Source: Streptacidiphilus sp. PB12-B1b (lineage in GTDB: Bacteria > Actinomycetota > Actinomycetes > Streptomycetales > Streptomycetaceae). From it: a stretch of 64,000 nucleotides of DNA. Below the pieces are notes generated by a model. That model was not told where the DNA came from. It ran no database searches and worked only from the letters and a program-made list of their open reading frames with translations. A program made the position numbers and the translations under genes. Below are positions 1-64,000 of this stretch, piece after piece (position 1 is the first letter of the stretch; every line of letters starts with the position of its first letter). Location of the stretch: the NCBI RefSeq assembly GCF_014084125.1, contig NZ_CP048405.1, forward strand, positions 2,976,001 to 3,040,000. The letters are read 5' to 3'.

Positions 1-743
1 GAGGGCCCTGCGGTCACCCCTGTGCCCGCCCCATGCTCGGCGGCCGGGCGGCCCGCGTCCGCGCGGCCGAGGACGCGGCGCAGGGTGCGCACGTCGTTGG
101 AGATGATCGCGTCCGCCCCGGCGGCGGCCAGCGCCGCCATGGTCGGGGCCCGGTCGACGGTCCAGGTGGACACCTTCACCCCCCGGGCGTGCAGCCGGGC
201 GATCCGTCCCGGGCCCAGCCAGCGGTAGTACGGGTTGACGTACTCCGGGCGGACCAGCCGCAGCAGCCCGGGCCGCGGCGGCAGCGGCGACTCCCAGCTC
301 ATGGCGATCACCGCCGTCGGCGCGGCGGCGCGCACGGCGGCCATGGCCTCCGGCGGCCCGGTGAAGACCGTCCCGGCGAGGCAGCCCAGCGTGCGGGCCA
401 GCTCCAGCGCGGCCAGGCCCTCGGCCGGGCGCACCGTGTCCAGCATCAGCGGCACCCCGCTGTCCCGGCCCAGTCGCAGCGCCTCGGCCAGATCCGGTAT
501 CCGGTACGGGTCGGTCCGGGTGAGCGCGTCCAGCTCGGCCCGGGTCAGCGCCCCGACGCGGCGGTCGTGGCCCCACAGCCGCTGCAGGGTGTCGTCGTGC
601 AGCAGCACCGGCACCGCGTCCCGGGTGAGCTTGACGTCCACCTCGATCCAGTCCGCGCCCTCGGCGACCGCCGAGCGCAGCGAGGGCAGGGTGTTCTCGC
701 GGAACCGCAGCGGGTCGCCCCGGTGGGCTATCGCCAGCGTCAT
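1..743 (-). CDS. Glycerophosphodiester phosphodiesterase (3' end cut by window edge)
   Basis: Hydrolyses glycerophosphodiesters to glycerol-3-phosphate and an alcohol. The reading frame begins MTLAIAHRGDP and shows the GDPD signature in order: HRG near residue 7, REN near 15, the metal-binding pair IEVDV near 37 and LLHDD near 48, then a TIM-barrel pattern ending VSTWTVD and IISNDV. About 247 codons are visible with no stop before base 1, so the C-terminus lies outside the window. No export signal is seen, so the enzyme is probably cytoplasmic. It lies on the same strand as the methyltransferase upstream but 133 bases from it, so it may be a separate unit. The family call is firm; the substrate is not. 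Confidence 0.88.
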   Translation of the reverse strand, partial: MTLAIAHRGDPLRFRENTLPSLRSAVAEGADWIEVDVKLTRDAVPVLLHDDTLQRLWGHDRRVGALTRAELDALTRTDPYRIPDLAEALRLGRDSGVPLMLDTVRPAEGLAALELARTLGCLAGTVFTGPPEAMAAVRAAAPTAVIAMSWESPLPPRPGLLRLVRPEYVNPYYRWLGPGRIARLHARGVKVSTWTVDRAPTMAALAAAGADAIISNDVRTLRRVLGRADAGRPAAEHGAGTGVTAGP

Positions 744-876
744 CCGGCCGCCCGCCCCCTGCGACCGGCGCCCGTGCACCCGTACCGCCATCACAGCCCC
801 CTCCCGGCCGGTCCGACCCGCTGGGCACCATCATGGCGCAGTCGGCGGGCCCGGCGGGCCCGGTACGGCCCGGCGG

Positions 877-1692
877 CTAGGGCTTGCGGGCCAGCGCGCA
901 GACCTGCGGGTGCGGGTCGGCCGGGACCGGGCCGTCGGCCGGGTCGGGCCGCCACTGGGCGCAGTAGACGACGCCGGGGTCGAGGATCTCGAAGCCGTCC
1001 AGCAGCGCCGTGACGTCCTCCAGCGAGCGCAGCTTCATCGGCGCCACCGTCTGCGAGTACTGCTCGGCGGCGCGCCTGACGTGCTCGCCGGTCTCCACCC
1101 GGCGGCTGGCGTGGGACACCAGCAGGTAGCTGCCGGGGGCCATGGCGTCGCGGTAGGCGGCGACCAGCGCGGCGGCCTGCGCGTCGTCCGGGACGAAGTG
1201 CAGCACGGCGCTCATCAGCACCGCGATCGGCTCGCCGAGGCCGAGCAGGAGCAGCCGGTCCACCTCGTGGTCGTCCAGCACCGCCCGGGCGTCCCGCAGG
1301 TCCCCGGCGACCATCAGCGCGCGGTCGTTCCCGGCCAGGATCTCCCGGCTGTGGGCGACCGCGACCGGGTCGTTGTCCACGTACACCACCCGCGCGGTCG
1401 GGTCGTACGCCTGGGCGATCTCGTGCACGTTGCCGACGGTGGGGATGCCCGAGCCCAGGTCCAGGAAGTTGCTGATGCCGGCCGTCTCGACCAGATAGCG
1501 GACGCTGCGCCGCAGGAAGGCGCGGTTGACCCGCATGATCTCCGGGAGTTCCGGCATGGTCTCGACCACGTGCCGGGCGGCCTCCCGGTCGGCCGGCAGG
1601 TTGTGGTTGCCGCCGAGGTAGAAGTCGTAGATCCGGGCGATGCTCGGACGCTCCGGGTCGACGTCCGCGGGGATCCACGTCTGGTCCGTCAT
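877..1692 (-). CDS. SAFB-type SAM-dependent methyltransferase (DUF574 / PF04672 family)
   Basis: A 271-residue protein of the actinobacterial S-adenosylmethionine-binding family PF04672. Visible hallmarks are RIYDFYLGGNHN near residue 20, NLPADREAA, the SAM-binding strand FLDLGSGIPT near 80, VVYVDNDPVAV near 105, and the C-terminal WRPDP and ALARKP. The physiological substrate of this family is not established. It follows the SpoIIE-type phosphatase by 17 bases on the same strand, so the two are probably co-transcribed, suggesting a regulatory rather than metabolic role (inference). A second member of the family is at 61294-62139. The start is the ATG directly before TDQTWIP. Confidence 0.9.
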   Translation of the reverse strand: MTDQTWIPADVDPERPSIARIYDFYLGGNHNLPADREAARHVVETMPELPEIMRVNRAFLRRSVRYLVETAGISNFLDLGSGIPTVGNVHEIAQAYDPTARVVYVDNDPVAVAHSREILAGNDRALMVAGDLRDARAVLDDHEVDRLLLLGLGEPIAVLMSAVLHFVPDDAQAAALVAAYRDAMAPGSYLLVSHASRRVETGEHVRRAAEQYSQTVAPMKLRSLEDVTALLDGFEILDPGVVYCAQWRPDPADGPVPADPHPQVCALARKP

Positions 1693-1709
1693 GGTGTCCT
1701 TTCGGCTGG

Positions 1710-2950
1710 TCACTGGCCCGGGGGCCGTTCGGCGGCGGGCAGGCCCGGTTCGAGCTCGAACCAGACGATCTTCCCGGTGTCGGTGCGGTTGGTGCCCCAC
1801 CGGTGCGACAGCGAGCCGATGATCGACAGGCCGCGCCCGTTCTCGCTGAGCTCGTGCGGCGTCCTGGGGACGGGCAGGGTGTGCGAGTCGTCGTGGACCT
1901 CGCAGGTCAATGTGTCGGTGTGGAGCAGCCGCAGGCCGATCGGCCTGGAGGCGAAGCGGATGCTGTTCCCGACCAGCTCGGTCACCAGCAGCTCCGCCAC
2001 CGGGGAGAGGTGCCCGAGATCCCAGCGGGCCAGTGCGCGCCGGACCAGCCGCCGGGCCTGTCCGGCCGCGCGCGGCGCGGGCTCCAGCGACCACCGGGCG
2101 ACGTTCGCGGCCGGGATGGAGCGGAACCTGGCCATCAGCAGCGCGGCGTCGTCCCCCCGCGGGGCCGTGTCCAGGGCCTCGATGACGGTGTCGCAGGCGT
2201 CCTCCAGCGGCACCCGGGGGAGCGGCAGGGCGGCGCGCAGGATCTCCAGGCCGTCGCTGAAGTCCCGCTTGGAGGTCTCCACCAGGCCGTCGGTGAACAG
2301 CACCAGGGTCTCGCCGTCGTCGATGTCGAACTCGACGGCGTCGAAGGCGTGCCCGCCGACCCCGATGGGCACGCCGGTGGGTATGTCCAGGATCCGCCCG
2401 GGCTCGCCGGGGCGGGCCAGCACCGGCGGCAGGTGGCCGGCGTTGGCGAGGGTGCAGCGCCGGCTGACCGGGTCGTAGACGGCGTACAGGCAGGTCGCCA
2501 GGTGGGTGTCGGACAGCCGCCGGGCGGCCTCGTCCAGGTGCCGCAGCAGTTCGTGCGGGGGCAGGCCGAGCACGGCCAGGGTCTGCACGGCGGTGCGCAG
2601 CTGGCCCATCATCATGGCCGAGGCGACGCCGTGCCCCATGACGTCGCCGACGACCAGGCCGATCCGCTTGCCCGGCAGCATGATGGCGTCGAACCAGTCG
2701 CCGCCGACCTGTATCACGTCGTTGCTCGGCAGGTAGCGGTAGGCGATCTCTACGCCCGGCAGCTGCGACGGCAGCTGCGGCAGCAGGCTGCGCTGGAGCG
2801 CGGCGGCCAGCTCCAGCACCGACTCGGTGTTGCGGGAGTCCTCCAGCTCGCCCGGGCGGGTGTGGTGCGCGGGGGATCGACGGCACCGGCGCGCGTCGCC
2901 TGCCTGCGCGGATGTCCGTCCGGATCCGTGTGCGGGAACAGCTCGAGCAT
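1710..2950 (-). CDS. PP2C/SpoIIE phosphatase with HATPase domain; apparent frameshift near its start
   Basis: A regulatory Ser/Thr phosphatase of the RsbU/SpoIIE type fused to a GHKL ATPase (anti-sigma kinase-like) domain, common in streptomycetes. SpoIIE motifs are LQRSLLPQLP, GGDWFDA, DVMGHG, TDGLVE and RGDDAALL. The C-terminal third carries ELVGNSIRFA (N box) and ENGRGLSII (G box). The only start with a good ribosome site (GGGAGGAG, then 8 bases, then ATG at 2950) gives MLELFPHTDPDGHP, in a different frame from the catalytic part. Adding one C to the C5 run at 2871-2875 (minus strand) joins the two frames into one smooth protein of about 414 residues. In the uninterrupted frame the first usable start is a GTG at 2999 without a ribosome site, giving an arginine-rich N-terminus. 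A sequencing error or a true frameshift are both possible. Confidence 0.85.
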
Positions 2951-3169
2951 CGCCGGAACTCCTCCCAGCCGAGTCCTCTCCAAGGTCCGTACGGGACACT
3001 CTACTGAGGCGACCGGCCAGCTCGGAAAGCCGGATGGCGGTTGCCGGAGGCGAATGACTCTGTGTTGATCGGAGTTCACGCTTCCGCTACGGCGGCCTCC
3101 TTCTTACGGCCGATTGCGCCGTCAGCAGCGGTGTGCGCAGGGCGTCGCGGCGGCCCGGCCCCGCCCGGC

Positions 3170-4939
3170 TCAGCGCAGCAGGCCGTCCAGGAAGGCGCTG
3201 CTGAAGACCCGCGCCGGATCCAGGACGTCCAGGGTGGCCACCGCGGCGTCCCAGCCGTCGTCCGCGGCCTGCCCGGCCCGGTACGAGTCGGGGATGTCGC
3301 TGCCCATGACGGCGGTGTCGGTCCAGGCCCCGGCCGGGGTGTTGGCCCACTCCTTGGACCACTCGGCGTGCACCGCGCCGTACGAGCCGGTGTAGGTGGC
3401 GCGGATCCACTGCTCCATCTGCGCGGTGAAGGCGTGGTTCCCGGGGGTGATCGGGACGGTGGTCATGTCGAACCAGACCGCGGTGTCCCACTCCGGATGG
3501 TCCGGGCGGGTGCGCAGCGGCGAGAGCTGCGCCCCCAGCGCTCCGGGGACCAGGCAGTCGGCGGCCTGGTCCAGGCCGGTGACCCGGATCTCCAGCGGGC
3601 CGTTCATCGGGTACAGGCCGCGCGCCTGGTACGCAGCGAGCTGCGCGGAGTACTCGGCGAAGAACTCGCTGACGACCTGCTGCACCAGCTCCCGGCTGGT
3701 GACGACGTTCCAGCAGGTGGAGGTGATGCGCAGGGTGGTCGGCCGGACGTAGGCCAGCATGTCGGCGGACCAGCCCCACAGGTCCCAGCTGTCGGTGGCG
3801 ATCAGCCCGGCGCTGATGGCGTCCATCTGCGCGGCGGTGAAACCGGGCGTGGCCGCCGCGTCCCCGGCGACGATCTGTGAGAGCAGGTCGGAGACCGACT
3901 TGGGGACGATGTCGTTGAAGGGGAAGTTGTACGGGGCGCCGACCGCCCGGCTGGTCCACGGCTGGTCCGGCGTCGGGGTGAACACCCGCAGCCAGGGCGA
4001 GGTGGTGAAGGGGAACCAGATGCACACCACCCGGCCGGAGTCGTGCAGGTAGCTCGCCAGCGACCGGGGCCCGGCGGTGGCCGGCGGGGCGTAGATCTCG
4101 GTGGCCGGCACGTCGAACCAGCTCTGGCAGCGCAGCCGTTGGTCCGCGCCGACGCGCAGGGTGACCTCGGTGACGAAGGCCCGGCCGAGGTGGGTGGTCA
4201 GCGCCTGGATCTGCGGATCGGTGCGCTGGAAGGTCCGCAGCGCGTAGGCGGAGGCGTCCTCGTCCCAGACCACCGCGGTGAGGCTGGTCACCAGGTTGCC
4301 CACCGAGCCGTAGGTGTGGCCCGGCAGGGGCGTCTCGCCGACCGCGGGCACGCCGGTGCCCCGGCCCCCGGTGGCCAGCACCCCGCCGAGGGTGGCGTAG
4401 CCCAGCACCGGGAAGGCGGTCAGTCCGTATCCGGCCGCCTTGAGCGTGGCCAGCAGCGCGTCCATGGTGACGCCGGGCTGCGCGGTGACGGCGGCGGGCG
4501 TGCCCGGGGCGACGCTGACGGCGGTGAGGTGCTGGGTGCAGTCCACCAGCACCACCTGCGGCGGCGTCGCGGTGTCGACCACCACCGGGGACCAGCTGTA
4601 CGCGGCTCCCAGCGGCCGCAGCCGCCAGCCCTGTGCCCGGGCCCAGTCGGCGAGGGTCACCACGTCCTCGGGGCTGTTCGGGGCGCAGGTCCACACGCCG
4701 TCGACGGTGACCTCCTCCGACCAGTTCTGGAAGGTCTGCTGGTACAGCGCGATGCCGTCGGGGAAGTCCGGTGGCACGGCCAGGGTGGAGGCGGCGTCGG
4801 CGGCCGGGATGCGGCCGAGCGGGCTCCACTGCAGGGCGCTGAGCGCGAGCGCCCCGGCGGCCCCGCCGAGCAGCGCGCGGCGCGAGAGCTGCGGGTCGCG
4901 GCCGGTGCCGGGGGCCGGTTCGGGTCGGGAGTGTGCCAT
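3170..4939 (-). CDS. Exported FAD-linked oxidoreductase, cholesterol-oxidase type II (VAO) family
   Basis: A 589-residue flavoprotein. It has a twin-arginine signal (SRRALLGGAAGALALSAL, near residues 20-38), then an FAD_binding_4 domain (CAPNSPEDVVTLADWA, LGYATLGGVLATGGRGTG) and a cholesterol-oxidase substrate-binding type C-terminal half with many Trp residues. The family oxidises and isomerises 3-beta-hydroxysterols, but the substrate here is inferred only from overall similarity. In the segment RLRPLGAAYSWSP, where many VAO enzymes carry a flavin-linking His, a Tyr is found, so FAD may be non-covalent. The ATG at 4939 has a GGAGG ribosome site 9 bases upstream; an in-frame start at 4996 has none. 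It is divergent from the permease at 5102. Confidence 0.8.
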   Translation of the reverse strand: MAHSRPEPAPGTGRDPQLSRRALLGGAAGALALSALQWSPLGRIPAADAASTLAVPPDFPDGIALYQQTFQNWSEEVTVDGVWTCAPNSPEDVVTLADWARAQGWRLRPLGAAYSWSPVVVDTATPPQVVLVDCTQHLTAVSVAPGTPAAVTAQPGVTMDALLATLKAAGYGLTAFPVLGYATLGGVLATGGRGTGVPAVGETPLPGHTYGSVGNLVTSLTAVVWDEDASAYALRTFQRTDPQIQALTTHLGRAFVTEVTLRVGADQRLRCQSWFDVPATEIYAPPATAGPRSLASYLHDSGRVVCIWFPFTTSPWLRVFTPTPDQPWTSRAVGAPYNFPFNDIVPKSVSDLLSQIVAGDAAATPGFTAAQMDAISAGLIATDSWDLWGWSADMLAYVRPTTLRITSTCWNVVTSRELVQQVVSEFFAEYSAQLAAYQARGLYPMNGPLEIRVTGLDQAADCLVPGALGAQLSPLRTRPDHPEWDTAVWFDMTTVPITPGNHAFTAQMEQWIRATYTGSYGAVHAEWSKEWANTPAGAWTDTAVMGSDIPDSYRAGQAADDGWDAAVATLDVLDPARVFSSAFLDGLLR

Positions 4940-4992
4940 GGCCGGGTGCCTCCGCACGTCTGGCTGCCAGTATGGGGAGTATGCCTGACGCC

Positions 4993-5006
4993 CCATCAGC
5001 TGATGG
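4993..5006. promoter_or_regulatory. Perfect 14-bp palindrome between divergent genes
   Basis: CCATCAGCTGATGG is fully self-complementary and lies in the 162-base divergent region between the flavoprotein (start 4939) and the permease (start 5102). Its position suits an operator acting on either gene, but no regulator gene is adjacent. Confidence 0.4.
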
Positions 5007-5101
5007 ACCGTCAGTCATGAAACTGGGACCGCGGCCGGGAGAAGTCAAGAGCCGCGGCACCCGGGCGAATGCCCGCGCGACGGCGCGGGTAGCGGTGGGG
5101 G

Positions 5102-6721
5102 ATGACAACTCATTTAGCGAGTGACGACGCGCCGGCCGAGGGCTCCTTCCGCAGGCACCTGGGCTTCTGGCAGTTGACCGCCGTCGCCTTCGGCGGGGTG
5201 ATCGGCTCGGGCTGGCTGCTCAGCCCGATGCACGCGGCGGCCGCCGCCGGACCGGCCTCGCTGGTCACCTGGGTGGTCGGCGGCCTGGCGCTGGTCCTGA
5301 TCGCCCTGGTGATGGTGGAGTTGGGCGCCACCATGCCGGTCGCCGGCGGCCTGGTCCGCTGGCCGCTGCACACCTCGGGACGGCTGGTGGCCACCCTGGT
5401 CGGCACCGGCATCTGGATCGCCTACGCGACCAACCCGCCCAGCGAGTCGGCCGCGATGCTCCAGTACATGAGCAAGTACGTCCCCGGCCTGTTCAGCGGC
5501 GGGCGGCTGACCACCCTCGGCATCCTGCTGGGCCTGGCCTTCATGGCCGTCTTCGTGGCCCTCAACTGGTTCGGCGTGCGGCTGTTCGCCCATGTCAACC
5601 TGGCCGTCACCATCGCCAAGTTCGCCGTGCCCGCGCTCACCGTGGTGCTGCTGCTGGCCACCGGCTTCCACGCGCACAACGTCACCGGCGCCGGCCACGG
5701 CGGCTTCGCGCCCTACGGCTACTCCGCGCCGCTGTCCGCCATCGCCACCGCCGGCGTCATCTACGCCTACACCGGCTTCCAGGGCCCGATCGACCTCGCC
5801 GCCGAGGCCCGCAACCCGCGCCGGGACATCCCCCGGGCGGTGCTGACCGCGCTGCTGCTGTCCATGGTGGTCTACCTGGCCCTGCAACTCGCCTTCCTGG
5901 GCGCCGTACCCGGCGCCGACCTGGTGCACGGCTGGCAGGGCATCGACTTCGACTCGCCGTTCGCCCAGCTCGCCACCTCGCTCAACCTCACCTGGCTCAG
6001 CTGGGTGCTGTACGCCGACGCCATCGTCTCGCCCGCCGGATCGGCCATGGTCTTCACCGCCGAGACCAGCCGCGAGGTCTACGGCCTGGGCCAGAACCGG
6101 CTGCTGCCGCGCTCCTTCACCGCCCTGCACCCCGGCAGCGGCGTGCCCCGCCGTGCCCTGCTGCTGAACTTCGTCGTCGGCGCGGCCTTCCTGCTGCCCT
6201 TCGGCAACTGGCAGTCCATCGTCGCCGCCACCAGCGTGCTGGGCCTGTTCGCCTACTCGATCAGCCTGGTCGCCGAGGCCGCCGTACGCCGCAACGACCC
6301 GGCCCGGATGGCCAACTGGGTCCGCGGCACCCGGATCATCGCCCCGGTCGCCTTCGTGGTCGCCACCCTGATCTTCTACTGGGCGGGCTGGACCAACCTG
6401 CGGATCGCGCTGCCGCTGCTGCTGATCTCCGTCGCGCTCTACGCCTACCAGCAGCTGCGCTACGACCGGGACCGCCGCGACCTGGCCAACGGCGCCTGGC
6501 TGGTGCTCTACCTGCTGGCGCTGCTGCTGCTCTCGGCACTCGGCAGCTTCGGCGGCCACCACGTCATCCCCGCGCCCTGGGACTCGGTGGCGGTCGCCGC
6601 CGTCGGCGTCGCCGGGTACGTCCTCGGCCTGCGCGGCGCGGCCGGCCACCTGGCCGCCACCCCGCTGCCCCCGGCCGAGCCCGACACCGCCTTGGACACC
6701 CCGGCCGACCAGCCGGCCTGA
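5102..6721 (+). CDS. APC-superfamily amino-acid permease
   Basis: A 539-residue polytopic membrane protein with about 12 hydrophobic segments. It starts with the APC-typical GFWQLTAVAFGGVIGSGWLL (helix 1, unwound Gly region), and has a further helix containing GVIYAYTGFQGPIDLAAEARNPRRDIPRAV, the conserved loop after TM6 of this superfamily. It probably imports amino acids with protons across the cytoplasmic membrane; the closest remembered type is the aspartate/proton symporter group, but the substrate cannot be fixed from sequence. The start is ATG at 5102, preceded closely by a G-rich stretch. The C-terminal 20 residues are a Pro/Asp-rich cytoplasmic tail. Confidence 0.88.
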   Translation: MTTHLASDDAPAEGSFRRHLGFWQLTAVAFGGVIGSGWLLSPMHAAAAAGPASLVTWVVGGLALVLIALVMVELGATMPVAGGLVRWPLHTSGRLVATLVGTGIWIAYATNPPSESAAMLQYMSKYVPGLFSGGRLTTLGILLGLAFMAVFVALNWFGVRLFAHVNLAVTIAKFAVPALTVVLLLATGFHAHNVTGAGHGGFAPYGYSAPLSAIATAGVIYAYTGFQGPIDLAAEARNPRRDIPRAVLTALLLSMVVYLALQLAFLGAVPGADLVHGWQGIDFDSPFAQLATSLNLTWLSWVLYADAIVSPAGSAMVFTAETSREVYGLGQNRLLPRSFTALHPGSGVPRRALLLNFVVGAAFLLPFGNWQSIVAATSVLGLFAYSISLVAEAAVRRNDPARMANWVRGTRIIAPVAFVVATLIFYWAGWTNLRIALPLLLISVALYAYQQLRYDRDRRDLANGAWLVLYLLALLLLSALGSFGGHHVIPAPWDSVAVAAVGVAGYVLGLRGAAGHLAATPLPPAEPDTALDTPADQPA

Positions 6722-6761
6722 GCGAGGCGACCGCTCAGCCCGTTCCGCCCGCTCAGCCCGA

Positions 6762-7115
6762 TCAGCTCGCCGCGTCGGGCGCGGAGCCGTTGCTGCGGGC
6801 CTGGGGCAGGGCGCGGTCGTGGATGCGGGCCAGATTGGCGGCGAAGACGCTGCGGGCGTCCGGGTTGAGCCGGGTGAGGGCGACCATGGCGGTGACGATG
6901 ACGTCGCACAGCTCGTTCTGGACGTCCTCCCAGGTGTGCGAGTAGCCCTTGCGCGGATTCTGGCCGGTGGCGCCGAGGACGGCCTCGGCGACCTCGCCGG
7001 CCTCCTCGGTGATCTTCATGATCTGCAGCAGCGTGCCCGTCTCCGGCGGCAGGTGGCTGGCCTGCTCCAGCCAGGCGGCGAGGGTGTCGACGGTGTTCCA
7101 GGCTTCCTCGTCCAT
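6762..7115 (-). CDS. MazG-like nucleotide pyrophosphohydrolase family protein
   Basis: A 117-residue all-alpha protein. The segment LLQIMKITEEAGEVAEAVLGATG, followed by WEDVQNELCDVIVTAMVAL, has the EExxE...ExxD metal-binding pattern of MazG-like NTP pyrophosphohydrolases, which hydrolyse (d)NTPs to monophosphates. It is short, a single helical domain, as in the MazG-like subgroup. The start is the ATG at 7115. It lies convergent to the permease gene and stands alone on its strand. Confidence 0.82.
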   Translation of the reverse strand: MDEEAWNTVDTLAAWLEQASHLPPETGTLLQIMKITEEAGEVAEAVLGATGQNPRKGYSHTWEDVQNELCDVIVTAMVALTRLNPDARSVFAANLARIHDRALPQARSNGSAPDAAS

Positions 7116-7286
7116 GGGGGTCCGTTCGCTGGGAGGCTGCTGAGGCGGGCGGGGACGAGTCTGGCAGACGCCGCCCGTCGGCCACCGACTACGGTGTGAC
7201 CGAACCGTCCGCCGGATCCGGCACGGCCGCCGCCCGCCGCCGACCGCCGCGAACCGCCGCACGCCCCGAAGGGAAGCTCCACGCAC

Positions 7287-8393
7287 ATGGGTGAGCACAT
7301 GGGTGAGACCACCGCCGCCGCACCGGACGCGCAGCAGGAGTCGGTGCTGCTGCACCGCGACGGCCGGGCCGGCCGGATCGTGCTCAACCGCCCCCGTGCC
7401 ATCAACGCGCTCGACCTCGCCATGGTGCGGCGCATCGACGCGGCGCTCGACGCCTGGGAGCGGGACGCCTCGGTGGCGGTCGTCGTCGTCAGCGGCGCGG
7501 GGGAGCGCGGCCTGTGCGCCGGGGGCGACGTCCGGGCGATCCGCGCGGACGTGCTGGCCGGAGGCGGCGAGGCCAGCCGCAGCTTCTGGCGCGAGGAGTA
7601 CCGGCTGAACGCCCGCATCGCCCGGTTCGGCCGCCGGGCCGGGAGCGCCTCGCACGGCAAGCACTACGTCGCGCTGATGGACGGCATCGTCATGGGCGGC
7701 GGCGTGGGGATCTCCGCGCACGGCAGCGTCCGGGTGGTCACCGAGCGCTCGGCGGTGGCCATGCCGGAGACCACGATCGGCTTCGTCCCGGACGTCGGCG
7801 GCACCTACCTGCTCTCCCGCGCCCCGGGCGAGCTGGGCACCCACCTCGCGCTCACCGCCGCCCCGGTGGGCGCGGCCGACGCGCTGCTGTGCGGCCTGGC
7901 CGACGCCTTCGTCCCCGCCGCGCGGCTGCCGCAGTTCGCGGCCGCCCTGGCCGACCAGGACGTGGAGCAGGCGCTGCGGCAGTACTCCGGCGAGGCGCCG
8001 CCCGGGCGGCTGGCCGGACAGCGCGCCTGGATCGACGCCTGCTACAGCGCCGACACCGTCGAGGAGATCCTGGCCCGGCTGCTGGACAGCGACGAGCCGG
8101 ACGCCAAGGAGGCCGCCGGGCTGATCGCCGCCAAGTCGCCCACCTCGCTCAAGGTGACCCTGGCCGCGCTGCGCCGCGCCCGCCGCCTGGACACTCTGGA
8201 GCAGGTGCTGGAGCAGGAGTTCCGGGTCTCCTGCGCCACCCTGACCGGGCCGGACCTGGTCGAGGGCGTCCGCGCCCAGGTCGTGGACAAGGACCGCTCG
8301 CCGCACTGGACCCCGCCCACCCTGGCCGAGGTGGACCGGGCCGCCGTGGAGCGCCACTTCGCCCCGGCCGGCCTGCGACCGCTGTTCGGCTAG
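7287..8393 (+). CDS. 3-hydroxyisobutyryl-CoA hydrolase (crotonase superfamily)
   Basis: A 368-residue member of the enoyl-CoA hydratase/isomerase superfamily in the HIBYL-CoA hydrolase branch, which releases 3-hydroxyisobutyrate in valine degradation. Motifs are LNRPRAINAL, the oxyanion-hole segment GLCAGGDVRAI, DGIVMGGGVGIS, and PETTIGFVPDVGGTYLLSR with the catalytic Glu and Asp of this branch. Two in-frame ATGs (7287, 7299) are possible; the first is taken because a GAAGGGAAG stretch lies upstream. The stop codon overlaps that of the VOC gene on the other strand by two bases. Confidence 0.9.
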   Translation: MGEHMGETTAAAPDAQQESVLLHRDGRAGRIVLNRPRAINALDLAMVRRIDAALDAWERDASVAVVVVSGAGERGLCAGGDVRAIRADVLAGGGEASRSFWREEYRLNARIARFGRRAGSASHGKHYVALMDGIVMGGGVGISAHGSVRVVTERSAVAMPETTIGFVPDVGGTYLLSRAPGELGTHLALTAAPVGAADALLCGLADAFVPAARLPQFAAALADQDVEQALRQYSGEAPPGRLAGQRAWIDACYSADTVEEILARLLDSDEPDAKEAAGLIAAKSPTSLKVTLAALRRARRLDTLEQVLEQEFRVSCATLTGPDLVEGVRAQVVDKDRSPHWTPPTLAEVDRAAVERHFAPAGLRPLFG

Positions 8394-8734
8394 TCCTGCG
8401 GGAGCGGGTGCAGCGGCTGGTAGACCGGCTGCTGCGCCCCGCTGGGCAGGGTGATCGAGGACAGCCGCCCCCACCGCTGCTCCTCGATCGGCGCCACCGC
8501 CACCCCCTGGGCGGTCAGGGCGGCGAGCGTGGCCTCCAGGTCGTCGCACATCAGGTAGACCTCGTGCCGGGCGAAGCCCTCGGTGGGGTGGACCGCCACC
8601 TCGGCCGGGGGCAGCCTGAAGATCAGCCAGCCGCCGCCCGCGTCCACCCCGGAGAAGCCGAGGACGTCCCTGATGAAGGCCCGGTCGGCCTCGGCATCGT
8701 GGCTGTGGATGACCACATGAGCACCGTTGATCAT
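8390..8734 (-). CDS. VOC (glyoxalase/bleomycin-resistance fold) protein
   Basis: A 114-residue single-module VOC protein: INGAHVVIHSHDAEADRAFIRDVLGF at the N-terminus, HEVYLMCDDLEATLAALTAQGV in the second half, and a C-terminal strand SSITLPSGAQQPVYQP. Such proteins form dimers with metal-centred or ligand-binding pockets; the function here is unknown. The ATG at 8734 has an AGGAGG ribosome site 9 bases upstream and is preferred over a TTG at 8743. It is convergent with the preceding hydrolase gene. Confidence 0.85.
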   Translation of the reverse strand: MINGAHVVIHSHDAEADRAFIRDVLGFSGVDAGGGWLIFRLPPAEVAVHPTEGFARHEVYLMCDDLEATLAALTAQGVAVAPIEEQRWGRLSSITLPSGAQQPVYQPLHPLPQD

Positions 8735-8820
8735 GGCCGTCAACCTCCTGTCGCCCCCTGCGGGGGCCTGTCTACCACTCTCCCCGAACCCGCGCCGACC
8801 TTCCTCCCCGGCGGCCCCGC

Positions 8821-8860
8821 GCCCGGTCGTACCGTGGAAGGCCCGGTCGTACCGTGGAAG
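8821..8860. repeat. Perfect 20-bp tandem duplication upstream of a DUF1918 gene
   Basis: Two identical adjacent 20-base units (8821-8840 and 8841-8860, beginning GCCCGGTCGT) lie 38 bases before the small gene at 8898. The unit contains TACCGTGGAAG and may carry promoter or operator sequence, or may be a recent slippage event. Confidence 0.75.
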
Positions 8861-8897
8861 GGGGGAACGGACGGAACCGGACCGAAGGGACGCTGAG

Positions 8898-9101
8898 ATG
8901 CACGCGCAGGCAGGCGACCGTATTCACATCAGGGGCGCCCACGTCGGCGCCCCGGACCGGGTCGGCGAGATCCTGGAGGTCCGCGCCGCCGAGGGCGAGC
9001 CGCCGTACCTGGTCCGCTTCGAGGACGGCCACGAGGGCCTGATCTACCCCGGGCCCGACTGCACGGTGGAGCTGCGCGAGGCCCAGCGCGCGCACGGCTG
9101 A
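8898..9101 (+). CDS. DUF1918 small protein (SH3-like barrel)
   Basis: A 67-residue protein typical of the actinobacterial DUF1918 family: MHAQAGDRIHIRGAHVG, RVGEILEV, PPYLVRFEDGHEGLIYPGPD. The family folds as a small beta-barrel and its function is unknown. The ATG at 8898 is preceded by GAAGGGA. Tandem 20-base repeats lie just upstream. Confidence 0.85.
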   Translation: MHAQAGDRIHIRGAHVGAPDRVGEILEVRAAEGEPPYLVRFEDGHEGLIYPGPDCTVELREAQRAHG

Positions 9102-9147
9102 CCGGACGCCCGGCGCGCACCGCCGCTGACCGGGCCCGCCCAGGCGC

Positions 9148-9576
9148 TCAGTCGGCCTCCACCAGCGCCTTGAACCGGCGCAGATCCGCCCGCACCGCCT
9201 GCTCGACCGCGTCGGCCTGCGCCTCGCCCCGCGGCCCGCCGAAGGCCGCGCCGAGCCCGGCCGGGTCGTACTCCAGCCGCAGGTGCACGGTGGTGTGCTG
9301 CGGGTCGCGCGGCAGCAGCGCCAGCGTCGCCCGCAGCGGCGGGCCGTCCACCGTGCGCAGCCGCATCAGCCGCCCGCGCCCCCGGTCGTCGATGGCGGCC
9401 TCCAGCGAGCACCCGCCCCCGCCGTCGCCGACGTCCAGCGACGCCCGGTGCCGCCCGTGGGCCCGGGCGCGGCGCAGGCCCTCGACGAAGCGCGGGTACT
9501 CGCCGACGCGGTGCAGCTGCTCCCAGACCGCTGCGGCCGGGGCGTGGACGTCGATCCGCTGCTCCAGGGCGGTCAT
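9148..9576 (-). CDS. SRPBCC (START-like, polyketide cyclase/dehydrase type) protein
   Basis: A 142-residue protein with the START-like fold pattern: TALEQRIDVHAPAAAVWEQLHRVGEYPRFVEGLRRARAHG at the N-terminus and a long C-terminal helix EAQADAVEQAVRADLRRFKALVE. Members bind hydrophobic ligands or act as cyclases; the specific role is unknown. Its ATG overlaps the stop of the small acidic gene upstream (ATGA), indicating translational coupling. Confidence 0.85.
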   Translation of the reverse strand: MTALEQRIDVHAPAAAVWEQLHRVGEYPRFVEGLRRARAHGRHRASLDVGDGGGGCSLEAAIDDRGRGRLMRLRTVDGPPLRATLALLPRDPQHTTVHLRLEYDPAGLGAAFGGPRGEAQADAVEQAVRADLRRFKALVEAD

Positions 9577-9776
9577 CCGGCCCCGTCCCGGTCGCCCTCG
9601 GCCTTGGACTCCTCCTGGGCGTGCATGACCTGGTCGGAGGTGCCCCCGTCCTCGGCGGCCTCGATGGCGTCCGGCTCGGCCTCGTGCTCGGCCTCGGCAC
9701 CGGTGACCGGGCCGGTGTCGCGGGTCTCGTCGCCCGGTCGGGCTGTGCCCGGCCGGGACATGCTCGCTGGGGACAT
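9573..9776 (-). CDS. Small acidic hypothetical protein coupled to the SRPBCC gene
   Basis: A 67-residue, acidic, probably disordered protein (EAEHEAEPDAIEAAEDGGTSDQVMHAQEESKAEGDRDGAG). A GAGGAGG ribosome site lies 5 bases before the ATG at 9776, and the stop overlaps the start of the SRPBCC gene, so it is probably translated. I do not recognise the family. Confidence 0.6.
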   Translation of the reverse strand: MSPASMSRPGTARPGDETRDTGPVTGAEAEHEAEPDAIEAAEDGGTSDQVMHAQEESKAEGDRDGAG

Positions 9777-10016
9777 GGCCGCCTCCTCGCGGTGCGCGTC
9801 CCGGGCCCGCCGACGGGACCGGTGACCCCTTCAGCGTGCGCCCGTGCCCGGACGCCGGGCAAACGCTCCGGCCCCCGCCCGGCGCGCGACCCCATGCGGG
9901 TGATCATGAACACTGGGCCGTTTGAAGCCCGGCCCTGGACGAGACGCTCACATCCGGCGGCGGACCGGCTCCGCCGCCGCGATCCGACCGCCTGCGTCAT
10001 GAGGGAGCGTCCGAGG

Positions 10017-12368
10017 ATGGCACGAACGGGTGGACGGCACGGCACGCTCCTGCGGCTGCTGGCGGTCGGCGCGGCGCTGGCGGTGGGCGCCGGGACGTCG
10101 CCGCTCCCGGCGGCGCCCGCGGCTGCCGCCGCCGTGGCCGCGCCCGCCGGGCTGGTCGACCCCTTCATCGGGACCACCAACGCGGCGGACGACTTCCCCG
10201 GGGCGGATCTGCCCTTCGGCATGGTCCAGTGGAGCCCGGACACCCCCTCCCGGCCGGACGGCGGCGGCTACGACTACCGGGACTCGGCGATCACCGGCTT
10301 CAGCCTCACCCACCTGGCCGGGCCCGGCTGCCGGGCCGCCGGGGACGTCCCGGTCCTGCCGACCCTCGGCGCAGCGGACACCACGGCGGTGGACGGCTTC
10401 TCGCACGCCCGCGAGTCGGCCCGGCCCGGCTCCTACACGGTCGCCCTGGACGACGGGATCACCACCGAGCTGACCGCCACCCGCCGCAGCGGCATGGCCC
10501 GGTTCACCTTCCCCGCGGGCTCCGCGGCGGGCCTGGTGTTCAAGCTGTCCGCCGGGCAGGCCCGGGCCACCGGCGCCCGGTTCACCGTGGTCAACGGCAG
10601 CGAGGTCAGCGGGCAGGTCACCAGCGGACGCTTCTGCGGCGCGCACAACCGCTACACCGTCTACTTCGACATGGTCTTCGACCGGCCGTTCAGCGGCGGC
10701 GGCCCGCTCGCCGTCCCGGCGGCCCGGCCCAGCGCGCCCGCCGCCGACGTCCCGCCCGACGCGCCGGAGCCGGTCAACCGGCCGGTGCTGCACGGCCGTA
10801 CCGCCCCGGCGGCGCAGCGGACCGGCGGCGCCACCGGAACGCTCCAGGACGGCTACCTGAGCTTCGACACCACCGGCCCGCACCCCCGCACGGTGCAGGC
10901 CAAGGTCGGCCTGTCGTACGTGTCCGCCGCCAACGCCGTCGCCAACCGCGTGGCCGAGAACCCGGGTTGGGATCTGGACGCGGTGCGCGACGCGGCGGCG
11001 CGCGCCTGGAACACCGAGCTGGGCCGGATCCGGATCTCCGGCGGCACCCGCGCCCGGCAGATCGTCTTCTACACCGCGCTCTACCACGCGCTGCTGCACC
11101 CCAACGTGATCAGCGACAGCAACGGCCAGTACCCCGGCTTCGACGCGGCCGTGCACACCGTCGACCGGGGCCACCGCGCCGCCTACGCCAACTTCTCCGG
11201 CTGGGACATCTACCGCTCGCAGGCCCAACTGGAGGCGCTGGTCGACCCGCAGGCGGCGGCCGACGCCGCGCAGTCCATGGTCGACGACCGCCGCCAGACC
11301 GGGCTGTTCCCCAAGTGGTCGGAGAACAACGGCGAGAGCTACGTCATGGTCGGCGATCCGGCCGACCAGATCCTGGCCGACTACCACGCGTTCGGCGCCA
11401 CCGGCTTCGACAGCGCCGAAGCCCTGACCGGCATGGTCGCCGAGGCCGAGACCCCCACCGGCAACCGCCCGGGCCTGGACTACCTGGAGCGCCTCGGCTA
11501 CCTGCCCAGCGACGGCCACTACGGCTGCTGCAACTTCTACGGACCGGCCGCCACCACCCTGGAGTACGACTCGGCCGACTTCGCCGTCTCCGCCCTCGCC
11601 CGCGCCCTCGGCGACACCGCGCACGCCACGGCCTTCGCCCGGCGCGCCCAGGACTGGCGGCACCTGTTCAACCCCGGCAGCCGCTTCATCCAGCCGCGCG
11701 ACGCCTCCGGCGCCTGGACGCCCGGATTCTCCCCCACCTCCGGGACCGACTTCGTCGAGGGCGACTCCTGGCAGTACACCCCGATGGTGCCGTTCGACCT
11801 GCACGGACTGGCCGGGGCCATGGGCGGCGACTCCGCCATGGCGGCGTTCCTCGACACCGACCTGTCCTCGCTGACCGGCGCGGACGGCCACACCGACCTG
11901 CGCAACGAACCCAGCCTGGACATCCCCTGGGAGTACGACTACGTCGGCGCGCCCTACCGCACCCAGCGGGCGGTCCGCCGGGTGCAGGACCAGATCTGGA
12001 CCGACAGCCCCTCCGGCCTGGCCGGAAACGACGACCTGGGCGAGATGAGCTCCTGGTACGTCTGGTCCGCGCTGGGCATGTACCCGCAGACGCCCGGCAC
12101 CTCCGACCTGGCCCTGGGCAGCCCGCTCTTCCCGAGCGCGGAGATCACCCTGCCGTCCGGCGGCAGGCTGGTGGTCACCGGCCGGGGCGCCGCCGACAAC
12201 GCCCCCTACGTCCACGCGGCCACGTGGAACGGCAGCCGCTGGGACCGCGCCTACGCCCCCGCCGAGGCGATCCGCAACGGCGGACGGCTGGACTTCGACC
12301 TGGGCACCACCGCCGACCCCGGCTGGGCCTCGGACCCGGCGGCGGCCCCGCCCTCCTACGACTCCTGA
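10017..12368 (+). CDS. Secreted GH92 alpha-mannosidase
   Basis: A 783-residue exported glycosidase of family GH92 (calcium-dependent exo-alpha-mannosidases acting on mannans and N-glycans). A signal peptide with a long Ala-rich region covers residues 1-45. The N-terminal beta-sandwich begins VDPFIGTTNAADDFPGADLPFGM. The catalytic domain shows PKWSENNGESYVMVGDPADQILADYHAFG, EYDYVGAPYRTQ, and the family signature NDDLGEMSSWYVWSALGMYPQ followed by GSPLFPSAEITLP. Start: ATG at 10017 with GAGGGAG about 9 bases upstream; an ATG at 9999 in frame is an alternative. It probably works in extracellular mannan or glycoprotein degradation. Confidence 0.92.
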   Translation: MARTGGRHGTLLRLLAVGAALAVGAGTSPLPAAPAAAAAVAAPAGLVDPFIGTTNAADDFPGADLPFGMVQWSPDTPSRPDGGGYDYRDSAITGFSLTHLAGPGCRAAGDVPVLPTLGAADTTAVDGFSHARESARPGSYTVALDDGITTELTATRRSGMARFTFPAGSAAGLVFKLSAGQARATGARFTVVNGSEVSGQVTSGRFCGAHNRYTVYFDMVFDRPFSGGGPLAVPAARPSAPAADVPPDAPEPVNRPVLHGRTAPAAQRTGGATGTLQDGYLSFDTTGPHPRTVQAKVGLSYVSAANAVANRVAENPGWDLDAVRDAAARAWNTELGRIRISGGTRARQIVFYTALYHALLHPNVISDSNGQYPGFDAAVHTVDRGHRAAYANFSGWDIYRSQAQLEALVDPQAAADAAQSMVDDRRQTGLFPKWSENNGESYVMVGDPADQILADYHAFGATGFDSAEALTGMVAEAETPTGNRPGLDYLERLGYLPSDGHYGCCNFYGPAATTLEYDSADFAVSALARALGDTAHATAFARRAQDWRHLFNPGSRFIQPRDASGAWTPGFSPTSGTDFVEGDSWQYTPMVPFDLHGLAGAMGGDSAMAAFLDTDLSSLTGADGHTDLRNEPSLDIPWEYDYVGAPYRTQRAVRRVQDQIWTDSPSGLAGNDDLGEMSSWYVWSALGMYPQTPGTSDLALGSPLFPSAEITLPSGGRLVVTGRGAADNAPYVHAATWNGSRWDRAYAPAEAIRNGGRLDFDLGTTADPGWASDPAAAPPSYDS

Positions 12369-13264
12369 GCGGCCGCCGGTACGCCGTCGCCCGCCCAGCT
12401 CACGGGGTCGGCTGGCTGCTGCCGGTCGCCGCCGAGGCCGGAGCCGACGCTAGGGGCGACGCGGCGGCGGACGGCGAGGCGGTCGCCGCCGCGTAGGCGG
12501 ACTCGGCTGCCGCGCGCCGCCGCCTGCGCGGCGGCCTGCGCTGCGGCGGCGTCGTTGTCGGCCTTGGTCGGTGCGGTCGGTGCGGTCGGTGCGGTCGGTG
12601 CGGTCGGCGTGGCGCCGGGCGGCTTCGGGGCGGCCGACGCGACCGGGGCACCGGCGGCGGCGCGTACGGGGGCCGTGGCCGTGAGCCTGGGCTCGGCCGG
12701 GGCCGGGGCGGCCGACCTGGTCGCGGACGGCGGCTCGGTCGAAGGCTTGGTGGAGGGCGCGGCCGAGGGCTTGGCCGTGGCGCTGCCGTCGGCCGGAGCG
12801 GGTGCGGCGGCGGGGCGGGGTCCGCCGGAGGTGAAGGTGCCGACCGGGGTGAGGGTGTGCCAGGAGCCGCCGGTCTCGTAGGCGACGAAGTAGGTGTACG
12901 TCCCGGCCGGGAAGGTCCGGCTCTGCGACACGAAGGTGGTCTCCGAGGTGCCGAGCGTGGCCGGGACGGCCCCGGCGAAGTCGTCGTGCGCGCCGCTCGC
13001 CGAGCGGACGCCGATGGCCAGCCCGGCGACGTCCAGGCTGCGGTCGGCGTGCAGGTGCGCGGTCGCGGTCACCGGGGAGCCCGCCGAGGGCGACGCCGGG
13101 GAGACGGAGAGCGAGTCCACGGTCACCGTGGCGGGCGTGGAGGAGGGCTGGGCCCAGGCGGTGGCGCCCGCGGCGATGGCGGCGGTGGCGACCCCCGCGG
13201 CGGCCAGACTCTTCGCCGTGCGGGAGACCGGGCGTCGGTGCTTCGCTTCGCTGCGCTTGAACAT
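12356..13264 (-). CDS. Secreted Ala/Pro/Thr-rich protein with possible C-terminal frameshift
   Basis: An exported protein of unknown function. Residues 1-45 form a signal peptide (SLAAAGVATAAIAAGATAWAQP). A beta-rich domain follows (VTVDSLSVSPASPSAGSPVTATAHLHADRSLDVAGLAIGV ... TFPAGTYTYFVAYETGGSWHTL), resembling a carbohydrate-binding or Ig-like module, then a long Pro/Ala/Thr linker containing four PTA units. After about residue 255 the open frame turns Arg-rich, whereas the neighbouring frame continues Ala/Ser/Thr/Pro-rich (ESAYAAATASPSAAASPLA) to a stop at 12400. A one-base insertion near 12519-12528 would explain this. As read here, the gene overlaps the end of the GH92 gene by 13 bases. 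Confidence 0.65.
   Translation of the reverse strand: MFKRSEAKHRRPVSRTAKSLAAAGVATAAIAAGATAWAQPSSTPATVTVDSLSVSPASPSAGSPVTATAHLHADRSLDVAGLAIGVRSASGAHDDFAGAVPATLGTSETTFVSQSRTFPAGTYTYFVAYETGGSWHTLTPVGTFTSGGPRPAAAPAPADGSATAKPSAAPSTKPSTEPPSATRSAAPAPAEPRLTATAPVRAAAGAPVASAAPKPPGATPTAPTAPTAPTAPTKADNDAAAAQAAAQAAARGSRVRLRGGDRLAVRRRVAPSVGSGLGGDRQQPADPVSWAGDGVPAAAQES
12571..12606. repeat. Four tandem copies of a 9-bp unit inside a coding region
   Basis: GTGCGGTCG is repeated four times and encodes the PTA repeats of the secreted protein on the minus strand. This is a coding microsatellite in a linker, likely to vary in copy number. Confidence 0.85.
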
Positions 13265-13515
13265 GCTGTGGGAGACCTTTCGTACCCCCCGTTGACTGGC
13301 AGACCGGGCCGCCGTCGACAGGAACAGCTCCGAGGCCCGGTGCCCAGCGATCCTGCGTGAGGGCTCCCCCGTGACGCAAACCGACCGGCGCCCCCGGTGA
13401 CCCGCAATACCCTCCCGCCGGCCGGTGAAATGGCTGGTGGGAGGGCATATGAGGGCTTGGGAGCCGGGCCGGTGTGAGGTCGCCGACAGGTGAGTTCGGA
13501 CACAGACCGTTCTGG

Positions 13516-14688
13516 TCAGATCAGTTCCAGCACGGTCGCATTGGCCATGCCGCCGCCCTCGCACATGGCCTGCAGGCCGTAGCGGATGCCCCGGTCGCGC
13601 ATGTGGTGCAGCAGGGTGGTCATCAGCCGGGCACCCGAGCCGCCCAGTGGGTGGCCCAGCGCGATGGCGCCGCCGTTGGGGTTGAGCAGCGCGCCGTCCG
13701 CGCCGGTGGCCCGCAGCCAGGCCAGCGAGACCGAGGCGAAGGCCTCGTTCACCTCGAACGCGCCGATGTCGTCGAGCGAGAGCCCGGCCCGCTTGAGCGC
13801 CTTCTCGGTGGCCGGGATCGGGCCCTTGAGCATGGTCACCGGGTCCGCGCCGACGACGACGCCGGTGTGGAAGCGGGCGATCGGCGTCCAGCCGTTGGCG
13901 GCGGCGATCTCGCTGGTGGTGATCAGCAGCGCGGCGGAGCCGTCGGAGATCTGCGAGGCGTTCCCGGCGGAGACCACGCCGTCCGGCTTGAACGGGGTCT
14001 TCAGCGCGCCCAGCGCCTCCAGCGTGCCGCCCCGGCGGACGCCCTCGTCGGTGTCGAAGACCCGCTGCTCCCCGTCCGGGCCGGTGACCGTCACCGGGGC
14101 GATCTGGCCCTTGAAGCGGCCCTCGTCGATGGCGCGGGCGGCCCGGGCGTGCGAGTCCAGCGCGTGCTGGTCCAGGTCGGCGCGGGTCAGCCCGAACTCC
14201 GCGGCGATCATCTCCGCCCCGACGCCCTGGTCGAAGCGGTGGTGGTGGTAGCGCTCGGCGACCAGCGGGCCGTACGGCTCGCCGAAGTGCCCGCCGGCGA
14301 AGGTCGAGCCCATCGGCACCCGGGACATGGACTCCACGCCGCCGGCCACCGCGATGTCGTACTGCCCGGCGATGACGCCCGCCGCGGCCTGGTGCACCGC
14401 CTGCTGCGAGGAGCCGCACTGGCGGTCGACGGTCACCCCGGGGACGTGCTCGGGCCAGCCCGCGGCCAGGACCGCGTAGCGGCCCACGCAGGCGGTCTGC
14501 TCGCCGATCTGCGACACGCAGCCCCAGATGACGTCGTCCACCGTGCCCGGGTCCAGCCCGGTGCGCTCGGCCAGGGCCTTCAACACGTGCGCCGACAGGT
14601 CGACCGGGTGCACGCCGGACAGCGCGCCGCCGGGCTTGCCCTTGCCGACCGGCGTACGGACCGCGTCGACGATGACTGCGTCACGCAT
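13516..14688 (-). CDS. Thiolase (acetyl-CoA C-acyltransferase)
   Basis: A 390-residue thiolase that cleaves 3-ketoacyl-CoA or condenses acetyl-CoA. Seen: the N-terminal AVIVDAVRTPVGKGKPGGAL, active-site Cys in VDRQCGSSQQAVHQAAAG near residue 91, the second block NGGAIALGHPLGGSGARL with the catalytic His, and the C-terminal Cys in QAMCEGGGMANATV. Its length is that of the biosynthetic/degradative family. The ATG at 14688 has AAGGAG 6 bases upstream. The upstream region carries a 21-base motif (14743-14763) shared with the racemase/TetR promoter, implying common control in acyl-CoA or sterol-chain degradation. Confidence 0.93.
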   Translation of the reverse strand: MRDAVIVDAVRTPVGKGKPGGALSGVHPVDLSAHVLKALAERTGLDPGTVDDVIWGCVSQIGEQTACVGRYAVLAAGWPEHVPGVTVDRQCGSSQQAVHQAAAGVIAGQYDIAVAGGVESMSRVPMGSTFAGGHFGEPYGPLVAERYHHHRFDQGVGAEMIAAEFGLTRADLDQHALDSHARAARAIDEGRFKGQIAPVTVTGPDGEQRVFDTDEGVRRGGTLEALGALKTPFKPDGVVSAGNASQISDGSAALLITTSEIAAANGWTPIARFHTGVVVGADPVTMLKGPIPATEKALKRAGLSLDDIGAFEVNEAFASVSLAWLRATGADGALLNPNGGAIALGHPLGGSGARLMTTLLHHMRDRGIRYGLQAMCEGGGMANATVLELI

Positions 14689-14742
14689 GGAGTGCTCCTT
14701 GGAACGGGAGAGGGGGAACGGTGTGGGGCCGGGCCGAGGCCG

Positions 14743-14763
14743 TTCGAACGATCGATAAGTTAG
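14743..14763. promoter_or_regulatory. Operator-like motif upstream of thiolase
   Basis: TTCGAAC-n2-TCG-n-TAAGTTAG, 55-75 bases upstream of the thiolase start. Eighteen of 21 bases are identical to the motif at 16070-16090 in the racemase/TetR divergent promoter. It is the best candidate binding site for the TetR protein at 16150 (inference). Confidence 0.6.
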
Positions 14764-14866
14764 CGCCGTGCGGGTGCCCTGTCCAGGATGGTCCAGGCCG
14801 CCCGCGCCGTCCACGCCACCACGCTCCCACGCCGGACGCCGACCCCCGCGCGCCGGGCGCTCGGCG

Positions 14867-16045
14867 TCAGCCCGCGACGCCCTCCCGGCGCAGTTCGGCG
14901 ATCAGGTCGGCGGTCAGCCCGGCGGCCCGCAGCAGCCGGTCGGTGTCGGCGCCGACGATGGGCGCAGCCGCCGGATCGGGTGCGGGGCTGCCGCTGAAGC
15001 GCGGAGCCGGGGCGGGCTCGGCGGCGCCGCCGGAGCCGGTGCGGAAGGTGCCCCGGGCCCGGTTGTGCGGGTCCAGCGGGGCTTCGGCCATGGTCAGCAC
15101 CGGGGTGACGCAGGCGGGCGTCCCGGCGAAGTGCCCGGTCCAGTGGTCCCGGTCGGCGGCGGCGAACGCGGCGGTCAGCTTGGCGCGCATCGCCGGCCAG
15201 CGCTCCTGGTCGCCCTGGTCGGCGAAGTCCGCGTCCCCGGCCAGGCCCAGGCCGTCCACCAAGGCGGCGTAGAACTGCGGCTCCAGGGCGCCGAGCGCGA
15301 CATGGCCGCCGTCGGCGCAGCGGTAGACGCCGTAGAAGGGGGCGCCGCCGTCCAGCAGGTTGACGCCGCGCCGGTCCTGCCAGACGCCCTGGCCGAGGAA
15401 GCCGTAGGCCATCGCCATCAGCAGCGCCGAGCCGTCGGTCATGGCCGCGTCCACCACCTGCCCGGCGCCGCCCCTGGCCACCCGCAGCAGGGCGCTGACC
15501 ATGCCGAAGGCCAGCAGCATGCCGCCGCCGCCGAAGTCGCCCAGCAGGTTCAGCGGGACGACGGGGTCGCCGTCGGCCGGGCCGATCGCGTGCAGCGCGC
15601 CGGTCAGCGCGATGTAGTTGATGTCGTGGCCGGGCTGCGGTGCCAGCGGTCCGTCCTGGCCCCAGCCGGTCATCCGGCCGTAGACCAGCCGCGGGCGTCG
15701 GGCCAGGCAGGTCTCCGGGCCCAGGCCCAGCCGTTCGGCGACGCCCGGCCGGAATCCCTCCAGCACCGCGTCGGCGCGGTCGATCAGCCGCAGCGCCGCC
15801 TGCGCGCCCTGCGGGTGCTTCAGGTCGAGCGCCACCGAGCGGCGGCCCCGGTGCAGCACCGGGAAGATCGACGGCCGCCCGGCCTCGACCGGGCGGTCCA
15901 CCCGGACCACCTCGGCCCCGAGGTCGGCCAGCAGCATCCCGGCGAACGGCCCCGGTCCGAGGCCGCCCAGCTCGACCACGGTCAGCCCGGCCAGCGGGCC
16001 GCCGACGGGAGCCGTGGCGGCGGGGGTGGGGACGTCCTCGGACAC
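14867..16045 (-). CDS. mcr: Alpha-methylacyl-CoA racemase (CoA-transferase family III)
   Basis: A 392-residue CaiB/BaiF-fold protein of the AMACR/Mcr branch, which epimerises 2-methylacyl-CoA thioesters so that branched acyl chains (including sterol side chains) can enter beta-oxidation. Seen: [48 protein letters not shown], the Mcr motif [17 protein letters not shown] with active-site His, and [19 protein letters not shown]. The GTG at 16045 has GGGAGGAG 7 bases upstream and is preferred to an in-frame ATG at 16078, which lies inside the operator-like motif. It is divergent from a TetR gene. Confidence 0.9.
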
Positions 16046-16069
16046 CTGATCGCTCCTCCCGGCAAAGAA

Positions 16070-16090
16070 TTCGAACATTCGCTAAGTTAG
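16070..16090. promoter_or_regulatory. Operator-like motif in the racemase/TetR divergent promoter
   Basis: TTCGAAC-n2-TCG-n-TAAGTTAG, 24 bases upstream of the racemase GTG and about 60 bases before the TetR start. Placement between a TetR gene and its divergent neighbour is classical for an autoregulated operator. The same motif recurs at 14743-14763. Confidence 0.65.
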
Positions 16091-16149
16091 GGCGCGGGGG
16101 CTCCGCTGTCCATCGGTCGCGGCCACCCGGCCCGCCTATGATTCGGCCT

Positions 16150-16782
16150 ATGCGCCCCACCCGCCAGCAGCAGATCATCGACGCGGCCCGCGAGGAGTTC
16201 GTGGAGCGCGGCTACGCCGCCGTGTCGATCCGGGACATCGCGCAGCGGGCCGGAATGAGCATGTCCGCGCTCTACCACTACTACCCGGGCAAGCAGGACC
16301 TGCTGGTGGCGATCCTGGACGAGGGGGTCGCCGCCTACTTCGCCACCTGCGAGGAGGCCCTGCGCGAGGTCGGCGGCGATCCGGCCGAGCGGCTGGAGGC
16401 GCTGGTCACCGCGACCGTCCGGTTCCGCACCGAGTACCCGGTCAAGAGCAGCATCACCCTCACCGAGGAGCGCAGCCTGGACCCGGACAACCTGCGCGCC
16501 TACCGCGCCGGCGTGGCGCGCGGCACCCGGCAGTTCCAGCAGGCCATCCAGGAGGGCGTGGACGGCGGCCTGTTCGCCACCCCCTACCCGGACGACGCCC
16601 GCCGGGCCGTCATCGCCATGTGCAACGCCATCGCCCAGTGGTGGCGGCCCGAGGGCGAGCTGACCCAGCGTGACCTGGTCGAGCACTATGTCGCGCTGGC
16701 CTTCGCCCTGGTCGAGTACCGGCCCCGGACCACCCGCCGCCCGGTCGCCGCAGCACCCCCGCTGAACGGGCCCCGCCGCTGA
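16150..16782 (+). CDS. TetR/AcrR-family regulator of the acyl-CoA genes
   Basis: A 210-residue TetR repressor. The N-terminal HTH is clear: QQQIIDAAREEFVERGYAAVSIRDIAQRAGMSMSALYHYYPGKQDLL. The C-terminal ligand domain is of the type seen beside fatty-acid and sterol genes (TCEEALREVGGDPAERLEALVTATVRF). It is divergent from the methylacyl-CoA racemase with a shared motif between them. Start: ATG at 16150; an ATG four codons upstream (16138) is also possible. No clear ribosome site is seen, so the transcript may be leaderless or weakly translated. The stop codon lies within a 17-base tandem duplication. Confidence 0.88.
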   Translation: MRPTRQQQIIDAAREEFVERGYAAVSIRDIAQRAGMSMSALYHYYPGKQDLLVAILDEGVAAYFATCEEALREVGGDPAERLEALVTATVRFRTEYPVKSSITLTEERSLDPDNLRAYRAGVARGTRQFQQAIQEGVDGGLFATPYPDDARRAVIAMCNAIAQWWRPEGELTQRDLVEHYVALAFALVEYRPRTTRRPVAAAPPLNGPRR

Positions 16783-16794
16783 ACGGGCCCCGCC
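16761..16794. repeat. 17-bp tandem duplication spanning the TetR stop codon
   Basis: GCTGAACGGGCCCCGCC occurs at 16761-16777 and again at 16778-16794, followed by a third, diverged copy. The gene ends within it, so copy-number changes would alter the last codons. Confidence 0.75.
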
Positions 16795-16849
16795 GCTGAA
16801 ACGGACCCGGCTGCCGAACGGGTGACCGGGGGCGTGTCGGCCGCTCTCG

Positions 16850-16864
16850 GACAAGCAGCTTGTC
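16850..16864. promoter_or_regulatory. 15-bp palindrome just upstream of secreted protease
   Basis: GACAAGC-A-GCTTGTC, a perfect 7+1+7 inverted repeat ending 15 bases before the protease ATG at 16879. No conventional ribosome site lies between, so this may be an operator overlapping a short leader. Confidence 0.45.
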
Positions 16865-16878
16865 GCACTGTTGGCTGC

Positions 16879-17736
16879 ATGGGCTTCCGACGGGAGCGCG
16901 TGCGGTCCGCTCCCGGGTCGCTGCGCCTGGCGCTGTGCCGCGCCGCCTGCGCGCTGCTCGCCACAGGGACGGCGCTGGCCGGTGTCGGCGCGCCGCAGCA
17001 CGCCCCCGGCCCGGTCCGCCGCGCCGCCGCCCCCTCGCGCGACCGGGCCTTGACGCCCGGCAGCAGCGACCGCAGCCGGACGCTGGCGCTGCCCTCGGAC
17101 TACCGCATCGGCGCGCTGCTGCCGCCGGGCGGCGCCGAGCACGGCTTCTGCACCGCCGGCGTGGTCGCCAGCCCGCACCACAACCTGCTGGTCACCGCCG
17201 CGCACTGCGTCTACGACGGCCCCGACCGCGACTACCGCACCGGCCTGTCCTTCTCGCCCGGCGACAGCACCGGCCACGGCCCGGCGGGGCTGTGGTGGGC
17301 CGAGCGGACCGTGGTGGACGCGGGCTGGATGAGCAGGGCCGACCCGGACCTGGACGTGGCCTTCGTGATCATGAGCCCGCGCGACGGCCGCAACATCCAG
17401 GACATGGTCGGCGGCAACCCGATCGCCTTCGGCCGGGCCGCCGGACCGGTCGGCCTGATCGGCTATCCGACCGGGGCCGACACCCCGCACAGCTGCGTCA
17501 ACCGCGTGCACCAGCTGGACGAGCACCAACTGTGGATCTACTGCCCGGACTTCACCAGCGGCACCAGCGGCTCGCCCTGGCTCGCCGACGCGGGCACCGC
17601 CACCGGCGGCAGCGGCACCCTGATCGGTGTGCTCGGCGGCCACGAGCACGGCGGGGCCACCGCCGACGTCTCCTACAGCAGCTACTTCGGCCCCGACATC
17701 GCCGCGCTCTACTACCGCGCCGTCGCCGCCTCGTGA
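16879..17736 (+). CDS. Secreted trypsin-like serine protease
   Basis: A 285-residue chymotrypsin-fold protease with an N-terminal signal (LALCRAACALLATGTALAGVG) and a probable propeptide to about residue 65. The triad is visible: His in LLVTAAHCVYD, Asp in DPDLDVAFVIM, Ser in TSGTSGSPWL. Cys residues at FCTAG/AAHC and HSCVN/IYCPD suggest two disulphides. It resembles V8/glutamyl-endopeptidase-like secreted actinobacterial proteases. Its TGA overlaps the GTG of the following gene (GTGA), coupling it to a glutamine cyclotransferase. Confidence 0.88.
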   Translation: MGFRRERVRSAPGSLRLALCRAACALLATGTALAGVGAPQHAPGPVRRAAAPSRDRALTPGSSDRSRTLALPSDYRIGALLPPGGAEHGFCTAGVVASPHHNLLVTAAHCVYDGPDRDYRTGLSFSPGDSTGHGPAGLWWAERTVVDAGWMSRADPDLDVAFVIMSPRDGRNIQDMVGGNPIAFGRAAGPVGLIGYPTGADTPHSCVNRVHQLDEHQLWIYCPDFTSGTSGSPWLADAGTATGGSGTLIGVLGGHEHGGATADVSYSSYFGPDIAALYYRAVAAS

Positions 17737-18572
17737 GCCCCGGGCGACGAACCCGCGCAGCCGCCCTCGCCGCCCTCGTCACCGCCCTCGCCGTCTGTGC
17801 GGCCGCCGTGCTCGCCGCCTGCGGACCGGCCACCGCGCCCCCGGGCGCGCCCGCGCCCGAGCGGCTGGCGGTCCGGGTGCTGGCGGTGCTGCCGCACGAC
17901 CGCACCCGGTTCACCGAGGGCCTGGAACTGCGCGACGGGGTGCTCTACGAGAGCAGCGGGCTCTACGGCCGCTCGGCCGTGACCGCCACCGCCTGGCCCG
18001 GCGGGGCGGTGCTGGCCCAGTCGGCGCTGCCGAACGGGCTGTTCGGCGAGGGCCTCACCGTCGTCGGCGACCGGATCTGGCAGCTGACCTGGCGCGAGGG
18101 GATCGCGCTGGCGCGCCGCCGGTCCGATCTGGCCGTCCTCGGCGAGACGCGCTACCCCGGCCAGGGCTGGGGGCTGTGCTACGACGGGCGGCGGCTGGTG
18201 ATGAGCGACGGCAGCGCCCGGCTGACCTTCCGCGACCCGGCGAGCTTCGCCCGGCTCGGCGCGGTCGCGGTGACCGACGCCGGGCGGCCGGTCCCGGACC
18301 TGAACGAGCTGGAGTGCGCGGGCGGCTCGGTCTGGGCCGACGTCTGGAAGAGCGACGACCTGCTCCGCATCGACCCGGCCAGCGGCCGGGTCACGGCCGT
18401 CGCGGACGCCTCCGCGCTGCGGCCGTCCGCCCCCGGACCGGCCGACCGGACCGGCGAGGCGGTGCTCAACGGGATCGCGGCGATCCCCGGCAGCCCGCAG
18501 TTCCTGCTGACCGGGAAGTTCTGGCCGGCCATGTACCGGGTCGTCTTCGTGCCCGCCGGGCGCACCGGGTGA
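17733..18572 (+). CDS. Glutaminyl-peptide cyclotransferase lipoprotein (bacterial type)
   Basis: A 279-residue lipoprotein: basic start, hydrophobic stretch, lipobox LAAC. The mature part is the glutamine cyclotransferase beta-propeller (PF05096): RTRFTEGLELRDGVLYESSGLYGRS, NGLFGEGLTVVGDRIWQLTWREG, YPGQGWGLCYDGRRLVMSDGSARL, DLNELECAGGSVWADVWKSDD, LNGIAAIP, LTGKFWPAMYRV. The enzyme cyclises N-terminal Gln to pyroglutamate, protecting exported proteins from aminopeptidases. Its GTG start overlaps the protease stop, so it may modify that protease or its products outside the membrane (inference). Confidence 0.9.
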   Translation: MSPGRRTRAAALAALVTALAVCAAAVLAACGPATAPPGAPAPERLAVRVLAVLPHDRTRFTEGLELRDGVLYESSGLYGRSAVTATAWPGGAVLAQSALPNGLFGEGLTVVGDRIWQLTWREGIALARRRSDLAVLGETRYPGQGWGLCYDGRRLVMSDGSARLTFRDPASFARLGAVAVTDAGRPVPDLNELECAGGSVWADVWKSDDLLRIDPASGRVTAVADASALRPSAPGPADRTGEAVLNGIAAIPGSPQFLLTGKFWPAMYRVVFVPAGRTG

Positions 18573-18576
18573 GCGG

Positions 18577-18939
18577 TCAGCGGGGGGTGGCCAGCAGGGC
18601 GGACATGGCGGCCAGCACGCCGGGCTCGACCCGGTAGTAGACCCAGGTCCCGCGCCGCTCGCAGGAGAGCAGCCCGGCCTCGCGCAGCTTCTTCAGGTGG
18701 TGGCTGACGGTCGGCTGGGAGACGCCGACGTCCTGGATGTCGTAGACGCAGGCTTCCTTGCCCGCGTGCGAGGCGACCTTGGAGAACAGTCGCAGTCGTA
18801 CCGGGTCGGCCAGGGCCTTGAACATGAGTGCCATGGCGGCTGCGTCCGCCTCGGACAGTTCCGCGGAGGTGACCGGCGGACATCGGGGGAGGAGGCCGTC
18901 CTGCAGGAGCGGCGGCTCCAGCGCTATCGGATTCGACAT
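18577..18939 (-). CDS. ArsR-family winged-helix regulator
   Basis: A 120-residue ArsR/SmtB repressor: LMFKALADPVRLRLFSKVASHAGKEACVYDIQDVGVSQPTVSHHLKKLREAGLLSCERRGTWVYYRV. Arsenic-sensing relatives carry CVCD at the start of helix 3; here only the first Cys remains (CVYD), so the metal site may be altered or absent. No arsenic resistance gene lies next to it. Start ATG at 18939 (MSNPIALE) with a purine-rich AGAGAGAG upstream; ATG at 18954 is an alternative. Confidence 0.85.
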   Translation of the reverse strand: MSNPIALEPPLLQDGLLPRCPPVTSAELSEADAAAMALMFKALADPVRLRLFSKVASHAGKEACVYDIQDVGVSQPTVSHHLKKLREAGLLSCERRGTWVYYRVEPGVLAAMSALLATPR

Positions 18940-19004
18940 GTCTCTCTCTGGCATTCGTCCGTGCAGCGCGGCGCCGGGGGCGCGCCGGGGGCTGCGAGTC
19001 TGGC

Positions 19005-19042
19005 GGGGTTCCGGCCGCCGGGGAGGCGGCGGCCGGAACCCC
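19005..19042 (-). terminator. Intrinsic terminator after the S53 protease gene
   Basis: A perfect 15-bp stem (GGGGTTCCGGCCGCC with its complement) and 8-base loop, 34 bases beyond the protease stop. It should separate the protease transcript from the downstream arsR-type gene on the same strand. Confidence 0.8.
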
Positions 19043-19075
19043 GTCCGGGAGCCCGGGGAGGTCAGCCGGGGAGGG

Positions 19076-20311
19076 TCAGCCGGTGAACGCGGTGAGGCCG
19101 TTCGGGGTGCCGAGCCCGGTCGGGCCGTCGTAGCCGGTCCCGGCCTCGCACAGGTACGTCGGCGAGCAGGTGGCCGTCTTGCCCTTGGTGACGTCGTTCA
19201 GGGCCGACGGGTGGGCGTAGAGGTCGGCCGCCGGGTACGCGGCGGTCGGGGTGCCGGCGTCGGCGAAGACGGCCGCGATCAGCGGGGAGGCGACGCTGGT
19301 GCCGCCGTAGACCTGCCAGCCGCTGGCGCCGTAGGTCTCGTAGACGGCGACGCCGGTGGCCGGGTCGGCGACGGCGGAGACGTCGGCGACGGTGCGCTTG
19401 GAGCAGCCGCTGTCGGTCTGCCAGCTGGGCTTGGCGTCGTAGGCGGAGCAGCCGGAGCCGGCGCCCTCGGTGGAGGAGGTGGACCAGACCGACTCGGTCC
19501 AGCCGCGCGTGTTGGAGGCGGTCTTGAGCGAGGTGCCGCCGACGGCGGTGACGTACTGCGAGGCGGCCGGGTACTCGACGCCGTAGCCGCTGTCGCCGGA
19601 GGAGGCGGTGACCGCCACGCCCGGGTGGTCGTAGTACTTAGTGTCGTACGTCGGGTCGGAGGAGGACTCCGAGCCGCCGTAGCTGTTGGAGACGAACTTG
19701 GCGCCGAGCTTGACCGCCTCGTTGACGGCGGCGCCGAGGTTGGCGGTGCTCGCGGACTTGGCCTCGACCAGGATGATGTGCGCCTTGGGGGCGATCGCCG
19801 AGACCATGTCCAGGTCCAGCGAGATCTCCCCGGACCAGCCCTTGTTGTTCTTCGGCAGGGTGCTCGTCCCGGTCTGGCTGACCTGCTGGAAACAGCCGTC
19901 CCCGCTGGTACACGCGGGCAGTCCGTACTGGCTGCGGTAGACCGACATGTCGGCTCCCGCTTTGGGGTCGTTGTAGGCGTCCACGATGGCGACGGTCTCG
20001 CCGGCGCCGCCGTTGGCGGGCAGGTTGTAGGCGCTGAGCAGGTCGCTCGGGCCGAAGCCGGAGGGGGCAGCGCTGGGGGTCGTGCCTAAGGCGTTGACGT
20101 GCTCGGTGGTGTCGGTGACCCGCAGCGCGTCGCAGGCCATCTGGCCGACGGTGCGGGGCACGGCGCAGGAGCGCACCCAGGTGGCCGCGGCGGGGGCGGT
20201 CTGGGCGCTGGCGGGGGTGCTGGCCACCAGGGCGGTGGCCGCCAGCGCGGCCGAGCCCAGCAGCGGGAGCACGGTCCAGCGCCGGAGCTGGGAGGTGGGG
20301 GCGGTATGCAT
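19076..20311 (-). CDS. Secreted S53 (sedolisin-type) serine-carboxyl peptidase
   Basis: A 411-residue exported protease with signal peptide (WTVLPLLGSAALAATALVASTPASA). The S53 catalytic pattern is present: Glu and Asp in WSGEISLDLDM, oxyanion Asp in TASSGDSGYGVEYPAA, Ser in VYGGTSVASPLIAA, and the C-terminal calcium loop GTGYDGPTGLGTPNG. It lacks the long N-terminal prodomain of typical acid sedolisins. Residue 75 is encoded by TTA, the rare leucine codon read by the bldA tRNA, so translation is probably tied to development. The ATG at 20311 has AGGAGG 8 bases upstream. Palindromes lie upstream (20405-20483). Confidence 0.9.
   Translation of the reverse strand: MHTAPTSQLRRWTVLPLLGSAALAATALVASTPASAQTAPAAATWVRSCAVPRTVGQMACDALRVTDTTEHVNALGTTPSAAPSGFGPSDLLSAYNLPANGGAGETVAIVDAYNDPKAGADMSVYRSQYGLPACTSGDGCFQQVSQTGTSTLPKNNKGWSGEISLDLDMVSAIAPKAHIILVEAKSASTANLGAAVNEAVKLGAKFVSNSYGGSESSSDPTYDTKYYDHPGVAVTASSGDSGYGVEYPAASQYVTAVGGTSLKTASNTRGWTESVWSTSSTEGAGSGCSAYDAKPSWQTDSGCSKRTVADVSAVADPATGVAVYETYGASGWQVYGGTSVASPLIAAVFADAGTPTAAYPAADLYAHPSALNDVTKGKTATCSPTYLCEAGTGYDGPTGLGTPNGLTAFTG
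20087..20089 (-). other. TTA leucine codon (bldA target) in the S53 protease
   Basis: In-frame TTA at codon 75 (NALGTT context). TTA codons are rare in streptomycete genes and are read only by the developmentally controlled bldA tRNA. Confidence 0.85.
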
Positions 20312-20404
20312 CTGTTCTGCCTCCTGGTATGGGGGTGGGCGGCAATGTGCGAGAAGGCTACTGACGAGTTCATGACCAAACAAGATGGACGACAGGGGAG
20401 ATTC

Positions 20405-20483
20405 CCATATAGACCGGGATATATATGGTCAATGACCATGGAAACCCCGCCAATCGGCGGGGGTGCACCACCGATCGGCGGGG
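20405..20483. promoter_or_regulatory. Palindrome-rich control region upstream of S53 protease
   Basis: An unusually AT-rich stretch holds an inverted repeat CCATATA-n10-TATATGG (20405-20428) overlapping a perfect 15-bp palindrome ATGGTCA-A-TGACCAT (20425-20439). Two direct copies of ATCGGCGGGG (20453-20462 and 20474-20483) sit exactly 21 bp, two helical turns, apart, the first inside the hairpin CCCCGCC-n4-GGCGGGG (20445-20462). It lies 94-172 bases upstream of the protease start and beyond the end of the hydrolase gene, so it most likely controls the protease. Confidence 0.6.
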
Positions 20484-20497
20484 TTGCCGACGGACCG

Positions 20498-22159
20498 TCA
20501 TGAACCCGTGCGGCGGCGGCGCCTGGGCCGGGAGCGCTTGGGCCGGGGCGTACGGGTGCCGCCCGCTGCGGCGGTCGGGCCCGTACTCGGGCCCAGCCCC
20601 TGGATGGAGAAGGTCTCCAGCCCGAAGTAGGGCGCCAGGGCCCGGCCGTAGCCGCTGGCGGCGGCATAGCCCTGGAGCCGGTCGTGGTCGACCGCGTCGT
20701 CGATGGACATCAGGATCGTCAACTGGCTCACCGCCATGTAGCGGTCGGCGATCCGGCCGTCGTCCGGCTGGACCGAGTCCAGGAAGCCGTACCGGGTGTA
20801 CAGCGCGGGGTAGTCGGCGACCAGGCGGGAGATGTCGGCGTACGCCTGCTGCGGGATGACCGGCAGCGCCAGGAACGCGGCGTACGGGGCGACCGCCGCG
20901 GCCGAGACCGTGCCCTGGTCGCTGGCGAGGTCGGGCACGCCGTAGTTGGTGTACTTGATGGCCCCGCTCGGCGAGGTGGCCGGGGCCCAGCCCCACACCG
21001 GCGAGCCGGTGCCGTCGGCGTACGCGCCCTGCGCCAGCGCGGTGTTGCGGTCGTTCAGGCCCAGGCTGTTGGGCGCCATGGCCTGCTCCGGGAAGACCAG
21101 GTCGGGCGCGAGCGCCTGGTAGAGGCTGCCGTCGAAGGTCGGGACGAACTTGATCCCGTCGAAGACGTAGTGCCCCTCGTACACCGGGTAACTCCGGTGG
21201 TTCTGGGGGTCGTTGTAGACCACCGTCCGTCCCTGCGGGGTCTGCCGCTGCCGGTGCCCGGCCGGGGGCGTCCGGTTCATCCCCCACCACAGGGCGCCGG
21301 GGACCTTGCCGCTGCCGATGGCCGTGTACTCGGCGATCCGCGGGCCCGAGTAGGCGTTCTGGTAGGTGGATTTGGAGTAACTCCCGCCCACCTGGTAGCC
21401 GTTGTAGAGGACGTCGGCGGCGCGGTCGTACAGGAAGCCCCACTGCATGCCGCCGAGCAGCGCGCCGAACCGGGCCGAGAGGGCGGGGAAGGCGCCCTGG
21501 GCCACCAGCAGCCCCTGCGCCAGCCAGCCGTTGTCCACGGTCGAGACGTATCCGGCCGGGTCCTGCTCGCCCTGCGGGGTGGCGATCGCCGCGCCGTTCC
21601 GGGTGCTGTACCAACGGAACAGGAAGCCCTGGTACTTGGGCATCCGCTCGATCTGCGCCAGCACCGCCGCGGCGTCCGCCTCGGCCTGCGCCGGGGTGGC
21701 CAGGCCGAGATCCCGGGCGGCGACGATCGCCGACAGGTAGGTACCGATCAGTGCCGGATTGGTGTACTCCCGTGCGGCGGCCGGGGGTTGCAGGGCGGCG
21801 TCCGGCCCGGGCTGCCCGGCCAGCGGGACGCTGTCCAGCAGCAGGTGGGTCGCCGGATCCAGATCCGGGCCGGACAGGAAGCTCCAGGTGCGGGCCGCGA
21901 CCTGGCGCAGGAAGGTGATCTGACTGGACGTCAACTCCGATGTCGGGTCGGTGGCCAGGGCGCCGCCCGCAGCCGGGGCCGTCCACGCGCCGACGCCACC
22001 GCCGCCGGCGGTCGCGGACGGCGGCGGCGCGGGCGAGCCGGCCGGGGAGCGGCCGGAGGAGAACGCCCCCTCCAGCGCGGCCGTCCCCAGCCCGGCCGCG
22101 ACCAGGGCGGCGGCGGTGAGCAGGCCGATGACGCGGCGGGTGCGCGCGGTGGTGGTCAC
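20498..22159 (-). CDS. Exported glucoamylase-like glycoside hydrolase (DUF3131/PF10091-like)
   Basis: A 553-residue exported protein with N-terminal membrane/signal segment (VIGLLTAAALVAAGLGTAALEG) and a disordered Pro/Gly linker to about residue 75. The rest matches the (alpha/alpha) helical glucoamylase-like fold found in cyclic beta-1,2-glucan synthases and related hydrolases: FLRQVAARTWSFLSGPDLDPATHLLLDSVPL, NPALIGTYLSAIVAARDLGL, YQGFLFRWYSTRNG, YVSTVDNGWLAQGLLVAQGAFP. Substrate unknown. Its GTG overlaps the stop of the GT2 synthase (GTGA), so I infer it trims or releases the glycan made by that synthase. The C-terminus is strongly basic (RPKRSRPRRRRRTGS). Confidence 0.78.
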   Translation of the reverse strand: MTTTARTRRVIGLLTAAALVAAGLGTAALEGAFSSGRSPAGSPAPPPSATAGGGGVGAWTAPAAGGALATDPTSELTSSQITFLRQVAARTWSFLSGPDLDPATHLLLDSVPLAGQPGPDAALQPPAAAREYTNPALIGTYLSAIVAARDLGLATPAQAEADAAAVLAQIERMPKYQGFLFRWYSTRNGAAIATPQGEQDPAGYVSTVDNGWLAQGLLVAQGAFPALSARFGALLGGMQWGFLYDRAADVLYNGYQVGGSYSKSTYQNAYSGPRIAEYTAIGSGKVPGALWWGMNRTPPAGHRQRQTPQGRTVVYNDPQNHRSYPVYEGHYVFDGIKFVPTFDGSLYQALAPDLVFPEQAMAPNSLGLNDRNTALAQGAYADGTGSPVWGWAPATSPSGAIKYTNYGVPDLASDQGTVSAAAVAPYAAFLALPVIPQQAYADISRLVADYPALYTRYGFLDSVQPDDGRIADRYMAVSQLTILMSIDDAVDHDRLQGYAAASGYGRALAPYFGLETFSIQGLGPSTGPTAAAGGTRTPRPKRSRPRRRRRTGS

Positions 22160-24132
22160 GGGCTCTCGGCCTCCGGCAGGTAGCGCGGCCGGAGCACCGG
22201 CCAGGTGATGTCGGCGTCCGGCGCGGTCCGCCGGACCGGGTGCAGCCAGGGCACGGACACCGGCCTGGTCTGCAGCAGCAGCAGCGCCTCGACGTTGGCC
22301 AGCCGCTTGATCATCATGAAGCCGAAGAACAGCGGCCACCACAGGAAGGTGCGCCACAGCCCGCGGTAGAACATGCTGCACATGACCAGCACCAGCATCG
22401 GCAGTTTGGCGATGAGGAAGAACGCCGCCAGGTGGAGCAGGTTGCGGCGCACGCCGGTGTCGAACACGGCCCCCTGGATGGCGAACAGGTAGGCGGCGAA
22501 CTGCATCGGCTGGACCAGGCGGCGCGCGCCCTTGAAGAACTCGGCGAACCAGAACCGCGGCCCGGCCGAGCCGGAGGCGAACGGCACGAAGCGGGCGAAG
22601 TTGTAGATCGACCCCTGGCTCCAGCGGCGGCGTTGGAGCCGCAGCTGCGCGGCGTCCTCCGGGACGTCCTCGTAGGCCCAGATCCGGCGGTCGTAGACGG
22701 CCCGGTAGCCGAGCCGGGCCAGGCTGCAGGTGAAGTCGATGTCCTCGCCGAGCATGCCCTCGGGCCAGCCGCCGATCTCCAGCGCCGCCTCCCGGCGCAC
22801 CGCCGTGTAGTTGCCGGGGACGCACGGCTGCGCGTCGACCACCGCGTAGGCGAGCCGGGGCAGTCCGAAGCCGGCCGCCAGCTCCATCGAGCGCATCCGG
22901 TCCACCCAGGTGGTGAACGGCTGCTTGACGAACATGAACGCCCCCACCAGCCCGATCCGCGAATCCGACTCGAACCACGGCACGGTGTACAGGAACGAGT
23001 CGGGGTGCACCTCGCAGTCGGTGTCGTGCCGGATGACGTAGTCGGAGGTGCAGTGGGTGAGCGCCAGGTTGAGCGCGGTGGCCTTGCCGACGTGCGATCC
23101 GGCGATGACCTCGCCGCGCACCGCCACCGCCCGGGCCATGGCCTCCTCGGCCAGCCGCCGGGTGGCGTCCTGCGAGCCGTCGTCGCACAGGATCAGGTGC
23201 ACCGGGCCGCCGTAGACGGCCGCCGCCCGGTCGATGCACTCGACCCAGCGGACGATGTTGGTCTCCTCGTTGAAGGCCGGGCCGATGACGTCGATCGGCG
23301 GCCGCTCCGGCCCCGGCTGCGGCAGTTTCGCGCCGCCGCAGAGCCGCAGCACGCACAGCACCACGTAGATGCCGAACTTGAGGTACACCGGGACGGCGAT
23401 CAGCACGAAGGTGTAGGCGACCGGGTCGTCGCCGGAGACGTGGACCAGGTAGTCCGCGCCCACGGCCACGAACACCGAGACCACCAGCAGCACGGTGGCC
23501 ATGATCAGGGTGTCGAGGACGTCGCCGGTGCGCCGGATCGGCACCTGCGTCGGCCGGGGCAGCTTGTAGGTGGTCAGCGCCAGCCGCATGGCCAGCACAT
23601 AGGCGATCAGGTAGTGCATCAGAATGCTGATCAGCGGGAACCGCCCGAGCGAGATCCCGCTCTCGACGCCGATGACGCTGAGCACGGTGTCGGCGGCGAT
23701 CGCGGCCACGAAGGCCAGCGGGGCGTGCGCCACGATCATCAGCCGCCGCCCCCAGGTCGCATGCACGGAGACGGCCAGCGCGATGGTGAACGCCAGGAAG
23801 CTGAGCGGGATCACCGGCCGCAGGTGCGACACGTAGGCGTCCACGACGGCCGGTTCCGGCAGCACCTGGGTGGTGGACAGGGCCACCACCGAGCGGTACG
23901 CCTTGGACAGGTCGGGGGTGCGCAGCCCGGTCAGGGCGATGCTGCCCAGCACGGTCAGCCCGACGAACAGGGCCACCCGGGGCAGCGAGGGCGGGTGCGG
24001 CTTGGGCAGCACCACCACGTTGCCGACGCCCCGGTCGGAGTCGTCGAAGCGCCGCCGCAGCGCGTGCAGCACGATCCCGACCAGGACGGCCAGGTCGAGC
24101 ACGAACATCAGCAGGCCAGGAAGCCGGAGCAC
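22156..24132 (-). CDS. Processive family-2 glycosyltransferase (polysaccharide synthase, cellulose-synthase-like)
   Basis: A 658-residue membrane glycosyltransferase. About seven hydrophobic helices precede a cytosolic GT-A domain with all synthase motifs: LCDDGSQDATRRL near 314-325, the DxD-type RHDTDCEV near 369, LGEDIDFTCSLARLGYRAVY near 458, and LQRRRWSQG near 498 (the QxxRW motif of processive enzymes). Further C-terminal helices follow (LHLAAFFLIAKLPMLVLVMC). It should polymerise a nucleotide sugar and thread the chain across the membrane. The GTG at 24132 has GGGAGGG five bases upstream. It lies 58 bases after an HlyD-type adaptor gene and overlaps an exported hydrolase gene, in one operon with cysHDN. 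Confidence 0.9.
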   Translation of the reverse strand: MLRLPGLLMFVLDLAVLVGIVLHALRRRFDDSDRGVGNVVVLPKPHPPSLPRVALFVGLTVLGSIALTGLRTPDLSKAYRSVVALSTTQVLPEPAVVDAYVSHLRPVIPLSFLAFTIALAVSVHATWGRRLMIVAHAPLAFVAAIAADTVLSVIGVESGISLGRFPLISILMHYLIAYVLAMRLALTTYKLPRPTQVPIRRTGDVLDTLIMATVLLVVSVFVAVGADYLVHVSGDDPVAYTFVLIAVPVYLKFGIYVVLCVLRLCGGAKLPQPGPERPPIDVIGPAFNEETNIVRWVECIDRAAAVYGGPVHLILCDDGSQDATRRLAEEAMARAVAVRGEVIAGSHVGKATALNLALTHCTSDYVIRHDTDCEVHPDSFLYTVPWFESDSRIGLVGAFMFVKQPFTTWVDRMRSMELAAGFGLPRLAYAVVDAQPCVPGNYTAVRREAALEIGGWPEGMLGEDIDFTCSLARLGYRAVYDRRIWAYEDVPEDAAQLRLQRRRWSQGSIYNFARFVPFASGSAGPRFWFAEFFKGARRLVQPMQFAAYLFAIQGAVFDTGVRRNLLHLAAFFLIAKLPMLVLVMCSMFYRGLWRTFLWWPLFFGFMMIKRLANVEALLLLQTRPVSVPWLHPVRRTAPDADITWPVLRPRYLPEAESP

Positions 24133-24190
24133 TCAGTCCCTCCCGGGGCGGGTCGTGGTCGGGGCGGCCGGGTCGGCGGTGGCGGCCGGG

Positions 24191-25720
24191 TCAGGGGAAG
24201 ACGACATTGGTGCTCATCCCGGTCATGGTCCCCTGCGGCCAGGAGGGGACGGCCAGCCGGACGGGGTACTGCACGCTGCCGTTCTGGTCCACCGGGATCG
24301 GGCTGATCTGCGACACCGTGGCGTCCACGGTCCGGCCCAGCGCGTTCACCGTGATCCGGGCCCGGCTGCCGTCGTGCAGCGACGCCACCTCGCTCTCGCT
24401 GACCTGGGCCAGCACGTACTTCTGCGCGGAGACCAGCCAGATCAGCGGCTGCTGCCCGGACGAGCCGGAGCTGGTGGCGCCGGTGCCGGCGGCCGGCGGG
24501 AACAGGCTGAACGCCGGACCGGAGGTCGCCTGCGCGCCGCTGGGGCCGGAGAAGCCGTGCACGCCGCCGGTGCCGTCGAGGTCGCCGACGATCCCGCCGA
24601 CGTCGGCGACGACCCCGGCGATGGGCGACACCAGCGTCAGCGCGGCCAGGTTCTGCCGGTCCTGGTCCACGGTGGTCTGCGCGGCGGCCTCGTTGGCCTG
24701 GGCGGTGGACAGCTGGGCGGCGGAGGCCGGGGCGGTCGCCACCGCCTCCTGGTTGCGGGTGAGCGCCAGCGCCGCGCCCGCGCTGGACGCCGCATGTGCC
24801 GCGGTGTCCTGCAATTGCGCGGCGTCGGCCCGGGCGTTGGCCAGAGCGGCGGTGGCGCTGTCGACGCCCGCCGAGTCCTTCTGCAGCTGCGACTGCAGGG
24901 TCAGGCAGTACTGCTCGGGCGAACCGCTGGGCGTGGCTTGCGGGCTGCTCTGCGGCGTCGGCAGCAGCGGCGTCGGCTGAAGCGAGGACCGGCCGGATCC
25001 GCCGCCGACCGGGTCCGGTCCCGCGCCGCCGACCGGGCCGAAGCCCTGGTCGTGGCCGGGGGCGGCCTCCGGCGCGGTGCCGGGCACCGCCCGGGGCGCC
25101 TCGGCCCGGGCGGTGCACACCGACTTGTACTGCGCGGTGTCCGCCCGCAGCGCGGCCTGGGCGTTGTCCACGGTCTGCTGGGCCTGGCCGATCTGCGAGC
25201 TGCCCTGGGCGACGGCGTCCTGCGACGCCTGCTGCGCGCTGGACAGCTGCTGGTCGGCGGCGGCCACCTGCAGGTCGAGGTTCTGCTTCCCGGCGGCCGA
25301 CAGGCTCGGCGACTCCAGGGACTTCACCACCGTCTGGTCGGCGGCCAGCACCGCCTCCGCGTCCTGCAGGCTGGCCTGCGCGTACCCCTGGTCCAGGGTG
25401 GCCAGCGGCTGGCCCTGGCGCACGGTCTGGCCGGTGCTGACCAGGATCCGGGTGACCCGGCCGGTCTGCGGGAAGTCCAGGCTCACCGAGCTCTGCGCCT
25501 CGACGGTCCCGGCGAAGCCGGTGGGGCCGCCGGTGACCTCGGTGAAGGTGTAGCGCGCCAGCACCACTCCGACCGCCAGCAGCGCCACCGCCACCAGCAG
25601 TTGCCGCAGCGAGGCGTGCGGCAGCCGGCGGCGCGGCTCCGGGGCGCGGCCCGCGGGATCGTCGTTGACGGCGGCGGCGGCGTTCATGCCGCGCACCCGG
25701 ACGGGAACCTTGCTCGTCAT
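24191..25720 (-). CDS. HlyD/membrane-fusion-type protein of the glycan operon
   Basis: A 509-residue protein with a single N-terminal membrane anchor (RQLLVAVALLAVGVVLARYTF, near 35-55). A biotinyl-lipoyl half-motif follows (GTVEAQSSVSLDFPQTGRVTRILVSTGQTVRQGQPLATLD), then a long Ala/Gln-rich coiled-coil hairpin (residues about 110-330, interrupted by a Pro/Gly insert near 190-250), and the second half-motif LTLVSPIAGVVADVGGIVGD. In polysaccharide systems such proteins (for example Alg44-like) accompany GT2 synthases. Its ATG overlaps the cysN stop (ATGA), which ties sulfate activation to glycan export at the translational level. Confidence 0.88.
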   Translation of the reverse strand: MTSKVPVRVRGMNAAAAVNDDPAGRAPEPRRRLPHASLRQLLVAVALLAVGVVLARYTFTEVTGGPTGFAGTVEAQSSVSLDFPQTGRVTRILVSTGQTVRQGQPLATLDQGYAQASLQDAEAVLAADQTVVKSLESPSLSAAGKQNLDLQVAAADQQLSSAQQASQDAVAQGSSQIGQAQQTVDNAQAALRADTAQYKSVCTARAEAPRAVPGTAPEAAPGHDQGFGPVGGAGPDPVGGGSGRSSLQPTPLLPTPQSSPQATPSGSPEQYCLTLQSQLQKDSAGVDSATAALANARADAAQLQDTAAHAASSAGAALALTRNQEAVATAPASAAQLSTAQANEAAAQTTVDQDRQNLAALTLVSPIAGVVADVGGIVGDLDGTGGVHGFSGPSGAQATSGPAFSLFPPAAGTGATSSGSSGQQPLIWLVSAQKYVLAQVSESEVASLHDGSRARITVNALGRTVDATVSQISPIPVDQNGSVQYPVRLAVPSWPQGTMTGMSTNVVFP

Positions 25721-27072
25721 CGCCTCTCAGCTTCCGTGTGGGTGTCGAGTGCGCCGACCATTCCGGCGGTCACGGTGGCCCCGTCCGCCTCGTCCACGAG
25801 GAGGAAGGAGCCGGTGTGGCGGTCGGCGCGGTAGTCGTCCAGCGGCAGCGGGGCCGCCGTCCGCAGGGTGATCTGGCCGATGTCGTTGGCGGACAGGCTC
25901 TGCGGGGCCGGCTCGGCGGCCAGGGTGCCCAGGTCCAGCCGGGCGTCCAGGGAGTGCACCAGCGCCCGGACGGTGCCGGTGCCGTGCTGCAGCAGCAGCC
26001 GGTCCCCGGCGCGCAGGGGCCGGTCGGAGAGGTGGCAGACGGTGGCGGTCAGCCGGTCGGCGAGCCTCGGCGGGGCGTCCGAAGGGACGATCAGGTCCCC
26101 CCGGGAGACATCCAGCTCGTCGGCGAGCCGCAGCGTGACCGACTGCGGCGCGACGGCGTAGGCGACGTCCTGCTCGCCGAGCCGGTCGATCCCGGCGATG
26201 ACCGAGCGCTCGCCCGAGGGCAGCACGGTGACCGGGTCGCCGGGGCGCAGCACCCCGGAGGCCAGCCGCCCGGCGTAGCCCCGGTAGTCGCGGAAGCCGC
26301 CGGAGGTCTGCGGGCGCAGCACGTACTGCACCGGGAACCGCGCCGGGTGCCCGGCCCGGCCCTGCCCGGTGTCCACCGACTCCAGGTGCTCCAGCAGCGT
26401 CGGGCCGTGGTACCAGGGGGTCGACGGCGAGCGGTGGACGACGTTGTCCCCGTTCAGGGCGCTGATCGGGATCGGGACGACCGGCGGCGCGCCCAGCGCG
26501 GCGGCGTACCGGGCGCACTCCTCGGCGATGGCGGCGAAGACCGGCTCGGCGTGGTCGACCAGGTCCATCTTGTTGACGGCCAGGACCAGGTGCGGGACGC
26601 GCAGCAGGGCGGCCACGGCGGTGTGGCGGCGGGTCTGCTCGGTGACGCCGTTGCGGGCGTCGACCAGGAGCACGGCCAGTTCGGCGGTGGAGGCGCCGGT
26701 GACCATGTTGCGGGTGTACTGCACGTGCCCGGGGGTGTCGGCGAGGATGAACCGGCGTCGGGGGGTGGCGAAGTAGCGGTAGGCGACGTCGATGGTGATG
26801 CCCTGCTCGCGCTCGGCCCGCAGGCCGTCGGTGAGCAGCGCCAGATCCGGCGCCAGCTGCCCGCGGGCGCGGGACACCCGTTCCACCGCGGCGAGTTGGT
26901 CGGACAGCACCGCCTGGCAGTCGTGCAGCAGTCGGCCGACCAGGGTGGACTTGCCGTCGTCCACCGAACCGGCAGTGGCCAGCCGCAGCAGCGAGGTTTC
27001 TTGGGCGGTGGCGTCAGCGGGCCCTGATTCAGCGGGAGTTGTGGGAGCGGGGGCCGTGGGGCGGGCGGTCAT
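25717..27072 (-). CDS. cysN: Sulfate adenylyltransferase subunit 1 (GTPase)
   Basis: A 451-residue EF-Tu-like GTPase that, with CysD, makes adenosine 5'-phosphosulfate (APS) from ATP and sulfate. G motifs: GSVDDGKSTLVGRLLHD (P-loop), DTPGHVQYTRNM, VNKMDLVDH. Beta-barrel domains 2 and 3 follow (SGVLRPGDPVTVLPSGERS). The N-terminal 35 residues are a Pro/Ala extension. It has no C-terminal APS-kinase (CysC) domain, and no cysC is seen nearby. The ATG lies 2 bases after the cysD stop. The stop overlaps the hlyD-type start. Confidence 0.95.
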   Translation of the reverse strand: MTARPTAPAPTTPAESGPADATAQETSLLRLATAGSVDDGKSTLVGRLLHDCQAVLSDQLAAVERVSRARGQLAPDLALLTDGLRAEREQGITIDVAYRYFATPRRRFILADTPGHVQYTRNMVTGASTAELAVLLVDARNGVTEQTRRHTAVAALLRVPHLVLAVNKMDLVDHAEPVFAAIAEECARYAAALGAPPVVPIPISALNGDNVVHRSPSTPWYHGPTLLEHLESVDTGQGRAGHPARFPVQYVLRPQTSGGFRDYRGYAGRLASGVLRPGDPVTVLPSGERSVIAGIDRLGEQDVAYAVAPQSVTLRLADELDVSRGDLIVPSDAPPRLADRLTATVCHLSDRPLRAGDRLLLQHGTGTVRALVHSLDARLDLGTLAAEPAPQSLSANDIGQITLRTAAPLPLDDYRADRHTGSFLLVDEADGATVTAGMVGALDTHTEAERR

Positions 27073-27074
27073 GG

Positions 27075-28013
27075 TCAGAAGTACCCTTCGCGCTTGCGGT
27101 CCTCCATGGCGGCCTCGGACAGCTGGTCGTCGGCGCGGGTGGCGCCCCGCTCGGTCAGCGTCGAGGCCGCGACCTCGGCGATCACCTCGTCGACGGTGGC
27201 CGCGGCGGAGTCGACCGCGCCGGTGCAGGACATGTCGCCGACGGTGCGGTAGCGCACCTGCCGCCGCTCGGCGGTCTCCTCGCCGACCGGGCCGCCCCAG
27301 TCGCCCGCGGTCAGCCACATGCCGTCGCGGCGGAACACCTCGCGCTTGTGGCTGAAGTAGATCGAGGGCAGCGCGATCCGCTCGCGGCGGATGTACTCCC
27401 AGACGTCCAGCTCGGTCCAGTTGGACAGCGGGAACACCCGGACGTGCTCGCCGGGGGCGTGCCGGCCGTTGTAGAGCGACCACAGCTCGGGGCGCTGGCG
27501 GCGCGGATCCCAGGCGCCGAACTCGTCGCGCAGCGAGAACACCCGCTCCTTGGCGCGGGCCTTCTCCTCGTCCCGGCGTCCGCCGCCGAACAGCGCGTCC
27601 AGTCGGCCGCGGGCGATCGCGTCCAGCAGCGGGACGGTCTGCAGCGGGTTGCGGGTGCCGTCCGGGCGCTCGCGCAGCCGGCCGTCGTCGATGAAGTCCT
27701 GGACCCGGGCCACCGTCAGCCGCAGCCCGTGTTCGGCCACCACCGCGTCGCGGAAGCCGATGACCTCGGGGAAGTTGTGCCCGGTGTCCACGTGCAGCAG
27801 GCCGAAGGGGACCGGCGCGGGCCAGAACGCCTTCAGCGCCAGGTGCAGCATGACGATGGAGTCCTTGCCGCCGGAGAACAGCAGCGCGGGCCGCTCGAAC
27901 TGGGCCGCGCTCTCGCGCAGGACGTGCACCGACTCCGACTCCAGCACGTCGAGCTGGGAGAGCCGCGGCGCCGGGTGGTCGGGGAGCAGCAGGGCCTCGC
28001 TCGCGGCGCTCAT
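27075..28013 (-). CDS. cysD: Sulfate adenylyltransferase subunit 2
   Basis: A 312-residue ATP pyrophosphatase-type subunit: the PP-loop SGGKDSIVMLHLALKAFWPAPVPFGLLHVDTGHNF, then RNPLQTVPLLDAIARGRLDALFGGGRRDEEKARAKERVFSLRDEFGAWDPRRQRPELWSLYNGR, NWTELDVWEYI and MEDRKREGYF at the C-terminus, all typical. It forms the CysDN sulfate adenylyltransferase with the next gene. Its ATG at 28013 overlaps the cysH stop (ATGA). Confidence 0.96.
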   Translation of the reverse strand: MSAASEALLLPDHPAPRLSQLDVLESESVHVLRESAAQFERPALLFSGGKDSIVMLHLALKAFWPAPVPFGLLHVDTGHNFPEVIGFRDAVVAEHGLRLTVARVQDFIDDGRLRERPDGTRNPLQTVPLLDAIARGRLDALFGGGRRDEEKARAKERVFSLRDEFGAWDPRRQRPELWSLYNGRHAPGEHVRVFPLSNWTELDVWEYIRRERIALPSIYFSHKREVFRRDGMWLTAGDWGGPVGEETAERRQVRYRTVGDMSCTGAVDSAAATVDEVIAEVAASTLTERGATRADDQLSEAAMEDRKREGYF

Positions 28014-28747
28014 GGGTGCAGCCCGCATTCGGTCTTGGCCCGGCCCGCCCAGCGGCCCGAGCGGGCGCCGGCGCCGGGCAGCGGCCGCCGGGTGCAGGGC
28101 TGGCAGCCGATCGAGGTGTAGCCCTCGGACAGCAGCGGATGGGTCAGGACGCCGTGCCGCGCCGTGTAGGACTGCACGTCGTCCTCGGTCCAGCGGGCCA
28201 GCGGGGAGATCTTCACCATGCCGCGCGCGGCGTCGTGGGCGACCACCCGCAGCCGGGCGCGGCCGGGGGAGTCCGCGCGGCGCATGCCGGTGATCCAGGC
28301 GGTGTAGGGCAGAAGCCCGCGCTCCAGCGGCTCGACCTTGCGCAGGGAGCAGCACAGGTCCGGGTCGCGCTCGTACAGCCGGGGGCCGTGGGCGGCGTCC
28401 TGCTCGGCGACGGTCTGCCGGGGCGTGAGCGAGAGCAGGTCCACCCGGTAGGCCTGGGCGACGGCGTCGCGGGTGCCGACGGTCTCGGCGAAGTGGTAGC
28501 CGGTGTCCAGGAACAGCACCGCCACGCCGGGGGCGACGGCCTGGGCCAGGTGCACCAGGTGGGTGTCGGCCATGGAGGAGGCGACCACCAGCCGGGGGCC
28601 GAAGGTGTGGTGGGCCCAGGAGACGATGTCGGCGGCGTCGGCCTCCGATAAACGCGCGTCGGCCTCGTCGGCGAGCGCGCGGAGTTCGGCGGCGGAAATG
28701 GGCGGGGACGCCGTCGATTCCTCTTCCGCGTTGGCTCTCTTTTCCAT
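28010..28747 (-). CDS. cysH: Assimilatory adenylylsulfate (APS) reductase with a TTA codon
   Basis: A 245-residue thioredoxin-dependent reductase converting APS to sulfite. The paired cysteines CCSLRKVEPL near 125 and GCQPCT with ECGLH at the C-terminus mark the [4Fe-4S] APS-reductase subtype rather than a PAPS reductase, matching the absence of cysC. Also seen: VASSMADTHLVHLAQAVAP, FLDTGYHFAET, WITGMRRADS. Codon 33 is TTA (ARLSEAD), so expression of this first gene probably depends on bldA, unusual for basic sulfur assimilation. The ATG at 28747 has AAAGGAGGG upstream. It leads the operon cysH-cysD-cysN-hlyD-GT2-hydrolase, divergent from sqdB. Confidence 0.93.
   Translation of the reverse strand: MEKRANAEEESTASPPISAAELRALADEADARLSEADAADIVSWAHHTFGPRLVVASSMADTHLVHLAQAVAPGVAVLFLDTGYHFAETVGTRDAVAQAYRVDLLSLTPRQTVAEQDAAHGPRLYERDPDLCCSLRKVEPLERGLLPYTAWITGMRRADSPGRARLRVVAHDAARGMVKISPLARWTEDDVQSYTARHGVLTHPLLSEGYTSIGCQPCTRRPLPGAGARSGRWAGRAKTECGLHP
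28649..28651 (-). other. TTA leucine codon (bldA target) in cysH
   Basis: In-frame TTA at codon 33 of cysH. It precedes five coupled or closely spaced genes, so a block here would affect the whole sulfate-activation and glycan operon. Confidence 0.88.
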
Positions 28748-28824
28748 GGGAGCCCTCCTTTCTGTGGTCCCAGTGATACCAGAGGCGCGCTTCGAAAATA
28801 CATCCGGGCCCGAGGCTTCTTGCC

Positions 28825-28838
28825 AAACGTTTACGTTT
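28825..28838. promoter_or_regulatory. Inverted repeat upstream of cysH
   Basis: AAACGT-TT-ACGTTT, 78-91 bases before the cysH start; it includes the perfect 8-base palindrome AAACGTTT, reminiscent of LacI-type operators. No regulator gene is adjacent. Confidence 0.45.
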
Positions 28839-28903
28839 ATGTCCATCGAATCAGGGTGCGCGCCGCCGCCCGGTCTGCTGTGTGTTTATCCCTGTCGAAT
28901 CAG
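28835..28903. repeat. Direct repeat pair in the cysH-sqdB control region
   Basis: GTTTAT-n5-TCGAATCAG occurs at 28835-28854 and 28884-28903, offset by 49 bases. Fifteen defined positions are identical while the 5-base centre differs, as expected of a bipartite protein-binding site or duplicated promoter rather than a simple duplication. Confidence 0.6.
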
Positions 28904-29296
28904 CGGCCCGCGGGAATCGTGCGAGGTGGGGCGGTTGTGACGCGGGGGGCGGTCGGCGGCCTGTCTTCACGGCCGTCGAAACAGAGAATTTCGAGGATGC
29001 CACCCCTCACCAGTGGTGACAGCTCTGACCTGCGGATATGCAAGTCCATCGAATTTAAGCGGGGGCAATGGTCGCATACGATGTGTACTGGACACGCCAG
29101 TCTTCCTGTGCCAGAGTCACTGGTTACCCGGCGTTCACACCCGGGCCGGCCGCACCCGTGCCTGTATTCGGCGGAGCCGCGGCCAATTGTGCGGAGGCCG
29201 GCGCGATGTGCGGTACCGCTTTTGACGGCACCGTTCCAAGGGTCATTCTGCACCGAACCGTGTTCGTACTCGCACCATTCACCCGGGAGTGGCTAC

Positions 29297-30532
29297 ATGC
29301 GCATTCTTGTCCTCGGCGGCGACGGATTCTGTGGCTGGCCGACCGCACTCCATCTTTCCGATCGCGGCCACGACGTGACCATCGTCGACAACCTGAGCCG
29401 CCGCGCCATCGACCTGGAACTCGAGGTCGAGTCGCTCACCCCGGTCCGGCCGCTCGGCGAGCGGCTGCGCGCCTGGCGGGAGGTCTCCGGGCGCGAGATC
29501 GGCTTCGTCCGGCTCGACCTGGCCACCGAGGCCGACCGGTTGGCCGCGCTGCTCACCGAGGTGCGTCCGGACGCGGTGGTGCACTTCGCCGAGCAGCGGG
29601 CGGCGCCCTACTCGATGCGCAGCACCGACTCCAAGCGCTACACCATCGACAACAACGTCCGGGCCACCCACAACCTGCTGGCCGCGCTGGTGGCGACCGG
29701 CACCGACGCCGCCCTGGTCCACCTCGGCACCATGGGCGTCTACGGCTACGGCTGGTCCGGCTCGGCGCCCATCCCCGAGGGCTACCTGACCGTCAAGGTG
29801 CCCACCCCCGACGGCGACCTGGAGCGGGAGATCCTGCACCCGGCCAACCCCGGCTCGGTCTACCACCTCACCAAGACCATCGACCAGCTGATGTTCGCCT
29901 TCTACGCGGCCAACGACCAGGTCCGGATCACCGACCTGCACCAGGGCATCGTCTGGGGCACCCAGACCGCGCAGACCGTCCGCGACGAGCGCCTGGTCAA
30001 CCGCTTCGACTACGACGGCGACTACGGCACCGTGCTCAACCGGTTCCTGATGCAGGCCGCCATCGGGCACCCGCTGACCGTCCACGGCACCGGCGGCCAG
30101 ACCCGCGCGTTCATCCACATCCAGGACACGGTCCGATGTATCGAGATCGCGTTGGGCAACCCGCCCGACGCGGGGGACAAGCCGATGGTCTTCAACCAGG
30201 TCACCGAGACCTTCCGGGTCCGCGACCTGGCCAAACTGGTCAGCAGCCTGACCGGGGCCCCGGTGGCCAACCTGCCCAACCCGCGGATGGAGGCCGTCGA
30301 GAACGACCTGGTGGTCCGCAACGACCGCTTCCTCGCCCTCGGCCTGGAGCCGACGACCCTGTCCGAGGGCCTGCTCGACGAGTGCACCAACATCGCCCGC
30401 CGCTACCGGCACCGGGTCGACCTCAGCAAGATCATCGCCCGGTCGGTCTGGCGCCCCGGCATGGAGACCGCCGAGGACCTGCTGACCGAGTTGCCAACCG
30501 CCTCCGGCATACGGCCCGGTGAAGGGCGGTAG
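29297..30532 (+). CDS. sqdB: UDP-sulfoquinovose synthase (SqdB/SQD1 type)
   Basis: A 411-residue extended SDR that converts UDP-glucose and sulfite to UDP-sulfoquinovose. Similarity to plant SQD1 is extensive: the NAD-binding start VLGGDGFCGWPTALHLS (variant GxxGxxG with Cys-Gly-Trp), VDNLSRRAIDLELEVESLTP, VVHFAEQRAAPYSM near 95-107, the catalytic Thr in HLGTMGVYG (T145), YHLTK (Tyr189/Lys193), DLHQGIVWG, LNRFLMQAAIGHPLTVHGTGGQTRAFIHIQDTVRCIEIA, and FNQVTETFRV. Plant SQD1 has Glu where this protein has Val148. It is divergent from cysHDN, which supply sulfite. There is no SqdX-like lipid glycosyltransferase nearby, so the sugar may go to a polysaccharide (inference). The start ATG follows GGGAGTGG. 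Confidence 0.93.
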   Translation: MRILVLGGDGFCGWPTALHLSDRGHDVTIVDNLSRRAIDLELEVESLTPVRPLGERLRAWREVSGREIGFVRLDLATEADRLAALLTEVRPDAVVHFAEQRAAPYSMRSTDSKRYTIDNNVRATHNLLAALVATGTDAALVHLGTMGVYGYGWSGSAPIPEGYLTVKVPTPDGDLEREILHPANPGSVYHLTKTIDQLMFAFYAANDQVRITDLHQGIVWGTQTAQTVRDERLVNRFDYDGDYGTVLNRFLMQAAIGHPLTVHGTGGQTRAFIHIQDTVRCIEIALGNPPDAGDKPMVFNQVTETFRVRDLAKLVSSLTGAPVANLPNPRMEAVENDLVVRNDRFLALGLEPTTLSEGLLDECTNIARRYRHRVDLSKIIARSVWRPGMETAEDLLTELPTASGIRPGEGR

Positions 30533-30535
30533 GCC

Positions 30536-31903
30536 ATGCAGCACCGGCCGAGCGGCGCCCCCGCCGCCGCCGACCGCAGGCCGCGTGACCCCTACGGCCT
30601 GCCGCTGACCACCACCGCCGAGGCGGCCGGCGCCTACAACCAGGGCCTGTTGCGCTTCCTGCGGGTGCAGACCGGCGCCGACCGGCTGATCGCCCAGGCC
30701 GTCCGGGCCGATCCGGGCTTCGCCCTCGGCCATGCCGCCCTCGCCCTGCTCGGCCACGCGGGCGCCGCCGACACCGACGTCCCCGCCGCCCTGGAAGCCG
30801 CCCGCCGCGCCGCCGGCCCCCGCCTGGACGACCGGGAGCGCAGCTTCGTGGACGCGGTCACCGTCCAGGCGTCCGCCGGTGCGGGCGACGGACCCGGCAC
30901 CACCCCGCGGCTGCTGCGGCACATCCGGGCCCACCCGCTGGACGCCCTCAGCGTCAACGCCGCCGTGCCGACCATCACCTCCAACGGCGTCACCCAGGGC
31001 GAGCAGGCCTGGGCCCTGATCGAGTCGCTGGCCCCGCTGTACGGCGACGACCCCTGGTACCTGGGCCAGTTGGCCTTCGTCCGGCAGGAGCAGAACCGAT
31101 GGCGGGAGGCGGCGACGCTGGCCGAACGCGCCCTGGACGCCGACCCGGCCTCGGGCCACGCCGTCCACGCCCGCGCCCACGTGCTGTACGAGACCGGCGA
31201 GCACCGGGCCGGCCTGGACTGGCTGGAGGACTGGCTGCGCCGGCACGGTGCCCAGGCGTTCCACGCCGTGCACTTCTCCTGGCACGCCGCCCTGCACGAG
31301 CTGATGCTCGACAACCCCGAGGCGCTGCGCCGCCGCTACGACGCCCAGCTCGCACCGCCCGCGATCACCGGCTGCCGGGCGCTGATCGACTCCGGCTCGC
31401 TGCTCTGGCGCTGCCACGTCACCGAGCGCTGGCAGGGCCCGATCCCGGGCGAGGCCGTCCGCGACGCCGCGCCCGAGGGCTGGCTGGACGCCCCGCCGAC
31501 CCCGTTCGCCGCGCTGCACAGCGCCCTGGCGCTGGCCGCCACCGGCGACGTCGACCGGCTGCGGCGGCTGCGGCGCAGCTTCCTCGGGCGCGCCCGGCCG
31601 GTCTTCCACACCACCCTGGCCGGGCTGTGCGACGGCCTGGCCGCCGTGGTCGAGCAGCGCTGGGACCTCGCCGCCGACCTGCTGCGGCCGCTGCTGCCCC
31701 GGCTCGGCGCACTGGGCGGCAGCGCCGCGCAGCGCGAGGTGGTCGAGGAGACGCTGCTGCACGCCCTGGCCCGGGCCGGGCGCACGGACGAGGCGGCCCG
31801 GCTGCTCTCGGCCAGGCTGGACCGCCGCCCCGCCCCGCTGGACCGCAACCGCTTCCTGGACGTGGTGAACGGCGGTACCCACCCGATAGGGAGCAACGGT
31901 TGA
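30536..31903 (+). CDS. TPR protein of the TTC38 type
   Basis: A 455-residue soluble helical-repeat protein. It starts DPYGLPLTTTAEAAGAYNQGLLRFLRVQTGADRLIAQAVRADPGFALGHAALALL, matching the start of TTC38-like tetratricopeptide proteins, and contains YLGQLAFVRQEQNRWREAATLAERALDADPASGHAVHARAHVLYETGEHRAGLDWLEDWL (two clear TPRs), then HFSWHAALHELMLDNPEALRRRY. Function unknown; possibly a scaffold. Only 3 bases separate it from the sqdB stop, and its own stop overlaps the next ATG (TGATG), so it belongs to the sqdB operon. Confidence 0.8.
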   Translation: MQHRPSGAPAAADRRPRDPYGLPLTTTAEAAGAYNQGLLRFLRVQTGADRLIAQAVRADPGFALGHAALALLGHAGAADTDVPAALEAARRAAGPRLDDRERSFVDAVTVQASAGAGDGPGTTPRLLRHIRAHPLDALSVNAAVPTITSNGVTQGEQAWALIESLAPLYGDDPWYLGQLAFVRQEQNRWREAATLAERALDADPASGHAVHARAHVLYETGEHRAGLDWLEDWLRRHGAQAFHAVHFSWHAALHELMLDNPEALRRRYDAQLAPPAITGCRALIDSGSLLWRCHVTERWQGPIPGEAVRDAAPEGWLDAPPTPFAALHSALALAATGDVDRLRRLRRSFLGRARPVFHTTLAGLCDGLAAVVEQRWDLAADLLRPLLPRLGALGGSAAQREVVEETLLHALARAGRTDEAARLLSARLDRRPAPLDRNRFLDVVNGGTHPIGSNG

Positions 31904-32742
31904 TGACCCATCCGCATCCGTCGAACGGAAGCCGGCCCGGCCCCGGCGCCACCGCCGCCGGGGCCACCGCCGCCGGGATGAGCCTGGCCGGGGAGGGCGG
32001 CCCGCTGGCCGAACTGACCCGGCGGGTCCTGGAGTCGGCGCTGGAGGGCGAGATGACCGACCATCTGCGCCGCGCCCGGGCCGGGGCGGCCACCGCCCGG
32101 GAGGTCCCCAACCGCCGCAACGGCTACCGCTCCAAGGCGGTGACCACCGAGGCCGGGCGGGTGGAGATCGCCGTCCCCCGGGACCGCTGGGGCACCTTCG
32201 AGCCCAAGCTCCTCGGCAAGCGGCGGCGCCGCCTCGGGGGCGTGGACGAGATGGTGCTGTCGCTCTCCGCCAAGGGCCTGACCCACCATGAGGTCATCGC
32301 CCACCTGCGCGAACGCTACGGCGCGCAGATGCCCGGCGGCAGCATCGCCATGATCGCCGACAGCGTCCTGGCCGGTATGGCCGCATGGCAGAACCGGCCG
32401 CTGGACGCCGTCTACCCGGTCGTCTTCATCGACTCCGTCCGGGTCGCCGCCCGCACCGCCCCTGCCGCCCACCGGACGCTGCACCTGGCGCTCGGGGTCA
32501 CCGCCGAGGGCAGCCGCGACGTCCTCGGGCTGTGGGCGCAGGACGCCCGCTCGGCCGCACCGTACTGGATCCGGCTGCTGACCGAGATCCGGAACCGCGG
32601 CGCGGACCGGGTGCTGATGGTGGTCAGCGACGAACTGGCCGGGCTGCCGCAGGCGGTGAACACGGTCTGGCCGAGCGCCATCGTGCACACCTGCCTGGGG
32701 CGGCTGCTGCGGCTGTCCCCGGCCCAGCCGGGCCGCCGCTGA
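31903..32742 (+). CDS. C-terminally truncated IS256-family (mutator) transposase, operon-embedded
   Basis: A 279-residue protein matching the first two-thirds of IS256 transposases (about 400 residues): LESALEGEMTDHL, RRNGYRSKAVTTEAGRVEIAVPRDRWGTFEPKLLGKR, LSAKGLTHHEVIAHL, VVFIDSVRV (first Asp), LALGVTAEGSRDVLGLW, LTEIRNRGADRVLMVVSDELAGLP (second Asp), VNTVWPSAIVHTCLGRLLR. It then stops, so the last third with the third acidic residue is missing and no remnant follows. No terminal inverted repeats or target duplications were seen. Its ATG overlaps the stop of the TPR gene, so it looks co-translated: either a decayed element or a domesticated DNA-binding protein. Confidence 0.82.
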   Translation: MTHPHPSNGSRPGPGATAAGATAAGMSLAGEGGPLAELTRRVLESALEGEMTDHLRRARAGAATAREVPNRRNGYRSKAVTTEAGRVEIAVPRDRWGTFEPKLLGKRRRRLGGVDEMVLSLSAKGLTHHEVIAHLRERYGAQMPGGSIAMIADSVLAGMAAWQNRPLDAVYPVVFIDSVRVAARTAPAAHRTLHLALGVTAEGSRDVLGLWAQDARSAAPYWIRLLTEIRNRGADRVLMVVSDELAGLPQAVNTVWPSAIVHTCLGRLLRLSPAQPGRR

Positions 32743-32752
32743 CACCCGCCCC

Positions 32753-32781
32753 CGGCGCAGGCCCGAACGCGGCCTGCGCCG
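32753..32781. terminator. Bidirectional terminator between convergent operons
   Basis: An 11-bp perfect stem CGGCGCAGGCC with a 7-base loop, between the stop of the transposase-like gene and the stop of the SDR gene on the opposite strand. Confidence 0.75.
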
Positions 32782-32790
32782 CCGGGCCGG

Positions 32791-33609
32791 TCAGGCCGAC
32801 TGCTCCAGGGTGCGCTGCAGCTTGTTCATCCCGCGCAGCCAGCGGTCCGGATCGGCGGCCCGGGCGGCGAAGTACTCGGCCACCTCCGGGTGCGGGAGGA
32901 TCAGGAACCGGTCCCCGGCCAGCGCCTGCACCACCGCGTCGGCCACCTGCTCGGGCTCGATCGCGGTACCGGCGAGCACCAGCTCCCCGGCCGCGCCGCT
33001 GGCCTCCAGCATCCGGGTGCGCACCCCCTGCGGGCACAGCGCCTGCACCGTGACGCCGCGGTGCCGGTAGGTCGCGGACAGCCATTCGGCGTGCGCGAGC
33101 GCGGCGTGCTTGGTCGCCGAGTACGGCGCCGAGCCCAGCATGGTGAGCAGTCCGGCCGCCGACACCGTTGCCAGGAAGTGCCCGCTGCCGCGCTCCAGCC
33201 ACTCGGGCAGCAGCTCCTGCGCGGCCCGGACGTGGGCCATCACATTGACCTCCCAGGACACCGCCCAGTCCCGCTCGGCCGTCTCCGCCTCACCACTGGC
33301 GCCGATCCCGGCGTTGGCGCAGTACAGGTCGATGCCGCCGAGCGCCCGCCGGGCCTCGGCCACCAGGTGGGCGACGCCCGCCGCCCCGGCCGCGTCGCCG
33401 GGCACGGCGGTGCCGCCGATCTCCGCCGCCACCGCGTGCGCGGCCTCGGCGTCCAGGTCGTTGACGACCACCAGGGCGCCCCCGGCGGCGAACCGCCGGG
33501 CCAGCGCGGCGCCGATCCCGCCGCCCGCGCCGGTGACCACCACCCGCCTGCCCGCCAGGCCCGCGCCGGAGTCAGGACCCGCGCCGGGGCCCGCGCCGGG
33601 CTCAGACAC
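32791..33609 (-). CDS. SDR-family oxidoreductase
   Basis: A 272-residue classical short-chain dehydrogenase: cofactor motif [27 protein letters not shown] (Asp suggests NAD preference), YCANAGIG, and active-site YSATK with upstream Ser in LATVSAAGL. The C-terminal part ([34 protein letters not shown]) resembles dehydrogenases next to acyl-CoA genes. It starts with GTG at 33609, overlapping the preceding SDR gene by 8 bases. Substrate unknown. Confidence 0.88.
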
Positions 33610-34357
33610 GGCCGGTCACCGTGACCCCGCCGTCCACCACCAGGGTCTGCCCGGTGATCCAGGAGGCCGCGTCGGAGAGCAGGAACGCCACCGCGCCCGC
33701 GACGTCCTCGGGCAGCCCGAGCCGCTTCAGCGGGTAGCCGGCCGCGACCTGCTCCTCCCGGCCCAGGTACAGCGGCGCGGCGAAGTCGGTCTTGACCACC
33801 GCCGGGGCCACCGCGTTGACCCGGACGGCGGGGCCCAGGTCGGTGGCCAGCTCCACGGTGAGCCGGCTCAGCGCGGCCTTGCTGACGCCGTACATGCCGA
33901 TGCCGGGGGAGGAGGCGGCCAGCCCGGCGACCGAGGAGACGTTGACGACGGCGCCCCCGTTCTCCCGCATCCAGGCCTGGTGGGCCAGCCGGGTCCAGGC
34001 CAGCGGAGCGAGCACGTTGACCTGCAGGATCTTCGCGGCCACCGCGTCGTCCAGCTCCAGCAGCGGGCCGAAGGCCGGGTTGATTCCGGTGTTGTTGACC
34101 AGCATGTCCAGCCGGCCGAAGGCCGCCATCGTCCGGGCCACCGCGTCCTGCTGGTGGGCCGGGTCGTCGGCCTTCCCGGCGACGGCGATCACCGTGTCCG
34201 GGTCGCCCAGCTCGCGGGCGGCGGCCTCCAGCGGCTCGGCGTTGCGCGCGGTCAGGCACACCTTGGCGCCCCGGGCGACCAGCTCCCGGGCGATGCCCAG
34301 GCCGATTCCGCGGCTGCTCCCGGTGACCAGGGCGACGCGGTCCTTGAACGATTCCAC
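33602..34357 (-). CDS. SDR-family oxidoreductase (FabG-like)
   Basis: A 251-residue classical [64 protein letters not shown] (Ser/Tyr/Lys triad), and the C-terminal [24 protein letters not shown] of FabG-type ketoacyl reductases. The GTG at 34357 has GGAGGG 7 bases upstream. It is divergent from a TetR gene, with an inverted repeat between them, and followed by a second SDR. Confidence 0.9.
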
Positions 34358-34458
34358 TGCAGGACCCTCCGGTGGGGTGTCTTCTTGCACGTCACAGGCT
34401 CCGCCCAGCGCGGCATGGCGACCATATGGGCAGGTGGGGGCCGCGTCAACACCTGGAC

Positions 34459-34488
34459 AGCGACTTACCGACTGCTTAGTATGTCGCT
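34459..34488. promoter_or_regulatory. Inverted repeat in the SDR/TetR divergent promoter
   Basis: AGCGACTTAC-n10-GTATGTCGCT: 9 of 10 arm positions pair. It ends 31 bases before the TetR start and lies about 100 bases upstream of the divergent SDR, a typical autoregulated TetR operator position. Confidence 0.6.
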
Positions 34489-34519
34489 GCCGGGAAGCCG
34501 CCGAGGAAGGGACGCGACC

Positions 34520-35173
34520 ATGGCCATCGCCGTCCCGCCCGACCTGTGGCTCGACGTCCGGCCGGAGGCGGCCCGCCGGCTGATGCTGGCCGGGCTGCAG
34601 TGCTTCGCCGAGCGCGGCTACCACGCGACCACCACCCGGGACATCGCCACCGCCGCCGGGATGAGCTCGGCCGCGCTGTACGTCTACTTCCCCTCCAAGC
34701 TCGACCTGCTGTTCGCCATCAGCCGCAGCGGCCAGCAGCTCTCCCGCGCCATGGTCGAGGGCGTGCTCGCCCGCGGCGGCGACCCGGCCGAGCGGATGCG
34801 CCGCCTGGTCGAGGAGTTCACCTCCTGGCACGCGCTGCACCACACCGTGGCCCGGGTGGTCGAGTACGAGGAGCACGCGCTGCCGGACAAGGAGCGCCGG
34901 GTGATGCGCGGCATGCGGCGGCAGACCGAGCAGATCGTCCAGGACCTGGTGGCCGAGGGCGTCGAGGCGGGGGTGTTCCACGTCCCCAACACCAAGGCGG
35001 CGGCGCGCGCCGTGCTCTCACTCGGCGTCGACGTCGTGCGCTGGTACGACGAGCGCATGCGCACCTCGCCCAGGACCCTCGGGCGCCAGTACGCGGACCT
35101 GGTGCTGCGGATGCTCAGCGCCGAGGATCCGGCCAGCACCCCATCCCCGCAGAGACAGGAAGCAGCGACATGA
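34520..35173 (+). CDS. TetR/AcrR-family regulator
   Basis: A 217-residue TetR regulator with [55 protein letters not shown] and a C-terminal domain ([53 protein letters not shown]) like regulators beside acyl-CoA dehydrogenases. GAGGAAGGGA precedes the ATG. The stop overlaps the MaoC start (ATGA). It probably represses the SDR pair and its own operon. Confidence 0.9.
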
Positions 35174-35628
35174 CCAGCAGGACCTTCGCCTCCCCGGCCG
35201 AACTGGCCGCCTCCGTCGGCACGCTGATCGGCACCGGCGACTGGGTCGGCGTCGACCAGAAGCGGATCGACCTGTTCGCCGAGGCCACCGGCGACCACCA
35301 GTGGATCCACGTAGACCCCGAGCGGGCCGCCGAGGGGCCCTTCGGCGGCACCATCGCCCACGGCTACCTGACGCTCTCGCTGATCCCGGTCCTGGTCCAG
35401 GACGTGTACCGGACCGAGGGCGTGCGCATGGGCGTCAACTACGGCCTGAACAAGGTGCGCTTCCCCGCCCCGGTCAGGTCCGGCTCGCGGGTCCGCGCCT
35501 CGGTGACCGTACTGTCGGCCGAGGAGGTGACCGGCGGCTACCAGATCACCACGCAGATCACGGTGGAGATCGAGGGCGGCGCCAAGCCCGCCTGCGTCGC
35601 CGAGACCGTCGTCCGGCTCTACACCTGA
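35170..35628 (+). CDS. MaoC-like (R)-specific enoyl-CoA hydratase
   Basis: A 152-residue hot-dog-fold hydratase: DWVGVDQKRIDLFAEATGDHQWIHVDPERAAEGPFGGTIAHGYLTLSLIP contains the catalytic Asp and His (GDHQWIH), and YGLNKVRFPAPVRSGSRVRASVTV is the second strand block. It hydrates trans-2-enoyl-CoA and works naturally with the neighbouring SDRs as a hydratase/dehydrogenase set. It is translationally coupled to the TetR gene. Confidence 0.92.
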   Translation: MTSRTFASPAELAASVGTLIGTGDWVGVDQKRIDLFAEATGDHQWIHVDPERAAEGPFGGTIAHGYLTLSLIPVLVQDVYRTEGVRMGVNYGLNKVRFPAPVRSGSRVRASVTVLSAEEVTGGYQITTQITVEIEGGAKPACVAETVVRLYT

Positions 35629-35684
35629 GCCGAGCCGACGCCGCCTGAGCGGCCCGACGGACGGCCCTGGCCCGCGTCGGCCGG

Positions 35685-36269
35685 TCAGGGCCCGGCCGGG
35701 GGTACCGGCAGCACCTCCTGCAGCAGGCCGTGGACGAAGCGGGCGCGGCGCACGCGCACCCCGCCCGAGCCGTCCGGGGCGGTGAACTCGCTGGCCCAGC
35801 GGCTCGGCGCGTCCTGCGGCAGGTGCCGCACCCCCGGGTACAGCAGCTGCAGATCGCCCACCACGTACGCCCACGGCTCCGGCTCGCCGCCCCCGGCCGG
35901 CGGCGGCGGTGCCGTCCCCGCCGCCCGGACCAGCCACTCCTGCCAGACCCCGCCGCCGGGCCCCTCCACCGCCTCGAACCGCAGCCCGGGCCAGAGCGGC
36001 AGCCGCCACTGGTGCAGCCGGCAGGTGAGGTCCCCGGTGCGCTGCTCGCGCACCGACTCCTGCGGGCCCAGCACCGCCACCAGCCGGGCCACCCCGCGCG
36101 GCGCCGTCCGGGAGCGGACGAAGCGCTGCCAGTCGGCGTTGACCTGGCGCATCCCGGTCGCCGAGAAGCCCAGCCCGGCCCGGGCGCGGTCCACCAGGGC
36201 CGGTTGGAAGTCGGCCATCCGCCGCAGCAGCACCAGTTCGAACTCCACCACACCGAACGCCTGGGTCAC
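35685..36269 (-). CDS. Hypothetical protein, 194 aa
   Basis: Not recognised. The frame (TQAFGVVEFELVLLRRMADFQPALVDRARAGLGFSATGMRQVNADWQRFVRSRTAPRG ... LPLWPGLRFEAVEGPGGGVWQEWLVRAAG ... GGVRVRRARFVHGLLQEVLPV) has strong third-position GC bias, and no signal peptide or membrane segment. It looks like a soluble alpha/beta protein. Start GTG at 36269 is uncertain because no clear ribosome site is seen. It stands alone between the MaoC gene and a small gene. Confidence 0.65.
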   Translation of the reverse strand: MTQAFGVVEFELVLLRRMADFQPALVDRARAGLGFSATGMRQVNADWQRFVRSRTAPRGVARLVAVLGPQESVREQRTGDLTCRLHQWRLPLWPGLRFEAVEGPGGGVWQEWLVRAAGTAPPPPAGGGEPEPWAYVVGDLQLLYPGVRHLPQDAPSRWASEFTAPDGSGGVRVRRARFVHGLLQEVLPVPPAGP

Positions 36270-36447
36270 CCGGCCAGGATCTCACGCCTACCCGCCCGGC
36301 CGGGTCGTCAAAGCCGCGTCAGGGCAGGCGGGCCGGGCGTAGCCAGTGCGTCAACGGACGTGGTCACCGGCGCGGGCGGGGGATTCCATCGTGGGGGAGC
36401 GGGCGTGGTGATCCGCTCCCGGGGCTCCCAGGAAGGAACCAACTGCC

Positions 36448-36645
36448 ATGAGCCACAGTGTGCGTGTCGTCGCCGGAGGCGACGCAACCCCCGGCGGCAC
36501 CGCGGTCCTGCGCCGCCCCGTCCAGCTTGCCCCGGTGTCCGCGGCCCCCTGCCCGCCGCCGGAGCCCGCCGAGGCCGAGCCGGACGACGGCCGGCTCACC
36601 GGCTTCGCCGCGCACTGCCGTGCGGGCGTCGGCTACCTGGACTGA
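36448..36645 (+). CDS. Small hypothetical protein, 65 aa
   Basis: A short frame with high third-position GC, and GGAAGGA 11 bases before the ATG. The product (SHSVRVVAGGDATPGG ... GRLTGFAAHCRAGVGYLD) has two Cys residues and a Pro/Glu-rich centre. No family recognised; probably expressed but unproven. Confidence 0.5.
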   Translation: MSHSVRVVAGGDATPGGTAVLRRPVQLAPVSAAPCPPPEPAEAEPDDGRLTGFAAHCRAGVGYLD

Positions 36646-36681
36646 GCGCCCGGCGGGCCCCCGGCCGCAGCCCGGCGATGT

Positions 36682-36697
36682 TGAGTACCCGTACTCA
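36682..36697. promoter_or_regulatory. Palindrome upstream of acyltransferase gene
   Basis: TGAGTAC-CC-GTACTCA, a perfect 7+2+7 inverted repeat ending 28 bases before the acyltransferase ATG, where it would overlap a promoter. Operator-like; regulator unknown. Confidence 0.55.
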
Positions 36698-36725
36698 GGT
36701 GCCGGGCGCGCGGGCGGGCCACCAT

Positions 36726-37388
36726 ATGCGCATGCTCACCGCCATCGCCACCCGCGTCGTCCCGGTCCTCGGCCGACTGGACGTCACCGCCGACGAGACC
36801 GCCGGCCTGGTCCCCGGCACCATCGTCGCCGCCAACCACAGCTCGCTGATCGACCCCGGGCTGGTGCTGGCCGCGCTCGCCCGGCGCGATGTCGACCGGC
36901 CGGTGGTGCTGGCCGCCGCCGGGCTCTGGCGGATACCGGTGCTCGGCGGGAGGCTCCGGGCCGAGGGGCACATCGCGGTACGCCGCGGCCACCGGCAGGC
37001 CGCCGAATCGCTGGACCGGGCCGCCGAGGCGCTGGCGCTCGGCCGGATCGTGGTGCTCTACCCCGAAGGGCGGCTCCCCGGACGCCGGGACTCGGCCGAC
37101 CGCGAGCCGGAGTACTTCCGCACCGGCGTCGCCCGGCTGGCCCTGGCCACCGGCGCGCCGGTGGTGCCGCTGGGGCAGGCCGGCGCCCGCCGGATCACCT
37201 CCGGCAGCCGGACCAAGCAGCTGGCGGGCCTGTGCACCGCGCCGCTGCGCCGCCCCCGGATGCACGTCCACTTCGGCGCGCCGGTCCGGCTGAGCGGCTC
37301 CCTGGCCGAGGCCACCGCCCAGGCGCACACGGCGGTCACCGCCGCCTGGCGCACCGCCGCCTCCCTCGCGCACGGGAACGCCCGGTAG
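36726..37388 (+). CDS. 1-acyl-sn-glycerol-3-phosphate acyltransferase family (PlsC-like)
   Basis: A 220-residue PlsC-domain acyltransferase. Motifs: VAANHSSLIDPGL (NHxxxxD, catalytic), block II RAEGHIAVRRG, block III VVLYPEGRLPGR and block IV GAPVVPLGQAGA. It transfers acyl chains to lysophosphatidate or another acceptor at the membrane. A palindrome sits in its presumed promoter. It is convergent with marC, with only four bases between stops. Confidence 0.87.
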   Translation: MRMLTAIATRVVPVLGRLDVTADETAGLVPGTIVAANHSSLIDPGLVLAALARRDVDRPVVLAAAGLWRIPVLGGRLRAEGHIAVRRGHRQAAESLDRAAEALALGRIVVLYPEGRLPGRRDSADREPEYFRTGVARLALATGAPVVPLGQAGARRITSGSRTKQLAGLCTAPLRRPRMHVHFGAPVRLSGSLAEATAQAHTAVTAAWRTAASLAHGNAR

Positions 37389-37392
37389 GCGG

Positions 37393-38040
37393 TCACTCCC
37401 GGTTGAGGGCCTGGGCCGGGAGCAGCCCCAGATCGCCTAGGCCGCGCAGCACCAGCTCCACCCCGACCGCCGCCAGCAGCAGCCCCAGCAGCCGGGAGAG
37501 CACCTCCAGGGTCGCCGAGTGCAGGTACTTCATCACCTTGACCAGCAACAGCACGCAGATGCAGTCCAGGGCCACCACCGCCAGGTAGGCCCCGGCCACC
37601 GTGCTGCGCCAGCGCCAGGTGTTCTCGTCCAGCGACTGCGCCAGCAGGGCGGTGATCGCCAGCGGACTCACCACGAACGGCAGCATCAGCTCGCGGATGC
37701 CCGCCATCAGCGGGCTGTCCCCCTCCTCGCCCTCGATCTCGTCCTCACCCGCGCCCAGGTGGATGCCCATCACCAGGGCGATGGCGTAGATGAAGTAGAT
37801 GGTGCCGCCGGCCAGCTGCAGCGACTGGTGGCTGATGTGGAAGAAGCTGGTGAGCACCTGGGCCGTGTAGGCCACCACGATGCCCACGAGGGCGGCGATG
37901 CCGGAGCCGATCAGGGCGATCCGGGAGACCTCGCGTACCGAACGGGTGCGGCTCAGATGGGCGAACGACAGCAGCACTTTGGGCGGACCGACAACGGCGA
38001 TGAAGGCGATGAAGGTGCCGTAGAGGTTCAGGGCATGCAT
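37393..38040 (-). CDS. MarC-family integral membrane protein
   Basis: A 215-residue membrane protein with six hydrophobic segments: FIAFIAVVGPPKVLLSFAHLS near the N-terminus, IALIGSGIAALVGIVVAYTAQ, LQLAGGTIYFIYAIALVM, the family motif LMLPFVVSPLAITALLAQS, then two C-terminal helices (LSRLLGLLLAAVGVELVLRGL). The charged loop GAGEDEIEGEEGD lies mid-protein. Function of MarC proteins is unsettled. Start ATG at 38040. Confidence 0.88.
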   Translation of the reverse strand: MHALNLYGTFIAFIAVVGPPKVLLSFAHLSRTRSVREVSRIALIGSGIAALVGIVVAYTAQVLTSFFHISHQSLQLAGGTIYFIYAIALVMGIHLGAGEDEIEGEEGDSPLMAGIRELMLPFVVSPLAITALLAQSLDENTWRWRSTVAGAYLAVVALDCICVLLLVKVMKYLHSATLEVLSRLLGLLLAAVGVELVLRGLGDLGLLPAQALNRE

Positions 38041-38208
38041 GGGCCGATCATCGCGTCCGCCCCCGGCCGCCCCTGCCGCGACGCGCCGGGCGGGCGCGGC
38101 GGCCTCGGGAGCGCGTTCCGGTCGGTGCGCGCACAATCAGAGGGCAGGGATTTCGCGCGGTTCGTGTGGATTCCGCCCGGGCGGACCACCCCGAGGGAAG
38201 AGGCAGTC

Positions 38209-38901
38209 ATGCTCCAGCGAGAAGGCCGTGGGCCGCGTACCGTCGGCCGCGCCCGAAACCGGCTGGCCGGCCTGGCCGCGGTGGCCGTGATCGCGGCGGG
38301 CGCGGTGTCCGCCTGCTCGGCCTCGTCCTCGACCACGGCCTCGGTCACCTCGGCCGGGACAGCGGCCGCCGCCGCGCCCGCCGCGGCCACCTCCGCCACC
38401 CCGACCCGGGTGGTGGTGGTCGAGCCGTGGAAGGGCGCCGAACCGGCGTCGGACATCACCGTCACCGGCAGCGCCTCCGGGCACTGCTTCGCACCGTCGA
38501 TCGCCAGCACCCGGCACGACGCCTACCGCTGCCTGACCGGGAACCTGATCTACGATCCCTGCTTCTCCCCGCAGACCACGCCGCCCGGCGACCAGGTGCT
38601 GTGCGTCGACGGCCCCTCGGCCACCCGCTTCCTGCGGGTGAAGCTGACCGCGCCGCTGCCCGCAGGCAGCACCGGGACGCCGCAGGTGGCGCCGTTCGCG
38701 CTGGTGCTGGCCGACGGCCAGTTCTGCCTGCGCAACTCCGGCGCCGAGCGGGCCACCTCCAGCCTGCCGCTGTCGTACGCCTGCCAGCGGGGCTTCCTCT
38801 TCGGCTTCCCGGACACCTCGGCGGCCGGCTGGACCATCCGCTACCAGAACACCGGCGGCGGCGTGCTCTCCACCGTCGGCATCACCACCGCCTACCGCTG
38901 A
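38209..38901 (+). CDS. Secreted lipoprotein of unknown function
   Basis: A 230-residue protein with a basic N-terminus, hydrophobic stretch and a lipobox-like GAVSAC at about residues 31-36, then a Ser/Thr/Ala linker to about 60. The globular part has six Cys (GHCFAPS, YRCLTG, DPCFSPQTT, VLCVDGP, QFCLRN, YACQRG) and WTIRYQNTGG, probably disulphide-bonded and extracellular. No family recognised. GAGGGAAGAGG precedes the ATG. Confidence 0.75.
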   Translation: MLQREGRGPRTVGRARNRLAGLAAVAVIAAGAVSACSASSSTTASVTSAGTAAAAAPAAATSATPTRVVVVEPWKGAEPASDITVTGSASGHCFAPSIASTRHDAYRCLTGNLIYDPCFSPQTTPPGDQVLCVDGPSATRFLRVKLTAPLPAGSTGTPQVAPFALVLADGQFCLRNSGAERATSSLPLSYACQRGFLFGFPDTSAAGWTIRYQNTGGGVLSTVGITTAYR

Positions 38902-38992
38902 CCTGCATCGGGTGTGCGGCGGCGCGCCGCGGTCGTGTGACCGGGCGCGCCGTGGGGTGGTGCGGGGTGGTGCTGGTGTGAGTGGGGGTTGC

Positions 38993-39382
38993 TCAGTACC
39001 AGTTGTGGGCCTGCCAGAAGGACCAGGCGGCGTTGGGGCTGCCGTAGCGGCTGTCCATGTAGCCCAGGGCCCACTTGATCTGGGTGGTGGCGCTGGTCTG
39101 CCAGTCGGCGCCGGCGGAGGCCATCTTGGAGCCGGGCAGGGCCTGGCCCAGGCCGTAGGCGCCGGAGGAGGCGTTGGTGGCGGTGACGTTCCAGCCGCTC
39201 TCGTGGGAGATGATCTGGTCGAAGGAGGCCAGCTGGGAGGCGGGGACGATCTGGGCGGCGATGGCCTGGGGGGTGGTGGCCGAGGCGGTGGAGGGGGCGA
39301 TGGCCGCGCCGATGGAGACGATGCTGGCGGCGGACAGGAGCAGCGCGGCGGAGGTGCGCAGGCGGGTGTTGAGCAGCTTCAT
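38993..39382 (-). CDS. Small secreted transglycosylase-like protein (SLT/Rpf-like fold)
   Basis: A 129-residue exported protein: signal peptide (LRTSAALLLSAASIVSIGAAIAPSTASA), then a minimal lysozyme-like domain FDQIISHESGWNVTATNASSGAYGLGQALPGSKMASAGADWQTSATTQIKWALGYMDSRYGSPNAAWSFWQAHNWY, with catalytic Glu in SHESGW. Such proteins cleave peptidoglycan during growth and germination. A hairpin (39432-39456) lies in its leader. Confidence 0.9.
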   Translation of the reverse strand: MKLLNTRLRTSAALLLSAASIVSIGAAIAPSTASATTPQAIAAQIVPASQLASFDQIISHESGWNVTATNASSGAYGLGQALPGSKMASAGADWQTSATTQIKWALGYMDSRYGSPNAAWSFWQAHNWY

Positions 39383-39431
39383 GGGAGAGTCAGACCTCAG
39401 GGTGTAGGCGGTGCCCTCGCCCAGGGGTGTT

Positions 39432-39456
39432 CCGTGCGGCAGACAGGGCCGCACGG
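39432..39456 (-). other. Leader hairpin before the transglycosylase gene
   Basis: CCGTGCGGC with its complement GCCGCACGG forms a 9-bp stem with a 7-base loop, about 50 bases upstream of the ATG at 39382, within the presumed 5' leader. Confidence 0.5.
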
Positions 39457-39548
39457 TGCGGGGCGGGACACGGGGCACCACCGCAGAGGGGTGGGTGCCG
39501 GGCGGATGACCTGCGGCGGGAGCGCCGCGGCGTCGTTCGACTCAGCCA

Positions 39549-39577
39549 TTGTTAGCGGGCCCCGGGACGAACTCCAA
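39549..39577 (-). promoter_or_regulatory. Candidate promoter for the transglycosylase gene
   Basis: Minus-strand TTGGAG (39577-39572), 17-base spacer, TAACAA (39554-39549): a plausible sigma-70-like pair about 165 bases upstream of the start codon. Assigned by eye. Confidence 0.3.
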
Positions 39578-40016
39578 GACCCCCTGATACGACCCCCGAT
39601 CGTAGGACGAGCCACCACGGCGGGCCGGTCGGACGCTCCCGTTACCCGGCCTCCACGGGCCCCAAACACGCGTTGGGAAAAATCTTCGACATCTCGGCGC
39701 ACCGTCCTGACCTGCGGGAATGCGAAATCGTTGGATCTGCGACCCGGGTGGGCCGGGTGCCTCTCGTGTCGGCCTCCGGCCACGGCCCCGAACCCGCCGG
39801 GTGGATCTACTACCGCCAGTCGTGGAGGGTTTGCGGCCTGTGAGCACCGTCACGAGACAGACGCGTTGTATGTCCGGATTGCCGGTTAATCGGGACCGAT
39901 ATCTGGGGTATGCACCCCTTCGGCCGACCCCGCCCGATCGGCGCGGGCAGGCGTCCGGGGCCGAGGACTAGGCTCGAAGACGCTTCGGCTTCCGGCAGTC
40001 CCCCGAAAGGACCACG

Positions 40017-40889
40017 ATGACCGCGCAGACCTCCACCCGGCCCGCGGACGCCTCCGGCGTCTTTGTGATCGGCGGCGACCTCCGGGTCAACCGGCTCGGC
40101 TACGGCGCCATGCAGCTCACCGGCCCCGGCGTCTGGGGCGCGCCCGAGAATCCGGACGAGGCGGTCCGGGTCCTGCGCCGGGCCGTCGAACTCGGGGTGA
40201 ACCTGATCGACACCGCCGACTCCTACGGCCCCTTCGTCAGCGAGCAGCTGATCCGCAAGGCCCTGCACCCCTACCGCGAGGACCTGGTCATCGCCACCAA
40301 GGGCGGCCTGACCCGCTCCGGCCCGGGCGACTGGCGCCCGGTCGGCCGGCCCGAGTACCTGCGCCAGCAGACCGAGCTCAGCCTGCGCCACCTCGGCCTG
40401 GACCGGATCGACCTCTACCAGCTGCACCGCATCGACCCGAAGGTGCCGTTCGCCGACCAGATCGGCGAACTCGCGCTGCTGCAGAAGGAGGGGAAGATCC
40501 GCCACATCGGCCTGTCCGAGGTGGGCGTCGAGGAGATCGAGCAGGCCCGCGCGCTGGTGGAGATCGTCTCCGTGCAGAACCGCTACAACCTGGCCGACCG
40601 CGCGGCCGAGGCGGTGCTCGACCACTGCGAGCGCGAGAACATCGCGTTCATCCCGTGGTTCCCCATGGCCACCGGCGAACTCGCACGCCCCGGCGGGCCG
40701 TTGGACCAGGCGGCGCAGCAGCACGGAGCCAGCCCCTCGCAGTTGGCGCTGGCCTGGCTGCTGCGCCGCTCGCCGGTGGTGCTGCCGATCCCGGGCACCT
40801 CCAGCGTCGCGCATGTGGAGGAGAACACCCGGGCGGCGCTGATCACCCTCGACGACGACGAGTTCGAGGCGTTGGCTGCGGCGGTCTGA
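40017..40889 (+). CDS. Aldo/keto reductase
   Basis: A 290-residue NADPH-dependent [27 protein letters not shown] (catalytic Asp and Tyr), LVIATKGG (Lys), DLYQLHRID (His), [23 protein letters not shown], and [14 protein letters not shown] for the cofactor phosphate. It reduces small aldehydes or ketones in the cytoplasm; substrate unknown. The ATG is preceded by GAAAGGA. Confidence 0.93.
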
Positions 40890-40925
40890 CCGTCCGGCCT
40901 CCGCAATGCCCGCCCGGGCGGGCGG

Positions 40926-41888
40926 TCAGCGGCGCGGTTGCGCCGGGGCCGCCCGCAGCGCCCGGGACTGGGCGTGCGAGAACTCCTCCAACGGATCGCC
41001 GTCCAGCCCCCACGGCCACGGGGTGACCACGGTTCCGATCGTGCGGAACACGGCGGCGGACTGCGGCACCAGCTCCGCCCGGGTGAGCGCGTACGCCAAC
41101 AGGTTCAGGTCGGCCAGCGCGGCGGCATGGGTCAGGAAATCCGGCTGCGACCAGCTGGTCAGGCCGCGTTCCAGGGCGGCCGTCTCGGACCGCCGGGTCC
41201 AGTGCCGACCGGCCCCCAGCGCGACCACGCCGCCCACCGACAGGCTCCGGTGGAAGTTCTCCACCATCGCCGTGAGTTCGATGCCGACGCAGGGGGCGTC
41301 GGCGGGCATGGCGGGCAGCACGGCGTCCAGGAACTGCAGCACGTGCGAGTACGAACCGCACTCCTCCGGCGAGAGGTAGCCCAGCATCTGCAGGTGCGCC
41401 TCGCGGTTCCACCGGTCGCGTGCGGTGATCTCCCGCCACACCGAGAACGCGTCCGCGTGCGGACGGCGTTGCAACCGCATCACCCCGAGCAGCACCACCC
41501 ACGGCCCGGGGTCGGCCGGGGCGAGGTCGGCCGCGCGGCGGCAGCAGTCCAGCGCGGCCTGCGGGTCGGCCAGCGCGCCGTCCCACCGGCCGCGCACCAA
41601 CTGCGCCCAGGCGGAGAAGAGTTGGGCATCCGGGTCATGGGGCCTGCGACGCAGCCAGTCGCGGGCGATCGAGGCGTCGGCGGCCCTGGCGAGCTGGACC
41701 ATCCGGTGGCCGCGACGGTCCCAGTCGGAGCCGCACTCGCGGATCACCTTCTCCAGCAGGTCGACACGGATGTCGAGTTGGCCGGGGATCGACGGCATGG
41801 CGACCTGCTTGCAGGTCTTGCCCAGCTTGATGTCGTCCAGCTCGGGCAGCAGGCGAGGGGAGGAACTGCGACGTCCAAGGATCGACAT
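40926..41888 (-). CDS. TPR-like protein of unknown function, 320 aa
   Basis: A soluble helical protein: WLRRRPHDPDAQLFSAWAQLVRGRWDGALADPQAALDCCRRAADLAPADPGPWVVLLGVMRLQRRPHADAFSVWREITARDRWNREAHLQMLGYLSPEECGS shows TPR-like helix pairs. The rest (FLDAVLPAMPADAPCVGIELTAMVENFHR ... LNLLAYALTRAELVPQSAAVFRTIG) is also helical. Function not assignable. Start ATG at 41888 (MSILGRRS); an upstream in-frame start at 41978 is less likely. It lies downstream of the kinase gene on the same strand, 141 bases away. Confidence 0.7.
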   Translation of the reverse strand: MSILGRRSSSPRLLPELDDIKLGKTCKQVAMPSIPGQLDIRVDLLEKVIRECGSDWDRRGHRMVQLARAADASIARDWLRRRPHDPDAQLFSAWAQLVRGRWDGALADPQAALDCCRRAADLAPADPGPWVVLLGVMRLQRRPHADAFSVWREITARDRWNREAHLQMLGYLSPEECGSYSHVLQFLDAVLPAMPADAPCVGIELTAMVENFHRSLSVGGVVALGAGRHWTRRSETAALERGLTSWSQPDFLTHAAALADLNLLAYALTRAELVPQSAAVFRTIGTVVTPWPWGLDGDPLEEFSHAQSRALRAAPAQPRR

Positions 41889-42029
41889 GGCCACGGAGCC
41901 TAGGTGCTCAGCGGCGATCTGCCCCCTGCCGTGCGCGATCGTTATCGCATGGTTTGCATTCCGCGCCACTTTCGCCACCGCCCGCCACCGGCACCGGCGG
42001 TTCCCACCGGCGCTGCCGCGCGCCCGGGC

Positions 42030-43796
42030 TCAGGGAGCGGTGAACCCCTGGACCACCTGGAGGAACCAGGCGTACCCGGTGCTCCAGTCGGACTCCGGAC
42101 AGGCCAGGTAGATGGCGTACTCGGTGCCGGAGCTGTCCTTGTAGAACTGCTCGATGGCATGGCGCTGCTGCAGGCTGCCGTTGATGTCCTCGCTGAAGGT
42201 GAACTCCCAGCGCGCGCCCTGGTAGCCCTTGATGGTGTCCGTGTTCAGGCTGACCAGCCGGTAGGTGCGGGAGGTCGAGACGACCTCCTTGGCCATCTGC
42301 TGGGCGTGCTGGAGCGGGCTGATGCCCTGCCCCGGAGTCACCCCGAAGGTCAGCAGGTGGTCCTGGCCGTCCGGGGTGTAGCGGATCGCGCTCAGGCCGT
42401 CGGCGGAGCGCACCCAGGGCTTGCCGGTGGTGGGCAGCGGAAAGGAGAAACCGGCCGGGTCGCGCTGCAGGGTGTAGCCCGGGGGAGCGGGCGGAGCGCT
42501 CGGCGGGGGCGTGGTCGGGTGCGCGCTGGGGGTGCCGGCGGCGGCCGGGGTGCCCGACGGCTGGTGGCCGACCTCGTACGCCACACCGCAGGCGGCCAGC
42601 ACCACGGCCAGACCGGCCGCGACCGGCCAGGTGCGGCTGCGGCGACGGCGCCGGCCCCGGTGGTTGCCGGACAGAGCCGAGGTGGCGGCTCCGGCCCGGC
42701 GGGCCGGCTCGGCCTCGGCCGGTGTGACCGGTGCCATGGGTTCGTGCGGATGGTCCGACTCGGGGAGGTGGCGGGTGGGCCGCTGCCCGGCCTCGGTCCG
42801 CTGCCCGTGCCCGACCGTCGTGGGCCAGTGCTGCACCGGGGTGCCGCCGTGGCTGCTGTCGCTGTGGTGTGTGCCGCCGACGGTGGCGGTGGACCAGCCC
42901 GAGGTGTGGGCCTGATGCGCCTGCGGCCCGGGGGCTGCGGTGGCGGTGTCTGCGCCGGTGTCGGTACCGGTACCTGCGGCCAGGCCCTCCAGGGTGCGTA
43001 TCGCCTCGACCGTGTCCGGACGGTCCTCGGGCTGCTTGGCGAGCAGGGCCTTGAGCAGCGGGGCCAGCGGTCCGGCGTGGCCGGGCTCCCGCAGCGGCTC
43101 GGAGACGACGGCGGCCAGGGTGGTCAGCGGCGAGTCGCGGCGGAACGGCGACTGGCCCTCGACGGCGGTGTACAGCGTCGCGCCCAGGCCCCACAGGTCG
43201 GAGGCGGGCCCGGGGCGGGCGCTCTGGATCTGCTCGGGGGCGAGGTAGTCGGGGGAGCCGATCAGATCGCCGGGCCGGGTGAGCGCGGAGTCGCCCTCGT
43301 AGGTGGCTATGCCGAAGTCGGTCAGCACGACCCGGCCGGTGCCGTGCTCCAGCAGCACGTTGGCGGGCTTCACGTCGCGGTGGATCACCCCGGCCCGGTG
43401 GCCCTGGTGCAGCGCGGCCAGCACCTGCGCGCCCACCCCGGCGGCCTCGGCCGGGCTGAGCGGGCCGTCCTGGTCGATGCGCTCGGCCAGTGAGCGGCCG
43501 GTGATCAGCTCCATCACGATCCACGGCTTGCCGTCCTGCTCCAGCACGTCGTGGACGGTGATCACGCCGGGGTGCCGGATGCGTGCGGCGGCGCGGGCCT
43601 CCTGCTTCATCCGGGACTGGACGATCTGCAGGTCCTCCTCGGCGAGGTGGCCGACGGACAGCTCCTTGACCGCGACCTCGCGGTCCAGCATCTGGTCCTG
43701 GGCACGCCAGACCGTGCCCATGCCGCCGCGTCCCAGTCGATCGCCCAGCAGGTACCTGCCCGCCAGGGTGCGGCCTGTTCCCGCTGTACTCTCCAT
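42030..43796 (-). CDS. Membrane-anchored Ser/Thr protein kinase (PknB-like)
   Basis: A 588-residue eukaryotic-type kinase. Kinase domain residues about 13-275: LGRGGMGTVWRA (Gly loop), EVAVKEL (Lys), VIHRDVKPANVLL (HRD), LTDFGIA (DFG), GSPDYLAPEQ, DLWGLGATLY. A Pro/Thr/His-rich juxtamembrane region precedes one TM helix (RTWPVAAGLAVVLAACGVAYEVG, near 385). The extracellular domain is not PASTA but a compact sensor (GYTLQRDPAGFSFPLPTTGKPW ... YAIYLACPESDWSTGYAWFLQVVQGF), as in other streptomycete kinases. It probably senses an envelope or extracellular signal. Confidence 0.92.
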   Translation of the reverse strand: MESTAGTGRTLAGRYLLGDRLGRGGMGTVWRAQDQMLDREVAVKELSVGHLAEEDLQIVQSRMKQEARAAARIRHPGVITVHDVLEQDGKPWIVMELITGRSLAERIDQDGPLSPAEAAGVGAQVLAALHQGHRAGVIHRDVKPANVLLEHGTGRVVLTDFGIATYEGDSALTRPGDLIGSPDYLAPEQIQSARPGPASDLWGLGATLYTAVEGQSPFRRDSPLTTLAAVVSEPLREPGHAGPLAPLLKALLAKQPEDRPDTVEAIRTLEGLAAGTGTDTGADTATAAPGPQAHQAHTSGWSTATVGGTHHSDSSHGGTPVQHWPTTVGHGQRTEAGQRPTRHLPESDHPHEPMAPVTPAEAEPARRAGAATSALSGNHRGRRRRRSRTWPVAAGLAVVLAACGVAYEVGHQPSGTPAAAGTPSAHPTTPPPSAPPAPPGYTLQRDPAGFSFPLPTTGKPWVRSADGLSAIRYTPDGQDHLLTFGVTPGQGISPLQHAQQMAKEVVSTSRTYRLVSLNTDTIKGYQGARWEFTFSEDINGSLQQRHAIEQFYKDSSGTEYAIYLACPESDWSTGYAWFLQVVQGFTAP

Positions 43797-44055
43797 CGTC
43801 GTGTCCTGCCGTGATTCCTAGCCTGCAGGAGTTCCCGCAGCACCGCACGATAGCCAATCGGTCCGAACCCACAGCCTAAATGATCGATCCCGGTTCCCCC
43901 TCCGGGAAAGGGCGGCAGCACGCTGTCGGACGTCTGGCTGTGACGCAGGCCACCGGAATTCCGGGCTCGTCCGCACGACCGTTCGTGCGCAAGCGTGGGC
44001 CCTTCGCCGCCGCGACGGCGGGTGGTTGCCCACGCGGGAAATCGCATCGGTGATT

Positions 44056-44071
44056 ATTGGTTCAGACCAAT
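44056..44071. promoter_or_regulatory. Inverted repeat ATTGGT-n4-ACCAAT
   Basis: Perfect 6-bp arms around TCAG (TTGGTTCAGACCAA), a variant of the TGGTCTAGACCA pattern bound by GntR-type regulators such as DasR in streptomycetes. Confidence 0.4.
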
Positions 44072-44357
44072 GGGATCATGACCCAGTCCGATCCGGAGTG
44101 TCAAGAACTCATCTGGGCTGTCAACGAACAGGGCTGATGAAACGTCAGCTGGCCTTTTCCGCGCCGGTGGCGGGCGCGTCATCACTCGGCATGCGCCCGG
44201 TCACGTTCGGTAGCGGATGGCATGCGCGTCCGCCGGAATCCGCACGGATATTGCTGCGGCCCCTCCGCCCACCCCCACCTGCGGCTCTGCCCCAACGTCC
44301 GGCCCGGGCGGCGGTGCGAACCGGCGGGCCCCGGCAATCCCGGTGTTGACACTCCAA

Positions 44358-44373
44358 GTTGGTCTAGTCCATT
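44358..44373. promoter_or_regulatory. DasR-like (dre-type) motif overlapping a candidate promoter
   Basis: GTTGGTCTAGTCCATT matches TGGTCTAGACCA at 11 of 12 core positions. It starts 7 bases after TTGACA (44346-44351), so a protein bound here would cover the presumed -10 region of the dioxygenase operon. Confidence 0.45.
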
Positions 44374-44558
44374 TTTGGTGGGACGCGAGTTCCACGAGGG
44401 AAGCGTGGGGCCGGAATCCCTGCGCATGCGTGCGCCGCTCCCGGGAGCGCGTTGCTCACCACCCGTGTGTCCGCCGCCGCACCGACGACTTTTCCTGCCG
44501 ACACAGCCACCCGAGCGATCCGTCCAGCCCCAGCACAATCGATCCCTGGAGCGATTGC

Positions 44559-45620
44559 ATGCCGAAGCCTGACCGCTACCTGTTTCGAGCCGCCTCCGAC
44601 ACCCCGTATTTCAGCGCCGACGCCGAGGCGTACCTGGCGCAGATCCCGTTGCAGGACATCCGGAAGACCCAGCAGCTCCGGGTGCTGTCCAAGGAGGACT
44701 ACGCCTTCTGGCAGACCTACGGCTACGTCGTGGTCCCGCAGGCGATCCCCGCCGCCGCCGCGCAACGCCTGCTGGAGTTCGCCTGGGAGTTCCAGGGACT
44801 CGACCCGGACCGCCCGGACACCTGGTACCAGGAGCGCGCCTTCCGCTCGGATCTGGACCGCGAACTGCACATCTACGGTTTCGTCGAGGCGTACCAGCAC
44901 CAGCTCATCTGGGACAGCCGGCAGGCCCAGCGCGTCTACGACGCCTTCGTGGACGTCTGGGACTGCGAGGAGCTGTGGGTGACCCTGGACCGGCTCAACC
45001 TCAACCCGCCCAACATCAGGAACCGCGACCGCGCGCTGATCGCGCCCACGGACAGCGGTTTCGACATCGAACTCCACTGGGACGTCGACACCTCGCTCAG
45101 CGTCCTCCCGCAGCGGGTCCAGGGAATCATCGCCCTCAACGACACCACGCCCGAGCAGGGTGGATTCCAATGCAACCCGGAGCTGTTCCGCCGCTTCGAC
45201 CGGTGGAGGATCGAGCAGCCGCAGGACCGCGACCCGATCAGGCCGGACGTCGACCGCGCGGAGTTCCCGGTGGTCCGGCCCGAACTCAAGGCCGGGGACC
45301 TGCTGATCTGGAACGGGATGCTGGCCCACGGAGTGGCCCGCAACACCTCGCGCGACGGCGTCCGGGCGGTCCAGTACCTCTCCATGATGCCCGCGCTGGA
45401 AGCCCACCAGCAGTTACGGCGCTCCCGGATCGCCTCCTGGCGCGACCTCAGCACACCCGACTGGAACGGCACCCTGGTCGGCGACGCCACCAGGCACGAA
45501 TCGCTGCGCTACGGCAGCGCCACGCTGACCGACCTGGGCGCGAAACTGCTCGGCCTCGAACCCTGGCACCCGAACGACGCCGGACACGGCGGCGAACCCG
45601 ATCAGCCGACGGGAGCATGA
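44559..45620 (+). CDS. PhyH-family Fe(II)/2-oxoglutarate dioxygenase, with a TTA codon
   Basis: A 353-residue member of the phytanoyl-CoA dioxygenase-like family, many of which hydroxylate amino acids and natural products. The metal triad is visible: His and Asp in IELHWDVDTSL near 170 and distal His in LAHGVARNTS near 260, followed by Arg in GVRAVQYLSM for 2-oxoglutarate. Codon 286 is TTA, implying bldA control of an operon-leading gene. Its stop overlaps the next ATG (ATGA), starting a chain of overlapped genes through the GNAT gene. I infer that it hydroxylates an amino-acid-derived substrate of this operon. Confidence 0.87.
   Translation: MPKPDRYLFRAASDTPYFSADAEAYLAQIPLQDIRKTQQLRVLSKEDYAFWQTYGYVVVPQAIPAAAAQRLLEFAWEFQGLDPDRPDTWYQERAFRSDLDRELHIYGFVEAYQHQLIWDSRQAQRVYDAFVDVWDCEELWVTLDRLNLNPPNIRNRDRALIAPTDSGFDIELHWDVDTSLSVLPQRVQGIIALNDTTPEQGGFQCNPELFRRFDRWRIEQPQDRDPIRPDVDRAEFPVVRPELKAGDLLIWNGMLAHGVARNTSRDGVRAVQYLSMMPALEAHQQLRRSRIASWRDLSTPDWNGTLVGDATRHESLRYGSATLTDLGAKLLGLEPWHPNDAGHGGEPDQPTGA
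45414..45416 (+). other. TTA leucine codon (bldA target) in the PhyH gene
   Basis: In-frame TTA at codon 286 of the first gene of the five-gene operon; such codons are enriched in secondary-metabolism and developmental genes. Confidence 0.88.
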
Positions 45621-46933
45621 GCGTGCAGCCCATCTGCCTGACCCTGCCCACCAACCGGGCGTGCGCGCCGACGATCGCCGCCGTCCACGCCGAAGCCGCC
45701 TACGCGGCCCAGCACTTCGGCGTACAGGTGCACCTGTTGATCCTGGACTCCGCCGAGGCGCCGGACTTCGCCGAGCACACCCGGGCCCTGCGCGAACTCC
45801 CGGCGGCGCCCGGGGTGAGCGTGCACCACCTGGACGAGGCGGCCCAGCGGGACGTCCTGCAGCAGGTGATCCAGCGGGCCGCACTGCCCAAACCGGATCT
45901 GGTCCTGGAGCTGATGCTGCCCGCCGGGCTCTCCTACGGCGCCTGCACCAATCGCGCGTTCCTGCTGGCCGGCGCCCTGGGCTGCGGGTCCGTGCACCGC
46001 AGGGACTCCGACAGCCGTTACCAACTGCTGCACGGCGCACCGGTGTTCCCCATCCAGCACGAGCTGGCCTCGCTCGGCAGGCGTGCCGTGGACGCCGCGG
46101 ACGGGGTCACCCGGAGCGAACTGGACCTCCGGCACGGGCACAAAACGGTTGCGATGGTGGGCAGTTCGTTCGTCGGTGAACTGTCCGTGGACATCGGCGA
46201 GGTCCAACGGCTGGACCCCGACGTCTACTTCGACATCGTCAGCCTGTGGGCGCCGGGCGACTGGACCCCGCAGCAGAAGCAGGACCTGGTGGACGAGTCC
46301 TTCCGGGGAGCCGGAAACGAACCCTTCACCGGGGACGAGACGATCCTCGGCCTGGTCGACCCGATGCGGGTGGACATGTGCAACATCAGCTTCCACGGCG
46401 TCCACGAGGACGTGCCGCTGCCACCGGCGACCGACACCATCGGCAGCGACTACTTCCTCATCCACCTGGTCCAGAAGGCGACCCTGCCCGGTGTGCTGCA
46501 CAACCGCAACATCGTGAACTTCTACACCGGGGAACGGCGCACCGGCCCGGGATTCACCGCCTACCAGCTGCGCCTGGTGAAGTTCTTCCTGTCGATGCTC
46601 TACCTCAACGCCGTCTACGCCGACATGGCCGAGGCGGGGGCATCGCTGCTGGACGCCCGGCACCGGGTCCGCGCCGATGCGATCGCCGCGTCCGTCCGCG
46701 CGAGCACCTGGCTCGACCGGGGCGAGAACGTCCACCGGCTGGAGAGCCTCGCCCGCTCCTACCGGACGCTGGGCGGAAGGTACGCGGAGTGCGCCGACCT
46801 CGTCGCCGCGCGCAGCGGCCGGCTGCTGGACGAGGCCCGACAGGACATGGAGGACTTCGCCGTCCTGATCGAGGCGTGGGCGCCGATGGTGGCGGCGAGC
46901 AAGGCCATGAGCTTCCAGCAGCTACCACGGTGA
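45617..46933 (+). CDS. DUF6271-like protein
   Basis: A 438-residue protein starting ICLTLPTNRACAPTIAAVHAEAAYAAQHFGVQVHLLILDSAEAPDFAEHTRALREL, which looks like the nucleotide-binding half of a GT-A glycosyltransferase. Later segments include LVLELMLPAGLSYGACTNRAFLLAGALGCGSVHRRDSDSRYQ (an HRRDSDS acidic motif that could hold a metal). I associate this with the uncharacterised DUF6271 family from memory. The C-terminal half is helical. It could transfer a sugar or other group to the decarboxylated amine, but no reaction is known. It overlaps both neighbours by 4 bases (ATGA, GTGA). Confidence 0.7.
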   Translation: MSVQPICLTLPTNRACAPTIAAVHAEAAYAAQHFGVQVHLLILDSAEAPDFAEHTRALRELPAAPGVSVHHLDEAAQRDVLQQVIQRAALPKPDLVLELMLPAGLSYGACTNRAFLLAGALGCGSVHRRDSDSRYQLLHGAPVFPIQHELASLGRRAVDAADGVTRSELDLRHGHKTVAMVGSSFVGELSVDIGEVQRLDPDVYFDIVSLWAPGDWTPQQKQDLVDESFRGAGNEPFTGDETILGLVDPMRVDMCNISFHGVHEDVPLPPATDTIGSDYFLIHLVQKATLPGVLHNRNIVNFYTGERRTGPGFTAYQLRLVKFFLSMLYLNAVYADMAEAGASLLDARHRVRADAIAASVRASTWLDRGENVHRLESLARSYRTLGGRYAECADLVAARSGRLLDEARQDMEDFAVLIEAWAPMVAASKAMSFQQLPR

Positions 46934-48159
46934 CCAGGCCGGAACCGCCCATCATGCTCGAGAACGCGCGCATGCACGCCGCCCTGGAAGCCGCCGCCGA
47001 CGACCGGATCGTCTTCGACCTCACCGGAATCCGAGCGCAGTACCAAACCCTGCTGCGCGAACTGCCGGGAATCGCCGTCCGGTTCGCCATGAAGGCCTGC
47101 CCGGTGGACGAGGTGCTCGGCTTTCTGGCCGGACAGGGCGCCGGATTCGACGCGGCCAGCCCCAACGAGATCGCCCAGGCACTGCGGACCGGCGCACCCG
47201 TCAGCAGCATCCACTACGGCAACACCATCAAGTCGGACCAGAACATCGCCGACGCCCACCGGCTCGGAGTCCGCGACTTCGCCACCGACAGCCTGGAGGA
47301 CGTCGCGGCCCTCGCCGTGCACGCCCCCGGGGCGCGGGTGTTCTGCCGACTGGCCACCAGCGGCGTGGGCGCCCTGTGGGGGCTCACCCGGAAGTACGGC
47401 TGCACGCCCGAGGACGCCCTGCTCGTCATGGAGGCGGCGCGGGCCAGCGGCCTGACACCGGCCGGCCTGTCCGTCCACGTCGGCTCGCAGCAGATGACCG
47501 CCGGGGCCTGGCGCGACGCCTTCGACAGCCTCGCCGGAACCTTGGCCGCCCTCCGGCTGCGCGGTATCCACCCGGACCACGTCAACCTCGGCGGCGGACT
47601 GCCCGCCCTCGGCTGCCTGGACCGGACCGGCCGCGCGCTGGAACCGCCGCTGGACAAGATGTTCGCCGTCATCCGCGAGGGCATGCAGCAGCTCCGCGCC
47701 GTGGCCGGGCGGAGGCTCGACTTCGTCATGGAACCCGGACGCCACCTGGTCGCCGACCACGGCGCCATCCGGGCGCACGTCTCCCGGCTGTCCGTACGGC
47801 GGCAGCCGGGCGGCGAGCCCCAGCACTGGCTCTACCTCAGCTGCGGAAAGTTCAACGGCCTCTACGAGATGGACGAACTCCAGTACCGCCTGGTGTTCCC
47901 CACGCACCCCGGCGCGGAATCCGTGCCCGCCGTGGTCGCCGGACCGACCTGCGACAGCGACGACGCCTACGCCCACGCCGCCGGCGGGCTGGTCCGGGTA
48001 CCCCGGGCCGCCGCCTCCGGCGATCCGGTCTGGGTGCTCTCCTGCGGCGCCTACGCGACCAGCTACATGACCCAGGGCTTCAACGGCTTCGAGCCGCTGC
48101 CCTACAGCTGCATCCCCGACACCGGCCCAGGCACGGAGGACGGAGCCGTGCACCGATGA
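46930..48159 (+). CDS. PLP-dependent decarboxylase, ornithine/lysine-decarboxylase-like (fold III)
   Basis: A 409-residue alanine-racemase-fold decarboxylase. PLP Lys in VRFAMKACPVDEVLGFL near 55; GAGFDAASPNEIAQAL; HVGSQQ; phosphate-binding LGGGLPA and EPGRHLVADHG; GPTCDSDDAY with the active-site Cys; and the ornithine-decarboxylase signature FNGF at the C-terminus. It probably decarboxylates a basic amino acid to a diamine, but side-chain recognition differs from the usual enzymes. The GTG start overlaps the previous stop. Together with the dioxygenase and acetyltransferase, it suggests synthesis of a modified (hydroxylated, N-acylated) amine. Confidence 0.85.
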   Translation: MTRPEPPIMLENARMHAALEAAADDRIVFDLTGIRAQYQTLLRELPGIAVRFAMKACPVDEVLGFLAGQGAGFDAASPNEIAQALRTGAPVSSIHYGNTIKSDQNIADAHRLGVRDFATDSLEDVAALAVHAPGARVFCRLATSGVGALWGLTRKYGCTPEDALLVMEAARASGLTPAGLSVHVGSQQMTAGAWRDAFDSLAGTLAALRLRGIHPDHVNLGGGLPALGCLDRTGRALEPPLDKMFAVIREGMQQLRAVAGRRLDFVMEPGRHLVADHGAIRAHVSRLSVRRQPGGEPQHWLYLSCGKFNGLYEMDELQYRLVFPTHPGAESVPAVVAGPTCDSDDAYAHAAGGLVRVPRAAASGDPVWVLSCGAYATSYMTQGFNGFEPLPYSCIPDTGPGTEDGAVHR

Positions 48160-48725
48160 GCAACGACACACCCATCCGACACATCACCGACCACGACTGG
48201 GACGACATCGTCGCCCTGGAGTCCGGCGCCTACGCCGCCCTCGGCCTGTCGGAGCAGCGCTCCGCACTGGAATCCAGGGCCCACGCCTCGCCGAGCACCT
48301 GCTTCGTCATCGAGTGCGACCGGCGGATCGCCGGCTACCTGCTGGCCCTGCCCTACCCGCACGCCCACTACCCCGACCTGGCCCGGCCGGAGCACGGCAC
48401 CCACCGCACGGACAACCTGCACCTGCACGACCTGGTCGTCGCCCGGCCGCTGCGCCGCCGGGGACTGGCCCGGCTGCTGCTGCGGCAGCTGACGGCGACC
48501 GCCGCGGCGCAGGCGTACGACCGCATCTCCCTGGTCGCCGTGGCCGGGAGCGACGCCTTCTGGTCGGCCAACGGATTCACCGCCCACCACGGCGCCGCGC
48601 CCCCGCCCGGCTACGGCGCGCACGCGGTCTACATGTCCCGGGCGGTACGCGCGCACGCAACCGGGGAACCACGGCCGTCCGGCGCCCTGCCGCACGGGTC
48701 ACCACCGACCGACGAAGTAGGCTGA
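48156..48725 (+). CDS. GNAT-family N-acetyltransferase
   Basis: A 189-residue GNAT protein. Motif A for acetyl-CoA is LHDLVVARPLRRRGLARLLLRQL (RRxGxA type), and motif B follows at YDRISLVAVAGSDAFWSANGFTAHHG. N-terminal IRHITDHDWDDIVALE is the usual substrate arm. The ATG overlaps the decarboxylase stop. It probably acylates the amine formed by that enzyme or provides self-resistance. The C-terminal tail (TGEPRPSGALPHGSPP) is disordered. Confidence 0.87.
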   Translation: MSNDTPIRHITDHDWDDIVALESGAYAALGLSEQRSALESRAHASPSTCFVIECDRRIAGYLLALPYPHAHYPDLARPEHGTHRTDNLHLHDLVVARPLRRRGLARLLLRQLTATAAAQAYDRISLVAVAGSDAFWSANGFTAHHGAAPPPGYGAHAVYMSRAVRAHATGEPRPSGALPHGSPPTDEVG

Positions 48726-48731
48726 TCTCAC

Positions 48732-49946
48732 ATGCTCCGCGTGCACGACGACTTCCGCAGGGCGCAGTTGGCGATTACCGCGCTGTTCTGCTCGCTCGGA
48801 TTCCAGTACGCCACCTGGGCCTCCCGGATACCCGCGATCACCGCCCGGCTCGGCCTGAGCACCGCCGAGGTGGGGCTGCTGCTGATGGCCACCGGCGTCG
48901 GCGCGGTGGCGTCCTTCCCGCTGGTCGCGCTGGGCACCCGGCGGCTCGGCCCGCGCCGCCTCGCCCTGCTCTCGGCCCTCGGCCTGGCCCTGGTGCTCCC
49001 GGCCCTGGCCGCCGCACCGGACTACCCGGTGGCCCTGCTGATCATGGCCTGTGACGGCGTCCTGGTCGGCTGCCTCAACGTCGCCATGAACGCCCAGGGG
49101 GCGGCACTCGAAGTCGTCTTCCGGCGCAACGCCATGACGAAGCTTCATGCCACCTTCAGCGCAGGGTCGTTGGCTGCGGCCCTGCTCGCCTCCGGGATGA
49201 ACCTGGTGAGCCCGTCCGTCACGGTGCACTTCGCGGTGGCGGCGGCCGTCCTGCTGCTGCTGGCCGGATATGCCGCGCCCGGGTTGCTGACGGACAGTCA
49301 AGTCGTGTCCAAAAAAGAGGAACCGGCGAAGGCGAAGCGGCGCTTCCGGCTCACCGTGCCGTCCCGGATGACGCTGTGGATGGGCTGCGCCATGGTGTTC
49401 GGCACGGTGACCGAGGGTGCCATGAACGACTGGTCCTCGCTCTACCTCAAGGAGGTCGCCAAGGCCCCGGCGGAGCTGGTGCCCATGGGCATCGCCGTGG
49501 TCTCGGTGATGATGGTGCTGGCCCGGCTGCTCGCCGACGGCCGACGCAGCCGCTGGGGCGACGCGCGGATCGTCCGCCTCGGCAGCGCACTGGCCGCCGT
49601 GGGGCTGGCCCTGGCCCTGCTGATCGGCGGTGTGGCACCGGCGCTGATCGGCTTCGCCTGCGTGGGCCTGGGCATCGCCGCGGTGACGCCCTGCATCTAC
49701 GTGGCGGCGGCGGGGCAGGGCACGGACGCGCTGAACCTGGTCGCCGCCATGGGCGTCACCGGCCTGCTGGCCGGGCCGCCGACGATCGGTTTCATCGCCG
49801 GGGCCACCAGCCTGGTCTGGGGCCTGGGTGCGGTCGCCGCCTCGGCCGCCCTGGTCTCCCTGTGCACCATGCAGATCCGCTGGTCGGCCGTCGCCGCCGA
49901 AGCGGCGCCGACGGCCGACCCGGTGGAGAGCCTCAGCCTCGGCTGA
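48732..49946 (+). CDS. MFS transporter, probable product exporter
   Basis: A 404-residue major facilitator with about 12 hydrophobic helices. The N-terminal part has FQYATWASRIPAITARLGLSTAEVGLLLMATGVGAVASFPLVALGTRRLGPRRL (motif A-like loop), a central charged linker VSKKEEPAKAKRRFRL, then the second six-helix half. It starts 6 bases after the GNAT gene, so it is the last gene of the operon and likely exports its product. Substrate unknown. Confidence 0.87.
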   Translation: MLRVHDDFRRAQLAITALFCSLGFQYATWASRIPAITARLGLSTAEVGLLLMATGVGAVASFPLVALGTRRLGPRRLALLSALGLALVLPALAAAPDYPVALLIMACDGVLVGCLNVAMNAQGAALEVVFRRNAMTKLHATFSAGSLAAALLASGMNLVSPSVTVHFAVAAAVLLLLAGYAAPGLLTDSQVVSKKEEPAKAKRRFRLTVPSRMTLWMGCAMVFGTVTEGAMNDWSSLYLKEVAKAPAELVPMGIAVVSVMMVLARLLADGRRSRWGDARIVRLGSALAAVGLALALLIGGVAPALIGFACVGLGIAAVTPCIYVAAAGQGTDALNLVAAMGVTGLLAGPPTIGFIAGATSLVWGLGAVAASAALVSLCTMQIRWSAVAAEAAPTADPVESLSLG

Positions 49947-49982
49947 ACGCGTGGGCGCGCCGGGCCCCGGGCGCCGCCGCTC

Positions 49983-52241
49983 TCAGCGCGGCCCGGCGCC
50001 GATGCCGTCGGACGGCTCCGGCTCGACTCCCGTGGCCGGGGCCGGGAGCGTCGCCGCCGCCTCGGCGCGGGAGTGGTGCAGCCGCTCGCCCTCGATGTCG
50101 AGGTCGGGCAGCAGCCGGTCCAGGAAGCGCGGCAGTCGCCAGGCCGCGTGCCGGGTGAGGGCCAGCACGGCCGGGACGAAGGTCATCCGGACCACGAAGG
50201 CGTCCAGGAGGACGCCGACGGCCAGGGCGAAGGCGATCTGCTTCAGCATCTGGCTGTCGGTGCCGAGGAAGGCGGCGAACACCGAGATCATGATCAGGGC
50301 CGCCGCAGTGACCACCCGGGCGCTGTGGCGGGCGCCGCTGTGCACGGACTCCAGCGGCTTCCGGGTGCGGACGTACGCCTCCCGCACGCGGGAGACCAGG
50401 AACACCTCGTAGTCCATGGCCAGCCCGAAGAGCACGGCCAGCAGGATGATCGGCAGGAAGCTGCTGACCGGCCCGGTCCGGTCGACCCCGATCAGCCCGC
50501 TGAAGTGGCCGTACTGGAAGACGCCCACCACGGTGCCCAGGGTCGCGGCGATGGAGAGCAGGAAGCCCGCCGCGGCCTTGAGCGGCACCACCAGCGAGCG
50601 GAACACCAGCAGGAGCAGCAGCAGCGACAGGCCGACCACGACCGCGGCGAAGGGGATCATCGCGGCGTCGAGCTTCGCGGAGACGTCGATGCCCACGGCT
50701 GTGCTGCCGGTGACGCTGATCGTGGCGCCGGTCTGCCGTTGCAGCGTCGCCCGGTCCGCGCGGACGGTGGTGACCAGCGTCTTGGTGGCCTCGTCGCTGG
50801 GCGCGGTGGTGGGGACGACCTGGATCAGCGCGGCGTGGGCGGCGGGGTTGACCACCGGGCGGCCGACGGCGGCGACGCCGGGCAGGGTGCGCAGGTCCCC
50901 GGCGATGGTCGTGGCGGCGGTCTGCGGGTCGGCGCTGCGGCTGGTGTCGGCCAGGACCAGCAGCGGGCCGTTGAATCCGGGGCCGAACTCCTTGCTCACC
51001 CGGTCGTAGGCCAGCCGCTGGGTGGAGCTCGCGGGCGCGGTGCCGTTGTCGGGCAGGGCCAGCCGCAGGCTGTGCAGCGGCCAGGCGAGCGCGCCCAGCG
51101 CCACCAGGCAGGCCAGGACGGTCAGCAGCGGCCGCCGGGTGACCAGCCGGAACCAGCGCTCCCCGGCGTTGGCGGGGCCGCCGTCGTCACTGGCGGCGGC
51201 CTGCTCCCGGCGCAGCGAGCGCGATCCGGCCTTGGGGGTCAGCCGGTGCCCGGCGAAGCCGAGCAGGGCGGGCAGCAGCGTGGTGGCGACCAGGACCGCG
51301 ATCAGCACGGCCGCGGCGGCGCTCAGGCCCATGACGGTCAGGTAGGGGATGCCGATGACGGAGAGCCCGGCCATGGCGATGACGACCGTCAGACCGGCGA
51401 AGACGACGGCGCTGCCCGCGGTGCCGACGGCCAGCGCGGCCGACTCCTCCGGGTCGGTGCCGCCGACGAGCTGGGAGCGGTGGCGGCTGACGATGAACAG
51501 GGCGTAGTCGATGCCCACCGCCAGGCCGATCATCAGGGCCAGGCTCTGCGCGGTCGAGGAGATGGCCACCGCCCCGGTGAGCGAGAGCACGCCCGCTATC
51601 GCGGTGACCACCCCGGCGGCGGCGCTGGCCAGCGGCAGCCCCGCGCTCAGCAGCGAGCCGAAGGTCATGGCCAGGATCAGCAGCGCGACGGCGACGCCGA
51701 TCAGGTCGGAGTCGCCGGACTTGGACGAGCCCGAGCCGAAGGCGGCCCCGCCGACCTGGACGTCCAGGCCGGAGCTCCTGGCGCTGCCGACGGCTTTCTC
51801 CAGGTCGGGCAGCGAGTCCGGCTTCAGCTGGCTGGGGGTGACCTCGTACTGGACCTGGGCGACGGCGGTGGTGCCGTCCGGGGAGACGGTGTGCGCGGTC
51901 GCCGGGTCGATCACCTTGGCGACCTGCGGGGCGGTGGCGGCGCTCGCCAGGGCGGTCCGGATCGCGTCCAGATCGGCGGGGTCGGTGATCTTCTGCCCGG
52001 CGGGTGCGGTGAAGACGACCTGGGCGCTGGTCCCGGAGGAGGTCGGGAAGTCGGTCTTCATCCGGTCCAGCGCCTGCTGCGACTCGGAGCCGGGGATGGA
52101 GAAGGTGTCGTTGAGCTTGCCGGTGCCGCCGAAGGCGACCATGCAGCCGACGACTGCGGCGATCAGGGCGAGCCACAGGGCCAGGACCCGCCGTCGGTGG
52201 CGGAAGGCGAGGCGGCCGAGGCGGTAGAGCAAGGTGGGCAT
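49983..52241 (-). CDS. MMPL/RND-family transporter
   Basis: A 752-residue transporter with two repeats of an extracytoplasmic domain and helices. TM1 is RVLALWLALIAAVVGCMVAFGG. After an external domain (residues about 45-185), five helices follow, including SLALMIGLAVGIDYALFIVSRHRSQL (MMPL signature); the second half has FLPIILLAVLFGLAMDYEVFLVSRVREAY. It uses proton motive force to export lipids, drugs or metabolites. The GGAG before ATG 52241 supports the start. It is divergent from a TetR gene, with a perfect inverted repeat between, the usual repressor-efflux arrangement. Confidence 0.93.
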   Translation of the reverse strand: MPTLLYRLGRLAFRHRRRVLALWLALIAAVVGCMVAFGGTGKLNDTFSIPGSESQQALDRMKTDFPTSSGTSAQVVFTAPAGQKITDPADLDAIRTALASAATAPQVAKVIDPATAHTVSPDGTTAVAQVQYEVTPSQLKPDSLPDLEKAVGSARSSGLDVQVGGAAFGSGSSKSGDSDLIGVAVALLILAMTFGSLLSAGLPLASAAAGVVTAIAGVLSLTGAVAISSTAQSLALMIGLAVGIDYALFIVSRHRSQLVGGTDPEESAALAVGTAGSAVVFAGLTVVIAMAGLSVIGIPYLTVMGLSAAAAVLIAVLVATTLLPALLGFAGHRLTPKAGSRSLRREQAAASDDGGPANAGERWFRLVTRRPLLTVLACLVALGALAWPLHSLRLALPDNGTAPASSTQRLAYDRVSKEFGPGFNGPLLVLADTSRSADPQTAATTIAGDLRTLPGVAAVGRPVVNPAAHAALIQVVPTTAPSDEATKTLVTTVRADRATLQRQTGATISVTGSTAVGIDVSAKLDAAMIPFAAVVVGLSLLLLLLVFRSLVVPLKAAAGFLLSIAATLGTVVGVFQYGHFSGLIGVDRTGPVSSFLPIILLAVLFGLAMDYEVFLVSRVREAYVRTRKPLESVHSGARHSARVVTAAALIMISVFAAFLGTDSQMLKQIAFALAVGVLLDAFVVRMTFVPAVLALTRHAAWRLPRFLDRLLPDLDIEGERLHHSRAEAAATLPAPATGVEPEPSDGIGAGPR

Positions 52242-52290
52242 GAGGGCTCCGGGGTCGGGAAGTCTCCGCGCCGCCGGCAGTGAAACCGGC

Positions 52291-52322
52291 AGTACTGCCA
52301 CGTTAGCAAACGTGGCAGTACT
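52291..52322. promoter_or_regulatory. Perfect 14-bp inverted repeat, TetR operator candidate
   Basis: AGTACTGCCACGTT, 4-base spacer AGCA, then its exact complement. It lies 49 bases upstream of the MMPL start and 41 bases upstream of the TetR start, so one bound dimer (or two) could repress both. Confidence 0.85.
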
Positions 52323-52363
52323 GTCACCTTTCTGGGGTGGCTTTGGCCTGAGATGATCGAGGC

Positions 52364-53068
52364 GTGGAGAGCACAGACACGGCAGCGCCGGGCCCGGCCG
52401 GGCCCGCGCCAGGACGCAGAGAGCAGAACAGGCAGCGCACGCACCGCTCCCTGGTCGAGGCGGCTGGACAGCTGTTCCAGGAGAAGGGCTTCGAGGCGGT
52501 GACCGTCCGGGACATCGCCGCCGCCGCCGGAGTGGGGGAGCGGACCTTCTTCCGCTACTTCCCCTCCAAGGAGAGCCTGGTCCTGCAGCAGGTGCGGGAT
52601 CTCATCCCGTCGCTGGAGGCGGCGATCCGCGCCCGCCCGGCGTCCGAGCCGCCGCTGACCGCCCTGCGCAACGCCGTGCTGGAACTCGCCCGGCGCGAGG
52701 GCGCCAACCCGGCGATCCTGCTGGCCGGACCCCTGCCGCCGAGGATCGACCCCACCAGCCGCGGCGACCGGTTCCTGCTGTTCGACCTGGAGGAGGCCGT
52801 CGCCTCCGCGTTCCTGGCCCGGCTCGGCCCGCCCGGCGACGGGATCGCCCCGCTGCCGGGCTGCGACGCGCGGGCCGCCGGGGCGCCGGCCCCGGACGTA
52901 CCGGCCGCCGACCGGGCGACCGCGCTGCGGGTGGCCGTGCTCTCCCGCACGGGCGTGGCGGTGATGCGCTCGGTCCGGCTCGCGTACGCCCAGCTGCCCG
53001 AGGCCGAGCGGGCCGACACCGATGTGACCCAGCTGGTCCACGCCGCCTTCGCGGCCCTGCAGGACTGA
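52364..53068 (+). CDS. TetR-family repressor of the MMPL transporter
   Basis: A 234-residue TetR protein with a disordered first 18 residues and HTH RTHRSLVEAAGQLFQEKGFEAVTVRDIAAAAGVGERTFFRYFPSKESLVLQQV. The C-terminal domain is of the type commonly beside MMPL exporters. It starts with GTG at 52364; a GAGG is very close to it, so initiation may be weak. It is divergent from the MMPL gene with a perfect operator-like repeat. The gene ends inside a 15-base tandem repeat. Confidence 0.88.
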   Translation: MESTDTAAPGPAGPAPGRREQNRQRTHRSLVEAAGQLFQEKGFEAVTVRDIAAAAGVGERTFFRYFPSKESLVLQQVRDLIPSLEAAIRARPASEPPLTALRNAVLELARREGANPAILLAGPLPPRIDPTSRGDRFLLFDLEEAVASAFLARLGPPGDGIAPLPGCDARAAGAPAPDVPAADRATALRVAVLSRTGVAVMRSVRLAYAQLPEAERADTDVTQLVHAAFAALQD

Positions 53069-53118
53069 GCGCCGCAGGACTGAGCGCCGCAGGGCCGGAC
53101 GCCGCAGCGCCGGACCCC
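53059..53118. repeat. 15-bp tandem repeat spanning the TetR stop codon
   Basis: GCAGGACTGAGCGCC at 53059-53073 and 53074-53088 (identical), then two diverged units to 53118. The stop codon lies in the first unit. A similar arrangement is seen at 16761-16794. Confidence 0.75.
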
Positions 53119-53128
53119 GCAAGTCGCC

Positions 53129-55411
53129 TCAGGGCCGGTCGCTGCTGCGGTCCAGGCCCGCCAGTCGGCGCTCGATGCGGTCGCCGTCGGCGACCCGGTG
53201 CTGCGAGAGGTAGAGCAGCCGGGCCCGCTGCCAGACCTCCCGCGCCTGCTCCGGCTCGCCGACGGCGAGGTGGGCCTGGGCCAGCTGGTCCAGGGTGTTG
53301 GCCTCCTCGTACGGGCTGCCGAGGCCGCGCAGCAGCTCGAGCGCCCGCCGGTAGCACTCCATGGCCGACCGGTGGTCGCCGATCGCACTGTGGGTCTGGC
53401 CCAGCCGCCCCAGCGTCCCGGCCTCCTCGTAGTCGTTGCCCAACTGGTGGAACTGCTCCAGGGACCGCCGGTAGTAGCTGAACGCCCGGTCGTGGTCGCC
53501 GATGCGGTGCGACAGGTAGCCCAGGCTGTCCAGGGTGGCGGCCTCGCCCTCCCGGTCCTCGGCCGCCAGGAAGAGCGCCAGCGCGGCCTCACAGTAGAGC
53601 CGGGCCTGCTCGTGGTGGCCGAGCCGGGCATGGAACCAGCCGGCCTGGTTCAGCGCCGACGCCTCCCAGAGCCGTCCGTCGAGCGTCCGGTAGATCTCCA
53701 GGGCCGCTTCGGAGTGCTCCAGCGCCTGCGGGTCGTCGCCCTCGCGCTCCCAGGCGCGGGCCAGGGAGTGGTGGGTGTTGGCCACCTCCTTGCGCGAGCC
53801 CGCCGCCTCCGCCATGGCCAGCGCCCGGAGCAGGTGCGCCACCGCCTCGGCGTGCTGGTCGGTCCGGGCCAGGGCGTCGCCCAGCAGGCGGTGCGACCGG
53901 ATCAGGGTGAGCGGATCGGCCAGGTGCTCGGCCGCGTGCAGCCCCGCACGCCAGTAGTCCACCTGGTCCTGGAGGTAGCCGAGCCGTATGTTGGAGTCGC
54001 CCACCAGCCAGGCCAGCTGCCAGACCTTGGCATGCCAGCCCTGCTCCGAGGCCGCCCGCCGCACCGCCAGCAGGCAGGAGCGCTCGGCCTTGAACCAGGC
54101 GAGCGCCCTGGCCTCGTCCGGCAGGCGCAGCGGCCGACTGCCCGGCACCGGCTCGCCCAGCGCGATCGCCGCCCGCGAGGGGTTGACCAGCCGGTCCCCG
54201 CCGTCGGCGGTGTGCAGGTAGAAGTCGGTCAGCCGACGCAGCGCCATCTCCTGCTTCTCGGGCGGGAGTTCGCGCCGGGCCCGGGCGCCGCCGTCCAGCC
54301 GGACCAGGTCGTGCATCTGGTAGCGGCCGGGGGCGTGCTCATGGGTCAGCGACACCCGTTCGAGGGCGCGCAGTATCCGGCCGGCCGCGCCGTGCGGGCC
54401 GACCACGGCAGCCGCCGCCGCGACGCTGATGTCCGGTCCCGGCGCCAGGGCGAGCAGCCCGAACGCCTCGGCCTGGTCGTCCGGCAGGGCGGCGTACGAC
54501 CAGGAGAGGACGGTGCTCAGGGTGGCCTCGGAGTCGCCCTCGTCCAGCGCCTCGAGCCGGGTGAAGGCGTCCGCCAGCTCCGCCGCTATCGTCTCGAACG
54601 GCGACCAGGGGTGCAGCCGGGCCCGGCCCGCCACGATGGCCAGGGCCAGCGGCAGCCCCTCGCACCAGGCCAGCACCTCCGCCACCGCCCGGGGTTCGGC
54701 CTCCAGCCCGCGCGCGCCCAGCCGCCGCACGAGCAGGGCCTTGGCCTGCGCCTCGTCCAGCACGTCCACCAGGACCGGGTGCGCGCCGTGCGCGGTGACC
54801 AGCCCGGCCAGCTGGTTGCGGCTGGTCACGATCACCGTGCAGCTCGGACTGCCCGGCAGCAGCTCGGCCACCTGCGAGGCGTCCCGGGCGTTGTCGAGGA
54901 CCAGCAGCATCCGCCGCCCGGCCACCTCGCTGCGGTACCGCTCGGCCTGCGCCCCCTCCGGGACGGTCGAGGGGTCGACGCCCAGCGCGTCCAGGAAGCC
55001 GCGGACGACCGCCGACGGCGCCAGCGGCTCGCTGACCGGGTCGAAGCCCCGCAGATCCACGAACAACTGCCCGTCGGGGAAGCGCTCCAGATGGCGATGG
55101 GCCCAGTGCAGGGCCAGCCAGGTCTTGCCGATGCCGCCCATGCCGCAGAGCGCGGACACCACGACCGTGCCGCGCCTGCCGTCCGCCTCCGCGCCGTCCA
55201 GGGCGGCGGTGAGCGCCGCGAGTTCCCGCGTCCGGCCGACGAACATCCCCGGCGAGGCCGGAAGCTGACGCGGCACCACCACGGTGCGCGGGGGAGCGTA
55301 GTAGTGCACCCCGCCGCTGATCGAGCCGGCCTGCACGACCGGGCCGGAAGTGGAGCCGCCGAACTCGTTGTGGACCTCGAAATCGCCTGGCACCTCACCA
55401 GTGTGCGGCAT
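53129..55411 (-). CDS. STAND-class NB-ARC ATPase with TPR repeats
   Basis: A 760-residue signal-transduction ATPase. The first 45 residues contain NEFGGSTSGPVVQAGSISGGVHYY, a short module frequent at the start of actinobacterial NB-ARC proteins. NB-ARC: GMGGIGKTWLALHWA (P-loop), RRMLLVLDNARDASQVAELLPG (Walker B), VIVTSRNQLAGLV, and GLPLALAIVAGRA. A winged-helix region with YQMHDLVR follows, then at least six TPRs from about residue 490 to the end. It lacks the SARP DNA-binding domain of AfsR, so its output is unknown. Start: ATG at 55411, possibly leaderless. Confidence 0.87.
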   Translation of the reverse strand: MPHTGEVPGDFEVHNEFGGSTSGPVVQAGSISGGVHYYAPPRTVVVPRQLPASPGMFVGRTRELAALTAALDGAEADGRRGTVVVSALCGMGGIGKTWLALHWAHRHLERFPDGQLFVDLRGFDPVSEPLAPSAVVRGFLDALGVDPSTVPEGAQAERYRSEVAGRRMLLVLDNARDASQVAELLPGSPSCTVIVTSRNQLAGLVTAHGAHPVLVDVLDEAQAKALLVRRLGARGLEAEPRAVAEVLAWCEGLPLALAIVAGRARLHPWSPFETIAAELADAFTRLEALDEGDSEATLSTVLSWSYAALPDDQAEAFGLLALAPGPDISVAAAAAVVGPHGAAGRILRALERVSLTHEHAPGRYQMHDLVRLDGGARARRELPPEKQEMALRRLTDFYLHTADGGDRLVNPSRAAIALGEPVPGSRPLRLPDEARALAWFKAERSCLLAVRRAASEQGWHAKVWQLAWLVGDSNIRLGYLQDQVDYWRAGLHAAEHLADPLTLIRSHRLLGDALARTDQHAEAVAHLLRALAMAEAAGSRKEVANTHHSLARAWEREGDDPQALEHSEAALEIYRTLDGRLWEASALNQAGWFHARLGHHEQARLYCEAALALFLAAEDREGEAATLDSLGYLSHRIGDHDRAFSYYRRSLEQFHQLGNDYEEAGTLGRLGQTHSAIGDHRSAMECYRRALELLRGLGSPYEEANTLDQLAQAHLAVGEPEQAREVWQRARLLYLSQHRVADGDRIERRLAGLDRSSDRP

Positions 55412-55538
55412 ATGGGCGCATTTGAATGCCTGTTTACGATCTAACCCGGTATCGGCTTGTGGCCACGGCGGGTGAAGCACCCGCTGCGGACCCGCGCTAC
55501 CGTTGCGGATCATCCTTCCCGACCGGAGGTCCGCGCGC

Positions 55539-56717
55539 GTGAGCTTCACGACCCTGGCTGTGATCTCCCTGGCCGCGCTGCTGGGGCCGCTGCTGGCGCT
55601 GCCCGAGCGCTGGCACCTGCCGGTCGTGCTGGGGGAGCTGGCGGCCGGGATCGTCCTCGGCCCCAGCGTCGTCGGTTATCTGGACGCGGGCAACAGTACG
55701 TTCACGTTCCTTGCCGACATCGGCTTCGCGCTGATCATGTTCGTCGCCGGTGCCCGGGTGCCGCTGCGCGACGCCAGCCTGCGCGCCGGGCTGCGCACCG
55801 GCGTGCTGCGCGCGGCAGCGGTCGGCCTGCTCGCGGTCGGCCCCGCCTTCGCCGCCGCCAGGCTGTTCCACACCGGGCACACCGCCCTGTACGCGGTGCT
55901 GATGGCGTCCTCGTCGGCCGCGCTGGTCCTGCCGATCGTGGACTCGCTCTCGCTCGGCGGCCCCCCGGTCCTGCAACTGCTCCCGCAGGTGGCCGTCGCC
56001 GACACCGTCTGCATCGTGGCGCTGCCCCTGGTCATCGACCCCCGGCACGCGGCCCGGGCGGCGTTCGGCGCGCTGGCCGTCATCGGCTGCGCCGCCGTGG
56101 CCTTCGTGGTCCTGCGCCGACTCGAACGCGACGGCTACCGGCGCCGACTGCACCGGCTCTCCCAGGAGCGGCGGTTCGCCCTGGAGCTGCGGATCAGCCT
56201 GGTGGTCCTGTTCGCGCTGGCCGCGCTGGCGGTGCGGACGCACGTGTCGATCATGCTGGCGGGCTTCTCGTTCGGCCTGGTCGTCGCCGCCATCGGCGAG
56301 CCGCGGCGGCTGGCCAGGCAGCTGTTCGCGCTGAGCGAGGGGTTCCTCGGCCCGCTCTTCTTCCTCTGGCTGGGCGCCTCGCTGGACCTGCGCGCGCTGG
56401 TCCACCATCCCTCGTTCGTGCTGCTGGGCCTGGCGCTGGGGGCCGGAGCGATCGCGGTGCACGCCGCCATGCGGCTGAGCGGCCAGCCGGTCAGCCTCGG
56501 CGCGCTGGCCTCGGCCCAGCTGGGGGTGCCGGTGGCGGCGGCCACCCTGGGCACCCAGCTGCACCTGCTCCGGCCGGGCGAGGCGGCCGCGGTGATGCTG
56601 GGCGCACTGGTGACCATCGGCGGCGCCATCGCCGCCGGCTCGCTCGCAGTGCGGGCCGGTCTGACCACCCCGCCCGAGGCCGCCCCCGGCCGGGCGGGCG
56701 CGGCCAAGCCCGCCTAG
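55539..56717 (+). CDS. CPA2-type cation/proton antiporter
   Basis: A 392-residue polytopic protein (about 12 helices) of the Na+/H+ exchanger family: LPVVLGELAAGIVLGPSVVGYL, FLADIGFALIMFVAGARVPL, LMASSSAALVLPIVDSLSLGG, VAVADTVCIVALPLVI (the Asp of the ion site), FLGPLFFLWLGASLDLRAL. It has no C-terminal regulatory domain. The GTG at 55539 has GGAGGT 8 bases upstream; a TTG at 55503 is less likely. It is divergent from the STAND gene. Confidence 0.88.
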   Translation: MSFTTLAVISLAALLGPLLALPERWHLPVVLGELAAGIVLGPSVVGYLDAGNSTFTFLADIGFALIMFVAGARVPLRDASLRAGLRTGVLRAAAVGLLAVGPAFAAARLFHTGHTALYAVLMASSSAALVLPIVDSLSLGGPPVLQLLPQVAVADTVCIVALPLVIDPRHAARAAFGALAVIGCAAVAFVVLRRLERDGYRRRLHRLSQERRFALELRISLVVLFALAALAVRTHVSIMLAGFSFGLVVAAIGEPRRLARQLFALSEGFLGPLFFLWLGASLDLRALVHHPSFVLLGLALGAGAIAVHAAMRLSGQPVSLGALASAQLGVPVAAATLGTQLHLLRPGEAAAVMLGALVTIGGAIAAGSLAVRAGLTTPPEAAPGRAGAAKPA

Positions 56718-56754
56718 CCCCGCCCCGCCGGTCGGGGCGCGGGCGGGGCGGGGC
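56717..56754. terminator. Terminator between convergent antiporter and repeat-protein genes
   Basis: A 13-bp perfect stem (GCCCCGCCCCGCC and complement, 12-base loop) starting at the last base of the antiporter stop. A second perfect 18-bp palindrome (GCGCGGCAGCTGCCGCGC) follows at 56762-56779, just before the end of the opposite gene. Confidence 0.75.
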
Positions 56755-56781
56755 CGTCGGTGCGCGGCAGCTGCCGCGCGG

Positions 56782-57597
56782 TCAGTTCTGCAGGGTCTCG
56801 CCCTCGAAGGGGGCGCAGCTGCTGTCGGTCCGGTAGGAGGTGACGGACCAGCCGGCCGGCAGGGTGGAGTTGGAGCAGGCCACGATCCCGTTGTACGGGG
56901 TGGTGTACTGGAGCCCCTCGGTGAGGCCGCACCCCGGGTAGCTGCTCCAGACCTCGGTGACCACGTAGCCCGCGGGGCCGACGCCCTGGCCGCAGGCGAC
57001 GATGCCGCTGTGGACCGGGTTCAGCGTCTCCTGGCCGTAGCCGGCGCAGGCGGTGCCCCCGCTGACGGCGGTGACCACGTAGTTGTTCCAGATGGAGGTG
57101 TTGGCGCAGGCGACGATGCCGGGGGTCTCCTGGTTCAGGGTCATCGACTGTCCGCTGCACGGGGCGTAGGTGCCGCCGGAGATCGCGGTGATCACGTAGG
57201 GGTTGGGCAGGGAGCTGCCCAGGCAGGCCAGGATCCCGTTGTACGGCTGGTTGATCGTCTGGGTCTCGTAGATGCCGTCGCACTGCGGCTGGCCGGTAGT
57301 GGTCCCGGCGATGACGACCCACCCCGCCGGGAAGGCGATGCCGACGGTGCACGCCTTGGCGCCGTTGGAAGGCAGCGCCACCGTGTACAGCAGCGAGCCC
57401 TGACAGGAGCCGGTGTTGGAGACGGCGGTGACGATGTAGCCGGTGGGGAACGCCTGGTTGGCGCACACCGAGGTCACCGTCCTCGGGGTCGCGGCCTGCG
57501 AGGCCGCGGCGCCGGGCACGGTGAGCGCGAAGAACGCCAGCGCGGCGACCAGGGGAAGGGCAAGGGCTCGGCGTAACAGCTGCCGGAGACGGTTCAC
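56782..57597 (-). CDS. Secreted protein built of six Cys-containing repeats, with a TTA codon
   Basis: A 271-residue exported protein: signal peptide (LALPLVAALAFFALTVPGAAA), then six imperfect repeats of about 39 residues. The core is C-x5-P-x-GYVVTAVS-x5-C-G-x9-YNGIVA, with two Cys per unit (for example IVACANTSIWNNYVVTAVS, IVACGQGVGPAGYVVTEVW). I do not recognise the family; the pattern suggests a disulphide-pinned beta-repeat surface or adhesive protein. Codon 8 is TTA and nearby codons (CGA, CTT) are also less GC-rich. The GTG at 57597 has AAGGAG 7 bases upstream. Confidence 0.78.
   Translation of the reverse strand: MNRLRQLLRRALALPLVAALAFFALTVPGAAASQAATPRTVTSVCANQAFPTGYIVTAVSNTGSCQGSLLYTVALPSNGAKACTVGIAFPAGWVVIAGTTTGQPQCDGIYETQTINQPYNGILACLGSSLPNPYVITAISGGTYAPCSGQSMTLNQETPGIVACANTSIWNNYVVTAVSGGTACAGYGQETLNPVHSGIVACGQGVGPAGYVVTEVWSSYPGCGLTEGLQYTTPYNGIVACSNSTLPAGWSVTSYRTDSSCAPFEGETLQN
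57574..57576 (-). other. TTA leucine codon (bldA target) in the repeat protein
   Basis: In-frame TTA at codon 8, inside the signal peptide, suggesting developmental control of this extracellular protein. Confidence 0.85.
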
Positions 57598-57768
57598 GGG
57601 CACGCTCCTTCGATCGGACGGACACGAATCGCGCGGTACGGCCCCGAGGCTAGCAACTGAGATGGATGAGCATCAGAGTCGAATTCACTTTGGCTTATTC
57701 CCTCCGTGCGGGTGCCGCTCTGATCATCTGTATGCTCGCTGCCGGGCAACGGCGGCCAGGAGGACTGC

Positions 57769-58395
57769 GTGATCGAGTACGAGCGGGACGGTGCGGCCAT
57801 CTACCGTCAGTCCTTCGCCACCATCAGGGCCGAGGCGGAGCTGGGCGGCCTGCCGGACGACGTCTCCCGGGTGGCCGTGCGCATGATCCACGCCTGCGGC
57901 ATGGTGGACCTGGTCCGCGATCTGGCCTTCACCCCGCAGGTGGTGGCCAGGGCCCGGGCGGCGCTGCGCGCGGGCGCGCCGATCCTGTGCGATGTGACCA
58001 TGGTGGCCAGCGGAATCACCCGCAGCCGGCTGCCCGCGGGCAACGAGGTGCTGTGCACCCTGTCCGACCCCTCCGTGTCCGAGCTGGCGACGCGGCTGGG
58101 CACCACCCGCAGCGCCGCCGCCGTCGAGCTGTGGCGGGACCGGCTGGACGGCGCGGTAGTGGCGGTGGGCAACGCCCCGACGGCGCTGTTCCGGCTGCTG
58201 GAGCTGGTGGAGGCGGGAGCGCCGCGCCCGGCGGCGGTGATCGGGGTGCCGGTGGGCTTCGTCGGCGCGGCGGAGTCCAAGCAGGCCCTGGCCGAGCACC
58301 CGTCCGGCCTGGACCACCTGGTGGTGCACGGCCGGCGCGGCGGCAGCGCCATGGCCGCCGCCGCCGTCAACGCCCTGGCCAGCGAGCAGGAGTAG
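57769..58395 (+). CDS. cobH: Precorrin-8X methylmutase
   Basis: A 208-residue CobH/CbiC enzyme that moves the methyl group from C-11 to C-12 to give hydrogenobyrinate or cobyrinate in B12 synthesis. Seen: [24 protein letters not shown], the catalytic His in [36 protein letters not shown], and the end motif [16 protein letters not shown], all diagnostic. The GTG at 57769 follows CCAGGAGG. It is convergent with cobK; no other cobalamin genes are in the window. Confidence 0.95.
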
Positions 58396-58406
58396 CCGGC
58401 GGGCCG

Positions 58407-59210
58407 CTACCGACCGGTGCGGTCCGCCAGCCCGGTGCGGTCCGTCAGCCCGGTGAGGTCCGTCGCCCCGGTGCGGCGGAGCCAGTCGAGCGCGCCCGCC
58501 ACGTCGGTGGCCACCGGCACGCCCGGCGGCGCGGGCGGGCGGGTCACCAGCACCACCGGCAGCGCCAGCTCCCGGGCGGCGGCCAGCTTGGGCGCGGTGG
58601 CCTCGCCCCCGCTGTCCTTGGTGACCAGGACCTGCACCCGGTGTGCGCGCAGCAGCGCACGCTCCCCCTCCAGGGTGAACGGGCCCCGGCCGAGCAGCAC
58701 CTGCATGCGCGGAGGCGTTGGAGGGAGTGGCGGTTCGACCGAGCGGAGCAGGAAGGAGAGGTCCGTCAGCGGGGCGAAGGCCGCCAGGCCCTGGCGTCCG
58801 GTGGTCAGAAAGACGCGGTGACCGAGTGCGGGGAGCAGGGCGGCGGCCTGCTCCAGGGAGCTGACGGGGTGCCAGCGGTCGTCGGCGGTCGGCGCCCAGC
58901 CGGGTCGGCGCAGTGCGAGCAGGGGGACGCGGGCGGCGGCCGCGGCCTCGGCCGCATGGTGGCTGATGGTGCCCGCGAACGGGTGGGTGGCGTCCACCAG
59001 GGCGTCCACGCGGTGTTCGCGCAGCCAGTCGGCCAGGGCCCGGCTGCCGCCGAAGCCGCCGATGCGGACCTGGCCGGCGGGCAGCCGGGGCGCGGCCACC
59101 CGCCCGGCCAGCGAACTGGTCACCCGCAGCGTCGGATCGGCGGCCAGCTCGGCTGCGAGCAGTCGGCCCTCGGTGGTGCCGCCCAGGATCAGGACGTGCC
59201 GCACGGACAT
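58407..59210 (-). CDS. cobK: Precorrin-6A reductase
   Basis: A 267-residue CobK/CbiJ enzyme reducing precorrin-6A to 6B with NADPH in the corrin pathway. Motifs: HVLILGGTTEGRLLAAELA, RIGGFGGSRALADWLREHRVDALVDATHPFAGTISHHAAEAA, FLTTGRQGLAAFAP, LVTKDSGGEATAPKLAAARELALPVVLVTRPP. The C-terminus (TDLTGLTDRTGLADRTGR) is a short tandem repeat encoded by 15-base units. The ATG at 59210 lies 11 residues before the GG-T-EG motif, as usual. Confidence 0.94.
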   Translation of the reverse strand: MSVRHVLILGGTTEGRLLAAELAADPTLRVTSSLAGRVAAPRLPAGQVRIGGFGGSRALADWLREHRVDALVDATHPFAGTISHHAAEAAAAARVPLLALRRPGWAPTADDRWHPVSSLEQAAALLPALGHRVFLTTGRQGLAAFAPLTDLSFLLRSVEPPLPPTPPRMQVLLGRGPFTLEGERALLRAHRVQVLVTKDSGGEATAPKLAAARELALPVVLVTRPPAPPGVPVATDVAGALDWLRRTGATDLTGLTDRTGLADRTGR

Positions 59211-59415
59211 GGAGGGAACCCCTGGAAGGTGTGGTCATGGCGGTCGGCGAGGCGGCCGGGAAACGGTGGGAGCGAGGCAGGGCAGCCTATCGGGCGGCGG
59301 CCCCCGGTACGGCGGCAGCCCGGCAGCGGCCCGGCCGCCGCCGCGAGCGCCCGGCCGCGCCGGGTCAGCCGGGCCGGGGTCAGCCGCCGGGCCGGGGCCG
59401 CCGTCCGACGCGGCC

Positions 59416-60168
59416 TCAGCGGGAGGCGGCCTGGGCCAGCCGCTGCGGCAGCCCGCTGTGCGGCAGCGGATAGGCGTCGACCTCGCGGTCCAGCAGGTGG
59501 TGGCTGCTGCCGTAGAGGCTGTTGACCGCTGCCTCCACCGCGGGCGGCAGATGCGGTGACTTGCCCTGGCGGCACTGGGCCAGCAGCGCCTGCCGGGCCT
59601 CGCTGGACAGCAGTGGGGGGCTGCCCGGGCGGCGGTGCTCGGGCGATCGCCGGTCGCCGGTCTGCAGCCCGTCGGCCTCCAGCCGCCAGAGCTGGGCGGT
59701 GCGGTGCTGGCCCTGGTGACGGTGGAGCAGGTACAGGCAGAAAGCGGCGGTCGGGCTCTCACCCCCGGCCGCGTACTGCCACCAGTACTCGGCGGCGTCG
59801 CTGTGCCCGGCCAGGAACAGCAGGCAGCCGAAGACCAGCGCGCCCTCGGTCTCCGCGCCGCAGCGTTCGGCGAAACGGTTCAGCGCGTCCGCGGCCTGCG
59901 GGTCGCCCAGCACCAGCGAGACCGCCAAGTGCACGTCGCGGGCGGCGGTCTGGCGGATGGACTGGGCACAGGCGGGCACGCAGACCGGCACCCGGGCCTC
60001 GGCCGCCGAGGCGCCGACGGGCGGCGGGCGGTGGTGCCGACAGGCTCCGGCGCGGTCCGGCCCGGCCGGGGAGACCCCCCGGGTCGGCCTGCCCCGCTCC
60101 GGAAGCAGGTCGAGATCCTCCAGCAGTGCGTCGAGGTCCTGCGCCCCCCGAGGCGCTCGGTTGCTCAC
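59416..60168 (-). CDS. Hypothetical protein coupled to sigma factor, 250 aa
   Basis: A soluble protein whose GTG overlaps the sigma-factor stop (GTGA) with AAGGAGGAG upstream. The N-terminus is acidic (LDALLEDLDLLPERG), followed by VCVPACAQSIRQTAARDVHLAVSLVLGDPQAADALNRFAERCGAETEGALVFGCLLFLAGHSDAAEYWWQYAAGGESPTAAFCLYLLHRHQGQHRTAQLWRLEADGL, which is helical and TPR-like. The C-terminal part resembles REVDAYPLPHSGLPQRLAQ tails seen next to streptomycete sigma factors. It is likely a partner or regulator of the sigma factor (inference from coupling). Confidence 0.7.
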   Translation of the reverse strand: MSNRAPRGAQDLDALLEDLDLLPERGRPTRGVSPAGPDRAGACRHHRPPPVGASAAEARVPVCVPACAQSIRQTAARDVHLAVSLVLGDPQAADALNRFAERCGAETEGALVFGCLLFLAGHSDAAEYWWQYAAGGESPTAAFCLYLLHRHQGQHRTAQLWRLEADGLQTGDRRSPEHRRPGSPPLLSSEARQALLAQCRQGKSPHLPPAVEAAVNSLYGSSHHLLDREVDAYPLPHSGLPQRLAQAASR

Positions 60169-60764
60169 GTCTCCTCCTTGAGCAGGTGCTTGAGTTTGAC
60201 GGCGAGCCGCCTCTTGGCCCGCATCGCGTGGGAGCGCACCGTCTCGGCGGTGATGCCCAGGGTGGCGGCGATGTCGTGGTCCGCCATGTCGAAGGCATAG
60301 CGCAGGGTGATCACGTCGTACTGCCGCTCCGGCAGTTCGGCGATGGCCCCGTACAGCCCCAGTTCGCTCTCCAGGACGTCGAACTCGCCCGTGGCCTCGC
60401 GCAGCAGCAGCCGGCTTATCGCGTCCCGGAACTCCTTGGTGTCCGGGACGACCGGGGTGCGCGAGCGCTCGCCGAGCCAGGCCGCGGTGTGGTCCTTGAG
60501 CACCGTCCACGCGTACTGCGGCACCGAGGGCTTCAACAACACCTCGTCCCACTCCTGGGCGAGCTGCTCGCAGACCTGGCGCACCAGTTGGGCCGCCTGC
60601 CTGCCGTCGACGACCTGGAGCGTGGCGTAGCGCAGCCACAGCTTGTGGTGGTAGGTGACGAAGGCGTTGAGCGTCAGCGTCTCCCGGCGCTGCGCCAGCC
60701 GCTCCGGGCTGACCAGCACAGGTGCGGCCGCCAGCAGGTCGTCCGGTCGGATCGGCTGGTTCAT
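60165..60764 (-). CDS. Sigma-70-family (ECF-like) RNA polymerase sigma factor
   Basis: A 199-residue protein with a clear sigma region 4: AIAELPERQYDVITLRYAFDMADHDIAATLGITAETVRSHAMRAKRRLAVKLKHLL. Region 2 (LNAFVTYHHKLWLRYATLQVVDGRQAAQLVRQVCEQLAQEWDEVL) is divergent. It should direct transcription of an unknown regulon. Its ATG overlaps the stop of a small basic gene (ATGA), and its stop overlaps the following gene. No anti-sigma with a ZAS motif is adjacent. Confidence 0.83.
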   Translation of the reverse strand: MNQPIRPDDLLAAAPVLVSPERLAQRRETLTLNAFVTYHHKLWLRYATLQVVDGRQAAQLVRQVCEQLAQEWDEVLLKPSVPQYAWTVLKDHTAAWLGERSRTPVVPDTKEFRDAISRLLLREATGEFDVLESELGLYGAIAELPERQYDVITLRYAFDMADHDIAATLGITAETVRSHAMRAKRRLAVKLKHLLKEET

Positions 60765-60979
60765 CCTGTCGCCGCCTTCCGGCCGGCCGGGCCCGCCGTA
60801 CGCGCCGCCGGCCGCACGCCTAAGGAGGCGGCTGGCTGCGTGCCGGTCTTCGGGGCGGTCGTCAGCAGGCGTGCGGCGGCTCCCCGGACCACGGCATCGC
60901 GGATCTTGATCAAGGGCATTCCAGTCTCGCGGGCACCGCGCCGCTCCCGGATGGAGGCGGCGTCGGTCGGAAGCTGCAC
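60761..60979 (-). CDS. Small basic protein upstream of and coupled to the sigma factor
   Basis: A 72-residue Arg/Ala-rich frame (GTG 60979, GGGAGC just upstream) whose stop overlaps the sigma ATG. The central segment MPLIKIRDAVVRGAAARLLTTAPK could start at an ATG at 60919. The coupling supports expression; no family is recognised. Confidence 0.45.
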   Translation of the reverse strand: MQLPTDAASIRERRGARETGMPLIKIRDAVVRGAAARLLTTAPKTGTQPAASLGVRPAARTAGPAGRKAATG

Positions 60980-61293
60980 GCTCCCATCTCAGCAAAGCCG
61001 ATGGGCGGCCCGTCCGTTGAAGCAGGATCGAACTTTTTCTCGCTCCAGGTGAGGGTCCGGCTACCCAGCGGGAGCCCGGTGGCCGGAGAACGGCGCGGCA
61101 AATGCCAAGAAAAGGTATAAAACGGGCGTAATGGCGAGTGAATTCGGCTGGGTCGCGCGCTTGTAGGCTGCGCGGGCCGGGGAGGAAGCCGGGGGGTGGC
61201 GAAACCTGGCGAACCCCTGGCTCGGGTCGGGGCGGAGATATGCGCCACCCCCGGGACGACACCACCGAAGCCCGCACCGCACAGGGGGAGCAC
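60980..61293. other. Divergent intergenic region (314 bp)
   Basis: No gene seen. It is AT-richer around 61075-61145, with a TATAAAA stretch at 61116-61122 that could be a -10 element for the methyltransferase at 61294, although no good -35 is evident. The sigma-operon promoter presumably lies near its left end. Confidence 0.5.
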
Positions 61294-62139
61294 ATGATCA
61301 GTGATCGGAAAACCGGCGACCGGCGGCCCGCGGAGCAGGAAACCGGAATCGATTTGCAACTTGACCGGCCGCATTCCGCCCGGATGTACGACTACTACCT
61401 GGGTGGCTACACCAACTTTCCGGCCGACCGCGAGGCGGCCGGCAAGGCGATCACGGCCTTCCCGTCCGCGCTGGTCGCCGCCCGGGCGAACCGCCGGTTC
61501 ATGCACCGCTCGACCCGCTGCCTCACCTCCCTGGGCATGACCCAGTTCCTGGACATCGGCACCGGCATCCCCACCTCGCCCAACCTGCACGAGATCGCCC
61601 AGCGGGCGGACCCGTCGGCCCGGGTCGTCTACGCCGACAACGACCCGATCGTCCTGGCCCATGCGGCGGCGCTGCTGCACAGCACCCCGGAGGGGCGCAC
61701 CGCCTACGCCCCCGGCGACGTCACCGACCCGGCCGCCCTGCTGCACTCGCCCGACGTCCGGCGCACCCTGGACCTGGACCGGCCGGTCGCGCTCAGCCTG
61801 AACGCCCTGCTGCACTTCGTGCCCGGCGCCCAGGAGGCGCACGACATCGTCGAGTACTTCAAGAAGGAGCTGGCCCCCGGCAGCACGCTGACGATCACGC
61901 ATCTGACCGGGGATTTCGACCCGGAGTCGATCGACCGGCTGGTGCAGATCTACAAGGCCGCAGGCACCCCGGGCACGAGCCGGACTCTCAGCGAATTCAC
62001 AGCGTTCTTCGCGGGCTGGACCCTGCTGGAGCCCGGCGTCACGCCCACCCAGCGGTGGCGCCCCGACCCGGAGGACAACCTCGGCGGTATCACCGACGCC
62101 GAGGCGTCCTGCTACGCCGCCGTGGCCCGCAAGCCCTGA
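61294..62139 (+). CDS. SAFB-type SAM-dependent methyltransferase (second copy)
   Basis: A 281-residue protein of the same PF04672 family as 877-1692: RMYDYYLGGYTNFPADREAAGKAI, FLDIGTGIPTSPNLHEIAQ, VVYADNDPIVLAH, LSLNALLHFVPG, TITHLTGDF, RWRPDPED and AAVARKP. The fold and SAM site are clear; the substrate is unknown. The ATG at 61294 has GGGGGAG 3-4 bases upstream; an in-frame ATG at 61240 is an alternative. Single-gene unit ended by a hairpin at 62171. Confidence 0.9.
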   Translation: MISDRKTGDRRPAEQETGIDLQLDRPHSARMYDYYLGGYTNFPADREAAGKAITAFPSALVAARANRRFMHRSTRCLTSLGMTQFLDIGTGIPTSPNLHEIAQRADPSARVVYADNDPIVLAHAAALLHSTPEGRTAYAPGDVTDPAALLHSPDVRRTLDLDRPVALSLNALLHFVPGAQEAHDIVEYFKKELAPGSTLTITHLTGDFDPESIDRLVQIYKAAGTPGTSRTLSEFTAFFAGWTLLEPGVTPTQRWRPDPEDNLGGITDAEASCYAAVARKP

Positions 62140-62170
62140 CCCGGCGGCGCCGCGCCGCGGAACGCGAGCA

Positions 62171-62200
62171 GCCCGCAGCCCCCGTGCGGGGACTGCGGGC
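62171..62200. terminator. Bidirectional terminator
   Basis: GCCCGCAG and CTGCGGGC arms enclose a second CCCCG/CGGGG stem, forming a 30-base hairpin with one mismatch between two convergent genes (stops 62139 and 62236). Confidence 0.75.
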
Positions 62201-62235
62201 CGGTGGCCTCGGTGGCCTGGACTACGTGACGGGTG

Positions 62236-63063
62236 TCACTTCCAGCTGTGGTAGGCGTAGCGGTGGTAGCCGTAGCCCGAGTAGGACGAGTGCGAGTACG
62301 CGCTGGTCCAGGCCCAGCGGCCGGAGCCGTTGTAGCCGGTCTGCGAGCCGCTGTCGCCGGAGCCGGTGGACGAGCCGGAGCCGGAGGAGTCGGAACCGGT
62401 GCTCGGCTGGGTGGCCGTGCCCGTGTCCTGGCTGCTGGTGGTGGTGCCGGTGGTGCCGGTGCTCGCGGTGGTGCTGCCGGTGGTCGTGGTGGCAGTGGTG
62501 CTGGTCGCGGGCGTGGTGGTGGTGCTGGCGGTGCCGGTGATGTTGTTGTAGCGCAGCGGCGTGTAGTCGCTGGTGGGCCAGCCGTCCAGGGAGCTGGCGT
62601 CCAGGCTGCCGGTGTAGGTGTTGGTCAGCTCGCTGGGGTTGTTCTCGGCGTAGTAGGTGAAGGTCCCGGCGGACTGGTCGACCCAGCCGCCGAAGAGGAT
62701 CACGTGCTCGGCCGTGTAGTCCAGGGCGTCGCCGGGCTGCAGGTCGGAGCTGGCGATCTGGGTGGAGACGCTGGGGAGGGTCTGCGTGACCATGCTGGAG
62801 CTGAGGTCCCAGGCCATGGAGACGTAGCCGGAGCAGTCCTCACGGTAGGAGCCGTTGCTGTCCGAGTAGTAGGCGCCCTGGTTGTAGGGCACGCCCTCGC
62901 TGACCCAGCTCTGTGCCCGCTGGATGACCTCGTCACGCGAGATGCTGCCGCCCGTCGTGGTGTCGGCGTGGGCGGGGACAGCGGCGAGCAGGGAGGCAGA
63001 GGCAATGGCGGCCCCGACGAGGCCGGACAGGCAGCGGCGCGAGGAGGGCATGTGCATGGGCAT
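62236..63063 (-). CDS. Secreted NlpC/P60-like protein with Thr-rich linker
   Basis: A 275-residue exported protein: signal peptide (GLVGAAIASASLLAAVPAHA), then an NlpC/P60-like papain fold with the nucleophile Cys in YREDCSGYVSMAWDLS and His in YTAEHVILFGGWVDQ. A long Thr/Ser linker (residues about 180-235) follows, and a Tyr/Ser-rich tail (YSHSSYSGYGYHRYAYHSWK). Family members cut peptidoglycan peptides, but the linker and tail suggest surface retention. GGAG lies 6 bases before the ATG at 63063. Confidence 0.85.
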   Translation of the reverse strand: MPMHMPSSRRCLSGLVGAAIASASLLAAVPAHADTTTGGSISRDEVIQRAQSWVSEGVPYNQGAYYSDSNGSYREDCSGYVSMAWDLSSSMVTQTLPSVSTQIASSDLQPGDALDYTAEHVILFGGWVDQSAGTFTYYAENNPSELTNTYTGSLDASSLDGWPTSDYTPLRYNNITGTASTTTTPATSTTATTTTGSTTASTGTTGTTTSSQDTGTATQPSTGSDSSGSGSSTGSGDSGSQTGYNGSGRWAWTSAYSHSSYSGYGYHRYAYHSWK

Positions 63064-63120
63064 GGGTGACTCCGGGTTCCGTGGGGGGTGAAACGGGGGG
63101 TGGGGGAGAGCCCCCGCCGA

Positions 63121-63855
63121 CTAGCTCAGCTGTCGGGTGACGGCGCTGAGCAGGGACAGGTCGGCGCGGGTGTCGTAGACGACCGGGTGGGCCGAGGCCC
63201 ACTGGTCGAAGTGGATGACGGCCAGGGTGTCGCCCACCTGTACGGCATAGAGGTGGTCGGTCTGCGGCCCGGCGGCCGACAGACCCTCGACTCCGGTCCA
63301 CTGGCGCGACCAGGCACTGCCGGCGTCGGTCGCCGCGGTACGGGTGACCTTGGCGTCGACGGCGATGTGGGCCGCGGCCTGGAGCGTGCGGGACCGGGTC
63401 TGGCAGCCGTCCATCTGCGACGCCAGGCTGAGCCGCGCGGCGTGCGCGGCGCTGCTGCTGGCGAAGGTGAAGACGTCCTGCTCCGCGGGGGTCTGGAAGG
63501 TGCTGGCGTATGCCTGCTGCTGCCAGGTGACGGCGCCGTGCACAGTGGCGCACTCGTTGACCTGGATGGTTCGTCCGGTCACGGTCTGGGTGCGGGGCGG
63601 GGCGATGGACTGCCACTTCTCGGCGGCGCCGTCGGGGAGCTGGGCGGCGGTGAGCCGGACAGCGGAGACAGGTGACGGTGCGGAGCCGGTGGTGGCCGGG
63701 GGAGCCGTGGCGCCGGTCAGGGCGGCCGCGGCGGTGGGTGAGGCGCTGCTGCATCCGGTGGCGCACACCAGGACGGCCAGCGCGATCAGGGCGCCCACGA
63801 TGCCGAGGACGGCAGGGCGGGCGTGAGTGGTCGCGGGTCGTATGGAGCCGGGCAT
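63121..63855 (-). CDS. Lipoprotein with PknH-like sensor-type domain (tentative)
   Basis: A 244-residue lipoprotein: hydrophobic stretch GIVGALIALAVLVCATGCSS with lipobox ATGC, an Ala/Pro/Thr linker, then a globular domain (RLTAAQLPDGAAEKWQSI ... IQVNECATVHGAVTWQQQAYASTFQTPAEQDVFTFASSSAAHAARLSLASQMDGCQTR ... DHLYAVQVGDTLAVIHFDQW). The two Cys in NECA and DGCQ and the YAVQVGDTLAVI strand resemble PknH-type extracellular sensor domains, but this is a weak match. Start ATG at 63855. The 145 bases to the window end hold only its upstream region. Confidence 0.7.
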   Translation of the reverse strand: MPGSIRPATTHARPAVLGIVGALIALAVLVCATGCSSASPTAAAALTGATAPPATTGSAPSPVSAVRLTAAQLPDGAAEKWQSIAPPRTQTVTGRTIQVNECATVHGAVTWQQQAYASTFQTPAEQDVFTFASSSAAHAARLSLASQMDGCQTRSRTLQAAAHIAVDAKVTRTAATDAGSAWSRQWTGVEGLSAAGPQTDHLYAVQVGDTLAVIHFDQWASAHPVVYDTRADLSLLSAVTRQLS

Positions 63856-64000
63856 AGGCAGGCCTCTGGTCGGGGACAGGTGGACACGGCGGCACGGAGG
63901 TGTGGAGATGCCCGGGCGGGGGATGTTTCCTCGCGGGCAACAGCGGGCACCGGACAGGTGTGCCACCGCTGGATCACGCCAGGCGGTCCTGGCGCTGAGT

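Follow-up and report, generated by a model that had tools for sequence, protein, structure and literature searches.

The five genes that begin with phyH in the 64,000-nucleotide stretch of Streptacidiphilus sp. PB12-B1b analysed here (the window) may form one DasR-repressed specialised-metabolite operon that is turned on by the breakdown of chitin or GlcNAc. We consider the chances for and against this reading to be about even.

Structure and conservation of the operon

All five genes are located on the same strand (Table 1). The first four overlap successively by 4 bases (ATGA at 45617–45620, GTGA at 46930–46933 and ATGA at 48156–48159), and a 6-base gap separates the GNAT and MFS genes; this layout is the one given in the original prediction made from the same DNA. 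The genes are likely to constitute one transcription unit. GC3 equals 0.92–0.93 across all five. As had been proposed, NRPS and PKS cores are absent from the five proteins (Pfam). No regulator gene is found within the operon.

Table 1. Features of the operon and its upstream region (positions in the window).
Feature	Position	Strand	Remark
phyH, PhyH-family Fe(II)/2-oxoglutarate dioxygenase, 353 aa	44559..45620	+	Pfam PhyH, E 3.2e-12
DUF6271 protein, 438 aa, predicted GT-A nucleotide-sugar fold	45617..46933	+	Pfam DUF6271, E 1.5e-226
PLP fold-type III decarboxylase of the ODC/LDC/DAPDC kind, 409 aa, GTG start	46930..48159	+	Orn_Arg_deC_N, E 2.4e-38
GNAT-family N-acyltransferase, 189 aa	48156..48725	+	Acetyltransf_1, E 2e-12
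MFS transporter, 404 aa, putative exporter	48732..49946	+	MFS_1, E 2.1e-18
In-frame TTA (bldA) codon in phyH, the only one of the operon	45414..45416	+	not conserved
Predicted DasR operator (dre) GTTGGTCTAGTCCA	44358..44371	+	motif match
TTGACA, resembling a −35 hexamer, directly upstream of the operator	44346..44351	+	

The closest 80 of 138 named orthologous loci were taken as a sample. In 72 of them the five genes are all present in full and follow one another in this order on a single strand, counting L081 and L088, where the order is kept though automatic start choice gives odd junctions. An arrangement that recurs in this way is more than chance. Restriction to the source strain and a decarboxylase that is the strain's only housekeeping ornithine/lysine enzyme had been named beforehand as observations that would speak against the operon. 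Since many species carry it and three other members of the decarboxylase family (29% identity) are sited elsewhere in the genome, neither of these two tests refutes the prediction.

The same prediction described the operon as bldA-linked. One in-frame TTA codon is indeed found in phyH at 45414, and the remaining four genes contain none. Any TTA is present in only 15 of the 72 complete orthologous operons, and a TTA in phyH in six; bldA linkage is thus not a defining trait, and bldA dependence was dropped as the control logic.

The second protein had been called DUF6271-like. The family was named correctly and the suffix understates the relationship, as this is a true member of PF19787 (752.8 bits against a cut-off of 25, covering profile positions 3–432 of 434). 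With all cluster types counted, 162 of the 394 genomes from the window's family carry PF19787, or about two fifths, so its distribution there is patchy. Across the phylum it was found in 5 of 396 genomes, all five from the window's own family, and the idea of a phylum-wide family was dropped; named PF19787 loci are also present in Actinokineospora, Actinocrispum and Amycolatopsis.

Predicted DasR operator and promoter

The core of the predicted operator, TGGTCTAGTCCA, is located at 44360–44371, 199 bp ahead of the phyH start codon. Exact copies of the core were found at most 500 bp upstream of phyH in 47 of 76 loci against a background of 0.0025 per 500 bp, and copies with at most one mismatch in 52 of 76 against 0.004 per 500 bp, the background rate being taken from the rest of the same loci. 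Further matches are situated 500–800 bp upstream in two loci and before dasA in eight loci of a das-linked clade. Among the 52 loci with the core within 500 bp, 50 have TTGACA (at most one mismatch) inside the 18 nt preceding it. In the wider count the core is absent from 14 of 76 loci, including all five Pseudonocardiaceae loci sampled, hence control by DasR is not universal. One of these, L088, has two looser dre-like sites.

In the window's own genome the 14-mer GTTGGTCTAGTCCA occurs twice at one mismatch or less, in the phyH promoter and beside a dasA-like/GH3 locus which is located 7 kb from a DasR relative (71% identity). The reversed pattern, used as a control, gave four matches against these two, and therefore the own-genome count by itself is no evidence.

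According to PMC4398421, DasR is bound in vivo in Streptomyces coelicolor at the SCO6032-33 intergenic region in four of ten ChIP-on-chip columns, SCO6032 is a beta-N-acetylhexosaminidase, and the DasR site between SCO6032 and SCO6033 is cttggtctagtccatt, at −154/−278. The identical 16-mer is present in S. violaceorubidus (L089), its far end being at a distance of 151 from the start of GH3 and of 279 from that of phyH. By spacing and neighbour, SCO6033 would be the orthologue of phyH; in the open-access library searched, no paper names SCO6033-6037 and a single one mentions SCO6032. From the motif, we predict that the operon of the present strain is likewise under DasR control.

Linkage to GH3 and das genes

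A GH3 beta-N-acetylhexosaminidase gene adjoins the operon in 51 of 74 loci, divergently in 37 and on the same strand in 14. In ten of the 51, dasR-like, dasA, dasB and GH3 genes are all upstream. No second location of GH3 was found in the locus flanks, and no GH3 gene is adjacent to the operon in the window. In the phylogeny of DUF6271, GH3 labels group strongly together, with well-supported branches forcing just two or three changes per label, so related loci are not independent observations.

The operon has in common with the DasR core regulon (dasABCD, the GH3 gene SCO6032, chitinases) the operator core, its spacing and the neighbour genes. However, the core regulon serves uptake and catabolism, whereas the five genes encode biosynthetic-type enzymes and an exporter.

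One could suppose that dre serves only the neighbouring GH3 gene, with the operon as a passenger that answers to a different regulator. Whenever the GH3 gene is divergent (37 loci), the core sits between this gene and phyH, where it could serve GH3 alone, and 13 of the 23 loci without GH3 have no core. Nevertheless, the core is kept within 800 bp upstream of phyH in the other 10 of these 23 loci and in the window, and so it is not merely a GH3 promoter element; moreover, the TTGACA-like hexamer directly upstream of it (50 of 52 loci) is oriented towards phyH. We regard the passenger explanation as improbable.

Predicted fold and conserved residues of DUF6271

The predicted structure of the DUF6271 protein is a confident one (pLDDT 91.6, pTM 0.91). 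Its best structural match is MtdL (Z 24.1, 312 aligned residues, rmsd 3.3), followed by rice UAM2 (Z 21.3), with mannosyl-3-phosphoglycerate synthase at Z 17.8; the 50 structural matches listed are GT-A-type enzymes with Z from 14 to 24. In the alignment D132, D278, H295 and R297 are present in 36 of 36 rows and D130 in 34 of 36, giving the motifs D130-S131-D132 (DxD) and H295-x-R297. The DxD and the C-terminal metal-binding His were mapped to MtdL by motif order, the coordinates not being superposed. The model thus points to a GT-A nucleotide-sugar fold with the metal-site residues kept. This assignment rests on the predicted model, because hhalign of DUF6271 against a bacterial GT75/RGP relative gave a probability of 0.07%, that is, no sequence relationship. 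Consistently, only PF19787 was found in the protein at E up to 0.1, with no match to PF03214 (RGP), and a PDB search with the A2 profile, addressing GT75 kinship, returned only weak unrelated matches (best E 0.15). GT75 was therefore rejected as the sequence family of DUF6271. None of 249 genomes from the window's family has a match to PF03214 itself, and across the phylum 2 of 396 do.

The ranking of MtdL and rice UAM2 above all other structural matches could mean that DUF6271 acts as a pyranose/furanose mutase on nucleotide sugars, in the manner of the GT75 enzymes MtdL and Hyg20, and that the pathway yields a furanose. In the model DUF6271 has the same overall fold as the GT75 NDP-pyranose mutases MtdL (A201A) and Hyg20 (hygromycin) and plant UAM, and by motif order it also has their DxD and His-x-Arg motifs, but identity is about 12% and the bacterial relative is not matched at the sequence level. 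According to PMC9937993, GT75 mutases depend on a nucleophilic arginine, which in MtdL is Arg159. In contrast, no Arg or Lys is kept in at least 80% of rows in residues 133–250 of DUF6271, the stretch where the nucleophile is expected (the register to Arg159 is not superposed), and by motif order there is no Arg at the position of Arg257. R251 is present in 33 of 36 rows; two of the others have Asp and one has a gap. Furthermore, the operon has no separate glycosyltransferase to use a furanose, and no RGP domain is matched. Mutase activity is accordingly a doubtful assignment.

PhyH, the decarboxylase and the nature of the product

The iron triad of PhyH (H173-x-D175, H257) and the 2-oxoglutarate-binding R269 do not vary in any of the 33 aligned rows. 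Its predicted model is poor (pLDDT 65.8), and in this weak model the amino-acid hydroxylases H11 and GriE, and also EctD, match with Z values close to those of sugar enzymes; assignment of the PhyH substrate from structure was abandoned on these grounds.

In the decarboxylase K55, H183, E268-P269-G270-R271, C341-D342-S, D345 and Y375 are invariant in 31 of 31 rows. It belongs with the lysine/ornithine decarboxylases 2plj and 5gjm (presumably from Vibrio vulnificus and Selenomonas) to the fold-type III PLP family and has their Lys, His, EPGR and CDS motifs. The DGxYGSF stretch of the solved enzyme 2plj is absent from it in the alignment, and all NCBIfam equivalogs score far below cut-off (lysA 116 of 298 bits, DokD 37 of 700). 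A basic amino acid, as first proposed, may be the substrate.

In the ectoine/hydroxyectoine operon EctD is a PhyH protein and EctA a GNAT. The likeness lies in a PhyH hydroxylase and a GNAT that act on a small molecule derived from a basic amino acid; the five-gene operon, in contrast, has no ectoine synthase or aminotransferase and adds DUF6271, the decarboxylase and the exporter.

Along the lines of the original prediction, these enzymes could also make a sugar-free small amine from ornithine, lysine or arginine, hydroxylated, decarboxylated and N-acetylated, with DUF6271 a GT-A-like fold reused for a different step. The best alignments of the decarboxylase are indeed those to lysine/ornithine decarboxylases (2plj, E 4.6e-38), it has kept both CDSxD and E313/D315, and the PhyH fold matches amino-acid hydroxylases about level with sugar enzymes. 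On the other hand, the apparent metal/diphosphate residues D130-x-D132 and H295-x-R297 are retained, for which there is little reason in a reused fold, and the DasR and GH3 linkage points to GlcNAc. The original prediction mentioned neither the operator nor the das and GH3 linkage, nor this fold. Given the predicted nucleotide-sugar fold of DUF6271, a simple hydroxylated, acylated amine is less likely than a sugar-bearing product, and we hold it to be unlikely.

Related cluster types

In type B clusters (S. clavuligerus L114, S. xanthophaeus L096 and S. zaomyceticus L109) PhyH and DUF6271 are accompanied by an MFS protein and, where the decarboxylase and GNAT would be, by a condensation-domain protein. 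L114 and L096 also contain, divergently, a carrier protein, a class-II-synthetase-like ligase and a phosphopantetheinyl transferase. The condensation set is perhaps another route to N-acylating the scaffold, and PhyH with DUF6271 looks like the constant core of the cluster types. A type C locus has DUF6271 and GNAT, but neither PhyH nor the decarboxylase is matched within 20 kb, and therefore gene context does not fix the order of the pathway.

The linked genes for taking up and hydrolysing chitobiose, along with the absence of a regulator gene from the operon, would also suit a catabolic or detoxifying operon that deals with an amine or aminosugar formed as a by-product when chitin is digested and expels the waste through the MFS protein. 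But an acyltransferase with a nucleotide-sugar enzyme makes an expensive combination of biosynthetic character, the carrier protein, ligase and condensation domain of L114 follow biosynthetic logic, and the distribution is patchy (162 of 394 genomes). We give this explanation very little weight.

Proposed pathway and its significance

In the DasR-repressed biosynthetic operon that we favour, GlcNAc-6P or GlcN-6P would release DasR from dre. PhyH would hydroxylate a small, probably amino-acid-derived, scaffold, and DUF6271 would probably place a sugar on it from a housekeeping nucleotide sugar; since no sugar-nucleotide genes are found in the operon, a housekeeping donor is assumed and UDP-GlcNAc is the most economical guess. 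The ODC-like enzyme would take off a carboxyl group and expose an amine, the GNAT would cap an amine with an acyl group, and the MFS protein would carry the product out of the cell.

A broader proposal is more speculative, and we think it rather less probable than not: DUF6271 would found a new GT-A glycosyltransferase family, and PhyH with DUF6271 would be central to a large, as yet unnamed class of glycosylated small molecules across Streptomycetaceae that are controlled by DasR and triggered by chitin, with S. coelicolor included by promoter geometry and with at least two scaffold-capping routes (decarboxylase and GNAT; carrier protein and condensation domain).

The open-access literature yielded no papers on DUF6271, PF19787, PhyH together with ornithine decarboxylase or the sister-type clusters, and none linking PhyH with chitin or GlcNAc. 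This biosynthetic-type operon is nonetheless built around a gene family carried by about two fifths of the sampled family genomes. The predicted fold makes nucleotide-sugar turnover the first activity to consider for DUF6271. Silent pathways usually prove hard to wake, and for this operon the promoter evidence suggests GlcNAc, chitin or loss of DasR as the means. If the reading is true, the DasR chitin response, the known core of which is catabolic, would gain a specialised metabolite.

Operon structure and distribution

The five plus-strand genes occupy positions 44559–49946 of the window. Each gene label is backed by Pfam (Table), and the three 4-base overlaps and one 6-base gap at the junctions are exactly those of the original prediction. 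The DUF6271 protein is a full member of its Pfam family (PF19787, E 1.5e-226), encoded by one gene in the complete 7.67 Mb genome. Directly past the operon lies an MMPL-type transporter gene, divergent from a TetR-type regulator gene (both read by eye); there is no sign that this pair belongs to the operon.

Features of the window and of related loci (coordinates are those of the sequence named in the first column).
Sequence	Feature	Coordinates	Strand	Basis
Window	Divergent Ser/Thr protein kinase gene	42030–43796		by eye
Window	14-mer containing the operator core	44358–44371		motif
Window	PhyH	44559–45620	+	Pfam
Window	TTA codon in phyH	45414		
Window	DUF6271	45617–46933	+	Pfam
Window	ODC-like decarboxylase (GTG start)	46930–48159	+	Pfam
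Window	GNAT	48156–48725	+	Pfam
Window	MFS	48732–49946	+	Pfam
Window	MMPL-type transporter gene	49983–53068	−	by eye
L117 (second site of the window's genome, about 6.779 Mb)	dre-like TGGTCTAGACAA	2967–2978		motif
L117	Second operator, same core	2985–2996		motif
L114 (S. clavuligerus plasmid pF1D18A)	Sister cluster	10869–19787		Pfam
L115 (S. clavuligerus plasmid pF1D10B)	Second PhyH–DUF6271 pair of S. clavuligerus	10940–15448		
L158 (genome of the window's family)	DUF6271 and GNAT, preceded by a large SARP/AfsR-like regulator gene (by eye)	5665–10956		
L159 (genome of the window's family)	Remote DUF6271 relative and neighbors	7657–11912		

PF19787 is present in 162 of 394 genomes of the window's family, taken as Streptomycetaceae since this is where most named relatives fall, a count that includes fragments and every cluster type, and in 5 of 396 genomes sampled across the phylum, all five from the same family. 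A scan of named genomes yielded 138 relatives; the closest 80 were analysed, hence the sample is biased towards the cluster type of the window. Among these 80 loci, 72 have the complete five genes in the same order on one strand. The exceptions are L085 and L101 (cut by contig ends), L033 (MFS gene inverted), L075 (decarboxylase not found), L076 and L105 (MFS not found), and L096 and L109 (another cluster type). The TTA codon in phyH is the only one in the operon of the window. Any TTA codon occurs in just 15 of the 72 complete operons, thus bldA dependence is not characteristic of the system.

Promoter region and a predicted DasR operator

A TTGACA-like hexamer with TTGGTCTAGTCCA after it is common to the upstream regions of the loci. 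An exact copy of the core TGGTCTAGTCCA lies no more than 500 bp upstream of phyH in 47 of 76 loci; with one mismatch allowed, the number rises to 52. The background in the remainder of the same loci is 0.0025 and 0.004 per 500 bp, respectively. In 50 of the 52, the 18 nt preceding the core contain TTGACA (at most one mismatch). Two more loci have the core at 500–800 bp and eight more, from the das-linked clade, before dasA, giving 62 of 76; it was not found in the other 14, including all five Pseudonocardiaceae loci. Of loci without the core, L096 and L109 (sister type) carry TGGTCTAAACCA in its place, and two looser dre-like sites occur in L088.

The 14-mer GTTGGTCTAGTCCA at one mismatch or fewer has two sites in the window's genome, one of them in the operon promoter. 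The other adjoins genes for a dasA-like binding protein, GH3 and a PdtaS-type histidine kinase; a DasR relative (71% identity) is encoded 7 kb away. A reversed-pattern control gave four matches in this genome vs two for the real 14-mer; therefore the genome-wide count is no proof by itself, and the evidence is carried by position and cross-species conservation. At the second site a dre-like sequence directly precedes the core (Table); this is possibly the counterpart of the S. coelicolor scr5239 region. In L055 and L060, two opposite-strand dre-like sites 16 bp apart lie about 7.0–7.1 kb downstream of phyH and may mark another DasR-type target near the operon in both species.

The published dre consensus is A(G/C)TGGTCTAGACCA(G/C)T, and in EMSA DasR bound a probe with the core TGGTCTAGTCCA upstream of scr5239 (PMC4398421). 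Judged by its sequence, the operon core is a published form of the DasR operator. The same source reports the SCO6032–33 intergenic region, where cttggtctagtccatt stands at −154 and −278, as DasR-bound in 4 of 10 ChIP-on-chip columns, and names SCO6032 a beta-N-acetylhexosaminidase (PMC4398421). S. violaceorubidus (L089) carries the identical 16-mer, its far end 151 from where GH3 starts and 279 from where phyH starts. Eight more loci of this group (the tenth, L108, being excluded) show distances of 150–162 to the GH3 start and 280 to 356 to phyH, the 16-mer having one changed base in one of them. As this spacing matches that of SCO6032–33, the published peak very probably lies on the S. coelicolor copy of the operon promoter, with SCO6033 as the inferred phyH ortholog. 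No mention of SCO6033–6037 was found in the open-access papers searched.

Neighboring GH3 and das genes

The dasABCD genes are described as DasR-repressed genes of chitobiose uptake and hydrolysis, dasD encoding an intracellular GlcNAcase (PMC12370203, PMC6167110). A gene of the GH3 beta-N-acetylhexosaminidase type adjoins phyH in 51 of the 74 loci whose upstream sequence extends for 2 kb or more, divergently in 37 and on the same strand in 14; the flanks contain no second GH3 place in any locus. All 37 divergent loci have the core between GH3 and phyH. Ten of the 14 same-strand loci (L079, L081, L082, L094, L095, L098, L102, L103, L106, L110) have a divergent dasR-like gene, dasA, dasB and GH3, then the operon. 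In L095 the dasR-like protein matches DasR with E 1.2e-115, and the best solved relative of the GH3 protein is a GH3 beta-N-acetylglucosaminidase. Where GH3 is absent (23 loci), the core is still present within 800 bp in 10 loci and missing from 13; the window retains it, with what reads as a divergent protein kinase gene in the position where many relatives have GH3.

A quick tree of DUF6271, built on 75 rows and weakly supported at its deep branches, requires 11 parsimony changes for the three arrangement labels, 2–3 per label being forced by well-supported branches. The labels are much more clustered than in shuffles, so the loci are not independent. Two distinct GH3 arrangements and several losses exist among them.

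Enzymes of the operon

DUF6271 was modeled by AlphaFold from 36 sequences, with a mean pLDDT of 91.6 and a pTM of 0.91. Its top structural match is the GT75 mutase MtdL (Foldseek E 1.8e-7; in VIA-align Z 24.1, 312 residues, rmsd 3.3, 12% identity), followed by rice UAM2 (Z 21.3) and glycosyltransferases, e.g. mannosyl-3-phosphoglycerate synthase (Z 17.8); similarity to a bacterial GT75 relative was not found at the sequence level. In MtdL, Asp111 of the DXD motif and His287 are Mn2+ ligands, Arg289 and His292 contact the diphosphate, and Arg159 and Asp260 are the proposed nucleophile and base (PMC9937993). DUF6271 has D130-S131-D132, D278 and H295-x-R297, mapped to MtdL by inference from motif order; D132, D278, H295 and R297 are invariant across all 36 rows, and D130 is kept in 34 of them. 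No Arg or Lys is conserved at 80% in DUF6271 residues 133–250, where the nucleophile would be expected. On this evidence, we read DUF6271 as a nucleotide-sugar enzyme that would act on an external acceptor.

In PhyH, the iron triad H173-x-D175/H257 and R269 are invariant (33/33 rows); fold matches of a weak model fail to separate sugar from amino-acid substrates. The catalytic residues of the decarboxylase are invariant in 31 of 31 rows. Its nearest solved structures are lysine/ornithine decarboxylases, and it scores under all equivalog cut-offs. Other members of its family exist in the genome.

Cluster types

Sister clusters of type B (S. clavuligerus L114, S. xanthophaeus L096, S. zaomyceticus L109; labeled by Pfam in L114 and by reading the sequences in the other two) consist of PhyH, DUF6271, a condensation-domain protein and MFS. 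L114 and L096 have in addition, in divergent orientation, genes for a phosphopantetheinyl transferase, a carrier protein and a ligase, and only the last of these was seen in the L109 listing; in L114 the carrier-protein and ligase matches are under the curated Pfam cut-off, and the ligase is class-II-synthetase-like. A dre-like TGGTCTGGACCA lies 206 bp before PhyH in L114. The L115 pair has no adjoining annotated decarboxylase or exporter, and no dre-like core (at most two mismatches) was found in the 600 bp upstream of it.

In type C (L130, L131/L158), DUF6271 is 49–50% identical, with GNAT directly after; the 20 kb of L158 contain no PhyH or decarboxylase match. The remote relative in L159 (25% identity) stands after a GT2 glycosyltransferase gene and before a gene read by eye as asparagine-synthase-like, and this locus may represent another glycoside pathway. 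The window PhyH shares 69–71% identity with the PhyH proteins of the three type B loci, so PhyH and DUF6271 look like a common step and the remaining genes like variable finishing.

No prior assignment of the operon was found in the open-access papers searched. The five-gene set is a real, widespread operon of biosynthetic type, and its control by DasR and GlcNAc, with a nucleotide-sugar enzyme at its center, are well-supported predictions.
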